Virus record (IMG/VR): IMGVR_UViG_3300045970_000560
Coordinates: 1-42,459 of that record
Source: a virus
DNA length: 42,459 nt
Direction: 5' to 3' (one strand)
This document shows positions 1 to 42,459 of the stretch, piece after piece. The notes under the pieces are model-generated. The model saw nothing but the letters and a program-made list of their open reading frames with translations, had not been told where the DNA came from and did no database searches. Each line of letters starts with the position of its first letter. The stretch's first letter is position 1. The translations under genes were made by a program, and so were the position numbers.

Positions 1-19
1 GCCAGGAACCAAAAAAATA

Positions 20-46
20 CCCCCCATATATGGGGGGTCGTTTTTT
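20..46 (+). terminator. GC-rich hairpin with T-tract at the E2 right end
   Basis: Six C, ATATAT and six G form a perfect stem, followed by TCG and a run of T. It has the form of an intrinsic terminator that closes the E2 integrase operon; the full operon copy ends just before the identical hairpin at 42248. Confidence 0.75.
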
Positions 47-48
47 AG

Positions 49-96
49 CAAAAAGCACGACATAGGCCAAAAACGGCTTTTTATCGTGCTTTTTCC
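49..96. terminator. Bidirectional terminator-like hairpin beside the att core
   Basis: AAAAAGCACGA pairs with TCGTGCTTTTT, with an inner GCC/GGC stem. A-rich and T-rich flanks on either side allow it to work on both strands. It insulates the attachment site from transcription in either direction. The same hairpin is present near 42277–42324. Confidence 0.65.
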
Positions 97-104
97 TTTA
101 TTCG

Positions 105-121
105 TGCTGGGGCACCTGGAT
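105..121. other. att core copy A (E2 right end | E1)
   Basis: This 17-bp core (TGCTGGGGCACCTGGAT) is shared with 36331–36347 and 42333–42349. On the minus strand it reads as the last bases of a tRNA-Gln acceptor and T-arm. The left flank is the E2 right end and the right flank is the E1 tRNA-like sequence, so it is a hybrid junction between the two elements. Confidence 0.85.
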
Positions 122-177
122 TCGAACCAAGATCCACAGATCCAAAGTCTGGTGTGCTGCCATTGCACTATGCGTAG
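107..177 (-). tRNA. tRNA-Gln(TTG)-like sequence with a defective acceptor stem
   Basis: The minus strand shows a D-arm (GTGC/GCAC), an anticodon arm with loop CTTTGGA (anticodon TTG), and a T-arm with TTCGAAT. The 3' acceptor strand is TGCCCCA, normal for tRNA-Gln. The 5' strand is CTACGCA rather than TGGGGCA, so only the three inner acceptor pairs can form, and one anticodon-stem pair is also lost. I read it as a phage-carried or displaced tRNA copy used as attachment sequence and probably not charged. A real host tRNA whose 3' end was replaced by recombination is the alternative. Confidence 0.6.
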
Positions 178-255
178 AGAAATTTGGCGTTTTTGGCTAC
201 TCACCCCCCACAGGTAGGGGTATATTTTAGACGTTTTTTCGTGAGTCTGAGGACT

Positions 256-402
256 TTATTGAGGGATAAGCATAATCAATATCCCTACCCCGGCCATGAT
301 CAACCCCAGATTTCGCCAGGTTCTATTTTTCTTTTCGCCCACGAAGTACCCAATGAGCAACGGAATACTTAGAAAAATTAGAAGTGCACCAAGAATTGAC
401 AA
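256..402 (-). CDS. Small two-helix membrane protein (48 aa)
   Basis: A TTG codon at 402 is preceded by AAAGGA and opens a 48-aa frame ending in TAA. The protein has two hydrophobic stretches (about residues 2–17 and 32–46) separated by a short basic segment, GEKKNRTWR. It lies downstream of the lipoprotein gene on the same strand, so it probably belongs to the lysogenic operon. No family is recognised. Immunity or membrane accessory proteins are often found here, but that role is only inferred from position. The shortness and non-ATG start keep confidence moderate. Confidence 0.45.
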   Translation of the reverse strand: MSILGALLIFLSIPLLIGYFVGEKKNRTWRNLGLIMAGVGILIMLIPQ

Positions 403-443
403 TTTATTTTTATCCTTTTGAATGTTAGCTATCGTTATAAGAA

Positions 444-454
444 ATACTGAGTAT
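444..454. promoter_or_regulatory. Dispersed motif ATACTGAGTAT, intergenic copy
   Basis: This is a perfect copy of an 11-bp near-palindrome scattered through E1. It lies between the lipoprotein stop and the small membrane protein start. On the minus strand a TATAAC follows a few bases downstream, so it may sit in the spacer of a weak promoter. The binding protein is unknown. Confidence 0.6.
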
Positions 455-463
455 CAGGGGAAA

Positions 464-1000
464 TTATGGGCAGGCGCAGCCCGGGGCCTTACTGCATGTG
501 TACTTATTGGAGATGCAGCTATCTCCACAGGGTTTGGAGGTGGAGCCGCAATTTTTGCAGCAGGCGCGGGAGGTGGGGGCGGGAGGCTGGGTGTTGGCGG
601 GTTTTTGGGTGGCAGCCGGGGGCTGGGTGTTTGCGGGCGGGGCGTAGGTCCAGGTTGGCAGGGGTGGGAGGGTGTTGGCCAGGGTGGGCCGGGGGGCAAG
701 GGTGAAGGTTGGGATAATGGTGACAACTGGGATATTAGTGATTGTGGGTGTGTAGGTTAAAGTGGGGGCCTGGGTGATGGTGGACGTGAGGGAGGGCTCG
801 AGGGTATAGGTCTCGGTGAGGGTGGGGGTGCAGGTGGGGGTTTCGGTTTCGGTCTCGAGGGGGGTGGGGGTTGGCGGGTCTTCGGCGAGGGCGGCGCTGG
901 TGGGCGCTATGGTGGGCGCGGGGGTTGGGGTGGGGGTTGGAAAGACGCAGGCGACAAGCAACACGGACAGCAAAAAAATAGATATAAGATACTGGATCAA
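464..1000 (-). CDS. Pro/Thr-rich lipoprotein with Cys-rich C-terminus
   Basis: The 178-aa protein starts with TTG at 1000, seven bases after a strong GGAGGG. Residues 1–18 form a lipoprotein signal peptide ending in the lipobox LLVAC. Residues 20–145 are a low-complexity Pro/Thr stalk of the 'PTPTPTP' kind common in Chloroflexota surface proteins. The last 30 residues hold nine cysteines (CCKNC, CGDSC and others) and probably form a small disulfide-bonded head. As an exported lipoprotein next to the repressor it could be a lysogenic conversion or superinfection-exclusion factor; that role is inferred. The low-complexity DNA makes GC skew unusual here. Confidence 0.75.
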   Translation of the reverse strand: MIQYLISIFLLSVLLVACVFPTPTPTPAPTIAPTSAALAEDPPTPTPLETETETPTCTPTLTETYTLEPSLTSTITQAPTLTYTPTITNIPVVTIIPTFTLAPRPTLANTLPPLPTWTYAPPANTQPPAATQKPANTQPPAPTSRACCKNCGSTSKPCGDSCISNKYTCSKAPGCACP

Positions 1001-1030
1001 TATATTTCCCTCCTTATTTAATCTGGTGTT

Positions 1031-1459
1031 CTATTTTTGTTCTATATGCCTATTTACAATTCGAGCCGGGGCTTTATTTACCCGGCTCGTTTTCTTTTCA
1101 GCTTGCGTATCTTCTTGTTTCTTTTCTTTTCTTCTCCATTTCATTTGGAGCGATTCTAAAAATTCCTCCTGCTCATCTTTGGAGAATTTTCCTAATAATT
1201 CATCAATGGTCGCTTCCGTCAATGTCTTCTCATTCGGTTGATCGATAAGTCCTGCCGCTTTTTTGAATACCTCAGTAGCGGGGATATCAAGCGCACGCGC
1301 CAACGCAACGATAGTATCAATCCCCGGTCCTTGTTCCCCTGTTGTGATCCTTGTTATCTGTGCAGGCGACAAACCAGATGAACGGGCAAGATCAGCTTTG
1401 CTCTTCCCCTTGCTTTTCATAATTTCAGCCAGCCATTCAATGAACGTGATTTTTCCCAT
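1031..1459 (-). CDS. Cro/CI-type HTH repressor (XRE family)
   Basis: A 142-aa protein starts at the ATG at 1459, which has an AAGG ribosome site; an upstream start at 1486 would cut into the operator. Residues 5–60 form a typical XRE helix-turn-helix (KADLARSSGLSPAQITRIT). The C-terminal half is acidic then basic and lacks an S24 LexA/CI peptidase domain, so induction is probably not by RecA-driven self-cleavage. It is divergent from the early operon and overlaps operator-like repeats, the layout of a lysis-lysogeny switch. It probably represses the 1516–1543 promoter. Confidence 0.8.
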   Translation of the reverse strand: MGKITFIEWLAEIMKSKGKSKADLARSSGLSPAQITRITTGEQGPGIDTIVALARALDIPATEVFKKAAGLIDQPNEKTLTEATIDELLGKFSKDEQEEFLESLQMKWRRKEKKQEDTQAEKKTSRVNKAPARIVNRHIEQK

Positions 1460-1461
1460 TA

Positions 1462-1476
1462 GTAACCTTATGTTAC
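1462..1476. promoter_or_regulatory. Operator-like inverted repeat GTAAC-N5-GTTAC
   Basis: A 5-bp inverted repeat with a 5-bp spacer overlaps the ribosome site of the repressor gene. This suggests autoregulation. The GTTAC half-site is also the core of the repeats at 11498–11740 and 14064–15278, so these sites may share a binding protein. Confidence 0.5.
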
Positions 1477-1515
1477 CCGAAAACAAATTGCTATAGAGGA
1501 ATTATTATTTCCTAC

Positions 1516-1543
1516 TTGACAATTATCTTATAATGGTTATAAT
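1516..1543 (+). promoter_or_regulatory. Early promoter with overlapping operator
   Basis: TTGACA (1516–1521) and TATAAT (1538–1543) are separated by 16 bp, a near-consensus sigma-70-type promoter facing the early genes. A symmetric element, TTATAATGGTTATAA (1528–1542), covers the spacer and -10 box and is the likely site for the 1031–1459 repressor. Confidence 0.8.
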
Positions 1544-1583
1544 TACTACATAGAAATAAATAATAACTAAAAAGGAATTGCAA

Positions 1584-1799
1584 ATGGACGAAACCTATGC
1601 AACTGGCGTAGTACTCGGAGAAACAGAACGAAAGATTATCGAAGCCAAAGCCGAAAAGTTAGGTTTAGGCGCTCGCGGTTTTTCCGCTGCCCTCCGCATC
1701 ATCGTTCGGGAATGGGATCAATTGATCGCTCAAAAAAGCGACCGGTCCTATCCCCAGCCAAGTGACTGGCGTCCCGAATCACCCAATCCCCAACCATAA
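1584..1799 (+). CDS. Small early protein, ribbon-helix-helix-like
   Basis: This is the first gene of the early operon, 71 aa from the ATG at 1584, seven bases after AAAAGGA; a TTG six bases upstream is too close to that site. The N-terminal half (VVLGETERKIIEAKAEKLG) resembles the strand-helix pattern of ribbon-helix-helix DNA-binding proteins, and the tail is Pro/Ser-rich. Its place directly after the early promoter fits a Cro-like or antirepressor regulator. The family call is tentative. Confidence 0.6.
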   Translation: MDETYATGVVLGETERKIIEAKAEKLGLGARGFSAALRIIVREWDQLIAQKSDRSYPQPSDWRPESPNPQP

Positions 1800-1836
1800 A
1801 TCCATCATACAGCGCATCGTTCAGAGTGAAGCATAA

Positions 1837-2166
1837 GTGGACATCTTACTCACCGCAATCATTTCAGGACTTTTGGAAGCCATCCTACACTGGTTTCCAT
1901 GGCGTGCGGCTTTGGGGCGTGAGCTAAACCGAGTCCTAGCTTACGCCATGGGCACCCTGGCGATGCTGGCACCCTTCGCCATATGGTTGGCCCTAAATAC
2001 TGAGCTACGAGTCCTGGCGGCCCTCCTGGTGACTGTGGGGGCAAGTGGGGCAACGGTCATGGCAGGGTATGCAATCGATACCTACCTGGCGCACCAGAAT
2101 GAGGTGGAACTGCTCAAGCTAGAAAATAAGGTGCTGCGCAATGACCAAGATGACACCGGAGCTTGA
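1837..2166 (+). CDS. Small membrane protein with C-terminal coiled coil
   Basis: A 109-aa frame opens with GTG at 1837 after GAGTGAAGC. It has about three hydrophobic segments (residues 2–20, 33–54, 58–80) and a short charged helix rich in leucine (NEVELLKLENKVL) at the end. It overlaps the next gene by 26 bp, which suggests translational coupling. No family is recognised. The topology would suit a small early membrane protein acting on host functions or superinfection, but that is a guess. Confidence 0.6.
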   Translation: MDILLTAIISGLLEAILHWFPWRAALGRELNRVLAYAMGTLAMLAPFAIWLALNTELRVLAALLVTVGASGATVMAGYAIDTYLAHQNEVELLKLENKVLRNDQDDTGA

Positions 2167-2383
2167 GGAAAAGCGGGCAGCACTCGAAAACGCCATGGCG
2201 CATATCGTCCGGGCATCAAAACATCTGGAATTAGTCACCTTACGGGTTGAAAACGCAAGCAAGCGAGGAATGTCCTCTGTTCTTGACCCGGCACTGATCG
2301 ATCTACAGGAGGCAAGGAAACGGTTAAACAAAGCGCAAAGCGAGCTGTCGAAAATCTGGAACGAAAGTCTCTGGAAAATCTAA
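2141..2383 (+). CDS. Helical coiled-coil protein of unknown function
   Basis: An 80-aa, highly charged protein with heptad-like leucine and alanine spacing through most of its length. Two ATG codons (2141 and 2150) are possible; the second follows AATGACCAAG without a clear ribosome site, so the first is kept. It overlaps the previous gene and precedes the 237-aa gene by 31 bp, where AAAAAGGAG is present. Function unknown. Confidence 0.55.
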   Translation: MTKMTPELEEKRAALENAMAHIVRASKHLELVTLRVENASKRGMSSVLDPALIDLQEARKRLNKAQSELSKIWNESLWKI

Positions 2384-2414
2384 TCAATCAAAAATCAGAA
2401 AAAGGAGTTTTCCA

Positions 2415-3128
2415 ATGTCAGATCAGAAAGTTTTAGACGCCTGGGAACGGGCAAGCAATCCAACCGCTTTTGAAGGTAAGTTTTGGGGCCAGCTTCAGCT
2501 GGATGCCTGGCTGTGCGCACTGGTGAAGGGAACCGGTAAAGTTCCGTTTGACCCCGCTGTCCACGAACGCCCTGCCACTGCCCTGGATATGGACATCATC
2601 CCCCTGGCCGAGATGAACATCCACAGCGACAAGCTGCTGAAACGCAATCTCATCGCCGAATCGGTTGACTGGTCAAAGACCATCTGGCCATCCCTGCGCG
2701 ACCTGGGCATCATCAACCTGAAGGATGCTCCGGGAAAATGGTTCGCTGTTGAACTGGTCCCCCAGATCAAAGACCCCCAGTATACGGTTTACAAGTTCGT
2801 CAAGTTGTTCGCCTCGGAAGCCGAATGCCGGGCGGATTATATGGCGACCAGCGGCAAGCAGACCCTCGACCAGGTTCTTGGACCGGTCCCAACACAGGCT
2901 GCGCCGGCCCCGGCCGCACCGACCAATGGGAACGGCGCAGAAAAAAAAGCCGCGTTTGAATTTGCCAAGAACATCGTTGGCAACGTCATGCGGGCTTCCA
3001 CCGGCAAGCCGCTGGATGAAGTGATGGATGCAGTCGGGAAGAAGCTGGCCGAATACCCGATCGTCTCCAAATACTTCACCTCTCAGTCCCCGGAAGTCGT
3101 TGAGCTGATGATGGCTCAGGTCAAATAG
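2415..3128 (+). CDS. Hypothetical early protein (237 aa)
   Basis: ATG at 2415 follows AAAAAGGAG. The N-terminal 155 residues look globular with many Trp residues (WGQLQLDAWLCALVKG, SVDWSKTIWPSLRDLG). A Pro/Ala linker at about 158–172 leads to a helical C-terminal segment of some 65 residues. It belongs to the early operon just upstream of the nuclease and RecT-like genes, so a role in DNA metabolism is possible. I recognise no family. Confidence 0.7.
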   Translation: MSDQKVLDAWERASNPTAFEGKFWGQLQLDAWLCALVKGTGKVPFDPAVHERPATALDMDIIPLAEMNIHSDKLLKRNLIAESVDWSKTIWPSLRDLGIINLKDAPGKWFAVELVPQIKDPQYTVYKFVKLFASEAECRADYMATSGKQTLDQVLGPVPTQAAPAPAAPTNGNGAEKKAAFEFAKNIVGNVMRASTGKPLDEVMDAVGKKLAEYPIVSKYFTSQSPEVVELMMAQVK

Positions 3129-3137
3129 GTGACTGCC

Positions 3138-3377
3138 ATGACTTATGAAGAACAGTTGATCAAAGTGTATGTGCCCGATGCCCAGATGATGTCCTTCGAG
3201 GATGCCGTAAAACTGGCGCACGAACGGGATGAAAAGGCTGCTGCCGAACTTGAAGCCACTTTTCAATCACAGCTGCGCCTGAAAGAAGCCGCCCGGATTG
3301 TGAATGAATCCATGGAAATCGAGTTTACTGCCCGGGAAACGCAGATCCTCAAAGAACTTGGTTTTGAAGTGATCTAA
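3138..3377 (+). CDS. Hypothetical helical protein (79 aa)
   Basis: The ATG at 3138 is preferred because AGGTGA sits six bases upstream; a GTG at 3129 is in frame but falls inside that site. The product is mostly alpha-helical and acidic and ends in a motif like a short HTH (EFTARETQILKELGFEVI). It directly follows the 237-aa gene and is the last gene before the structured noncoding block. No function is recognised. Confidence 0.6.
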   Translation: MTYEEQLIKVYVPDAQMMSFEDAVKLAHERDEKAAAELEATFQSQLRLKEAARIVNESMEIEFTARETQILKELGFEVI

Positions 3378-3380
3378 ATC

Positions 3381-3675
3381 ACGAAACGCGGAATGCCGCA
3401 CAGGCGACCGCGGGAATGGATGAAGGTGGGCGATGACACCGGTAAGTTGATCTACAGATCCAGTCGGTGTTAGCGTAAGGCGGCTTCGCAACCGCCCGCC
3501 CAAATATGGCGGCTGGAACAGCAACGGCGTACCCCCAAGCGCCGTAAGGAGAGTTCGAGGATCTCCTCGCCAATTACCTGATCTGTCGAAGAATAATGAA
3601 CCTCCCAAGTTCCGATAGGATCCCGGCCGTTGGTAGAGCCAACAACAAAATGTCCGGGCGGCAGATCAGGATTTT
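3381..3675 (-). ncRNA. Structured RNA resembling HEARO / IscB-type omegaRNA
   Basis: No convincing gene spans 3378–3694. The block holds at least six stems: GCGG/CCGC at 3388, GGCGG/CCGCC near 3479, ACGGCG/CGCCGT (3524/3540), CGAGG/CCTCG (3556/3565), and a nested arm CCTGATCTG/CAGATCAGG (3577/3662) enclosing CCCGG/CCGGG and GTTGG/CCAAC. On the minus strand the phrases GCTTGGGGGTACGCC, GAAGCCGCCTTACGC and GGTGTCATCGCCCACC resemble, from memory, HEARO RNAs that accompany IscB/IsrB nucleases. GTGA follows the minus-strand end, as reported for HEARO insertions. No IscB or IsrB gene is near. The structure is seen directly; the family and strand are inference. Confidence 0.5.
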
Positions 3676-3694
3676 TTATCTAAAGGAGTGATCT

Positions 3695-3790
3695 ATGCAA
3701 ATCTTCGCTCTTATCGTTCTTGTCATCATCGTATATGTGGCCCTCTGTATTTTTGCGGCATGTGCTGAACATCAGGGAAATAACCAATGA
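3695..3790 (+). CDS. 31-aa single-helix membrane peptide
   Basis: ATG at 3695 follows AAAGGAG by six bases. The 31-aa product is one hydrophobic helix (LIVLVIIVYVALCIFAACA) with a short polar tail. Its stop overlaps the next start as ATGA, which supports translation. Function unknown. Confidence 0.6.
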   Translation: MQIFALIVLVIIVYVALCIFAACAEHQGNNQ

Positions 3791-3975
3791 GAAAACAACT
3801 TCGAAAAATCAAAACTTGGCTGCGCTTTCACCGCCTTGTGTGGTGCGTCCAGTGCAAAAAACTTATGTTCCAAAAAGACGCCATGCATGAGTACACCACC
3901 ACCGGCCTGATTGCAACGTTATGCAAGGAATGTGACAGTGCGATGTTTCACCCATTCACAGGGGATAAGAAGTGA
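3787..3975 (+). CDS. Small zinc-finger protein
   Basis: A 62-aa basic protein. Two CxxC pairs (WCVQC at about residues 19–23 and LCKEC at about 45–49) form a four-cysteine zinc ribbon, and the N-terminus is strongly basic (MRKQLRKIKTWLRFHR), consistent with nucleic-acid binding. It overlaps both neighbours by 4 bp, so it is translationally coupled inside the early operon. Confidence 0.65.
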   Translation: MRKQLRKIKTWLRFHRLVWCVQCKKLMFQKDAMHEYTTTGLIATLCKECDSAMFHPFTGDKK

Positions 3976-4757
3976 TTACTGCTGTAATGTGCGATTCCAG
4001 AGAACCGGCGTGGATGCAGCAATTGAAATTTGGTGGCGTCCCCGCGGTTGTCACAATGCTTGACGCGGGGGATGTCTGGGCGGTTACCGATGATGGTCAC
4101 ACCCTGATGATCGAGCGGAAAACCCCAGACGATTTTTTGAATACCCTGAGAGACGAACGTCTTTACCCCCAGCTGGCCCGACTTGCAGAAAAGCGCCAGG
4201 AACAACAGGAACGGGGAGAACAGCCCACGTACTGGCCCTACCTGGTGATCACCGATGAGTTTAAGCGCAACGGTCAAAAGGTTTATACCGGCCGGGAAAC
4301 GGGTTGGTCTTGGGCATCTCTCCAGGGGGCTTTACTCAGTATTCAGGAAATGGGGGTGATGGTCGTCACATGTGCGGGTGATTCTGATTTCGAGGATTGT
4401 ATTGTGCGCCTGGGACGAAGGAACAGAAGCGAAGTCTTGAACTTCCTCCCCCCACGTCAGCCCATCTTATGGGGGGCGAAAGAATCGTTTTTAGCAACCC
4501 TGCCCGGAATTGGGGCTGAGAAGTGCTTGAGAATTTCCGAATGGGCATCAGGAAATTTAGCCCATGCATTAACGGGGATTACGGATTTATCAATACCGTG
4601 CCCCGTGGAAGGAATCGGAGAGATAACCCGGAAGAAAATAAGAACATTTTTAGGATTAGGAGAAGCCCAAAATATAGAAATTTACAATGACTCCGAAAAC
4701 CAGGAACAACTGGCAATATTTGAGAATAACAAACCGATTGATAAAAAGGAAATCTAA
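3972..4757 (+). CDS. ERCC4-domain nuclease with helix-hairpin-helix
   Basis: The 261-aa protein starts with GTG at 3972, overlapping the previous stop. Residues 5–150 match an XPF/ERCC4 nuclease, with the core residues in CDSRE near the start and IERKTPDDF at about 48–56. Residues 170–235 contain two helix-hairpin-helix turns (LPGIGAEKCLRI and VEGIGEITRKKI) that bind DNA backbone. XPF/Mus81-type enzymes cut branched DNA. The position just before the RecT-like gene suggests processing of recombination or replication intermediates. Confidence 0.8.
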   Translation: MITAVMCDSREPAWMQQLKFGGVPAVVTMLDAGDVWAVTDDGHTLMIERKTPDDFLNTLRDERLYPQLARLAEKRQEQQERGEQPTYWPYLVITDEFKRNGQKVYTGRETGWSWASLQGALLSIQEMGVMVVTCAGDSDFEDCIVRLGRRNRSEVLNFLPPRQPILWGAKESFLATLPGIGAEKCLRISEWASGNLAHALTGITDLSIPCPVEGIGEITRKKIRTFLGLGEAQNIEIYNDSENQEQLAIFENNKPIDKKEI

Positions 4758-4759
4758 AA

Positions 4760-5530
4760 ATGTCAGAAGAAAAGAGCTTGTATGTAATCAAGGATAAGAC
4801 CATCACCCCGTCGATCTGGAACATGATTCGGGAAATGGCCCCGGTTATCCACCAAAGCCGGATGTTCGGGGTGACCTCCGTAGAGCAGGGCATGGCGATC
4901 ATGCTTAAGGGCTATGAGATTGGCATTGGTTTTACCGCTTCATTTGAATTGATTCAGGTTGTTCAGGGAAAACCGGCCCTCTCCCCTCGGGGGGCTCTGG
5001 CCCTGCTGCACAGTGCGCCCGAGATCAAGACCGTGAAGATCACCCGATTGGTTGACTCTTCCGGGAAATTCGTTGGTTATGAATGCTTCATGGAACGAAA
5101 CAACGGTTTTTCGTACACAGCCCGTTGGACCATGGAAGATGCAAAGCGGGCTGGATTAATCAAACCTGATTCGGGGTGGGCTTCGTACCCAGAAAACATG
5201 TGCATGTGGCGCGCCATTGGCTTTGCTGCGGATGTGGTTGCCCCCGATATCACCGCCGGCCTGACCCTGACTATGAAGGCCCCAGAAATGTTCGGCGCCG
5301 GGATTGATGACAATGGCAACCTGGTCATTGACGGTGTTTCTCCTACAGCACCATCAAAAACAGTGGTGCCAGATCCGCCGGCCGCTCCAATGATGACTCT
5401 CGATCAACTCGTGGATTTATTTGGGGTTGATGCCGTCCTGACCGCCAATGACGGCCTGATGCCGATGTCTGATTCACAGGTGAATACGGTGGCCATGAAG
5501 CTGGCGGGGGTGGCGCAATTAGCATCATAG
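4760..5530 (+). CDS. RecT-family single-strand annealing protein (probable)
   Basis: A 256-aa protein starting at ATG 4760, two bases after the nuclease gene. The central region (MAIMLKGYEIGIGF, VQGKPALSPRGALALL, ARWTMEDAKRAGL, MWRAIGFAADVVAPDI) follows the order of conserved blocks seen in phage RecT-like proteins, including the order-specific 'GKPALS' and 'ARWT..DA' segments. The last 70 residues are a Pro-rich linker and a small helical tail. Annealing proteins pair with exonucleases; here the ERCC4 and Cas4-like nucleases flank it. Confidence 0.7.
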   Translation: MSEEKSLYVIKDKTITPSIWNMIREMAPVIHQSRMFGVTSVEQGMAIMLKGYEIGIGFTASFELIQVVQGKPALSPRGALALLHSAPEIKTVKITRLVDSSGKFVGYECFMERNNGFSYTARWTMEDAKRAGLIKPDSGWASYPENMCMWRAIGFAADVVAPDITAGLTLTMKAPEMFGAGIDDNGNLVIDGVSPTAPSKTVVPDPPAAPMMTLDQLVDLFGVDAVLTANDGLMPMSDSQVNTVAMKLAGVAQLAS

Positions 5531-5580
5531 ATTATCGCCAATCCCAAAGTATCTCATCCGATGACCATTCTTTCCATGCC

Positions 5581-5793
5581 TTGATTATGGCGGCGATGAG
5601 AAAGGCCGATGACACCAACCTCGAAAAACTCAAATCTGTTTTCCCGGAAACTTTGGCTGAACTCAGGGCTCGCTACAATGCGCCTGGTGGGGCCCTGAAC
5701 GAACAGGAATTAGCCTGGGTAATGCGGGTTATCGAAGATAACGCCATTATTGAACAGGCCGCCGAAGATTTGGAGGATGTATATGCCGCCTGA
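5581..5793 (+). CDS. Small helical protein; true start probably upstream
   Basis: The 70-aa frame begins with TTG at 5581, with ATG codons at 5587 and 5596, but none has a ribosome site. The same frame stays open upstream to the RecT-like stop and reads as plausible protein (IIDYRQSQSISSDDHSFHA). This suggests coupled initiation near 5518–5530 at a non-standard codon such as ATT or ATA. The protein is acidic and helical, with GALNEQELAWVMRVIEDN. It precedes the nuclease gene with an 11-bp overlap. Function unknown. Confidence 0.6.
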   Translation: MIMAAMRKADDTNLEKLKSVFPETLAELRARYNAPGGALNEQELAWVMRVIEDNAIIEQAAEDLEDVYAA

Positions 5794-6550
5794 ACTCGAT
5801 CACCTTTCTTACTCAAGCATCAGCTCATACCTCGCCTGCGGGGCTAACTGGAAGTTTAAGTATGTTGACCACATCCCCACCCGGCCAAGTGCTGCACTGG
5901 TATTTGGCAGCGCTTTTCACAACACTTGCGAGGGTTTTATCCTCGGTGGTTACCAGGGTGACATTACCGCCATGTGGCGGGAAAACTGGCTTGCTCAACT
6001 CGAAAAAGAGAAGATCAGCGACTTTGACGGCGAATCTCCCGAAAAATTCCAGAACGACGGCATCCGGATGTTTAACAATCCAGAGGTAAAAGCCGGGATA
6101 CTGAGTATCAAGGCGGCAACCCACGCAGATGGTGAACCATGGATTGAAAAGAAAGTGGAATTACGTGTGCCAGGCGTTCCGCTTCCGATCATTGGTTACC
6201 AGGACATCATGACCCCGGACGGACCTGGAGATTTCAAAACCTCTTCCCGTGCATGGTCTGTTGATCAAGCCGCTAAAGAGATGCAACCCATCTTCTACAT
6301 GGCGGCTTTAAACCAAATGGGAGTAAGAGTAGACAGCTTCACCCATTATGTGTTTGTCAAAACAAAAACTCCTCAGTTTCAAAAGATCACCACCCCGCAT
6401 AAGCAGAGCGAAATGTTCTGGCTTTTCAAGATGATCCAAGCTGCCTGGAAGGGAATTGAGACCGGGGTCTATCCTCTCAACCCTACCGGGTGGAAATGTG
6501 ATCCTCTGTACTGTGATTTTTACAACATTTGCCGGGGAAAGTATCTCTAA
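5783..6550 (+). CDS. PD-(D/E)XK nuclease, Cas4/RecB-like, with Fe-S cysteines
   Basis: ATG at 5783 lies seven bases after GGAGG. The 255-aa protein has the PD-(D/E)XK core: a conserved Asp in IIGYQDIM and the catalytic DFK in GPGDFKTSSRAW (about residues 140–158). One cysteine near the N-terminus (YLACG) and three at the C-terminus (KCDPLYC, NIC) match the four-cysteine iron-sulfur cluster of Cas4/AddB-type nucleases. It is expected to be a ssDNA exonuclease that partners the RecT-like protein. The frame contains a perfect ATACTGAGTAT motif at 6098. Confidence 0.85.
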   Translation: MPPELDHLSYSSISSYLACGANWKFKYVDHIPTRPSAALVFGSAFHNTCEGFILGGYQGDITAMWRENWLAQLEKEKISDFDGESPEKFQNDGIRMFNNPEVKAGILSIKAATHADGEPWIEKKVELRVPGVPLPIIGYQDIMTPDGPGDFKTSSRAWSVDQAAKEMQPIFYMAALNQMGVRVDSFTHYVFVKTKTPQFQKITTPHKQSEMFWLFKMIQAAWKGIETGVYPLNPTGWKCDPLYCDFYNICRGKYL

Positions 6551-6595
6551 GTGAAAAAATGAGGGCTGCGCATTCACAAAACGCAGAGGTAAAAA

Positions 6596-6733
6596 ATGAA
6601 TTGCCCAAAATGCGGTCATCCGATGTCTTACACCCAAGCAAACGGGGTTGCCTATTACTACTGCTACACATGCAAAACCAGTTGGAACGCCCCGGCATGG
6701 CGGGCGATTGCTTCGATCACGAGGGCAAAGTGA
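6596..6733 (+). CDS. 45-aa zinc ribbon protein
   Basis: ATG at 6596 after AGAGG. Two CxxC knuckles (NCPKCG at residues 2–7 and CYTCK about 20 residues later) form a compact zinc ribbon that fills the whole protein. Its TGA overlaps the next GTG start. Proteins of this type are common accessory factors in phage early regions; partner and role are unknown. Confidence 0.6.
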   Translation: MNCPKCGHPMSYTQANGVAYYYCYTCKTSWNAPAWRAIASITRAK

Positions 6734-7599
6734 ACGCCCAACAAACACTCTTTAATATGGGTGTGTCCAACAAATGCACAGTCACCATCCGGGGTGATGC
6801 TTACTGCTTAAAGACGCCATATGACCCGGCAGCCGTTGCGTCGATCAAGAACCTGCCCGCGTCAGACCGGAGATATGACCCTCAAGATAAGGTTTGGCTT
6901 ATTTCTTTAAATCAGGGTAAGCGAATTGTCGACCTGGTGCAGCTTTATTTCGGGGAGACGGTTGTATTGCCCTCTATCGTGAAAGTCCCACCCCAGAAAG
7001 AACAACGCATTATCGAGTGTCATTATATTGGCCAGTGCAAGAACCCGGATGGTACCGAGAGCCGGGCTAATGGGTGCGATCAAAACAACAACTGGATTTA
7101 CGTGTTTCCTGAACAGGTTTTAAGAACGTTTTTTGATGGCACTTCTGAGGATAACACGCCCAAACAATCTGACACACTCTACTCAGTATTAGGGGTGCAA
7201 CAGGGCGTGACACAAGAAGATATCCGGGTTGGTTATCGAAGAATGGCAAAAAGTTGGCATCCTGATATCTGCAAGGAGCCTAACGCCCACCAGGTGTTCC
7301 TGCGTATTCAAGAAGCCTATGAGATTTTGAGTATGCCCGGAAAGAAAGCTCGGTATGATGCGGGGCTGGCGTTTGAGGCAACGCTTGGTAAGCAGGTTTC
7401 AAAAGAAATGTGGATTGACTCTGCAAACTACCGGAGCCCTCTCCGTTGCGGAATGATCATGTGCGACGGGATTGAGACTCTGGGTAAATTCAAGGTTTCA
7501 AAAATTATCCTGTGGCAGGACGTTTTTAATAAGTTCGGTCAGGTCCTTGTCTCTTCCTGGGTTATGGGTGGGAAAGAGCCGGTGAAGGTGTGGGCGTGA
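6730..7599 (+). CDS. J-domain (DnaJ) protein with HARP-like N-terminus
   Basis: GTG at 6730 overlaps the previous stop and follows GAGGG; a longer frame upstream would overlap the zinc ribbon gene. In the 289-aa product, residues 10–75 resemble the small N-terminal module of SNF2/HARP proteins (YDPAAVASIKNLPASDRR, YDPQDKVWLI). Residues 150–215 form a J-domain with the essential HPD (SWHPDIC). J-domains stimulate Hsp70 ATPase, so the protein may recruit host DnaK to a replication complex. The C-terminal 70 residues are not recognised. The link to replication is from context. Confidence 0.75.
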   Translation: MNAQQTLFNMGVSNKCTVTIRGDAYCLKTPYDPAAVASIKNLPASDRRYDPQDKVWLISLNQGKRIVDLVQLYFGETVVLPSIVKVPPQKEQRIIECHYIGQCKNPDGTESRANGCDQNNNWIYVFPEQVLRTFFDGTSEDNTPKQSDTLYSVLGVQQGVTQEDIRVGYRRMAKSWHPDICKEPNAHQVFLRIQEAYEILSMPGKKARYDAGLAFEATLGKQVSKEMWIDSANYRSPLRCGMIMCDGIETLGKFKVSKIILWQDVFNKFGQVLVSSWVMGGKEPVKVWA

Positions 7600-9152
7600 C
7601 AAAAAACTCATACATCACTGCAACTGACCAATTTTGCGGAGCCGGTGGATCTTCAATTGGGGCGACTGATTCCGGGATTGAAGTTAAGTTGGCGATGAAC
7701 CATTGGAAACTGGCGTGCGACACCTATGAAACGAATTATCCAAATGTTCAACCCGTATGCACTGACGTTTCAGCCACGGACCCGCGCCGGTATCCATCCA
7801 CCAACATTCTGATCACTTCCCCGGAATGCACAAACCACAGCCTGGCAAAAGGTAAGCCCCGGCGCTATTACGACAAAGATCTTTTTGGCAATATCCTGAT
7901 CGATCCATCCGAAGAGCGCAGCCGGGCCACGATGTGGGATGTTCCCCGATTTGCAGAATATCACGATTATGAACTGATCGTTGTTGAAAACGTGGTGGAT
8001 GCTGGCAAGTGGCGGCTTTGGGAAAGTTGGATCCATGCGATGAATGCCCTGGATTACGAGCACAAAGTGGTTTATTTCAATTCCATGTTTGCCTGGCCAA
8101 CGCCGCAATCCAGAGACCGGATGTATACGATTTTTTGGAAACGTGGAAATAAGGCGCCGGACTTGGATTTCCGCCCATCCGCACCTTGCCAATTTTGCGG
8201 AAAAGATGTTGGAGCAATTCAGACTTGGAAGAAGCTAGCCCACTGGGGCAGATACGATAAGCAGTATTTTTATCGCTGCCCGAAATGTCATCGGGAAGTA
8301 AAGCCATTCTATTATGCCGCTCTCAATGCGATAGATTGGACAATTCAAGCTGAGCGGATCGGTGACCGAAAGAAACCCTTGATGCCGAAAACAATGGCCC
8401 GCATCCAATACGGTCTTGACACCTACGGAAGAAAGCCACTGATCATCACGGGGCGGTATACCACCGGCATTGATTGTCGGGTTAGAAATGCGATGGAAGA
8501 TGTAATTCCCACCCAACCGGGGGATTCCAGTCATGCAGTAGTTTTTCCCTGGATGGTGGAAACAGAATACACCGGCGAGCAACGAACTTCCAGCGGACTT
8601 GATCCGCTTGTTACTCAAACCTCAAGACAATCGAGCGCGCTGGTTATGCCCTGGCTTGTAAAAACAGTTCGTCAGGAGTCTGGTGACCGTGTTATCAGCA
8701 GCCTCGAACCCGGATGGACACAAACCACATGCCAGGATATGGGGATTGTATCTCCTTCCTTTATCGCAGAATTACATGGAACTTCTAAGGCTTCCGGAAT
8801 GGATGATCCAATGCTCTGTGTAACGGCTGGAGGTAATCATCACGCCCTTCTCTCTGTAAATGCGCTCTTGACTTATTACTATGGCACTCAGCAGGCCAGC
8901 GGTATGGGTGATCCAGTTCATACGGTTACCGGAATAGATCGAGCTGGCCTGGTGGGGTCGCTTGAAAACTTAAGTGTCAACGATCTTACATTCCGGATGC
9001 TGAAATCTCACGAGGTGGGAAGGGTTATGGCTTTCCCTGGAAAATACGTTGTTCTTGGAACCGAACGGGATAAGGTCAAACAGTATGGGAATGCAGTAAC
9101 CCCGCCGGTGATGGAAATGCTCTTGAAACGGTGCAAGGCAACTTTAGAGTAA
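7590..9152 (+). CDS. C5 cytosine DNA methyltransferase with variant motif IV
   Basis: 520 aa, overlapping the J-domain gene by 10 bp. Motif I (QFCGAGGSSIG), motif VI (VVENV), motif VIII (PQSRDRMY) and motif X (YGNAVTPP) are all clear. Motif IV reads SPECTNHS, so the catalytic Cys follows Pro-Glu instead of directly following Pro as in the usual PCQ. A four-cysteine zinc ribbon (CQFCG and CPKCH) lies near residues 205–235, in or before the target recognition region. A long central insert has repeated 'GxDPLxTQT'-like segments. It probably modifies phage DNA against restriction; the product base is not certain. Confidence 0.85.
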   Translation: MGVTKNSYITATDQFCGAGGSSIGATDSGIEVKLAMNHWKLACDTYETNYPNVQPVCTDVSATDPRRYPSTNILITSPECTNHSLAKGKPRRYYDKDLFGNILIDPSEERSRATMWDVPRFAEYHDYELIVVENVVDAGKWRLWESWIHAMNALDYEHKVVYFNSMFAWPTPQSRDRMYTIFWKRGNKAPDLDFRPSAPCQFCGKDVGAIQTWKKLAHWGRYDKQYFYRCPKCHREVKPFYYAALNAIDWTIQAERIGDRKKPLMPKTMARIQYGLDTYGRKPLIITGRYTTGIDCRVRNAMEDVIPTQPGDSSHAVVFPWMVETEYTGEQRTSSGLDPLVTQTSRQSSALVMPWLVKTVRQESGDRVISSLEPGWTQTTCQDMGIVSPSFIAELHGTSKASGMDDPMLCVTAGGNHHALLSVNALLTYYYGTQQASGMGDPVHTVTGIDRAGLVGSLENLSVNDLTFRMLKSHEVGRVMAFPGKYVVLGTERDKVKQYGNAVTPPVMEMLLKRCKATLE

Positions 9153-9181
9153 TTCACGAAAAAGATTGTGGAGGAAAAGTC

Positions 9182-9742
9182 ATGAACAACCAAATCATTG
9201 CAGGAAGTCTGGGATCTATTGCCAAACAGTCAGGCAAGAGCCTGGCAGAATCGTTTATGTCCTGTGACATTATTATCATCATCGATGATTCCGGGTCCAT
9301 GTCGAGCAATGACTCCCGTGGTGGGAAATCCCGGAAAGAAATTGCAATGCAGGAACTGACCGGGCTGCAAAACTCTCTCCCTGGAAAAGTGGCAGTAATT
9401 GCATTTGCAGGTGAAGTTCAGTTCTGTCCATCGGGCATACCTTCCGCTTCTGGATCATCCACCGACATGGCCAAAGCACTTAAGTTCGTCAAGATAGCCG
9501 ATGAAATTCCAGGGATGAAGTTTTTCCTGATTTCTGACGGCCAGCCGGACGATGAACAGGCAACCATGAAAGTGGCCAAAACATTCAAAAACAAGATATT
9601 TTGTATTTACGTCGGACCTGAAGACTCCCCCACAGGCAGGGATTTTCTCGAACGCCTGGCAAAAGCCACCGGTGGCCAGACTGTCACCGCGGACCGGGCC
9701 AAGGAATTGACAAGCAAAATCGAAATGCTGCTGCTTAAATAA
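9182..9742 (+). CDS. von Willebrand factor A domain protein
   Basis: ATG at 9182 follows GGAGGAAAAG. The 186-aa protein is a single VWA domain with a full metal-ion site: DDSGSMSS (DxSxS) at about residues 33–40, the Thr in SSTDMAKAL, and the Asp in LISDGQPDD. VWA domains mediate protein binding, often with AAA+ ATPases. The next gene encodes such an ATPase and its start overlaps this stop, so a partnership in replication is plausible but unproven. VWA proteins are uncommon in phage replication modules. Confidence 0.8.
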   Translation: MNNQIIAGSLGSIAKQSGKSLAESFMSCDIIIIIDDSGSMSSNDSRGGKSRKEIAMQELTGLQNSLPGKVAVIAFAGEVQFCPSGIPSASGSSTDMAKALKFVKIADEIPGMKFFLISDGQPDDEQATMKVAKTFKNKIFCIYVGPEDSPTGRDFLERLAKATGGQTVTADRAKELTSKIEMLLLK

Positions 9743-11229
9743 TGATTTCCACACTGCTGCAAGCATTGACCAATTTGGGCGCTCTGCCGGCAGACGCCAA
9801 TGTTCTGGAAGCATATTATGCCAACCAGGACATTGGCGATTTTTTGAATGGTCTGGAGGAAGTAAGCCGGGCACTGGTATTTAAACAGCTAAATACTCTT
9901 GTTCCTGTATGTGAGCCCTGGAAAACAGTTTATTCATACATGATTGCCACTGGCAGTCCCGATCAGGGCCTGCTTGACGGCATGGCCGCCCTCGATCCCG
10001 CGGTGCAGATTGCAGTGACCGGAATCATCAACAACCGCATGCGGGATCTTCAGCAATACCAGAATCAGATTTCAGCGCCGGGAAGCAAGCGTAAAAAGAC
10101 CGCTGAATACATAAAGTTGCTCGGGCACCTGGGCTATAAGTTCCGTTATAACGAGGCCCGGCAAACAACTGAGATCAATGGCATCCCCATGACCGATGAA
10201 ACAATGATGACCATCCGCACCCAGGTGCGCGATGCGGGGGTGATGGAAACAAATATTGTTGAGGATGCTTACCAGGCCGATGCATGGGCAAATCGATATC
10301 ACCCGATCAAAGACTACTTGCAGGACCTGTCCTGGGATGGACAAGACACAATCTCAAAAGTAGCTGCCTGCTTTCAGGATGAGCGGGGGGTGTTCTCATC
10401 CTTCTTCAAGCGCTGGTTGATCGGCGCCGTCGCTCGGGTCTTCCAGGGAAGCCAGAACCGGGTTTTGGTGCTTGAAGGACCCCAGGGCCTGGGAAAGAGT
10501 GAATTCGTGCGCTGGCTCTGTTCAGGTGCCGGCCGGGAGCATTATTACGAGGGACCAATCAAACCGGATGATAAGGATACCTGGCTTCGCCTGATCAGCA
10601 CCTGGATTTGGGAAGTGAACGAATTCGGGTCCACGACCAGAAAAGCAGACAGAGAACAATTAAAGCAGTTTATTACCACAGAAGTTATCAAGGTCAGAAA
10701 AGCTTATGCTCGGGCTGATACGGTTGGCCGGGCCATGAGCAGCTTTATCGGGACTGCCAACAATGAAATGGGCCTGCTGAATGATCCCACTGGCAGCCGG
10801 CGGTTTATGGTGATCCACGTTACCGGGATTGACTGGCAGAGTTATGCATTTGGGAAAATCGATGTTGACCAGGTGTGGGCGCAGGCCTATGTTTTGTACC
10901 TGGCTGATGAACCATGGGATTTACAGCCGGACGAAAAGAAAATTGCCGATGAAATCAACGAAAGCTACCGGGTGGTTGACCTGGTAGAAGAAGCCATCCA
11001 GCGGTTTTTTGAAATTGATTTAAGCCAAACTACCTGGAAGCTGGCAACCATTGACATTATGGAGACACTGAAGGATCCATTCCGCGGCAACATGAAGCCG
11101 GGCACCGAGCTGGACGGGCGGCGACTGGCGGCAGCATTAACCAAGTTGGGACTGGAACGGCCCAAAGTATTCAGGATTGGTAACACCACCATGCGTGGTT
11201 ATTCTGGGATCAAATTTAGGACACCATAA
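9742..11229 (+). CDS. VapE/VirE-type replication helicase (AAA+)
   Basis: 495 aa with a helical N-terminal third and a P-loop domain. Walker A is GPQGLGKSEF near residue 248, a Walker B-like acidic segment is WIWEVNEFG, and a likely sensor block is SSFIGTANNE with an arginine in GSRRFMVI. This is the pattern of the virulence-associated E family, which acts as phage or satellite replication helicases. The last 70 residues form a winged-helix-like domain that is duplicated as a separate gene immediately downstream. It overlaps the VWA stop codon. Confidence 0.8.
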   Translation: MISTLLQALTNLGALPADANVLEAYYANQDIGDFLNGLEEVSRALVFKQLNTLVPVCEPWKTVYSYMIATGSPDQGLLDGMAALDPAVQIAVTGIINNRMRDLQQYQNQISAPGSKRKKTAEYIKLLGHLGYKFRYNEARQTTEINGIPMTDETMMTIRTQVRDAGVMETNIVEDAYQADAWANRYHPIKDYLQDLSWDGQDTISKVAACFQDERGVFSSFFKRWLIGAVARVFQGSQNRVLVLEGPQGLGKSEFVRWLCSGAGREHYYEGPIKPDDKDTWLRLISTWIWEVNEFGSTTRKADREQLKQFITTEVIKVRKAYARADTVGRAMSSFIGTANNEMGLLNDPTGSRRFMVIHVTGIDWQSYAFGKIDVDQVWAQAYVLYLADEPWDLQPDEKKIADEINESYRVVDLVEEAIQRFFEIDLSQTTWKLATIDIMETLKDPFRGNMKPGTELDGRRLAAALTKLGLERPKVFRIGNTTMRGYSGIKFRTP

Positions 11230-11239
11230 GGATTTCTGT

Positions 11240-11497
11240 ATGGAAAACAAAATGATAGAAAAAACAATTGGCGAATGGTTTGAAATAAATCCTGATAATA
11301 CAGCGTGGAAGATGACCTATCAAGAAATCGTAAATGTTTTGAATAATCCCAAAAAGGGGAATTTGGGACCAGAAATAGATATGGGACCTCACCACATCAA
11401 ATTTGTTTTATCAAAATTTGGTTTGGCTGCGCCCGTTGTATTGCGGAAAGGAAACATTGTCCTGCGTGGCTATCGGGGCATCCGGGAGAAAGCCTGA
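11240..11497 (+). CDS. Stand-alone copy of the VapE C-terminal domain
   Basis: ATG at 11240 after AAGGATTTCTGT. The 85-aa protein aligns over its length with the C-terminal 70 residues of the preceding helicase: TAWKMTYQEIVNVL against TTWKLATIDIMETL, and RGYRGI against RGYSGI. The two differ widely at DNA level, so the duplication is old or the copy was acquired. It may act as an independent DNA-binding adaptor at the adjoining putative origin. Confidence 0.7.
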   Translation: MENKMIEKTIGEWFEINPDNTAWKMTYQEIVNVLNNPKKGNLGPEIDMGPHHIKFVLSKFGLAAPVVLRKGNIVLRGYRGIREKA

Positions 11498-11740
11498 AAA
11501 TGTTACGCGTTACACCAAGTTACAGCAAATTCCTTTAAATACCCCCCCCATCATATCAAGTAAGGGGGTAGTTAATGTACTTTTATCTGTAACAGTGTAA
11601 CAAATTTATATGAAATCCATATATGGTGGTTTTAGAGCAAAAAAACAGAAAAAACCACCATATATGGGGGTAAAAATGTTACGGCAAATGTTACGGATAG
11701 CAAATTTATGTGTAACATTTTCGAGTTTATCCGTAACATT
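11498..11740. other. Putative replication origin: GTTAC iterons and a long inverted repeat
   Basis: No gene lies in this AT-rich stretch. GTTAC or GTAAC occurs nine times (11502, 11509, 11519, 11589, 11597, 11678, 11690, 11712, 11733), where about 0.5 would be expected by chance. A perfect 17-bp inverted repeat, CCATATATGGTGGTTTT at 11617–11633 with its complement at 11651–11667, sits in the middle. TACCCCC/GGGGGTA forms another stem near 11540–11571. The position between helicase and primase genes fits an origin. A regulatory region for the primase is the alternative. Confidence 0.55.
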
Positions 11741-11764
11741 TCAGAATTTCAAAGGATTTCGACC

Positions 11765-12670
11765 ATGAACCAGGCAAACATGCAGGCAATTTCTTTCTTG
11801 AAAAACGGAATAGCGGTTTTTCCAATTCGCAATCGGGATAAGAGGCCTGAATTTACGATGCTTCCAATTGATCCCGTTGACAATAAACCAACCTGGGAAC
11901 CGTATAAAACTCAACTGCCTACGATCAATCAGGTGAATGACTGGTTCTCCAACGGCTTAGAAAACTATGCAGTCGTTAGTGGGTGGCAGAACCTGGTTAT
12001 TTTGGACTTTGATGATGCTCAGGAATATACCCGGTGGACGATGTGGACACGAAGCCAACAAATCGCAAGCTTCGTTTTTGATCACGCACTTAAGGTGCGC
12101 ACTTCCCGAGGCGTGCATGTGTATATCAGAACTGCAACCAAGGAGCGAGCACGAAAGATTGGGAAAATTGATATCAAAGCTGCGGGCGGATATGTTCTTG
12201 GCCCGGGCAGTATTCACCCCCATGGAGAGACTTATACATCGATCAATCCAAAATTTATATTCCCACTTGTTGATAGCTTATCTGATGTTTTGCCGGCGAA
12301 TCTGCTAATCCAGGATCCAACAGTACAAACTGTAAAGCAGCAGCCAGTTCAGAACCTTGATCCATGGGCAAGAGCCAGTGCCCCCCAAATACTGAGTACA
12401 CCGGGGGCAGATTTGATTCAGAAAATCCGGGGGAAATATAAGATAGAAGATTTTCTTCCCCAAACCACCCAAACGGGCACTCACTGGCTTATGACCTGCT
12501 GTCCATTTCACCAGGACGCACATCCCAGCTTCTGGATTGACACTGCCCGGCAAATATGTGGCTGTCACGCAGGGTGCACGCCAAAACCGTTGGACGTGAT
12601 TAATCTAATTGCCCGTTTGCACAGTATCTCCAACCATGAAGCGATCATTTACCTGGCACAGAATATTTAA
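11765..12670 (+). CDS. PrimPol-type primase with C-terminal zinc finger
   Basis: ATG at 11765 after AAAGGA; an in-frame start at 11708 lies inside the repeat region. The first 190 residues match the bifunctional primase-polymerase fold: FPIRNRDKRP, LVILDFDD (metal-binding acids), VRTSRGVHVYIRT and GGYVLGPGSIHPHG. The C-terminal 80 residues carry a CHC2-like zinc finger (CCPFHQDAHPSF, then CGCHAGC). The order is the reverse of DnaG, where the zinc finger comes first. It should prime replication with the VapE-type helicase. Confidence 0.8.
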   Translation: MNQANMQAISFLKNGIAVFPIRNRDKRPEFTMLPIDPVDNKPTWEPYKTQLPTINQVNDWFSNGLENYAVVSGWQNLVILDFDDAQEYTRWTMWTRSQQIASFVFDHALKVRTSRGVHVYIRTATKERARKIGKIDIKAAGGYVLGPGSIHPHGETYTSINPKFIFPLVDSLSDVLPANLLIQDPTVQTVKQQPVQNLDPWARASAPQILSTPGADLIQKIRGKYKIEDFLPQTTQTGTHWLMTCCPFHQDAHPSFWIDTARQICGCHAGCTPKPLDVINLIARLHSISNHEAIIYLAQNI

Positions 12671-12686
12671 TATAAAAAAACAGCAC

Positions 12687-12890
12687 ATGAAACAATTGTC
12701 GCCCAGAGAATACCAGGTCATCGAACTGCTTGTATGTGGATACAGTCGGAAGGAGGTAGCCGCCCATCTTTGTATTTCGGTACGTACAGTTGATAGCTAT
12801 TTTTTTCGCATAAGGGAAAAAACTGGCCAAAAAACAATACTGAGTGCAATTGTTTTTATTATTCGTTACGGACAGTTGAATTCTGCATAA
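12687..12890 (+). CDS. Single-domain LuxR/GerE-type HTH regulator
   Basis: 67 aa from the ATG at 12687, which lacks a good ribosome site and may depend on coupling to the primase gene. Nearly the whole protein is a GerE domain: LSPREYQVIELLVCGYSRKE, then VAAHLCISVRTVDSYFFRI. No receiver or ligand domain is present. GerE domains bind short dyads, so it is one candidate for recognising the ATACTGAGTAT motif, a 9/11 copy of which lies in its own 3' end (12837). That pairing is a guess. Confidence 0.7.
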   Translation: MKQLSPREYQVIELLVCGYSRKEVAAHLCISVRTVDSYFFRIREKTGQKTILSAIVFIIRYGQLNSA

Positions 12891-12900
12891 AGGAGAGTGA

Positions 12901-13617
12901 ATGATGAGTGAAGAACTGAAGCCATGCCCGTTTTGCGGGGGAGAAGCAGTTTACTGATCGGTAGACGGATTAGCCTCCGTTGGTGGAGTAAAGACTTATT
13001 GGGCCGTTTGCGCCGATGATAACTGCATGCCGATGCCAACCTGCGTTTCCGTTGACACGTGGCAGCGCCGCCCGATGATTGACGCCCTGCGCGCTGAACT
13101 GGCACAGGCCCGGCAGATAGCGGCAGATCAGGAAGCGGAGATTACCCGTATGCGGGCGGAGATTTGCGGATTGAAGTTAACTAACCGGGACGTTTATGTA
13201 GCCCTGGAAGAGTGTAAGAAGAAAATTTCAGATAATAAAAATTCTATCGCCGTGAAAGACGTGAGGATTTCTGAGTTAACCAAAAGTCGGGATGGCTGGA
13301 AAGACGAATGGCAGATGTATACCGACGCCTGGATAAGGGAACTGGGCGGATCTGTAATGACAAAGACCCACCTGATTGATGGGCTTGTGCTTACTACCCG
13401 CAACTTACTTGCGGATTACAAGAAGGCCCGGCAGCGCATCGCAGAACTGGAGGCGGCGCTCGGATCACTTTTACACGCAACTGCATTTTATATGCGACAC
13501 GAAGACGATGAAGATGGCAAGGGGATGGATGCGCTGAGCAAGCTTTCGATTGCCATGCAGGGCGTTACCAGCCTTGTGTTTTCGTCAGAACCGCCCACGG
13601 AGGCCGACAATGAATAA
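12901..13617 (+). pseudogene. Lar-like zinc-finger protein interrupted by an in-frame TGA
   Basis: A strong AAGGAG precedes ATG at 12901. The frame encodes KPCPFCGGEAVY, then TGA at 12955–12957, and continues in the same frame through a second cysteine pair (CADDNC) and DTWQRRP to 13617. Together these match the Lar / restriction-alleviation zinc finger, followed by a long coiled-coil extension. The four zinc ligands are split by the stop. TGA ends many other genes here, so the code is standard. A nonsense mutation, a sequence error or readthrough are all possible; a downstream in-frame ATG at 13027 could still express the coiled-coil part. Confidence 0.7.
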
Positions 13618-13870
13618 TAAAATGGAGCATTATTTTGAATCGCAGATGCCACTGACAGCCGATCAGGAACTGGGATTTTTGCGGATGCGCCTGGAAGGGA
13701 TGGCGGTAATGATCCGGGAGAAGGACAAGACGATCCGGGCTCTGGTCGCCAAACAGAATGCGATGATGCCGGTGATATTGCTGGCCTACAAATACCGGGA
13801 ATCTGTGCCCGGCATGACTGAGGCCTTGACCGCTATTTACCAGGCTGCCGTTAGTGGACACATTCCATGA
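13610..13870 (+). CDS. Hypothetical coiled-coil protein (86 aa)
   Basis: ATG at 13610 after GGAGG, overlapping the previous stop by 8 bp. The product is helical, with the heptad-like stretch LGFLRMRLEGMAVMIREKDK. It resembles small phage accessory proteins in this genomic position but has no recognisable domain. Confidence 0.6.
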   Translation: MNNKMEHYFESQMPLTADQELGFLRMRLEGMAVMIREKDKTIRALVAKQNAMMPVILLAYKYRESVPGMTEALTAIYQAAVSGHIP

Positions 13871-13929
13871 GTGAGTTAAATCCATCTGACCTGGCAAAAC
13901 AAGTGAAAAAAATTTTGGAGACCAAATGA
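13867..13929 (+). CDS. 20-aa peptide in the ATGA-coupled chain
   Basis: ATG at 13867 overlaps the previous TGA and its own TGA overlaps the next ATG. The peptide is amphipathic (SDLAKQVKKILE). Coupling on both sides supports translation, but its tiny size keeps confidence low. Confidence 0.35.
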   Translation: MSELNPSDLAKQVKKILETK

Positions 13930-14096
13930 ATGCATACACAATTCACCTGGAGAGAATCATGAAGCGGGCTGTTGGGTCAGGCCTGACTGTGGCCGGGATT
14001 ATTCTGATTTCCGGCGTCCTCTTTGGCTGGGCATATGCACTAATGCTTGGCTTGATTATTATTTTTCTGGTAACGATTACTGGAGGTAGAAAGTGA
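13926..14096 (+). CDS. Small two-helix membrane protein (56 aa)
   Basis: ATG at 13926 overlaps the preceding stop. Two hydrophobic helices cover residues 17–34 and 36–50, preceded by a basic segment (LERIMKRA). Its TGA overlaps the GTG of the next membrane protein gene, so the two are coupled. A holin-like or membrane accessory role is conceivable. Confidence 0.55.
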   Translation: MNAYTIHLERIMKRAVGSGLTVAGIILISGVLFGWAYALMLGLIIIFLVTITGGRK

Positions 14097-14824
14097 AAAA
14101 GAGTATTGGTTCAATTCTGGTAACAGCATTAGGATTATTGCTCCTGGTTTATTCGGGTGCCAGGTCCATGGATTTCATCGCCCTGACCCTTCCCCCGGGT
14201 CAACAGATCCTGGCAGTCTTTGGTTTGTTCGCTTTAGATGGTGGGATTATTTTTTGGTTGCTGAATTTCCTGGGAGGTGCCCGGGGCCAGCAACGGGCAA
14301 TTGCCCTGATCATGATTGTGATTGATTTTATCGGGGCAGTCACAATGTTCACATTGGATACGCTTTACAACACCGGGCAGGCCGGGCTGGTTGAAACGAT
14401 GAAGCCGGGTGATATTCAAGCAGCCGTGATTGGCCTATCTGTAATTATTGCTTTGAACGTGGGTGGAACCATTCTGCATCACCTTTTGGATCCTGACAAT
14501 TTGCACAACATGGCCGAAGAAGATGCAAAGGATTTGATTGAAGCATTGACAGTTAAAGAGATCATAGCCAATGCGCACCAGCTGGCCAGTGAGATTGCCC
14601 CCGAGCGAGGCGCAGCATGGAAGAAGGAACAACTGGCAAACTATCGCCAACTGGCCAGCGGTCGTACCAAAAAACAGGCAACGTTACCAGAAACAACAAT
14701 GGTAATTAACGCAGCAGAAACCGTGTTACCAGAAAAACAAACATCCTTACCAGAAAAATCAGCATTGTTAGAAAACCCTACCAAACCGGCGTCAACCAGG
14801 CGCCGGGTCAAGAAGACACTCTGA
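14093..14824 (+). CDS. Four-helix membrane protein with repetitive tail
   Basis: 243 aa starting with GTG at 14093. Hydrophobic segments lie near residues 7–23, 38–60, 68–90 and 109–130. After them comes a charged cytoplasmic tail of about 110 residues ending in LPETT, LPEKQ and LPEKS repeats and a basic terminus (RRRVKK). The LPE repeats are encoded by the TTACCAGAA DNA motif, so the protein repeats may be a by-product of selection on DNA. No family is recognised. Confidence 0.65.
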   Translation: MKKSIGSILVTALGLLLLVYSGARSMDFIALTLPPGQQILAVFGLFALDGGIIFWLLNFLGGARGQQRAIALIMIVIDFIGAVTMFTLDTLYNTGQAGLVETMKPGDIQAAVIGLSVIIALNVGGTILHHLLDPDNLHNMAEEDAKDLIEALTVKEIIANAHQLASEIAPERGAAWKKEQLANYRQLASGRTKKQATLPETTMVINAAETVLPEKQTSLPEKSALLENPTKPASTRRRVKKTL

Positions 14825-14850
14825 CACCTGCAGTACCATCAAAAGCGGCG

Positions 14851-15141
14851 ATGCTGGAGATGCTGGATCCCGCCCCGGCACAAATAGCGATGGTGGCCAG
14901 CCACTCAATACTGAGTATTTCTGTTACCAGAAACATTGATGAAATTCTGGTAACGTCAGGTTGGCGCATAGAAATTACCAGAAAGCAAGGAGCGTACTAT
15001 TATGCTTGGAGAAGAGGAAGCAAAGATAAAAGAATCAGTCGCCGTGGCGGCAAGATCGAAGAAAACACCCTCTCCCCGGAACGTTGGGCCGCTTACCAGA
15101 AACGCAGTGATGCCAGAAGAACTGCTCGACATCCTGGCTGA
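14851..15141 (+). CDS. Hypothetical basic protein (96 aa)
   Basis: ATG at 14851 after AAAGCGGCG, a weak ribosome site. The C-terminal half is strongly basic and aromatic (ITRKQGAYYYAWRRGSKDKR, then RRGGKIEENTLSPERWAAYQ), which suggests a small nucleic-acid-binding domain. The frame contains one perfect ATACTGAGTAT and four TTACCAGAA-type repeats. It overlaps the next gene by 32 bp. Function unknown. Confidence 0.5.
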   Translation: MLEMLDPAPAQIAMVASHSILSISVTRNIDEILVTSGWRIEITRKQGAYYYAWRRGSKDKRISRRGGKIEENTLSPERWAAYQKRSDARRTARHPG

Positions 15142-15310
15142 TCATTTGCGGGCGATGTCACGAGCAGGCATTGAAGTGCAAGTGACAGCACCCTTTGTTC
15201 GTGATGAAAAACAGTGCATCGGCTTTATTCTGGTAAATGTGGAAGTGATTGCAGGCAAGATTCGCACGTTACCAGAAAATCGGAAATCTTCAGATAATAC
15301 GGACAAGTAA
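15110..15310 (+). CDS. Hypothetical protein (66 aa)
   Basis: ATG at 15110 gives MPEELLDILADHLRAMSRAG, then a beta-rich stretch (IEVQVTAPFVRDE, CIGFILVNVEVIAGKI). A longer frame from 15002 exists but runs inside the previous gene. It is the last gene before a terminator, so it closes the early/middle operon. No family is recognised. Confidence 0.5.
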   Translation: MPEELLDILADHLRAMSRAGIEVQVTAPFVRDEKQCIGFILVNVEVIAGKIRTLPENRKSSDNTDK

Positions 15311-15331
15311 TTTTTATCACAACCCCGTATG

Positions 15332-15365
15332 ATGAGCGTGACGTAATCCACGCTCATTTTTATTT
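15332..15365 (+). terminator. Intrinsic terminator after the early/middle genes
   Basis: ATGAGCGTG pairs perfectly with CACGCTCAT across an 8-base loop and is followed by TTTTTATTT. It separates the early/middle region from the membrane-protein and packaging genes. Confidence 0.85.
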
Positions 15366-15377
15366 AAAGAGGACCCC

Positions 15378-15779
15378 ATGAAAACAAAGACTTTCTTTTC
15401 TCTTTTGATTATTCTGCTTCTGCTGACCGTGATCACCACGCCAGCCTTGGCGATGTCTGCCGGCGCCAGCTCGAAAGCAGACACTCCCCAGATTCCTGAA
15501 GCCGTCCTGCTTTTGATTCCGATTATTGTTGGGTCGATTGGAATCCCGCTGATTAACTTCCTGAAAACGCAGCTGAAATGGACCAACCCAGAAGATAAGC
15601 TAAAAAATGTGTGGCTATCATTTGGCGTTTCTGTAGTCCTGGCTGTTTTGGCATTATTGATTACCAATTCCTTGATACCACTAACCGGGCCTGAAACCCT
15701 TGTGACATGGATCTCCCTGACATTTACGGTCGCAACCCTCATGTACAAATCCATGCAGCCTGTTCCAGCAACTGGGTAA
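15378..15779 (+). CDS. Membrane protein with signal peptide, holin-like
   Basis: 133 aa, ATG at 15378 after AAAGAGGA. Residues 1–26 form a signal peptide ending ALA, followed by hydrophobic helices near 43–60, 78–96 and 104–120. With the two following small membrane proteins it forms a cassette just before the terminase genes. Holin or other lysis functions are the usual guess for such a trio, but no specific family motif is seen. Confidence 0.6.
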   Translation: MKTKTFFSLLIILLLLTVITTPALAMSAGASSKADTPQIPEAVLLLIPIIVGSIGIPLINFLKTQLKWTNPEDKLKNVWLSFGVSVVLAVLALLITNSLIPLTGPETLVTWISLTFTVATLMYKSMQPVPATG

Positions 15780-15783
15780 TCCA

Positions 15784-16047
15784 GTGGCCGACCTGATGTA
15801 TTTAATGGTTTCGATTTTGGCTTTTGGGGCCATGTTGGTAAATGCCCGATATGTTTACCGGCATCGCCTGCATGAGCGGGGGCGAATCCGTCTGATCCAA
15901 ACATTTGCCTGTGGCTTCGTTGGCCTCGTTATGGTCCTGGATGCTGGGCACATCATCGACATGTCGGATATTTCCGGATGGTTGTTTTTGCTGGGGGTGG
16001 TTATGGTGCTTTCGGCCAGCCTGGCAGAGGGGATAGTGGATTTGTAA
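15784..16047 (+). CDS. Small three-helix membrane protein
   Basis: 87 aa from GTG at 15784, four bases after the previous stop. Three hydrophobic segments alternate with short basic loops (YRHRLHERGRIR). The stop abuts the next ATG. The size and topology are those of class I holins. No conserved motif confirms this. Confidence 0.6.
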   Translation: MADLMYLMVSILAFGAMLVNARYVYRHRLHERGRIRLIQTFACGFVGLVMVLDAGHIIDMSDISGWLFLLGVVMVLSASLAEGIVDL

Positions 16048-16410
16048 ATGGACCCTACACTCGTTGCCATCAAGGACCTCATCGTTGCTATCGGCGGGTT
16101 GGGCGGGTTGACCACCGTGATTGTCGCTTTATTTGAACGCAACAAAAAAAGGGCAGAGGCGAAGGCGCTCGAAGCTGATTATGCTGATCAGATCTCCCAG
16201 ACTGCCATGAAACTGGTAGATCCGCTGCGGGCTGAAGTGGGCAGGCTGAATGTGCGGGTTGGGAATTTGGAGAGATCGAATAATCGATATGCCCAGCGCG
16301 TGGTTTATTTGATGAGCGGCATTGATCAACTTATCAGGCAAATCAAACGGCACAATGATGCTCCGGTCTGGACGCCAAACGACTGGAACCCAGAAGAAGA
16401 AAAAGAATGA
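16048..16410 (+). CDS. Membrane-anchored coiled-coil protein
   Basis: 120 aa. One N-terminal hydrophobic helix (residues 8–28) is followed by a charged coiled coil (EVGRLNVRVGNLERSNNRYA) and an acidic end. This is the layout of phage Rz-like or holin-associated proteins. The frame overlaps the small terminase start by 4 bp, so lysis and packaging genes share one operon. Confidence 0.55.
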   Translation: MDPTLVAIKDLIVAIGGLGGLTTVIVALFERNKKRAEAKALEADYADQISQTAMKLVDPLRAEVGRLNVRVGNLERSNNRYAQRVVYLMSGIDQLIRQIKRHNDAPVWTPNDWNPEEEKE

Positions 16411-16952
16411 AACCACTTACTGGCCGCGAGAAGCGTTTTGTCCAGTTGTACATTACGACCTGGAATGCAAGCGCGGCAGCGGCAGGAGTTGGTTTTAAAA
16501 ACCCAGGACAATCTGGCCATCAATTGATGCAGCGGCCCCAGGTGCAAGCTGCCATCCTCGAAGCGATGCAGCGTGATGGCATGCCCCCGGAAGAGGTGAT
16601 TGACCGCCTCTCTCAACAGGCCCGGTTGAATGGCGCGGATTTTATGTTGTTTGAAAGCAAGCCCGTCCGTGACGACAACGGAAAAATAAAAACTGATAGC
16701 CTGGGTGAAATTATCACTCACCGTGTATTTGTGGGCATCAATTGGGAGATGGTTGAGAAATACGGATACCTGGTGAAAGGTATCAAATACACCCGGCAGG
16801 GTATCCCGTATTTGGAATTCCATGATCCACAGAGAGCGATTGAGTTAATAGGAAAAGCCCATGGTCTGTTTGTAGATCGTACAGACTTGAATGTAAAAGT
16901 TGAAAGTCTCACCGTAAAAGTTATCAAGGGCGTCACCCTGGACGAACTGTGA
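16407..16952 (+). CDS. terS: Terminase small subunit
   Basis: 181 aa. The N-terminus (LTGREKRFVQLYITTWNASA, then AGVGFKNPGQSGHQLMQRPQ) is the helix-turn-helix opening typical of the Terminase_2 family, and the C-terminal part has the beta-rich oligomerisation region. TerS binds the packaging site and delivers DNA to TerL. The stop overlaps the TerL start. The GTTACCAGAAA cluster upstream is a candidate recognition site. Confidence 0.85.
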   Translation: MKPLTGREKRFVQLYITTWNASAAAAGVGFKNPGQSGHQLMQRPQVQAAILEAMQRDGMPPEEVIDRLSQQARLNGADFMLFESKPVRDDNGKIKTDSLGEIITHRVFVGINWEMVEKYGYLVKGIKYTRQGIPYLEFHDPQRAIELIGKAHGLFVDRTDLNVKVESLTVKVIKGVTLDEL

Positions 16953-18193
16953 ATTATCAAATCATCGAAGCCACCCCAGAAAGTAAAGTTGGCGTCACTC
17001 TTCGTGGCGCTGTTGCTGAATTCTGGCGCTGCAAAGATCACGAATTAATTCTGTGTGGGGCGGCTGAAACCGGAAAGACTTTTGGTGGATTGCACAAGTT
17101 GGATGCTCTACTCTGGAAATATCCAGGAAGCCAGGCGGCGATTATTCGCAAGTTCGCCGTTACGATGCCCGGCACAGTCTGCCAAACTTTTGAGAAAGTA
17201 GCCAACATGACCGCCGTCAAAACTTTGGGAGGCACCCGGCCGGAACGGTATGTTTATCCTAACGGCTCCCAGGTCTGGCTGGGGGGGATGGACAACCCAT
17301 CTAAGGTTTTGGGTGGCGAGCGGGATTTTATCTACACAAACCAGACCGAAGAATTTTCCCTGGATGATTGGGAAACCCTTCTCACTCGTGCCACTGGCCG
17401 GGCGGCCCATTCCCCGTATGCTCAAATCATGGGCGATTGCAACCCGGCAGGCTCAAGACACTGGATTAGAGCAAGAGCATCTCTGACCAGATTGCAAAGC
17501 GTCCACACGGATAACCCCACGCTCTACGATGATGCTGGCCAGTTGACTGCGCGGGGCCGGGTCACAATGGAAACTCTCAACGCCCTTTCAGGGGTGCGGA
17601 GAAAGCGCCTGCTTGAGGGAGAATGGGCCACCGCTGAAGGCGCCGTTTATGATACCTTCTCGCAGCAGGTCCACGTCAAAGTTCGCCCTGATACTGAGTT
17701 CAAATCCTGGTACCTTGCGATGGATGAGGGTTACACTAATCCTGCGGTTATTTTGCTGGTCGGGATTGACGGCGACGGGAGGCAACACATCTCCAGGGAG
17801 TTTTATCAACGGGGAAAGTTACAATCGGATGTAGTTTCCGTTGCGGCATTATGGTGCAAAGAAAAAGGTGTGTTGCTTATCGCCGTGGATGCTGCTGCCG
17901 CCGGATTAGTTGCCGACCTGGTAAACTCTGGATTACCCGCATCCGCTTACAAGGGCCGGGTTTTGGACGGGATTGTATTGGTGCAAGACCTGTTAAAAGT
18001 CCCGGAAGATGGAAAACCAAGAATGACAGTCGATCCATCTTGTGTGAATGTCATCAATGAATTTGAGTCCTACGTCTGGAAGCCAAACAAGGACGAGCCA
18101 GTAAAAGAGAACGACCACGCGATGGACGCTTACCGCTATCTTCAGCAGGCAGTCAACCCATCTAATTGGACGATTGCAGGGAATAAATATTAA
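16949..18193 (+). CDS. terL: Terminase large subunit
   Basis: 414 aa from GTG at 16949. Walker A is GAAETGKTF near residue 37 and the following ATPase acids are in FIYTNQTEEF. The nuclease half shows AMDEGYTNP, AVDAAAAG and NDHAMDAYRY, the RNase H-like metal ligands. It belongs to the PBSX-like Terminase_3/6 group and drives ATP-powered packaging and cleavage of concatemers. Confidence 0.9.
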   Translation: MNYQIIEATPESKVGVTLRGAVAEFWRCKDHELILCGAAETGKTFGGLHKLDALLWKYPGSQAAIIRKFAVTMPGTVCQTFEKVANMTAVKTLGGTRPERYVYPNGSQVWLGGMDNPSKVLGGERDFIYTNQTEEFSLDDWETLLTRATGRAAHSPYAQIMGDCNPAGSRHWIRARASLTRLQSVHTDNPTLYDDAGQLTARGRVTMETLNALSGVRRKRLLEGEWATAEGAVYDTFSQQVHVKVRPDTEFKSWYLAMDEGYTNPAVILLVGIDGDGRQHISREFYQRGKLQSDVVSVAALWCKEKGVLLIAVDAAAAGLVADLVNSGLPASAYKGRVLDGIVLVQDLLKVPEDGKPRMTVDPSCVNVINEFESYVWKPNKDEPVKENDHAMDAYRYLQQAVNPSNWTIAGNKY

Positions 18194-19716
18194 TGACAAA
18201 AAAACTTTTCCTTTACGATGGAATGAAAGAGGTCGAGCTGTGGTCGGGTGATAAAGGATGGGACGTTATCAGCGGTCCGTCTTCTGTTCCCGGTAGAGCG
18301 ATGTCCCTGCAAGATTATTTTATATCTGTGCCCTGGTTATATCGGGCGGTAAAAGATCGGGCAACCACCCTAAAAAAAGTTTCGTTTGCAATCGTAAATG
18401 ATTCTGGGGCGGAGTTGGACGCCAGCGGCACATGGAAAAACGAACTTGGCATTTTCCCGTACCCAAGAAGGATGCTTCATCAGATCGAAGAATCACTTGT
18501 GATGACAGGCAGAGCGTATTTGTTTCTTGAAACCAATGATTACGGGTATGTGAAATCGGTAAAATATTGTTTGCCTACCTCCATAAAAGAAGTTTATGAT
18601 GACAACGGCGACCTGCTCCATTACGAGCGGGCGATGAAACGTGAACGGAAGGTGGTTGCAAAAGAAAACATCGTTGCAATCTACGATCCCGATTACACGG
18701 TCGAGCAGGGGCCGGGAAATAGCAGCGCGGCAAAGGCGGCTATGCTTGCGGCGGGCGTTTTGTTTAATACCGACATGTTCATCGCTCAATATTTTTTACG
18801 TGGCGCGATTAAGGCAACCATCCTAAGCGTAGATACCGCCGATCAGAAGGAGGCGGCCCGGTTACAGGCATGGTGGGAGGATGTGGTCGCCGGCATAAAA
18901 AACGCATGGACGGCTCTGGTTATCCGGGCTAAATCTGCTATCCCCACAATCATCGGGCATGGTTTGGAAGGGCTGGAAAACGACAGCTTGACAAAGTCAA
19001 AACGCCAGGATATTTCTACCGCCATTGGCGTTCCGGAAAGTAGGCTGTGGGCATCCTCCGCAAACTACGCGACCGCTGAAGTGGAAGCCAGGTCTTATTT
19101 TAACGATGTGATCGTGCCAGAATGCTGGAACATCGAAGAGGCGTTGAATGCGCAGTTGTTTACCGTAGAGCATCATATGGAGGGCTACCGATGGGAGTTC
19201 CGACCCGAGACAGGCGCAGGTTACAGCAAGGATCAGCAGGCGCAATCCACTGCATACGTGGGGTATGTTGGATCTGGAATGTTACCCTCAGTAGCGGCGC
19301 AACTGGTAGGGCTGGAATTGCCCGGGGAAATGGAGTATGAGGATTTAGACCCGGAAGAAGAAGACGCCCCTCTCCCCAAAGTAGAGCCTGTTCAGCAGCC
19401 GCTCTTGCCCCCCCCACCTACAGAGGCAGTGCCCCTTGATGATGATATGAGCGGAGATATGCTGAAATGGCAGAGGAAAGCAGTCAAGTGGTTAGAGCGG
19501 GGTAAAGCCCTGGCTGATATGCCTTTTGAAAGTGACTGCATCCCCAACCAGGTCGAGGATCAAATTCGGGAAGGTCTCTCCGCCTGCACCAATACTGAGA
19601 AAATCAAGGCAGTGTTTGACCAGGTGAAGGAAGAGGAACCCACGCCGATTGATTCCATGTATCTTTTGGCCCTGGAGTTGCGCCGGGCGAATGACCTGGT
19701 GGAGGCGACCGCGTGA
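18193..19716 (+). CDS. Portal protein (HK97-like)
   Basis: 507 aa following the terminase with a 1-bp overlap. It carries the portal signatures: an N-terminal wing (WLYRAVKDRATTLKKV), a GRAYLFLE strand, a central helical segment with GIPES-like 'AIGVPESRLW', and a Pro/Glu-rich C-terminal extension with a helical end. It forms the dodecameric ring for DNA entry and binds the terminase. Confidence 0.9.
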   Translation: MTKKLFLYDGMKEVELWSGDKGWDVISGPSSVPGRAMSLQDYFISVPWLYRAVKDRATTLKKVSFAIVNDSGAELDASGTWKNELGIFPYPRRMLHQIEESLVMTGRAYLFLETNDYGYVKSVKYCLPTSIKEVYDDNGDLLHYERAMKRERKVVAKENIVAIYDPDYTVEQGPGNSSAAKAAMLAAGVLFNTDMFIAQYFLRGAIKATILSVDTADQKEAARLQAWWEDVVAGIKNAWTALVIRAKSAIPTIIGHGLEGLENDSLTKSKRQDISTAIGVPESRLWASSANYATAEVEARSYFNDVIVPECWNIEEALNAQLFTVEHHMEGYRWEFRPETGAGYSKDQQAQSTAYVGYVGSGMLPSVAAQLVGLELPGEMEYEDLDPEEEDAPLPKVEPVQQPLLPPPPTEAVPLDDDMSGDMLKWQRKAVKWLERGKALADMPFESDCIPNQVEDQIREGLSACTNTEKIKAVFDQVKEEEPTPIDSMYLLALELRRANDLVEATA

Positions 19717-20384
19717 CTGACCATAATCAGGCTCGAGAAAATTTGATCAAAGCCGTAAAAGCGGCCGGCCTATATTTTGCTCAGTATGCAGAAAAGGCTG
19801 CTTACACTTCTGCCCGTTATGAAAATGAAATCCGGGCTGCCGCGGCCGCTTACTGGAAAGAGGGCGTAAAAGGGTCTTTTGTTTCCAGGATGAAAGTCGT
19901 CATCAAGTTTGGCCTGAAAGACGCCTTTGATTTGGGCGCTTCTGATTTTGGCGTTACACCCGATGAATATTCCAAAGAGGAGATCGTCGCCCGGGATGCA
20001 ATCATCACCGAAGAGCAGTTGCACATTCCCGACCTGCTGAAGTTTATCGACGGTCTTGCCAATGATAAAACCAGAAAACTTACCGATGCGGATTATCGTC
20101 TGGATTTATGGATCGCTCGTTTTGCCGACATGCAGAACCGAGCAAAGCTGATCCTCGGTAAAGACACCAAGTTTGAATGGGTCTATGGCGATACTGAGCA
20201 TTGTGACACCTGCCAAATGCTGAATGGTTTTGTCAAGCGGGCCAGCTTCTGGAATAAATACGGGGTGCATCCAGGGCAACCACCCAATCCAAAACTTCAG
20301 TGTGGCGGCTGGCGATGTCAATGCCAGTTGAACCCTACCGAGAAAAATCTATCCAGGGGAAAGTTCCCGAGGTTGACACCATGA
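19713..20384 (+). CDS. Head morphogenesis protein (Mu gpF / SPP1 gp7-like)
   Basis: 223 aa from GTG at 19713. A helical N-terminus is followed by the cysteine-containing core CDTCQMLNG, then CGGWRCQC, a typical signature of Mu gpF-like minor head proteins. These proteins sit near the portal and help head assembly or DNA ejection. Confidence 0.8.
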   Translation: MTDHNQARENLIKAVKAAGLYFAQYAEKAAYTSARYENEIRAAAAAYWKEGVKGSFVSRMKVVIKFGLKDAFDLGASDFGVTPDEYSKEEIVARDAIITEEQLHIPDLLKFIDGLANDKTRKLTDADYRLDLWIARFADMQNRAKLILGKDTKFEWVYGDTEHCDTCQMLNGFVKRASFWNKYGVHPGQPPNPKLQCGGWRCQCQLNPTEKNLSRGKFPRLTP

Positions 20385-20875
20385 CAATCAAAGTTAGGGT
20401 AAGGGGTATCGAAGAGCTAAAGGCGTTCTTTGCTGAACTCCCATCAGCCGTTCGCCGAGTTGCCGTGCAAGAGGCGGCCAAATATTTGATTGGTGACCAA
20501 AGTCACGGGCTCAAGCACCTGGTAGCCTATAAGTATGTGACAAGGAAATCTGCTTATGGCGTATCCTTCTTTTCAGAAAAACAGCGGCGGTATGTGATGG
20601 CCCGGATCCGAGAAAAATCGATCACCCCGGGCACTGCAAACCGGACCGGGGCAACCTCCGCAGGCTGGGGTTATAAATCCACCGGTGGTGGATATGGAGC
20701 CATCCTGTACAATGACACAAAGGGCGCAGAGTTTACCCAGGGCGACACTACCCAGGCTCGGCAACCTGCGAAAGTCGGTCACCGAAAGGTGAGCGATGTT
20801 ATCTCAACCAACATCAACGGCGCAATTCAGCGGGCAAATCAGGCAGTCCAAAGGTGGATAAATTCTCACCGGTAG
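20381..20875 (+). CDS. Head-tail joining protein (HK97 gp10-like)
   Basis: 164 aa from ATG at 20381. The start VRGIEELKAFFAELPSAVRR is the usual opening of gp10-like tail-completion proteins. A Gly-rich region follows (GWGYKSTGGGYG). In many phages this gene lies after the capsid; here it precedes it. It is the last gene before a noncoding promoter/terminator block. Confidence 0.7.
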   Translation: MTIKVRVRGIEELKAFFAELPSAVRRVAVQEAAKYLIGDQSHGLKHLVAYKYVTRKSAYGVSFFSEKQRRYVMARIREKSITPGTANRTGATSAGWGYKSTGGGYGAILYNDTKGAEFTQGDTTQARQPAKVGHRKVSDVISTNINGAIQRANQAVQRWINSHR

Positions 20876-20878
20876 TTC

Positions 20879-20907
20879 TTGCTAAATACTGAGTATCGCT
20901 GTATACT
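20879..20907 (+). promoter_or_regulatory. Putative capsid promoter with ATACTGAGTAT in the spacer
   Basis: TTGCTA (20879–20884) and TATACT (20902–20907) are separated by 17 bp. A perfect ATACTGAGTAT (20886–20896) fills the spacer. This is an ideal position for a repressor or activator and links the dispersed motif to transcription. The promoter itself is a sequence match, not an observation. Confidence 0.6.
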
Positions 20908-21012
20908 GAATCCAATCGAATAGCTCAATTGTCAGGAATATGTCCCATAGGCTCCCCGTAAAGGAGCGGGTAAAAAGGGCGAGAGAGCGAGACGCATAAA
21001 ACAGGCCGGTAG

Positions 21013-21057
21013 GCGCGCGTACAGTTCCCAAAGATTGGGAGTTGTGCGCTTTTTTTA
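21013..21057 (+). terminator. Attenuator-like terminator in the capsid leader
   Basis: A long stem with TTCCCAA/TTGGGAG at the top and GCGC at the base is followed by seven T. It ends 15 bp before the capsid start, downstream of the putative promoter. It could end transcription from upstream or act as an attenuator in a 160-nt leader that also contains a GCTCC/GGAGC hairpin near 20950. Confidence 0.75.
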
Positions 21058-21072
21058 TTTCTGGAGGTGACA

Positions 21073-22959
21073 ATGGGTGATGAAATCAAAGCTGGTGCAA
21101 GAAATAGCTCGGCGGATATTGCGAAACTTCAGCAGATCCAATCTATTATTTCGGATCTTTTGGGAGAAGGCCAAGCCGAGGTAGACGATGATCTTTCCGA
21201 AGGTGAACCTGCGGAGAAGTCCACCGGCGGCACAATGGTTCAGATTGGCGAAAGCTTCAAGGCGATCGAAACTGTTGATGGATTTACAAAAGTACGTGCC
21301 GCTCTCGTTCGCTTCACCCCCAAAGGTGATTATGATCTGACCGGTGATCGGTTCGCTGCAACCACGGATTTTGATTTTGAGTTCCCCGGAAAATCCACTA
21401 CCTATTTCAATCACGGGATGAACAAGGTGATGAAAAAGCGCCGTCTCACCTCTGTCGTGCTGAGTAAAGACGATGTCGCCGTTTGGATGGATGGCTTGCT
21501 GGATGAGCGAGACCAGTACGAAGCCGGGCTTGCTGAACTTGCTCGGGCTGGCAAATTGGGCGCATCCTCTGGCGTTCCCGCCCACCTGGTTGAAAGAGAA
21601 AACGAGGGGAAGGGCGATCTAATCACCTACTGGCCTTTGGGAAAAGATGCTTCTTACACCCATACCCCGGCGGAAAGTAGGAATGTCGTCCTCACGCTAA
21701 AAAGTTTATTTACTGTACAACCCGTACAGAATCAATCCAAATCTATCGAGGTAACTATGACCGAAGAAGAATTGAAAGCACAGAACGATCTCGTGATCAA
21801 GACCGCCACCGATGCGGCCACCAAAGCGATCGACGAGTTTAAGAAGAGCTTACCGGCCAGCGTAAAAGCCGGGGCTGCTGAACCTGCTCAGGCCCGCAAC
21901 CCAAACGAAAAACCGTACAAGTCCATTGGTGAACAACTCCTGGATATCAAGGCTGCTCAGCAGGGCCGGGGTTGGTCAAAGCGCCTGGAAGCCGTCCGGG
22001 ATGAATTCAAAGCCGTATCCGGCATGAACGAATTCGTTTCATCGGAAGGCGGATTTGCCCTTCAGTCAGATTTCAGCACAGCTTTGCTTGATAAAGTTTA
22101 TGCTCCTCCCGGAGTTGGAACTCTACTTGCTGATGTCACCCGCCAGCCTGTAAGCGGATCCGGTTTCCGGGCCGTGGTTGTTGACGAAACCTCACGGGCC
22201 AGTTCCCGCCGGGGTGGTTTTATTGGTTACTGGTTGGGCGAAGGCGTTGCCCCCAGCATCACCAAAGGCGCTCTTCGCCGGGTTGGAACCGACCTGGAAA
22301 AAGTCGGGGCCATGACCGTACTGACCGACGAGTTAATTTCTGATGTACCCGCCCTGTCATCCTGGGTGATGCGAGAAGGCCCTGCAGAACTGCGCTTCCA
22401 GGTGGAAGACAAAGTTTTCAACGGGACTGGCGCTGGTGTCCCTTTGGGCATCTTGAATGCGAATGCTCTTGTCACCGTTGCGAAAGAAGCCGGGCAGGCT
22501 GCCGGAACCATCGTAACTGAAAACGTGGTCAAAATGTGGTCGCGGATGCCAATGTACCTGATGGCTGGAGCCAAGTGGTACATCAATCAAGAAATCTTAC
22601 CCCAGTTGCTGACCCTGAGCATTGCGGTGGGCGTGGGTGGTGTTCCTGTGTACCTTCCCCCAACCGGGCTGTCTGGCGCACCTTTCGGCTCTCTGTTTGG
22701 TCGCCCCGTGCAACCCAATGAATACTGCGCCCCTCTGTCGTCTGTGGGCGACATTGTTCTTGCCAATATGGGCGAGTATTTCGTGATCGACAACGGCGGC
22801 ATTAAAAGCGCCTCAAGCATCCACGTCTACTTCAGCACAGATGAAACCGTTCTGCGCTTCATTTATCGGGTCAACGGCTTCCCGTTCTGGAATGCCCCGA
22901 TGACCCCCTACAAGGGAAGTGCGACCCTCTCCCCGTTTATCGCCCTGGCCGCTCGCTAA
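21073..22959 (+). CDS. Fused prohead protease–major capsid protein
   Basis: 628 aa from ATG at 21073, five bases after GGAGG; GTG at 21067 is in frame but overlaps the ribosome site. Residues 40–215 resemble an HK97-type protease, with a candidate catalytic His in TYFNHGMN and Ser in GKLGASSGVP. Residues 235–275 are a helical, scaffold-like delta region. The remainder is an HK97-fold capsid (NEFVSSEGGFALQSDF, LGILNANALV, FRFIYRVNGFPFWNAP-like end). Fusion of protease and capsid means cleavage must release the mature subunit. This is the most abundant virion protein. Confidence 0.85.
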   Translation: MGDEIKAGARNSSADIAKLQQIQSIISDLLGEGQAEVDDDLSEGEPAEKSTGGTMVQIGESFKAIETVDGFTKVRAALVRFTPKGDYDLTGDRFAATTDFDFEFPGKSTTYFNHGMNKVMKKRRLTSVVLSKDDVAVWMDGLLDERDQYEAGLAELARAGKLGASSGVPAHLVERENEGKGDLITYWPLGKDASYTHTPAESRNVVLTLKSLFTVQPVQNQSKSIEVTMTEEELKAQNDLVIKTATDAATKAIDEFKKSLPASVKAGAAEPAQARNPNEKPYKSIGEQLLDIKAAQQGRGWSKRLEAVRDEFKAVSGMNEFVSSEGGFALQSDFSTALLDKVYAPPGVGTLLADVTRQPVSGSGFRAVVVDETSRASSRRGGFIGYWLGEGVAPSITKGALRRVGTDLEKVGAMTVLTDELISDVPALSSWVMREGPAELRFQVEDKVFNGTGAGVPLGILNANALVTVAKEAGQAAGTIVTENVVKMWSRMPMYLMAGAKWYINQEILPQLLTLSIAVGVGGVPVYLPPTGLSGAPFGSLFGRPVQPNEYCAPLSSVGDIVLANMGEYFVIDNGGIKSASSIHVYFSTDETVLRFIYRVNGFPFWNAPMTPYKGSATLSPFIALAAR

Positions 22960-22981
22960 ACCAGGATAAGGAAAAGACAAA

Positions 22982-23461
22982 ATGATTTGTTTACCTCAGT
23001 CTTTCAAAATTGTGCAACTCATGGAGCCGGCGACCGATGCCGCCGGTCGTACCGGGAACTGGGTATCCCTTAAAAACGCCAGACGGGTCACCGTTGTTTT
23101 CCACGTCAAACAAGGGAATGCGGCAACCATCGCCGTTTCGATCAACCAGGCTACCGCCATTGCTGGGACCGGTTCAAAAGTCCTAACCAATGCAGTTCCC
23201 ATCTGGCGAAACCTGGATTGCTCCGTGAACGATACCCTGGTTCGCGATACCGACGCCAAGAATTACACCACGGATGCCGCTACCAAAAACAAGCAGATCA
23301 TCTTCCAGATCGACCCGAATGCTTGCATGGACATTGCGAATGGTTTTGATTGCATTACCATCATCACCGGCGCATCGAATGCGGCAAACCTGACCGAAGC
23401 TCAGGTATTCCTGGAGATGGAATATGAGCAGGCAACCCCGCCTTCCGCTGTGGTTGACTAA
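22982..23461 (+). CDS. Probable head decoration or structural protein
   Basis: 159 aa, ATG at 22982 after AAGGAAAAG. The protein is beta-rich with Thr/Ala/Asn repeats (VTVVFHVKQGNAATIAVSIN) and no catalytic motif. The position directly after the capsid gene and the composition fit a decoration protein. No named family is recognised. Confidence 0.65.
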   Translation: MICLPQSFKIVQLMEPATDAAGRTGNWVSLKNARRVTVVFHVKQGNAATIAVSINQATAIAGTGSKVLTNAVPIWRNLDCSVNDTLVRDTDAKNYTTDAATKNKQIIFQIDPNACMDIANGFDCITIITGASNAANLTEAQVFLEMEYEQATPPSAVVD

Positions 23462-23490
23462 ACCCACGGCGAACTAATTAATGACCGAAT

Positions 23491-23514
23491 GGGAGGGTTA
23501 GAGATAGCCCTCCC
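23491..23514 (+). other. Intergenic hairpin GGGAGGG/CCCTCCC
   Basis: A perfect 7-bp GC stem with a 10-base loop and no T-tract lies in the 68-bp gap between two structural genes. It probably stabilises or adjusts the mRNA instead of ending it. Confidence 0.55.
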
Positions 23515-23529
23515 CCAAAGGAAAACAAC

Positions 23530-24201
23530 ATGGCAAACAGTACTGTAGCAAACTTTGGAACTGTCCGCGCCAACGGGGATACCTATAACCTCGGCCAGGG
23601 CTCGGAAATCCAACAGAACTTCAATAACCGCGGCGATCAACTCGTTGCGCTGGGCCTCCCCCAGAAGGCGGAAATTGCCCGGATGGGTGGAATGTGGACA
23701 AGCCGCATTGCGACTGCTTCCGCTTTCACCTTCATCGCCGCGTGGCCTACGACCCGCGCCGAACTCGTCCTGTACAATGGCGAACTTCCCGGCGGGAAGA
23801 GTTACATCATTGACTCCGCCTGGATGTACGGGATTACCTCAATGGCGGCTGCACAACCCGCTACCCTGGTCGGGCAGCTCGTCCCGGCAGTGGCAACCAT
23901 TCCGACCCATGACACCGCTCAGCTCATCTCAAGCCGAAACGGGAAGCCGACGTATGCTGGTCGGGGTCGGGTCGCCGTTGCAAATACGGCTGCCGGACAG
24001 GTCGCCAATCTGTGGGATGTTCTTGGATCAATCAACCTTCCCATGACCACCAACCTGGCCGCCGCTCTTCTGGCGGATCTATGGGGCGCGTACATCGTGC
24101 CGCCGGGTGGAGTTTTCGCCCTGGGTGGCCTGGCAGGAACAGCATCCGGAACGGCGATCATCGGCGTTACCTGGGCAGAAGTGCAATTGGCACTCGGCTA
24201 A
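23530..24201 (+). CDS. Structural protein (223 aa)
   Basis: ATG at 23530 after AAAGGAAAAC. Ala/Gly/Thr-rich with strand-turn character (WMYGITSMAAAQPATLVGQL). It is followed by a second similar small protein. It lies in the capsid cluster, so a head or head-fibre role is likely, but no specific family is visible. Confidence 0.65.
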   Translation: MANSTVANFGTVRANGDTYNLGQGSEIQQNFNNRGDQLVALGLPQKAEIARMGGMWTSRIATASAFTFIAAWPTTRAELVLYNGELPGGKSYIIDSAWMYGITSMAAAQPATLVGQLVPAVATIPTHDTAQLISSRNGKPTYAGRGRVAVANTAAGQVANLWDVLGSINLPMTTNLAAALLADLWGAYIVPPGGVFALGGLAGTASGTAIIGVTWAEVQLALG

Positions 24202-24214
24202 AAGGAGACTGACA

Positions 24215-24685
24215 ATGCCATTTTTCAACCAGTCTACAAAAGATATCATCGTTGCCAATGAACTTGGTTTGCGTGTGGATGGTGCGGCAAAGTCTTTGCC
24301 CGCATCTACGACTCAGGTCGTTTTTACCGTTACCGGCGGGCGAGTACTAATCACCGCCATGATTGCAACGGTAACCACTGCCATCCAGGCACAGGCCAAT
24401 GCCATGAAATACACCGGAACCCCGTTGGCCGGAACCGCTGTGGATCTTTGCACCACAGCAGAAACAAACAACGCTGAGCTGGGCGCAAAGTTCGTTTTGC
24501 CTGCTGCTGTGGGCAGTGCTCTGGCAAAGACCCTGAACGGCGCCGCAAACCTGGTCTCATGCAATATTTTGCTTGAGGCAGGCACAACCATCTTGCAGAA
24601 CTGCGCTGCCACAAACGCCGGCGCAATGCAACATACGCTCTGGTACATGCCCCTCGATCCGGGTGCTGCTGTAGCCGCCAACTAA
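24215..24685 (+). CDS. Structural protein, beta-rich (156 aa)
   Basis: ATG at 24215 follows AAAGGAGACTGAC; a longer in-frame start would overlap the previous gene. The product is rich in Ala, Thr and Val (LITAMIATVTTAIQAQANAM) with an amphipathic strand pattern like decoration proteins. A strong hairpin follows. Confidence 0.65.
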   Translation: MPFFNQSTKDIIVANELGLRVDGAAKSLPASTTQVVFTVTGGRVLITAMIATVTTAIQAQANAMKYTGTPLAGTAVDLCTTAETNNAELGAKFVLPAAVGSALAKTLNGAANLVSCNILLEAGTTILQNCAATNAGAMQHTLWYMPLDPGAAVAAN

Positions 24686-24710
24686 CACGGATTATTGGTA
24701 ACTCCTCTAA

Positions 24711-24749
24711 TGCCCGAGCAGGTAACGTAACACCCCACCTGCTCGGGCA
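24711..24749. other. 13-bp perfect hairpin at the head–tail gene boundary
   Basis: TGCCCGAGCAGGT pairs completely with ACCTGCTCGGGCA around a 13-base loop. Only A-rich DNA follows on the plus strand, so it is not a classical plus-strand terminator. It may set the mRNA level between head and connector genes. Confidence 0.65.
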
Positions 24750-24764
24750 AAAGGAAAAACATAA

Positions 24765-25364
24765 TTGGCAGACTACACCACGCTCGCAAATGTGAAAGCT
24801 CGTATCCCGATTGACACGGTAAATTCGGGAGATGATACTTTTATATCCTCTCTGATCTCCCGGGCGAGCGCAATCATCGACGCCTATACCGATAATCACT
24901 TTATCAAGGTGACCGGAACCCGCAAGTTTGATCTTCCCCGTAATCCACGCAGATTACTGCTTGATGATTGGCTGCTGGCGTGTACCAGTGTCACCAATGG
25001 AAACGGGGTACTAATTCCCGCTACTGAGTATGTGTGTGAAGATTACAACAGCCCGCCCTATTATGCCATTGTGCTAAAACGAGTGTCGAGCTATTTCTTT
25101 ATGCCCGACACACAGATGGGCGAGCAGAAGTGCATCTCGGTAGTGGGAGATTGGGGATGGTCGTCCGCAGCTCCAGATGATATCGTCGAGGCCTGCGAGC
25201 GGCTGGTGGTCCAGATGTATAAATCTCGGTCTGGTGAAAATATGACCGGAACATCAATCATCACAGCCGCCGGCGTAGTTCAAACCCCAAGAACACTGCC
25301 AAAAGACGTAACTGATATTTTGGACGGGTACCGAAAGATCGTGTTATCTGTGGGGGGTTGGTAA
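24765..25364 (+). CDS. Head-tail connector protein (gp6-like)
   Basis: 199 aa from TTG at 24765, eight bases after AAAAGGA. The N-terminus (YTTLANVKARI, then DDTFISSLISRASAIIDAYT) is the standard opening of gp6-like connector proteins. It also contains SYFFMPDTQMG and a conserved helical segment (DDIVEACERLVVQMYKSR). It adapts the portal to the tail. Confidence 0.8.
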   Translation: MADYTTLANVKARIPIDTVNSGDDTFISSLISRASAIIDAYTDNHFIKVTGTRKFDLPRNPRRLLLDDWLLACTSVTNGNGVLIPATEYVCEDYNSPPYYAIVLKRVSSYFFMPDTQMGEQKCISVVGDWGWSSAAPDDIVEACERLVVQMYKSRSGENMTGTSIITAAGVVQTPRTLPKDVTDILDGYRKIVLSVGGW

Positions 25365-25819
25365 TGGCCCTCTCGAGCGCAACAATCGCAACCGGCATAT
25401 CCGCACTCAGTATATCTGGGGTGACTGTAAAAAACGTTACCGCCATTCCAGACCAGGTAACAGGTCGGGATTGCCCGATTTTGTTCCCGTCCCCGGATGG
25501 ATGGTTGACCGGTGGAAACGGGGTACCAGGCCCCCTCACCTTTGGCCTACCAGCATCCAGATATTGGGAATTTGACCGGGATTATGATTACGTCTTTTTG
25601 TTCGCCCCTGTGGGTACCGGCCGCGGCCTGATCGATAATATCTCGCCAATGGCGGCAAAGCTCGATCTGATTATGACCGCGATCACATTGCTCGACCTGC
25701 CGGGCGTGGATGTGATGCAAATCAACTGCACAGCATTTGGTGTGTTGGTCGATCCTTCCGGCAATTCTTTTCACGGTTGTCATGTGGTTATCACGCTGAA
25801 GGAGGCAATCAATCCATAA
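25364..25819 (+). CDS. Tail completion/terminator-like protein
   Basis: 151 aa from ATG at 25364, which overlaps the previous TAA. The pattern of a hydrophobic N-terminus, a central DRDYDYVFLF strand and a C-terminal ITLKEAINP fits tail terminator proteins that cap the tube. No exact motif confirms this, so the call rests on position between the connector and tail tube genes. Confidence 0.55.
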   Translation: MALSSATIATGISALSISGVTVKNVTAIPDQVTGRDCPILFPSPDGWLTGGNGVPGPLTFGLPASRYWEFDRDYDYVFLFAPVGTGRGLIDNISPMAAKLDLIMTAITLLDLPGVDVMQINCTAFGVLVDPSGNSFHGCHVVITLKEAINP

Positions 25820-26550
25820 TGCCAAAAACAAGCGCAAGGAATGCAATTTTTGTTATCAACGGTTATGTATTTTCCACCTTTGCCACGGCTTATGAGGCTG
25901 TAGCTGACGCCGGGAAAGTGGATGTCACCGGTTTCTCAGATGGCGGTCAAAATTTCATCCCCGGTTTGCCTTCTGCCAATATGAAAGCAAACATGCTATG
26001 GGATAGCACCCTAACTACCGGTATCCATGCGGTCATGGCATCCAGACCGAGTGGGGTTGTGACTCTACTCCCCGAAGGCGGCGCGTTGGGCGCACCCACC
26101 ATCTCTATGCCCTTCATGCAGGGTAACTACAACCCGAAAGGAAGCCCGTCTTCTGCTCTTGAAATCGGATCTATTGATTTCGCCGCCTTTGGTCCGAATG
26201 TCGGTCTTGAATACGGCTGGGCCTTGCAACATGGAATCATCTCAAACACCCTGACGGGTACTGGATATGATGATCCTTTGGGCGCTGCTGTAACGGCGGC
26301 CAGTGTTGGTACCCTGCACATTTGGACGCCCTGCGCCGCGGACACCTACGTGGTTAAGATCCAACACTCAACCTTGATTGGGTCTGGATATGTTGACCTG
26401 GTTACTTTTGTTGCCAATGGCGCAGCTCGCACCGTGGAGCGGATCGTGGTTGCCTCTGGCACCATCAATCGTTATCGTCGGGTTCTGGCTACTCGTACCG
26501 GGGCGGCCAATAACCCGTTTGGCTTTACAGTTCACTTCGCTCATTCATAA
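25819..26550 (+). CDS. Major tail tube protein paralog 1 (with extra C-terminal domain)
   Basis: 243 aa, ATG at 25819. Residues 1–140 form a tail tube domain. They share the segment DAGKVDVTGF..GGQNF.PGLP with the next gene and a similar C-terminal line (QIGS..F..GPN-like). The remaining 90 residues are an additional beta-rich domain (TPCAADTYVVKIQHSTLIGS) that could decorate the tube. Two tandem tube-like genes may give alternating or terminal tube subunits. Confidence 0.7.
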   Translation: MPKTSARNAIFVINGYVFSTFATAYEAVADAGKVDVTGFSDGGQNFIPGLPSANMKANMLWDSTLTTGIHAVMASRPSGVVTLLPEGGALGAPTISMPFMQGNYNPKGSPSSALEIGSIDFAAFGPNVGLEYGWALQHGIISNTLTGTGYDDPLGAAVTAASVGTLHIWTPCAADTYVVKIQHSTLIGSGYVDLVTFVANGAARTVERIVVASGTINRYRRVLATRTGAANNPFGFTVHFAHS

Positions 26551-26562
26551 GGAGAATGATCA

Positions 26563-26982
26563 ATGTCAGGAAAAGTTAGTGCAAAAGGCGCAGTAATTAC
26601 CGTTGATGACGGCGCGGGTACTCCCCGAATTATCACGACTGACGTAGTCTCATTCGAGCTGGAACAGGACGCCGGCAAGGTCGATGTCACTGGTTTTGGT
26701 GAAGGTGGTCAGAACTTTGTTCCTGGTTTGCCGGTTTACGGGATTACCCTGAACCTGTTGTGGAACACCCTGGCATCGACCGGGGCCTGGACGGTGCTAA
26801 AGTCGATCTTTGGCTCAGCCACGTCGGTGACCGTCTCTGTAAAGCCAGAAGCTACTGGGCAAACCATGAGCGGCGAATTCATGCTGGATGCCCTCCCCGC
26901 TTCCGGAACTCCTGATGGGCCAATCCAGATTGGATCGGTACATTTCAGCCAGATGGGCCCGAACGCAGCGACCTGGGCGTAA
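26563..26982 (+). CDS. Major tail tube protein paralog 2
   Basis: 139 aa, ATG at 26563 after AAGGAGAATG. It has the tube-fold sequence without the extra domain and shares the DAGKVDVTGF and GGQNFVPGLP segments with paralog 1. It lies immediately before the tail chaperone gene, the usual place for the main tube protein. Confidence 0.75.
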   Translation: MSGKVSAKGAVITVDDGAGTPRIITTDVVSFELEQDAGKVDVTGFGEGGQNFVPGLPVYGITLNLLWNTLASTGAWTVLKSIFGSATSVTVSVKPEATGQTMSGEFMLDALPASGTPDGPIQIGSVHFSQMGPNAATWA

Positions 26983-26984
26983 CG

Positions 26985-27320
26985 ATGAGTAAGACGATTA
27001 CCAGTCCGGTAAAGCGTTTTTCGGGAACGATCGTCCTTCCTGATTATTTGACCTTTCCGCAATTCATCGCATGGCGAAACGGGCTGAAGGGCGTTGCCTC
27101 TGAGCGGACGGTTAGCCAGGTGGCACAAAGTGAAGATGAGTCACTCGCCCTTCTACCCGCTATTTATGCGATTGTCAGCGAATGGCACCTCCAGGGAATA
27201 CCCACCGACCCGGCGCAGTTTCCGGCAACCCCACGCCTGGCAGTGTACCGGCTCATGGTGTGGTTGATTGGAGAGGTGACCGCCCTGGTAGGTGCGGAGG
27301 ATGATGACCCTTTAGCTTAG
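26985..27320 (+). CDS. Tail assembly chaperone, short form (gpG-like)
   Basis: 111 aa, ATG at 26985, helical, ending DDDPLA. It is the upstream half of the classic frameshift pair. The slippery sequence C-CCT-TTA sits near its end and the downstream frame stays open from the slip point to 27589. The chaperones coat the tape measure before tube assembly. Confidence 0.8.
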   Translation: MSKTITSPVKRFSGTIVLPDYLTFPQFIAWRNGLKGVASERTVSQVAQSEDESLALLPAIYAIVSEWHLQGIPTDPAQFPATPRLAVYRLMVWLIGEVTALVGAEDDDPLA

Positions 27321-27364
27321 GGGTAGAGGTTTATAGATATTGCGATAAAAAAGGGCCTCTGCCC
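27308..27364 (+). promoter_or_regulatory. Programmed -1 frameshift signal
   Basis: CCCTTTA at 27308–27314 is a perfect X-XXY-YYZ heptamer in the reading frame. Six bases later GGG-TAGAGG (27322–27330) pairs with CCTCT-G-CCC (27356–27364), about nine pairs including one G-T wobble. Heptamer, spacer and stem are all present. Confidence 0.85.
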
Positions 27365-27589
27365 ATCGAACTTGAAGCGTACTGGCTAATCGAAAAGTAC
27401 GGCGCTCCGTCAGTTTATGGCCGCGTGCTGAGTGTGCGAGAAATGCACCGGATGAACCGGGCGGCCAGAGTGTACAGCATCTACCAGGCAAGCAAGCAGG
27501 CAGAGGCCCGGAGCGAGTGGGTAGAATGGGTTGCCAACCACCCTGACGATGATCTCCTTTTGACGACCATCAAGGAATTAGCACGATGA
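27308..27589 (+). CDS. Tail assembly chaperone, frameshift extension (gpGT C-terminal part)
   Basis: The -1 frame is open from 27308 to the TGA at 27587–27589 and encodes about 90 residues, including GPLPIELEAYWLIEKYG, VREMHRMNRAARVY and a final LLTTIKELAR. It has no good start codon or ribosome site of its own, so it is expressed as a fusion to the short form by -1 frameshifting. The fused product is about 201 aa. It overlaps the tape measure start by 4 bp. Confidence 0.8.
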   Translation, partial: PFSLGVEVYRYCDKKGPLPIELEAYWLIEKYGAPSVYGRVLSVREMHRMNRAARVYSIYQASKQAEARSEWVEWVANHPDDDLLLTTIKELAR

Positions 27590-29343
27590 CCAATAAAGTA
27601 CAGATCGGAGTTGAGGCGGCGGTAGACCAGGCGGTCGATGCCCTGAATAAGGTGAGCAAAGCGACAGGCGATGTTGGCGATAAAGCCGACAAATCGAAAG
27701 GGGGCTTTCAAAAGCTGAACGGCGCTATGGAGCAGTTGACCGGGGTCAATTTTGCGTCGGCTGTTTCTATCGCCGGGGTTGGAATTGCTCTTAAGGCTGG
27801 AATTGATTTTGCTAAAGGCTCCATAGATTCGGCCTCTGACCTCAACGAAACCATGTCAAAATCGAGTGTCGTCTTTGGCGATGCTGCTGGCGCAATTGAG
27901 GCAATGGGGAATACGGCGGCGGTCTCTCTTGGCATGAGCAAAAATGCGGCCATATCAGCAGCCGCAACTTACGGTAATCTTTTTGTGTCGATGGGCATGG
28001 GAAAAGGTGCCGCGGCTGAAATGTCGATTGGCCTTGTGCAACTTGCCTCCGATCTGGGAAGTTTCAACAATATGGCGTCCACGGACGTGCTTGAGAAGTT
28101 GCGGGCCGGCCTGACCGGGGAAACTGAACCTTTGAAGTCCCTGGGCGTCAACCTGAATGCCGCCGCGGTCGAAGCGGAGGCAATGCGCCTGGGGCTGAAA
28201 AAGGCGGGAGAGGAATTGACCGCAGCGGCAAAAGCGCAGGCCACCTACAGCCTGATTTTGCAACAGACAACCACAGCGCAAGGGGATTACAAAAATACCT
28301 CGATGGGCGTTGCCAACCAAACAAAATCCCTTGAAGCGCAAACGGAAGATTTGACGGCATCCATTGGTAAGGGACTTTTACCTGCATGGTTGGAAGTCCT
28401 CAAGGTCGGTAACCAGGTCATCACATTCTTTACAACCGTTGTAACCAGAACCGAGAAAGCGAACGCGGCGTTTACTGAACTGGCGACAAAAACGATTACA
28501 TCAGCGACAACCTTTGACCAGTTCAAGGAGGCTTTGCGCCAGGCTGGTTATGAAGTTTCGGCGACCGGAGAAATTGTTGTTGAGGAAGGCGAGTACATGG
28601 GGAAAGCCCTGCACAAAACCTTCTTGTCGGCAGAAGAAGTGAAGTCGGCCTTTGAGAGAATGCAGACTGCCGGGGCATCGAAAGAAGCCACCTGGGCTAT
28701 GAATGCACTCCGAAAGGAAATGAACCTGACTGCTCAAGACATGGGCGGCAATCAAAAAGCATACGATGATTTTATCCAACGGGGCCTGGTTGCGGCAAAA
28801 GATAAAATGGATTTACTGACCGGATCAATGGGGACACTGTCCACGGCGGCACTCTACCAAAAAGCAATCATCGGGATGGATGCTGAGGCCGCTCTTGCGC
28901 TGGGTGTAAATTTGGGGCTGGTTGACTCATCCTCTTACAATGCCCAAAAGCAGGTTATGGGCTGGCAGCAGGCTTTAAAAGACGGGAGAATCACGGTCGA
29001 AGAATACACAAAACTGGTATCAGGCTTGGTTGGTTGGTGGGATAGTTTTGGCGATAAGCACGTAAACCTTGTAATCACAGTTGATGTAAACGGCGATCCA
29101 ATCCCTGACCCATACGATCAGGGAGAACCACCGGGTGGGGACTATCACCCCATACCGACACAGCAACCAGGCGGCACGCCAGGCGATCCAGGCGGCGACC
29201 CACGGCAAAACAGCCGGTCCAACGTGAGAGGTATCAGTAACGCCCGATCTATGACCGTCAACGTCAACGGCTGGTCAGGCGACCCCGCTTCGCTCGTCGC
29301 AGAAATCGCCCGCAGGCAGCAGCTTGAAAGGCTCATGGCATGA
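27586..29343 (+). CDS. Tail tape measure protein
   Basis: 585 aa, ATG at 27586. It is rich in Ala/Gly with long helices and has the tape measure pattern: an N-terminal DQAVDALNKVSKATGD segment, hydrophobic stretches (FASAVSIAGVGIALKAGIDF), repeated Met/Ala-rich helices, and a C-terminal Pro/Gly tail (PGDPGGDPRQN). Length implies a short tail for a siphovirus. It follows the frameshifted chaperones. Confidence 0.85.
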   Translation: MTNKVQIGVEAAVDQAVDALNKVSKATGDVGDKADKSKGGFQKLNGAMEQLTGVNFASAVSIAGVGIALKAGIDFAKGSIDSASDLNETMSKSSVVFGDAAGAIEAMGNTAAVSLGMSKNAAISAAATYGNLFVSMGMGKGAAAEMSIGLVQLASDLGSFNNMASTDVLEKLRAGLTGETEPLKSLGVNLNAAAVEAEAMRLGLKKAGEELTAAAKAQATYSLILQQTTTAQGDYKNTSMGVANQTKSLEAQTEDLTASIGKGLLPAWLEVLKVGNQVITFFTTVVTRTEKANAAFTELATKTITSATTFDQFKEALRQAGYEVSATGEIVVEEGEYMGKALHKTFLSAEEVKSAFERMQTAGASKEATWAMNALRKEMNLTAQDMGGNQKAYDDFIQRGLVAAKDKMDLLTGSMGTLSTAALYQKAIIGMDAEAALALGVNLGLVDSSSYNAQKQVMGWQQALKDGRITVEEYTKLVSGLVGWWDSFGDKHVNLVITVDVNGDPIPDPYDQGEPPGGDYHPIPTQQPGGTPGDPGGDPRQNSRSNVRGISNARSMTVNVNGWSGDPASLVAEIARRQQLERLMA

Positions 29344-31730
29344 CACTTAAAACCGTTGAAGTCTCGATTATCGTCCCGAAAGAGGCGACCAACCTGGTTA
29401 CCAATCCGTCGCTTGAAATCGATGCGACCGGGTATACCTTGCTTCAATCAGCGATTGCACGGGTTACAACCCAAATGCGCCGGGGGATTGCCGCCTTGCA
29501 AATCACCCCGAATACCGGGGTGGAAGCGGGCGTGTATTATGCGATTGCCTTGACCTCTGGCACTCAGTATTCGTTTTCTACGGACGTGCTTGATATAGCG
29601 GGGCAGACTTTCCGGCTTTATATCGCCGACGGTGCGAATGCCGTTGTGTCAAGCATCGCCACCTGGACGGGGACGGGGTATTGGAAACGGCGGTCTGTCA
29701 CCTGGACGGCGAATGCCAGCGCGACATTCAGGCTTTTTGTAACCCGATCGGCAGTTGCATCTGTGACCCCGTTTTTTGTGGACGGGTATCAGCTCGAAGT
29801 TGGCGCCGTCTCCACCTACCTTGATGGGAACATGACCGGGTTGCTCGTGGGCGAAAGCGCCTACCGCTGGAACGGGACTGTGAACGCTTCCACCTCATGG
29901 CGTTCTGGGCAGACCCGATCGGGAGGAACCTACTTGAAACTGTCAACGTACGCCAAAATACTGAGTATCGTCGGGCTGGGAATGGCCCCGATTTCTAATA
30001 TCGCCCTCCCATCTTCTTTTGGCGGGGCATTTTATCAGAACACGGTTCAAAATCCACGGGGTTTTTCCATCGTACTGAACGCCACAGGAGGCGGGGATTA
30101 CTCGGTTATACAGGCTAAAAAAGCGGCCCTGATTGATGCGGTCAAACCGGATAAGACTGTTTTTCGCCAGCCGGTCCTGCTTCAATACGACCAATTAGAC
30201 GCAAATAGCCTTGAGACTTCCGAAACGCTCGAAATCCCCGCACTGTATGAAAGCGGTCTTGAAATGTCCGGGGATGGTAACTCCTGGAATGAAAAGATTG
30301 CCCTGAATTTCCGCATGTACTTGCCCCTCTTGCGCCAGCAGGGGGAAAAGGGAACGGCGCTGGGGTATCAAACGAGCGTGGCAAATGCGAATAGTATTTT
30401 GGCGAGAACCAGTTCTGGCATATGGCAGGCACTAACCACAGGGTTAAACGGAAATCCATACGCAATGGCTCTTGCACCGGATGGGTCTGTTTATGTCGGC
30501 GGAGCTTTTACGTTGGCGGGTGGGATTGCAAACACGGCATATATCGCCAAATGGAACGGGTCTGCCTGGAGTGCGCTTGGAACGGGCATGAATGCATCGG
30601 TAAGCGCTCTTGCAGTAGCACCTGATGGGACGCTTTACGCGGGCGGGTCTTTTACCCTTGCGGGCGGAGTAGCTGGGACCGTAAATATTGCAAAATGGAA
30701 CGGGGCCGCATGGAGCCCTCTTGGTGGGGGTACAGGAGGAGCAGTACAGGCGATAACCATTGGCCTTGACGGGTCTGTTTATGCTGGGGGATCTTTTATC
30801 AATTTGACGGACGCAAATGGAGACCGTATCTCAAAGTGGAACGGGGCGGCGTGGTCATCTCTTGGAACAGGGATGGATGGAAACGTAAGTTATTTGGTAA
30901 CAGGTCCAGACGGTTCAGTTTATGCGACTGGGTCCTTTACCCTTGCTGGAGGAGTAGCGGGAACGGCAAAAATTGCCAAATGGAACGGAACGACTTGGAT
31001 CCCGGTAGGAACAGGTATTGCGCAAATAGGCCCGATGGTTTTTGGGCCGGACGGTAACCTTTACATGGGCGGAGGGCCCACAGGGGTATGGGCCTCCAAA
31101 TGGAACGGAACGGCTTGGGCGGCGCTTGGTACAGAAGTTGCTTCATCCCTGGGCACTCTTGTATTTGCCCCTAATGGCAATCTATACGCTGGCGGCCTCT
31201 GGAATGCTTTCGCTGGTTATACTGGAATGGCATTTTGGAATGGGTCGGTATGGTCACAGTTAGACGTTATTCTCCCTTCTCCCCCCGCTTTTCCATCCGT
31301 ACTTACAATGCTATTCGATAAGGCTGGAAATTTATATGTTGGAAACGATCGGGCAGGGTCTGCAATTTCAGCAACCGTAACTCTACCTAATATTGGCTCA
31401 TCCACAACCTACCCGAAAGTAATCTTCATCGGGCCGGGGTCACTGGCCCAACTCAAAAACTATATCACGGGTAAGAGTATATTCTTCAATCTGACCCTTC
31501 TGGCGGGCGAAGTCGCCACCCTGAACCTTGACCCGGCAAACCTCAGCTTTGTATCGACTTTCCGGGGCAACATACTGAGTACCATCCTTCCAGGGTCGAA
31601 CCTGGACTTTGAACTCTTGCCGGGTACCAATAATATCAGTGCCTATTATTACGCAGGAACCACAGCCGCCAGTGCCATCGCCATGACCTGGCGCGATCAG
31701 TACCACTCCATCGATGGGGCGGTAAGATGA
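29340..31730 (+). CDS. Distal tail protein with N-terminal CBM-like domain and inserted beta-propeller
   Basis: 796 aa. Residues 17–165 form a jelly-roll, carbohydrate-binding-like domain (NLVTNPSLE opening). Residues 195–340 resemble a distal tail protein. Residues 350–640 then hold about six kelch-like blades repeating 'AKWNG.AW..LG.GM' and 'PDGSVYAGGSF', and the last 110 residues resume the tail-protein fold (KVIFIGPGSLAQLKNY). The propeller inside a Dit-like frame probably binds host surface glycans. It contains three ATACTSAGTAT-type motifs. Confidence 0.75.
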   Translation: MTLKTVEVSIIVPKEATNLVTNPSLEIDATGYTLLQSAIARVTTQMRRGIAALQITPNTGVEAGVYYAIALTSGTQYSFSTDVLDIAGQTFRLYIADGANAVVSSIATWTGTGYWKRRSVTWTANASATFRLFVTRSAVASVTPFFVDGYQLEVGAVSTYLDGNMTGLLVGESAYRWNGTVNASTSWRSGQTRSGGTYLKLSTYAKILSIVGLGMAPISNIALPSSFGGAFYQNTVQNPRGFSIVLNATGGGDYSVIQAKKAALIDAVKPDKTVFRQPVLLQYDQLDANSLETSETLEIPALYESGLEMSGDGNSWNEKIALNFRMYLPLLRQQGEKGTALGYQTSVANANSILARTSSGIWQALTTGLNGNPYAMALAPDGSVYVGGAFTLAGGIANTAYIAKWNGSAWSALGTGMNASVSALAVAPDGTLYAGGSFTLAGGVAGTVNIAKWNGAAWSPLGGGTGGAVQAITIGLDGSVYAGGSFINLTDANGDRISKWNGAAWSSLGTGMDGNVSYLVTGPDGSVYATGSFTLAGGVAGTAKIAKWNGTTWIPVGTGIAQIGPMVFGPDGNLYMGGGPTGVWASKWNGTAWAALGTEVASSLGTLVFAPNGNLYAGGLWNAFAGYTGMAFWNGSVWSQLDVILPSPPAFPSVLTMLFDKAGNLYVGNDRAGSAISATVTLPNIGSSTTYPKVIFIGPGSLAQLKNYITGKSIFFNLTLLAGEVATLNLDPANLSFVSTFRGNILSTILPGSNLDFELLPGTNNISAYYYAGTTAASAIAMTWRDQYHSIDGAVR

Positions 31731-32821
31731 GCACCCAGGTGAGCTACCGAGATCCAGCGGGCAACCTCCAGACGATCATCCAGAATTTTGTTAGTCTGGA
31801 GTATGCCCGTGCGGAAAATAAGATTGGTTATCTCAATCTCGCCCTTGACCCGGCGCAATTTGACACCCGTCTTTTACGGGTCAATGCACGGCTCGAACCC
31901 TGGCGCTCCGTTGGGGGTAATTCTGCATACCTTGACGGGGAAAGCGTTTTCTTTCTCCGCAACTGGGGGTATGAGATTGGCGCAGATGGGGCAGAAATCA
32001 TCCGGCTTGAATGCTTTGATGGGAATTACCTGCTTGATGCGCCAATCGTTGCTTATGCAGCCGGCTCGGCACAGGCTGAGCGAACCGCAAATATTGACAA
32101 CATGATGAAGTCCATCGTTCGGGATAACCTGGGGGCCGATGCAACGGATACCCTGCGAAATTTGGGTACCTCAGTATTGACCGTACAGGTAGATTCTAGC
32201 CTTGCACCATCCACCACAAAGTCATTCTCACGGAGAAGCGTTTTATCTGTCTTGCAGGAACTGGCGACCGAGAGCCTTCAGCAGGGCGTGTACTTATCTT
32301 TTGACGTAGTCTATACCGGGCCAACGACCCTGGAATTTAGAACTTTCATCGGCCAGAGGGGAACAAACCACGGAAAAGCAAGCGCCTCTCCCGTGGTCAT
32401 CAGCCGGGAACGTAAAAACTTTGAGGAACCAAAACTCTGGGAAAGGCACGCGGATGAACGCAATTATATCTATGCGGGCGGGCAAGGGGAGGGAGCATCC
32501 AGGGTTATAAAAACTGCATCGTCAGCCGATGCCCTGGGTATAAATCGCCGGGAATTTTGGGTGGATGCCCGTCAGGCCGACGTGGACGCCGCCGTGCAAG
32601 CTGATGCAAATGCAGCGCTCGGTTTATACCGGGCAAAGAAAACGCTTACCGGAAAAATAATAGACACAGCCGGCTGTCAGGATGGCCTGCACTACCGATA
32701 TGGCGACGCGATTTATGCTGAGTACCGGGGGCAGGGCTTTGATGCCCACCTGGACGTGATGCATGTTACCGTTTCGGGTGGGCTGGAAACACGCGATAAC
32801 CAGATCCGGGCGGAGGCATGA
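31727..32821 (+). CDS. Tail protein, ReqiPepy6 Gp37-like
   Basis: 364 aa with the order of conserved blocks of the Gp37-like siphovirus family: an opening domain (YRDPAGNLQTII), a pivot (LRNWGYEIGADGAEIIRLEC), helix NIDNMMKSIVRDN, and the tail GRDYTVVI-like end (YRYGDAIYAEYRGQGFDAHL). It is thought to be a baseplate hub-like component and lies between the distal tail and fibre genes. Confidence 0.75.
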   Translation: MSTQVSYRDPAGNLQTIIQNFVSLEYARAENKIGYLNLALDPAQFDTRLLRVNARLEPWRSVGGNSAYLDGESVFFLRNWGYEIGADGAEIIRLECFDGNYLLDAPIVAYAAGSAQAERTANIDNMMKSIVRDNLGADATDTLRNLGTSVLTVQVDSSLAPSTTKSFSRRSVLSVLQELATESLQQGVYLSFDVVYTGPTTLEFRTFIGQRGTNHGKASASPVVISRERKNFEEPKLWERHADERNYIYAGGQGEGASRVIKTASSADALGINRREFWVDARQADVDAAVQADANAALGLYRAKKTLTGKIIDTAGCQDGLHYRYGDAIYAEYRGQGFDAHLDVMHVTVSGGLETRDNQIRAEA

Positions 32822-32822
32822 G

Positions 32823-33269
32823 ATGAGCGTCATCAGCGATCTGGAAATATTAAAGCGTGAAATTGAGCGAATGAAAACGCAAGAGAAGGGTATTTTTGTT
32901 CCCCTGACTACGCTGTTAACCTCTGCATCCTGGAGCGGAAACCTGTACTCAACGACCGCGAAGACCCTGATTGATTTAAGTATCGTTTTCGGTGTGCCGG
33001 CTGGGGTGAAGGCGGTTTTGGTGCGGGGAGTCATCCTGGATTCCGGATCGGCAGCGGCGGGCGTCAATACGACCTGGATGTGCCTGGGGCCAACGAATGC
33101 CTCTGGCATCGGAATGCACTGGCGGGCGGCGAGCAATCCAAATAATTTTTATGATGACAAACAACAGATTATCCCCTGTGATAGCAACGGGGATATCTAC
33201 TACCAACTTAATGCAACTGGGGTAAACACGATGGGCGTTTACCTTCAAATTTGGGGGTATTGGATTTAA
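32823..33269 (+). CDS. Small tail fibre-like protein
   Basis: 148 aa, ATG at 32823; a longer frame would overlap the previous gene. An N-terminal coiled coil (DLEILKREIERMKTQEKG) leads to a compact beta-rich head with Thr/Ser-rich strands. This is the layout of short trimeric fibres. The next ribosome site lies in a 24-bp gap. Confidence 0.6.
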   Translation: MSVISDLEILKREIERMKTQEKGIFVPLTTLLTSASWSGNLYSTTAKTLIDLSIVFGVPAGVKAVLVRGVILDSGSAAAGVNTTWMCLGPTNASGIGMHWRAASNPNNFYDDKQQIIPCDSNGDIYYQLNATGVNTMGVYLQIWGYWI

Positions 33270-33293
33270 AAATTCGAATTAAGGAATATTACT

Positions 33294-33605
33294 ATGACCG
33301 CAAGTTTTACTTCGACGGCAACAACCCTTACTATCAAATTCGAATATACTGGTCCACTCCAGACCGTCTATGACATTGCCAATCATGCTGCTCAATATTT
33401 GTGGGACGCCACATTGGGGCCGCACGGGATCGGAGTGGAAAAACCGGGGTTTGATGCCTTGACCCCGGAACAGAAGCTAGCGATCCTAGACGAATATATT
33501 GCCCGCACGTTTGTCACCCTGGCGAAGGAGCATTTTGTACTTGGCCGGGTGGATGCTGCGACACTGGCCGCTCTGGCGGATGCAGAAAAAACGCTTTCGA
33601 TATAA
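33294..33605 (+). CDS. Hypothetical protein before the endolysin (103 aa)
   Basis: ATG at 33294 after AAGGAATATTACT. The first 40 residues are beta-rich and Thr-rich, the rest helical (TLAKEHFVLGRVDAATLAAL). It may be a tail tip accessory or lysis-associated factor. No family is recognised. Confidence 0.55.
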   Translation: MTASFTSTATTLTIKFEYTGPLQTVYDIANHAAQYLWDATLGPHGIGVEKPGFDALTPEQKLAILDEYIARTFVTLAKEHFVLGRVDAATLAALADAEKTLSI

Positions 33606-33614
33606 GGACAAATC

Positions 33615-34298
33615 ATGCTACCACTCAAAGGCGATCGAACATATTGGATCACCCCCTGGAAGCCCGGCCCTGGGGGCTGCACCCAGGTATGGGGCAACCC
33701 AAACACGGGCTATCCTGGCAACCGCCATAACGGAATTGACCTGGGCTGCATGACCGGCACGCCGATCTATGCGGCATGGAGGGGTACGGTGGTCAAGGCC
33801 GACTTTGACCCTGGGTATGGCAGGCACGTGCGGATTTTGCATCCGGACGGCTGCCTGAGCATCTATGGCCACTTTAAAGAGATTTTTGTCACAGCGGGCC
33901 AGGCGGCGGAGGAAGGCCAGTACCTGGGCGATTCGGGCGGCGGGATGGATGATCCGCAGCGGGGGGCATCAGACGGGCCGCACCTGCACTTTGAGGTGAG
34001 ATCGAATCCGTATGTGGCCTTGTCAAACATCGACCCGATTGCATGGCTGGCGAAAGTGGAGGAAAGCGAAAAGGCGCAGGAGCCACTGACCGGGCAGGTG
34101 CGGGTGACGGCGACCCCCTGGGTGCGGGTGCGGGAACAGCCGGGCGTGGATCATCCGGAATTGTTTCGGCTGGTCACCGGGCAAATATTGACGGTTGCGC
34201 CCATCCCATCCGTTACGATTGCGGGGGAGGAGTGGGTCCCGTTGGTGTACTGGACGGCGCGGGGGACGAGGGACGATCCGTGGTTGGAGCAGGTGTAG
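33615..34298 (+). CDS. Endolysin: M23 peptidase with SH3b domain
   Basis: 227 aa, ATG at 33615 after AAGGAC. The M23 zinc site is complete: HNGIDLG (HxxxD) near residue 40 and GPHLHFE (HxH) near residue 120. The C-terminal 75 residues form a bacterial SH3 domain (VRVTATPWVRVREQPG). It cleaves cell-wall peptide bridges. No signal peptide is seen, so a holin or similar function is needed for release. Confidence 0.9.
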   Translation: MLPLKGDRTYWITPWKPGPGGCTQVWGNPNTGYPGNRHNGIDLGCMTGTPIYAAWRGTVVKADFDPGYGRHVRILHPDGCLSIYGHFKEIFVTAGQAAEEGQYLGDSGGGMDDPQRGASDGPHLHFEVRSNPYVALSNIDPIAWLAKVEESEKAQEPLTGQVRVTATPWVRVREQPGVDHPELFRLVTGQILTVAPIPSVTIAGEEWVPLVYWTARGTRDDPWLEQV

Positions 34299-34380
34299 GC
34301 TTATAGAGGGTATGTCCACCATCGCCATTAATAGGGGTGGTTGCCCGGGCTGATAAATAATCCTACCTGGTGTTATCGAT

Positions 34381-34423
34381 AAAAATAACGATGTGATCAT
34401 GGGAAAATCGCATCGTTATTTTT
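34381..34423. terminator. Bidirectional terminator after the endolysin
   Basis: AAAAATAACGATG pairs with CATCGTTATTTTT (12–13 bp, extended by a wobble), with A and T tracts on the two sides. It closes the plus-strand late operon. The minus-strand methyltransferase ends just to the right, so it may serve both. Confidence 0.85.
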
Positions 34424-34463
34424 GTTGGTGTGAGCTCGAGACTGCCCGGGCTGCATACGCCAT

Positions 34464-35174
34464 TTATGACGATGCCGGATCCCGCAGGCTGGCGATCGCG
34501 GCAAGGATGGCATGGCGCTCCAGGTCAGGCATCGTTTGCAGGCGTTTCTTCCACCGGTCCTGCTTGCGCTTGATTCGCTCGCGCTCTCGGAAGTCGTTTC
34601 CGAGGAACCGGTAATCGTGCAGCTCCAGGGGCGGGGGAAAATTCATCCAGACATACTCAGTTGCGGTCTTTCCACTTCGGGTTTGAGCCTGGAAGCTGGC
34701 CGAGCGCCAGGCCTTGAGTTTATCAGCGTATAGTTCGGACCAATAGCCGGAAATCATTACCTTGCAGCGCAGACGGCAGGCGGTATCCAGCAGCCAGGCG
34801 TGTTCGTTTTCGGTTGCAAATTCATGCTTATAAATTGGCCTTTGGCTGGACCGGGTGCTCATCAGATAAGGCGGGTCCAGGTAGAGCAGGGTTTCAGGGC
34901 TGGAGATATATTTTGCAGATGGACCAGGTGCCAGGTATTCCAGAGCGCTGATTGGGTGTAACTCCAGGTTAGGAATGCCGAAATTCGTTTTTCCGAAATC
35001 GTGCAATGCTCCAGCATCGATATCTATACCGATACTGGCCAGTGGCGCCGGGCGCTTGATGCGCATGATAGCGCCGCCTCCGAGAAAGGCTTCGATATAA
35101 ACATCGTGCGGCGGCATCAAATTGATGATCGCCTGATAAACACCTGAACCACTTTTTCCACCTGGATAAGTCAT
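34464..35174 (-). CDS. N6-adenine DNA methyltransferase (D12 class, Dam-like)
   Basis: 236 aa. SAM-binding motif YPGGK near the start, EAFLGGGAI (motif I) and the catalytic YLDPPYL (DPPY) are present. The C-terminus is basic. It methylates adenine, probably to protect phage DNA from host restriction. Together with the C5 enzyme at 7590 the phage carries two different modifications. It lies on the minus strand with the integrase. Confidence 0.85.
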   Translation of the reverse strand: MTYPGGKSGSGVYQAIINLMPPHDVYIEAFLGGGAIMRIKRPAPLASIGIDIDAGALHDFGKTNFGIPNLELHPISALEYLAPGPSAKYISSPETLLYLDPPYLMSTRSSQRPIYKHEFATENEHAWLLDTACRLRCKVMISGYWSELYADKLKAWRSASFQAQTRSGKTATEYVWMNFPPPLELHDYRFLGNDFRERERIKRKQDRWKKRLQTMPDLERHAILAAIASLRDPASS

Positions 35175-35202
35175 ACCTGCAGTATCGCTCTTTTTGATGG
35201 TG

Positions 35203-35285
35203 TTGTCAAGGGGCAGATTATGCTATACTATTGCTGCCCGCTGACAGGTCGCCCCCCTCGATCTGCTGGCGGGGCATTTTTTATA
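35203..35285 (+). ncRNA. Candidate small RNA with promoter and terminator
   Basis: TTGTCA (35203–35208) and TATACT (35224–35229) form a weak promoter with a short 15-bp spacer. TGCCC-GC pairs with GCGGGGCA (35235–35241 and 35269–35276), followed by TTTTTTAT. A transcript of roughly 50 nt would result. It lies between the minus-strand methyltransferase and integrase. No coding potential is seen. The spacer length argues for caution. Confidence 0.35.
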
Positions 35286-35353
35286 TTTCCGATAATAGTA
35301 TTTATCAAAACCATACAAAATTTATCTGTGTTTACCTCCCCCCTAATTGAGTA

Positions 35354-36262
35354 TCACATCCGATCTACCGGACTGGCTACCTGGTGTCCCCTACTTAAAT
35401 CTGTGTTATTGAGAGCAAGATATCTCTGAGTTACAGAAACGTTGGAATGACCGAGCAACTTACTCAGGGTCATTAGGTCCATGCCATTCCGCAAGCACTC
35501 CAAGGCAAACGCCCGACGAAAATCATGCAACCCGGGCCGGGTAATTTTTGCCTGATCCGCAAGGCGATAAACACGAGATTTTAGAGCGCCATAGGAAAAA
35601 CGATCATCGGCATCCGTGGCGAACAGCGGATCATCTACCTGGAGACCCTCCCGACTTTTGAGGTATTTGCGCAAAAGCTTAAGTACTTTTCTTCCTGCGT
35701 GGACGGTCCGGTGTTTGTCGCCTTTTCCGTGCCTCACTTCCACATCCCCGGTTATCAGGTCCGCGTCCCCCACATTGAGGGCGCACAACTCCGCTGCCCT
35801 TAGCCCTGTGTCAAACAAAAACAAAAGCAAGGTTTTATCCCTTTCCGCCAGCTCTCCAGTACATGTACTCAGTATGGCGCGCAGCTCCGCGGGTGCTATT
35901 CCGGGTCGTGCCTGGGTGTTTACTTTTGGCGGACGCACTTTCAAGATTGGGTTCTTCCAGGCATCGGGCTCAAATTCTTCTTCGTACCAGTTAAGAAAAC
36001 CCCTCACCGCCCGAAAGCTTGCATGTACCCCTCCCCCATTCCGGGTCTCTGCCAGGTGCAAAAGATATTCCCGGATGAGGTTCGGTGTTATGTTCTCAAC
36101 TGCGAATACGGCCCGGCCAACGATCCACCGCTCGAATCTGTGGATCTCATCTTGATAATAAATGATCGTACCAGGCGCCAGCCCCCTGCTGCGGCGTTCG
36201 ATCAGCCAGGCGGAAATGAGCCGAGAAAGTTGAGTCTGGGGATCTTGTTTTTCTGGGGTCAT
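35354..36262 (-). CDS. E1 tyrosine integrase
   Basis: 302 aa from ATG at 36262. The catalytic residues are visible: Arg in DTGLRAAELC, Lys in GKGDKHR, HDFRR (H-x-x-R), the second His in LLGHSNV and the nucleophile Tyr in TQRYLA. An N-terminal SAM-like domain covers residues 12–85. The gene is 70 bp from the att core, as expected for a tRNA integrase. It should recombine the E1 attP with a host tRNA-Gln. Confidence 0.9.
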   Translation of the reverse strand: MTPEKQDPQTQLSRLISAWLIERRSRGLAPGTIIYYQDEIHRFERWIVGRAVFAVENITPNLIREYLLHLAETRNGGGVHASFRAVRGFLNWYEEEFEPDAWKNPILKVRPPKVNTQARPGIAPAELRAILSTCTGELAERDKTLLLFLFDTGLRAAELCALNVGDADLITGDVEVRHGKGDKHRTVHAGRKVLKLLRKYLKSREGLQVDDPLFATDADDRFSYGALKSRVYRLADQAKITRPGLHDFRRAFALECLRNGMDLMTLSKLLGHSNVSVTQRYLALNNTDLSRGHQVASPVDRM

Positions 36263-36265
36263 AAT

Positions 36266-36313
36266 CAAAAGGCTCCTTTACCCCCATATGTGCTGGGTAA
36301 GGAGCCTTTTGAC
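36266..36313 (-). promoter_or_regulatory. Long hairpin covering the integrase ribosome site
   Basis: On the minus strand AAAAGGCTCCTT-ACCC pairs with GGGTAAAGGAGCCTTTT (12 bp, a one-base bulge, then 4 bp). The 3' arm contains AAAGGAG, the likely ribosome site of the integrase. The hairpin ends in CCTTTT, so it may also terminate transcripts entering from the tRNA. Either effect would limit integrase expression. Confidence 0.65.
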
Positions 36314-36330
36314 CTAAATAATTCCGCATT

Positions 36331-36347
36331 TGCTGGGGCACCTGGAT
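36331..36347. other. att core copy B (E1 | E2 left end)
   Basis: The second copy of the 17-bp core. E1 (integrase side) lies to the left and the E2 left end to the right, so it is the second hybrid junction. Confidence 0.85.
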
Positions 36348-36457
36348 ATGCACCTTATAAGGGAAAACAATACACTTTTCGCAAACCGATTTTATCATCT
36401 TGAAATGCAATTGGGGCACCGAGGCGGCTGTATATTTTGGAGACCTTACTATTACGT
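36331..36457. repeat. E2 left end, repeated at 42333–42459
   Basis: 127 bases are identical to the last 127 bases of the window. This includes the 17-bp core and a second near-copy of it (TTGGGGCACCGAGG near 36411) that could be an integrase arm site. The exact length of 127 equals a common assembler k-mer, so an assembly origin cannot be excluded. Confidence 0.9.
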
Positions 36458-36504
36458 ACAATAAGGTTAAAAATTGCGTTCAATGCTTTTTTTATTGTAT
36501 AAAA

Positions 36505-36520
36505 GTGGTATCATTACCAC
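36505..36520. promoter_or_regulatory. Inverted repeat GTGGTA-N4-TACCAC
   Basis: A 6-bp inverted repeat with a 4-bp centre lies in an AT-rich upstream region of the first E2 gene, close to a TATAAA-like sequence. It may be an operator for the E2 regulator. Confidence 0.4.
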
Positions 36521-36630
36521 ATAGAGAACGCCATGTGTTGACCCCAGCGGGTTGCTTCGCACCTCCCCAGGTTGGTGAGAACGACACCCTTAGTTGAGAG
36601 GTCATAGCCAAAAGCGACAAAAACAAGGAG

Positions 36631-36686
36631 CGACTATTTCCGTTCATGCGCGTGCATGCACCTGGGACGGAAAGGGTCGTTTTTTT
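36631..36686 (+). terminator. Leader terminator/attenuator before the first E2 gene
   Basis: CGAC-TA-TTTCCGT pairs with ACGGAAA-GG-GTCG around a CATGCGCGTGCATG inner hairpin and is followed by seven T. It lies 20 bp before the first plus-strand E2 gene, so E2 late genes may be controlled by attenuation or antitermination. The remaining 36458–36630 shows no gene. Confidence 0.7.
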
Positions 36687-36705
36687 GTTTCCCGCTGGAG
36701 GCGCG

Positions 36706-36903
36706 ATGAATAAGCCAAAAGAAGAATTTCTCAAACTCCGCTTAGACCCCCGTTCAGCATATATCCTGAATAAGCTGGCAAGTGCGACATTTCGCTCAAA
36801 GGCGATGACTGTCCGGTTTTTGATTCGGGCTGCTGGCGCGGCGTTGGTCGATACCGGGAAAATACAGGACCCGGAACCAATCGCAGAGGAAAAAATAAAC
36901 TGA
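36706..36903 (+). CDS. E2 ribbon-helix-helix-like small protein
   Basis: 65 aa from ATG at 36706 after GGAGGCGCG; a longer frame would run through the terminator. The segment EEFLKLRLDPRSAYILNKLA followed by a helix with MTVRFLIRAAG fits a ribbon-helix-helix DNA-binding fold. It is probably a regulator of the E2 operon. Confidence 0.6.
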   Translation: MNKPKEEFLKLRLDPRSAYILNKLASATFRSKAMTVRFLIRAAGAALVDTGKIQDPEPIAEEKIN

Positions 36904-36997
36904 TTGCCCGAAACCAAAACCACCCTTCACGGGGGTGGATGGTGGATGGAGCAAAAGAAAGGTGGATTTCAAATGATCACAACAAGGAGAAACGAGA

Positions 36998-37639
36998 ATG
37001 AGCGACTATGTTTCAGATTACGAAGCGAATAACGCCCTGGCCGACATTGAAACCAACACGCCCGAATTTAGGGCCTCCTATGAACAAACCCTGCGGGCAG
37101 CGGTCCAGGATGTACGTCAGGCCCATTGGGAAGCGAATCAGAAGGTTGTAAGGGGACGTTACGCGGCTGATATGGCAGCGGCCAAGAGCATGAACGAACG
37201 CTTTATGATCCGGCGCAAGTACGAAGAAAAAGAGGGTTTGGCTGATTCAATGCCAGCAGGCTACGGCGGCAATTTGGACTTAAGCGCAGAAGTACAGCGG
37301 GTGAAAAATTCCGCTATTGTAGCGGCTGCACAGCTCACCCGTCAGGCCCAGGTTGCCCGTCTGAAAGCGGAAGATGAAAGCCCGCTTGCTTTTGCATATC
37401 AGAAAGCAATGAAAGAAAACAGAGGTGGTCCAGAAACGGCGCGGAAGATCCGGCAGCAGTTTTTCTCAATGGGGTACAGCCCCGATGGCGTAACAGCCCC
37501 GGAACCTGTGGCCCTGCCTTCCGGCGCTGCGCTTGAAAAGCTGCGGGCTGAGTATGAGTCTGAGTATTCAAAGGCCCAGACCGGCCCCTTGAAGCGGCAC
37601 ATCCGGCAAGTTTTCAGGGACAAAGGCTTAAATATCTAA
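36998..37639 (+). CDS. E2 hypothetical helical protein (213 aa)
   Basis: ATG at 36998 after AAGGAGAAACGAG. The protein is highly helical and charged, without cysteine, and has repeated acidic/basic segments (YEQTLRAAVQDVRQAHWEAN). The ending SKAQTGPLKRHIRQVFRDKG is basic. Scaffold-like or size-determining proteins of satellites look like this, but sequence alone gives no family. It lies before the TerS-like gene. Confidence 0.65.
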   Translation: MSDYVSDYEANNALADIETNTPEFRASYEQTLRAAVQDVRQAHWEANQKVVRGRYAADMAAAKSMNERFMIRRKYEEKEGLADSMPAGYGGNLDLSAEVQRVKNSAIVAAAQLTRQAQVARLKAEDESPLAFAYQKAMKENRGGPETARKIRQQFFSMGYSPDGVTAPEPVALPSGAALEKLRAEYESEYSKAQTGPLKRHIRQVFRDKGLNI

Positions 37640-37654
37640 GCGAGGTCTTACACT

Positions 37655-38035
37655 ATGCCCGAAAATCTGACACCCCGCCAACTAAAAACCGTTGAACTGC
37701 TTGTATCCTGTGGAGATGTAACCGAGGCCGCAAAACAAGCAAGGGTAAGCCGGGACACTGTCTACCGTTGGATGCACCAGCCCGCCTTCCGGGCCGCCCT
37801 GAACCGGGCTATTGAAACGGCAGTAAGTGACCTGAGTTTGGGTTTGGTGTCATTGGGCAGTAAAGCCCGGTCGGTTTTGGCTGAGATGCTGGACGATACC
37901 ACGGTGATGCCAGCCGCCAGAATTAGGGCAGCGGATATTGTCTTTTCTCGATTGATCCAATTGAGAGAATTGACCACGGTTGAAGCCAGGCTAACCGCAT
38001 TGGAGGCGGCCCAAGATGTCAACAAACATAAATAA
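37655..38035 (+). CDS. E2 TerS-like helix-turn-helix protein (phBC6A51-type)
   Basis: 126 aa. The N-terminus (LTPRQLKTVELLVSCGDVTE, then AAKQARVSRDTVYRWMHQPA) is the HTH of phBC6A51/small-terminase proteins, followed by a helical oligomerisation-like region. It is unlike the E1 TerS outside the HTH. Satellites use their own TerS to redirect helper packaging, so this is the clearest satellite marker. A plain regulator or a degenerate phage gene are alternatives. Confidence 0.65.
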   Translation: MPENLTPRQLKTVELLVSCGDVTEAAKQARVSRDTVYRWMHQPAFRAALNRAIETAVSDLSLGLVSLGSKARSVLAEMLDDTTVMPAARIRAADIVFSRLIQLRELTTVEARLTALEAAQDVNKHK

Positions 38036-38225
38036 CCGGCTGACCAAGCTGGAACAGACAGAACAAGTAGAGGTGAACCGCCCTGGCGTGTGGTCGTCCT
38101 TCTGGCGTAATCTTTCCATCGCCTACGGCAACGGCGCACCAACCGAACCGAACCCCACCAACCTGGCAGAGCGTATCAAGGCGGCATTTGTGCAGGTATT
38201 TGGCTCGAAAGGCGGCAAAGAATGA
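38016..38225 (+). CDS. E2 small protein (69 aa), N-terminus shared with next gene
   Basis: ATG at 38016 overlaps the previous stop by 20 bp. The opening MSTNINNRLTKLEQTE is a short coiled-coil-like segment also seen in the next protein (MNTNGRLQKLEAAI). The rest has no recognised domain. The pair may be small structural or accessory proteins. Confidence 0.55.
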   Translation: MSTNINNRLTKLEQTEQVEVNRPGVWSSFWRNLSIAYGNGAPTEPNPTNLAERIKAAFVQVFGSKGGKE

Positions 38226-38500
38226 ATACAAACGGCAGACTTCAAAAACTGGAAGCGGCAATTACCCCGGCCGGTGGCAAGTGTCATATAGTACGCGTTG
38301 ATAATGGCGTTTTCACCATCGCCGGGAAATACCTGAACGAAGATCAATACGTGGTGTGGGAAAATTCCCTGCCGGCAGTCGATAGCGTTATTGTTCTCTG
38401 GCGTGACCCCCGCCCACCCGAAAGACGGTCCCGTGTGGCCGTTATCAGCATGCCCGACAACAGCAGAGATTCCGAAATACCGAGGGCTCAGTACATGTAA
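38222..38500 (+). CDS. E2 small protein (92 aa)
   Basis: ATG at 38222 overlaps the previous stop as ATGA. After the shared NGRLQKLE opening comes a beta-rich middle (KCHIVRVDNGVFTIAG) and an end with arginine-rich RDPRPPERRSRVAV. Function unknown. It is followed by a 91-bp gap without a visible gene. Confidence 0.55.
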   Translation: MNTNGRLQKLEAAITPAGGKCHIVRVDNGVFTIAGKYLNEDQYVVWENSLPAVDSVIVLWRDPRPPERRSRVAVISMPDNSRDSEIPRAQYM

Positions 38501-38591
38501 ATGCTACAAGCCAAGCCCTACTTCTAAGGTCAACTCATTCAGTAGATCGGAGAAGATAAGGTAATCAGAATAGACTAAATGAGGTCCAATA

Positions 38592-39368
38592 ATGTACACC
38601 TATGTAAAAGGAAAGATGACATGGATAGACGACCCGCCCGCTGCGCCTGCGCCGACTGCCTTTGATTCATCGCAGTACAATCGGCAAACCAAGCCGCCGC
38701 CGCCCGCCCCAGTTGCCTTTGATCCATCACAGTACAACCGCCAGGCCAGGGCTCGTGGGCTTTCTCCCCTGATGCAGCCTCAACCCCTGCAGCAACCGAG
38801 CCGGGTAGCCGATTACGCCAAACCGCCAGTTTTTTCGTTTGTGGCTCCGACACCGAGACACTACGTTGATCCCTGGGGTTTCCAATCCGCGATAAAACCA
38901 CGCCCGACTGAATTGGTGTATCCAAACGCATTCCCGACTACGCCCGGAATGGGGAAATATTTCGACCCCTGGTCCACCTACAACCAACCCCAAGCGATCC
39001 CTATTCCCTTTCCTGCCAATGGCGGTACAGTTCCAACGTTCATGCAGTTCCCTCAGCCTCAGTTACAGCCGGGACAAACAGCGGCAAAACGTCCGGCCCC
39101 TGCCGGATGGGGATCATCTGCCCCCAATGGTCGCCCGTCTGCACCATTCAAAACAGCTTGGGGGACAGCCTGGGGGTTTGATCCCTCCAACTACCCCGGC
39201 AAAAATGCCGTTGGATACCTGCCCCCACTCGGGCCAACTGCTCCAACTTATGGCGGCGGCTATTCGTCAGGCTATAGCGCTTATGATGGCTATGGCGGTT
39301 ATGGTGGTGGCGGTTATTCTGCGCCTCTCCCCTCATGGTATGCGGACCTTTTGATGTGGAATATTTAG
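38592..39368 (+). CDS. E2 Pro/Gly/Tyr-rich repetitive protein (258 aa)
   Basis: ATG at 38592 after GAGGTCC. The protein is mostly low-complexity Pro/Gln/Tyr, with AFDSSQYNRQ and AFDPSQYNRQ repeated near the start, YVDPWG and YFDPWS in the middle, and a Gly/Tyr-rich C-terminus (GGYSSGYSAYDGYGGYGG). Such composition is typical of disordered structural or adhesive proteins. It may be a virion component, but no family is seen. Confidence 0.6.
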   Translation: MYTYVKGKMTWIDDPPAAPAPTAFDSSQYNRQTKPPPPAPVAFDPSQYNRQARARGLSPLMQPQPLQQPSRVADYAKPPVFSFVAPTPRHYVDPWGFQSAIKPRPTELVYPNAFPTTPGMGKYFDPWSTYNQPQAIPIPFPANGGTVPTFMQFPQPQLQPGQTAAKRPAPAGWGSSAPNGRPSAPFKTAWGTAWGFDPSNYPGKNAVGYLPPLGPTAPTYGGGYSSGYSAYDGYGGYGGGGYSAPLPSWYADLLMWNI

Positions 39369-39431
39369 GGGCATCTTTTGGAGCATCTAGCTTGCTACTG
39401 GTCGGCGCTTGATTGGTGATCGGCCCCGGCC

Positions 39432-39536
39432 ATGTACGACAAACACCTGAACGGCTACAGGGACTTTACCAACCCCTCACCCCCCACCAGTAGCAGAAAG
39501 GCGGCTATTGGTGGGGTGGCCCTCAAAGGTGTGTAG
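39432..39536 (+). CDS. Possible 34-aa peptide (low support)
   Basis: An ATG at 39432 opens a 34-aa frame (MYDKHLNGYRDFTNPSP start) that runs through the terminator-like hairpin. It lacks a ribosome site. It is listed because the 39369–39904 interval otherwise has no gene; it may well be spurious. Confidence 0.2.
   Translation: MYDKHLNGYRDFTNPSPPTSSRKAAIGGVALKGV
39482..39516 (+). terminator. Stem-loop after the 258-aa gene
   Basis: CCCCACCAGTAGC pairs with GCTATTGGTGGGG (13 bp, one G-T wobble) around a 9-base loop. No long T run follows, so it may be a weak or factor-assisted terminator. Confidence 0.5.
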
Positions 39537-39594
39537 TAAAAATGCCAGGGGGGGGGAAAACTTTCAGATTAGAAACCTTAACAAATCGCATGCT

Positions 39595-39717
39595 GATAAC
39601 TTGCAAAAAAGGCGATAAAGCGATTATCCAAAACACGAAAAAACACCCATTTTTTAGGTGATAACTTGATAACAGTGTTTTGATAAGTGCAGTTATCTTA
39701 ACCATCTTTGTGTTATC
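39595..39717. other. GATAA repeat cluster: candidate E2 origin or packaging site
   Basis: GATAA or TTATC occurs eight times in 123 bp (39595, 39614, 39624, 39660, 39668, 39682, 39693, 39713). TGATAACTTG is directly repeated (39594, 39659) and GGCGATAA at 39612 has its complement TTATCGCC at 39713. The region lies between convergent genes, so it is unlikely to be a promoter. An ATGCCAGGGGGGG sequence flanks it at 39542 and 39910. The rest of 39718–39904 is AT-rich with no visible gene. Confidence 0.55.
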
Positions 39718-39904
39718 GCCTGTTTTTGCATGTTTCAAGGTATGGTTACGGATCATAAATGACCCATAAGTAGCCTTGAAAAATTCAGGTTGTATAACCT
39801 TTTGGGTATTTTGGGGGCAAATTGGGGTGAAAACTGCTATAGAAAAGCAGAATGTATTTTCAACACAAACCATTCTGCAATCTTAACAAAAGTCGATTAT
39901 TTCT

Positions 39905-40267
39905 TTAGGATGCCAGGGGGGGATTATCAGATTCACCCTCCCATTCCTTGTGCGATTTTAGATATTCATCCGTTGCAATTTCATCCGCTTTTGATGCTCT
40001 TTCCCATGGATCATCTTTATCCCACCGAATCAAATCACCTGGTTGACAATCAAAGTAACGGCACAGGGTCTCAATTGTGGCTACGTCAATTCGGTCAAAG
40101 TTCTGAGACACAAGGCGCACGAGTGTACTCGTACTTACCCCGGTCTCTTTGGCGATTGTGCGATAAGTAAGCCGGCGACCTGCTTTCAATTCTTTCTCTG
40201 CAATCAGGACTTTTAGCCTTGAATAGATCATCTTTTCACCGTTCTTGATTTCAGTTTGTGCAAGCAT
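39905..40267 (-). CDS. E2 Cro/CI-type HTH regulator
   Basis: 120 aa from ATG at 40267, nine bases after GGAGAAA. The XRE helix-turn-helix is clear (RRLTYRTIAKETGVSTSTLV, then RIDVATIETLCRYFDCQPGD), of the small YozG-like type. An acidic C-terminal tail follows. It faces the E2 integrase promoter and probably represses it. Confidence 0.75.
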   Translation of the reverse strand: MLAQTEIKNGEKMIYSRLKVLIAEKELKAGRRLTYRTIAKETGVSTSTLVRLVSQNFDRIDVATIETLCRYFDCQPGDLIRWDKDDPWERASKADEIATDEYLKSHKEWEGESDNPPLAS

Positions 40268-40283
40268 GGGTTATTTTCTCCTA

Positions 40284-40369
40284 TTGTACCCGATAGTAAA
40301 AACACAGTTGTTTGTACCGATTATACAGTAATCGCTACCGTTGACAAGATGGCAAACAATGGTTACAAT
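40284..40369 (+). promoter_or_regulatory. E2 integrase promoter and operators
   Basis: TTGACA (40341–40346) and TACAAT (40364–40369) are 17 bp apart, a strong promoter for the plus-strand genes. Upstream lie TTGTACC repeats near 40284 and 40312 and the palindrome CGATTA-TACAG-TAATCG (40318–40334), likely sites for the divergent regulator. Confidence 0.75.
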
Positions 40370-40460
40370 GTGCTTGCTAGCAAATACAAAATACAAATCA
40401 GTAAAGCGGCAATCAAAAAAACGTTACCAGATGCCACAGGAACACACAGGAGCGATGCAA

Positions 40461-40751
40461 ATGAACACACGCATATCAAAAGACGTTTCAAAAGAAAAAA
40501 GCGTCAAGATTGGAACCGGCGTTTTTCAAATACCGGCGCACATGGATATTTCCGGAATGGTTGAATGCTGGCGGGATGATTCAACCGAACTGGAAAGCCT
40601 TGCTAAAACCATCGTTGAAACAAATCCAAAGTTTGCTGGAATGATTGTTCACTTTTGGCTTTTGAAGCGTGATTATCTACTTACTGAGAACCATAAGAAA
40701 AGGGGGGAAATGGATCAAGCAAATGATCAAACAAAAGGCGGGCCGGCATGA
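40461..40751 (+). CDS. E2 hypothetical protein upstream of integrase (96 aa)
   Basis: ATG at 40461, eight bases after AGGAG; an ATG at 40455 is too close. The first half is basic and the second acidic/helical (DDSTELESLAKTIVETNP, then HFWLLKRDYLL). It overlaps the integrase start by 4 bp. A recombination or regulatory partner is plausible from position only. Confidence 0.55.
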   Translation: MNTRISKDVSKEKSVKIGTGVFQIPAHMDISGMVECWRDDSTELESLAKTIVETNPKFAGMIVHFWLLKRDYLLTENHKKRGEMDQANDQTKGGPA

Positions 40752-41797
40752 TAAACCGTCAAAACTTTCTTGATACTCGTGAACACATGGAATACAGGCG
40801 GCAAGTCATCCAAAACGATGACGGTACGATCGTTGTTACCCGGCTGGCTTTACGGCACCTTCTCCAATGGGCCGATAATACCCCATTGTGGGATTGTCAA
40901 AAAAAGGTGCCCTCTTTTCCTGAATACATGCTCACGTCCAGAAATGACGGTAAAACCAAACCGCTTACCTCAAAGTTTATTGTCAAAGTTATCGAGCATG
41001 CCAGGGCATTTTATAAATGGGCAAGAATTCACAAGCCAGAATACAGAAAGGTTAGTGAAGCATGGATTGACACTCTTTGGATCAGAAAATCAAGGGGCAT
41101 GCAATCAAGGCTTACTCAACATAACTTTTGGACACTGGAAGATGCAATCAGGGTTGCCACTTTCCCCATTCCAGATGATGATTTACGACACAAGAGGGAT
41201 CAGGCTGCAATTGCATTTATGTTCTTGTCAGGCATGCGGATTTCTGCTTTTGTTACCTTGCCGCTGGCGTGTGTTGATATTGAACATTATCGAATTGCAC
41301 AGGATCCAAGTTATGGTGTACAGACCAAAAACACAAAGGCAGCGATAACCTTTCTTTTACCAATTCCTGAATTGTTGGAAGTGGTCGACCAGTGGGATAA
41401 ACAAATTAGATCGGCTGCATGCTCTGATATGGCTGCATGGTGCCCTGCTTTGGACACTGGGGGAAAAATCAAGGCTGATGACCTGGTAAAGCCAGGTAGC
41501 AACACAAACGGGCGGCGCATGATGATTACAAAGGGCATGATGGAATTGTGCAGGCTGGCCGGCGTTGAATACAAATCGCCTCACAAATTACGGCATGGCC
41601 ATGGCGTTTATGGAGTAAAGACAGCTCGCACAATGGCCGAATTAAAAGTAGTTTCTCAAAATTTGATGCATTCCAGCGTAGGAATAACGGATGGCATTTA
41701 TGGAAATCTAAACCTTGAAGATATGTCAGAGGTTATCAAGACCCTTACCCCGGATAAATTGAAGCGAAAGTCATCACCTTTTGAAAGGGCCGGCTAA
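40748..41797 (+). CDS. E2 tyrosine integrase
   Basis: 349 aa. Catalytic residues: Arg in SGMRISAF, Lys in QTKNTKAA, HKLRHGHG (H-x-x-R), the second His in NLMHSSVG and the Tyr in DGIYGNL. It differs from the E1 integrase over its length, with a longer N-terminal domain. It probably recombines the E2 attP with the same tRNA-derived core used by E1. Confidence 0.85.
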   Translation: MINRQNFLDTREHMEYRRQVIQNDDGTIVVTRLALRHLLQWADNTPLWDCQKKVPSFPEYMLTSRNDGKTKPLTSKFIVKVIEHARAFYKWARIHKPEYRKVSEAWIDTLWIRKSRGMQSRLTQHNFWTLEDAIRVATFPIPDDDLRHKRDQAAIAFMFLSGMRISAFVTLPLACVDIEHYRIAQDPSYGVQTKNTKAAITFLLPIPELLEVVDQWDKQIRSAACSDMAAWCPALDTGGKIKADDLVKPGSNTNGRRMMITKGMMELCRLAGVEYKSPHKLRHGHGVYGVKTARTMAELKVVSQNLMHSSVGITDGIYGNLNLEDMSEVIKTLTPDKLKRKSSPFERAG

Positions 41798-41798
41798 A

Positions 41799-42218
41799 AT
41801 GGATACCGCACCGAAAACACCCAGGATAACCAGAGGGCAAGCAAGGACTTTGCTTCGATTTTTATGGATGGAATACAAACCTTCTGAGATTGCAAACGAA
41901 TTAGGAATTAAGGTAGATACCATTTATAAAAGTTACATTCCAAACGGCATGCCATACCGGATAGACAAGAACGGAAACTATTGGATTGTTGGAACCGATT
42001 TCAAAGAATGGGCGATGGCGATTCTTACCCAAACTATTTACAAGCCAAAAACACCCATGCAAGAAAATCAGGCTTTTTGTGTCACCTGTAAAAGAGCAGT
42101 TTTTTTTGACCCAACAAAAAAAGAAAGCATGGGAAAAGGCCGGTCTTTGGTGCATGGCCGATGCCCTGATTGTGGGGGAAAAACAACACGATTTTCAAAA
42201 GACCAGCCCGATAAATAA
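41799..42218 (+). CDS. E2 HTH/zinc-ribbon protein, possible directionality factor
   Basis: 139 aa from ATG at 41799, just after the integrase stop. Residues 8–75 contain a winged HTH (PSEIANELGIKVDTIYKSYI, then a KNGNYWIVGTDFKEW strand) like excisionase or MerR-type domains. The C-terminus holds two cysteine pairs (CVTCK and CPDCG). Small basic HTH proteins next to integrases are often recombination directionality factors; here this is inferred. Confidence 0.65.
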   Translation: MDTAPKTPRITRGQARTLLRFLWMEYKPSEIANELGIKVDTIYKSYIPNGMPYRIDKNGNYWIVGTDFKEWAMAILTQTIYKPKTPMQENQAFCVTCKRAVFFDPTKKESMGKGRSLVHGRCPDCGGKTTRFSKDQPDK

Positions 42219-42228
42219 CAGATCACAA

Positions 42229-42459
42229 GCCAGGAACCAAAAAAATACCCCCCATATATGGGGGGTCGTTTTTTAGCAAAAAGCACGACATAGGCCAAAA
42301 ACGGCTTTTTATCGTGCTTTTTCCTTTATTCGTGCTGGGGCACCTGGATATGCACCTTATAAGGGAAAACAATACACTTTTCGCAAACCGATTTTATCAT
42401 CTTGAAATGCAATTGGGGCACCGAGGCGGCTGTATATTTTGGAGACCTTACTATTACGT
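42229..42459. repeat. E2 right end | core | E2 left end (junction C)
   Basis: 42229–42349 repeat 1–121, and 42333–42459 repeat 36331–36457. The 17-bp core is at 42333–42349. This is the arrangement expected of an excised circular E2 (attP) or of two E2 copies in tandem. The two terminators described at 20–96 recur here. Confidence 0.85.

Follow-up and report, generated by a model that had tools for sequence, protein, structure and literature searches.

A virus record of 42,459 bp, referred to here in its entirety as the window, ends on a 6.0-kb segment (E2) that lies directly beside a far longer phage-like element (E1), and this arrangement raises the question of whether E2 is a mobile element in its own right—a satellite, carried in the particles of another virus—or a part of its neighbour. 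A preliminary description of the locus had proposed a satellite seated in the attachment (att) site of a Chloroflexota phage; that proposal is now well supported by a terminase small subunit (TerS) of satellite type, by relatives that occur free of E1 and by an att core belonging to an Anaerolineaceae tRNA-Gln gene. Our preferred reading, which we hold with reasonable confidence, is that E2 is a minimal integrative phage satellite of Anaerolineaceae, operating according to the E1-helper scheme proposed below; it is probably a hitch-hiker in the particles of an Anaerolineaceae virus.

The structure of the window is set by exact repeats (Table 1). Positions 1–121 are identical to 42229–42349, the match running past the junction and on through the core to 121/42349; the stretch 36331–36457 recurs at 42333–42459, the first base of this 127-bp repeat being the left edge of E2 and its last base the end of the contig, such that the boundaries originally drawn for E2 (36331–42332) prove right to the base. 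A 17-bp core, TGCTGGGGCACCTGGAT, is found at 105–121, 36331–36347 and 42333–42349, bearing out the claim that E1 and E2 have an att core in common. Read from left to right, the order is E2 end, core, E1, core, E2, core, E2 start: E1 has E2 on both sides and E2 also follows E2, giving three types of junction (E1-to-E2, E2-to-E1 and E2-to-E2). E2 is a discrete unit of 6,002 bp with its own integrase and attP (GC content 0.480; 0.512 for E1), and the three junction types therefore mean that it occurs both by itself, as a circle or tandem, and, joined to E1 on both sides, within a composite. These two forms together explain all three junctions; the composite could have arisen by integration of E2 into the attP of E1, or from a tandem prophage excised as a unit.

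At exactly 127 bp, the right-hand repeat has an assembler k-mer length and appears to be what a metaSPAdes contig at k = 127 would leave; as a k-mer-length overlap at a contig end, it therefore marks the E2-to-E2 junction rather than an att site of 127 bp—a candidate that we rejected, the att sites of E1 and E2 being identical over 17 bp only. The left-hand overlap measures 121 bp, a length for which a plain k = 127 graph gives no account. The same k-mer length might lead one to regard the junctions as assembly artefacts stemming from the common core, an explanation we consider very improbable: 17 bp is too short to join contigs at k = 127, spanning reads are needed for each junction, and independent relatives (see below) support the unit.

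By its PHROGs matches, E1 carries a TerS, a large terminase subunit (TerL), portal, major capsid protein (MCP), major tail protein, tape-measure protein, primase, helicase and endolysin-like peptidase; it is a temperate siphophage with a complete-looking genome set. It also has an integrase of its own at its own att site (35354–36268; the sequence is among those of the integrase profile used on the elements described below), which argues against E2 being a leftover or accessory segment of the E1 prophage with no separate existence. The location of E2 directly between the ends of E1, and of its repressor and integrase near att, do lend it the look of a lysogeny block; yet E2 closes on itself, elements of its type stand alone in chromosomes, and distant relatives of E1 (TerL 50–61% identical) have at most one TerS and none of the E2 genes. 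We accordingly give this account very little credence.

Beyond the core at 105, on its right-hand side, E1 reads as a tRNA-Gln(TTG) gene in reverse complement, nearly all of it identical to the tRNA-Gln of Leptolinea sp. HRD-7 from GCATAGTGC to CCCCAGC; the E2 cores have no such continuation. E1 thus has the 3′ tRNA fragment usual for a tRNA-targeting phage, and the E2 core corresponds to the last 16–17 nt of the host tRNA-Gln gene as well as to the core of E1 attP. The tRNA-Gln pattern matched 19 genome contigs, all from Chloroflexota and mostly named Anaerolineaceae; a 23-mer from E2 attP gave zero matches.

Table 1. Features of the 42,459-bp window (positions are those of the window), followed by the ten exactly delimited elements of Anaerolineae chromosomes
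Feature	Position	Strand	Basis or remark
E2-to-E1 junction: E2 right end joined to E1 left end	1..104	+	same as 42229-42332
17-bp att core, E1 left end	105..121	+	exact repeat
tRNA-Gln(TTG) gene fragment in E1 attP, 3′ ~67 nt; 5′ acceptor strand absent	105..171	-	match to Leptolinea sp. HRD-7 tRNA-Gln
E1, temperate siphophage, likely helper	105..36330	+	PHROGs matches
E1 tyrosine integrase, 304 aa, 62 bp from E1 att core	35354..36268	-	translation; similar to element integrases
att core between E1 and E2	36331..36347	+	exact repeat
E2, one 6,002-bp unit, core to core	36331..42332	+	junction repeats
Small RHH-like protein, 85 aa; likelier start 36707	36646..36903	+	RHH call by eye; no family match
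p213, all-helical, directly upstream of terS	36998..37639	+	AF2 pTM 0.33; no family match
Satellite-type TerS, 126 aa	37655..38035	+	phrog_2538 terminase small subunit, 3.4e-10
RLxxLE-coil protein, overlaps terS stop	38016..38225	+	such a gene here in 13/26 TerS loci
Second RLxxLE-coil protein, RLQKLEAAITP (cf. RLRRLEAAITP in L216)	38222..38500	+	sequence
p258, 258 aa, Pro/Gly/Tyr-rich, low-complexity	38592..39368	+	no family match
Intergenic region between two ATGCCAGGGGGGG copies	39542..39922	.	candidate origin, operator or packaging site
Cro/CI-type repressor, divergent from integrase operon	39905..40267	-	PF13443, 8.7e-14
96-aa protein (p96) upstream of int	40461..40751	+	one of the small unknowns
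E2 tyrosine integrase, 349 aa	40748..41797	+	PF00589, 1.6e-8
HTH + zinc-ribbon protein, travels with E2 integrase family	41799..42218	+	PF18930, 6.9e-5, below cut-off
Second E2 copy begins (E2-to-E2 junction)	42333..42459	+	same as 36331-36457
Delimited element, 7,929 bp, tRNA-Leu GAG			17-bp repeat
Delimited element, 11,561 bp, tRNA-Leu TAA			60-bp repeat
Delimited element, 7,280 bp, tRNA-Leu TAG			46-bp repeat
Delimited element, 6,619 bp, tRNA-Val			48-bp repeat
Delimited element, 7,626 bp, tRNA-Pro			46-bp repeat
Delimited element, 7,018 bp, tRNA-Arg TCG			87-bp repeat
Delimited element, 9,950 bp, tRNA-Leu TAG			49-bp repeat
Delimited element, 10,741 bp, tRNA-Thr			80-bp repeat
Delimited element, 6,404 bp, tRNA-Arg TCT			75-bp repeat
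Delimited element, 7,011 bp, tRNA-Arg TCT			83-bp repeat

Family searches agree with the gene content first described for E2 (an integrase, two regulators, a TerS-like protein and small unknowns), detecting no TerL, portal, capsid or tail gene among its proteins. None of them matched a replication family, and the large ORF of a relative (L213) likewise received no assignment. Significant paralogues in E1 were also lacking (all E ≥ 0.2), and the close resemblance to E1-like phage genes for which the preliminary description had allowed was not seen. The repressor is 38% identical to that of a chromosomal element (L060); relatives of the integrase occur in 39 of the 147 genomes of the host family, with the HTH/zinc-ribbon gene adjoining int in most of them, and the HTH/zinc-ribbon protein as a lone query found three prophage contigs. 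In single-protein scans there were no close relatives of the E2 integrase, p213 or TerS in viral contigs, nor of the integrase in genome contigs; plasmids contained distant integrases only, and no TerS. Genome matches to p258 were discarded as low-complexity, and the AF2 model of p213 (pTM 0.33, all helix) is too weak to use.

Within the intergenic region, eight GATAA/TTATC sites fall inside 150 bp (39595–39744), more than in any of 3,000 first-order Markov shuffles of the region; E1 has at most three such sites per 150 bp and does not share the cluster. This iteron-like array may act as an origin, as a set of operators or as a site for packaging. Copies of E1-like ori or pac sequences were not found in E2, the two elements having no common stretch of more than 14 bases outside the core. 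On the other side of terS from p213, E2 has two genes for RLxxLE-coil proteins; such a coil opens the gene after terS in 13 of 26 loci, as against 1.8% of all ORFs, a figure that is descriptive only since the motif was picked after the data were seen. We considered whether the RLxxLE protein could be a relic of the TerL N-terminus, as the TerL of gut contig MT836267 opens with a similar coil; the 77 E1-type TerLs are without it, giving three chance-like matches, and we therefore treat this as no more than an idea.

The TerS provides the clearest link to satellites. Against 50,697 phage records, the E2 protein had 17 matches: 16 were to satellite phages of Streptococcus and the other to a gut contig that lacks annotation. 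The TerS of one relative (L059) matched 25 records, 23 from Streptococcus (best E 2e-10), every Streptococcus record among the matches listed being a satellite; that of another (L218) matched 12, of which eight are satellites. The TerS of E1, our control, matched 48 records, those among the matches listed being ordinary phages, mostly annotated as terminase small subunit. A profile HMM built from eight element TerS proteins (A1), when run against all ORFs of four E1-related phages, picked out only the TerL-abutting gene, in three of them (G148, G155 and G163); in MT836267 the TerL-abutting gene was found at 4e-25 (TerL itself at 9e-26). As the profile finds genes that abut TerL, the family to which the E2 protein belongs is one of genuine TerS proteins. 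Judged by its sequence, the E2 protein is a genuine TerS of the branch found in satellites; its best PDB match, with the phage protein phBC6A51 (2ao9), falls short of significance (E 0.14). The TerS proteins of E2 and E1 come from different families, but since replacement of terS is typical of pac satellites, this difference is neutral for the satellite reading.

Some features would fit an island that is never packaged, a small integrative element moved by its integrase or passively, in which the TerS-like protein serves as a DNA-binding regulator only: the Pfam label of that protein is a transposase-type HTH, its AF2 model (pTM 0.51) has no confident fold and is too weak to use, and the integrase/zinc-ribbon pair is also found at loci without TerS. 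We think this improbable in view of the full-length matches of TerS to satellite phages and to TerL-abutting genes, and of its recurrence in many elements whose integrases and tRNA sites are quite different.

Relatives of the E2 TerS are found in 7 of the 147 genomes of the family and in 34 of 396 genomes of the class Anaerolineae (about 9%); an HMM sensitive enough to recover the divergent MT836267 TerL found no TerL in 27 TerS neighbourhoods. For ten elements the ends could be set exactly, giving spans of 6.4–11.6 kb between tRNA repeats of 17–87 bp; all have a tyrosine integrase and TerS, and neither their assigned genes nor their larger unassigned ORFs yielded a TerL, portal or MCP. Most carry a replication gene (primase, helicase or initiator), and a conserved protein of about 130–180 aa, encoded mostly just before the replication gene in the delimited elements, is common to ten loci and absent from both E2 and E1; E2 is shorter than all ten. 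One genome, G022, carries two elements. The nearest of them by integrase (L048, same family as E2) has a 17-bp repeat, the length of the E2 core, and bears a type II restriction-modification system as cargo. One relative, L060, does encode a tape-measure protein together with a minor head protein, which means that virion genes are not entirely absent from the wider family. As regards the copies without E1 sought by the preliminary description, elements of E2's type do occur in chromosomes, but a near-identical second copy of E2 was not found in the viral and genome contigs searched: the chromosomal relatives are independent copies of the type rather than of this particular element. The elements in Anaerolineae have the look of a distinct family of the satellite kind.

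E2 might nonetheless be the satellite of some other phage, E1 and E2 having merely entered the same tRNA-Gln site in tandem. Common tRNA att sites make passive tandems likely; beyond the core, no gene or specific DNA is common to the two elements; the chromosomal relatives occupy many tRNA genes, with no E1-like TerL adjoining them; and an E1-type TerL was found in none of the 147 genomes of the host family. We regard this as unlikely all the same, as the recovery of E2-to-E2 and E1–E2 junctions from one sample suggests joint excision or replication, and the ratio of the two lengths (36.2/6.0 = 6.04) is near an integer, possibly by chance.

In the satellite reading that we prefer, for which we infer E1 to be the helper, E2 would be kept in the lysogenic state by its own Cro/CI repressor, either in tRNA-Gln or next to an E1 already in place. 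Lytic growth of E1 would see E2 excise either alone or with E1 as a composite circle, joint excision being possible because all of the att sites have the same core; E2 would be replicated largely by the machinery of E1, since it has no recognizable replication gene, and its TerS would recruit E1 TerL to E2 DNA, leading to packaging in E1 particles. The packaged form would probably be a head-to-tail multimer—six copies of 6.0 kb make 36.0 kb, near the 36.2 kb of E1—and the length ratio would suit such a six-copy multimer, though one number is no proof. A speculative role, in tuning packaging or capsid assembly, can be imagined for p213 and for the RLxxLE-coil proteins encoded around terS. A broader picture, possible but in our view doubtful, is of a Chloroflexota satellite family passed on with its helper via the common att site, through tandem lysogens and co-excision as a composite circle, in which the satellite retains only integration, repression and packaging choice (the last by way of TerS and the coil proteins) and leaves its replication wholly to the helper.

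Most of what is known of phage satellites comes from Proteobacteria and Firmicutes. E2 has their general features, being integrative, lying between att repeats, carrying an integrase and lacking structural genes; its independence from the helper genome is seen in the E2-to-E2 junction and in the lone chromosomal relatives of its type. P4-like satellites are, as E2, integrative, small and without virion genes; P4, at about 11 kb, has a large primase-helicase and Sid, and uses its helper's cos and terminase with no terS of its own. The phage-inducible chromosomal minimalist islands (PICMIs) of Vibrionaceae resemble E2 in their size of about 6 kb, reduced gene set, integrase and want of capsid genes, and in a circular or concatemeric form, the packaged concatemer (predicted in the case of E2) being near the helper genome in length (PMC10803314). 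PICMI115 (6,110 bp) fills the helper capsid with eight copies (PMC10803314); with this island and the TerS-bearing satellite record Javan245 (6,450 bp) in hand, the suggestion that so small a satellite would be new, those with a TerS being much larger, no longer holds. PICMI115 lacks terS, sid and ppi, integrates beside fis and needs virulent phages (PMC10803314), whereas E2 encodes a TerS, has its site in tRNA-Gln and is partnered by a temperate phage; from the PICMI definition (about 6 kb, no terS, fis site), E2 thus shares the size but neither the absence of terS nor the site.

PICIs and SaPIs, including the streptococcal Javan satellites, share with E2 an integrase, a repressor, a homologous TerS (in some PICIs) and the absence of structural genes (PMC6092414, PMC6813308); both Javan586 and several of the Anaerolineae relatives have terS after the replication gene. 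A PICI measures about 15 kb and has a pri/rep module with an origin, a set gene order (divergent regulators, int on the repressor side) and an attachment site that, reportedly, prophages never use (PMC6092414). E2 differs throughout: it is 6,002 bp long, has an iteron-like cluster but no replication-family match, has its repressor (−) divergent from p96, int and the zinc-ribbon gene (+), and has as its core that of E1 attP, against the rule that temperate phages never use PICI sites (PMC6092414). Helper-embedded PICIs are like E2, if E1 is indeed its helper, in lying inside the helper genome, but interrupt a late gene of the helper (PMC10111431), whereas E2 sits in the attP core with no gene interrupted. 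Falling outside the PICI, PICMI and helper-embedded PICI definitions, E2 is therefore a member of none of these named families, though satellite-like.

What is new here are the host lineage, the att site common to satellite and phage, and the lack of any recognizable replication gene in E2; a literature search of limited coverage found no satellites described for Chloroflexota. Taken with the chromosomal relatives, the data suggest a family of viral parasites in many Anaerolineae, undescribed in the phylum as far as our searches told. The occurrence of TerS-bearing, tRNA-integrated elements of 6–12 kb in about 9% of the Anaerolineae genomes sampled suggests that the hijacking of packaging is also common in this phylum, rich in uncultured members, and the TerS common to Anaerolineae and streptococcal satellites offers a marker for satellites in other phyla. 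E2 itself is a test of how little a satellite needs, and of the sharing of a helper's att site as a strategy.

Immediately downstream of terS, we see that a coil with the motif RLxxLE often opens a gene overlapping the terS stop codon, across a set made up of E2, the putative satellite (window 38016-38500), and 25 TerS loci, which carry relatives of the E2 TerS. The TerS C-terminus has a similar sequence (VEARLTALEAA, for example), and a comparable coil is found at the N-terminus of TerL in the gut contig MT836267. The RLxxLE-coil protein may mediate, or block, contact between TerS and TerL.

At the left end of the window, the overlap (1-121 against 42229-42349) spans 121 bp, versus 127 bp at the right end; a difference that may reflect trimming or E2 sequence variants in the sample. 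E1, the likely helper, encodes two DNA methyltransferases (window 7590-9152 and 34464-35174).

Within the Anaerolineaceae, the pairing of an integrase with an HTH/zinc-ribbon protein is a widespread tRNA-targeting module (39 of 147 host-family genomes; L035-L049, L238-L240), and the pair also lies close to the end of IMG/VR contigs 31-36 kb long. One genome (G022:C1) carries two different TerS elements, L063 and L064, at tRNA-Val and tRNA-Pro. The cargo of another TerS element, L048 (G015:C21), comprises a type II restriction enzyme and methyltransferase (5899-8085), with an additional gene of unassigned function (4783-5763, 326 aa). Alongside a satellite-type TerS and a D5-type helicase, the 11.6-kb tRNA-Leu element L060 (G002:C18, 5438-17058) encodes a minor head protein (phrog_556) and a tape-measure protein of 539 aa that belongs, like that of E1, to phrog_1535; L060 may be a satellite resetting tail length, or a decayed prophage.

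Ten TerS loci, five of them tabulated, encode a conserved protein of 130-180 aa (motif PPAWA-D ... GATxV ... NRGFGDQ).

Coordinates of the conserved 130-180-aa protein gene
Locus	Position
L063	6340-6801
L064	4836-5243
L215	12080-12580
L216	6011-6544
L224	7190-7654

Neither E2 nor E1 encodes a homologue of the conserved protein. A replication gene often follows directly, and the protein is possibly a core gene product of the TerS element family.
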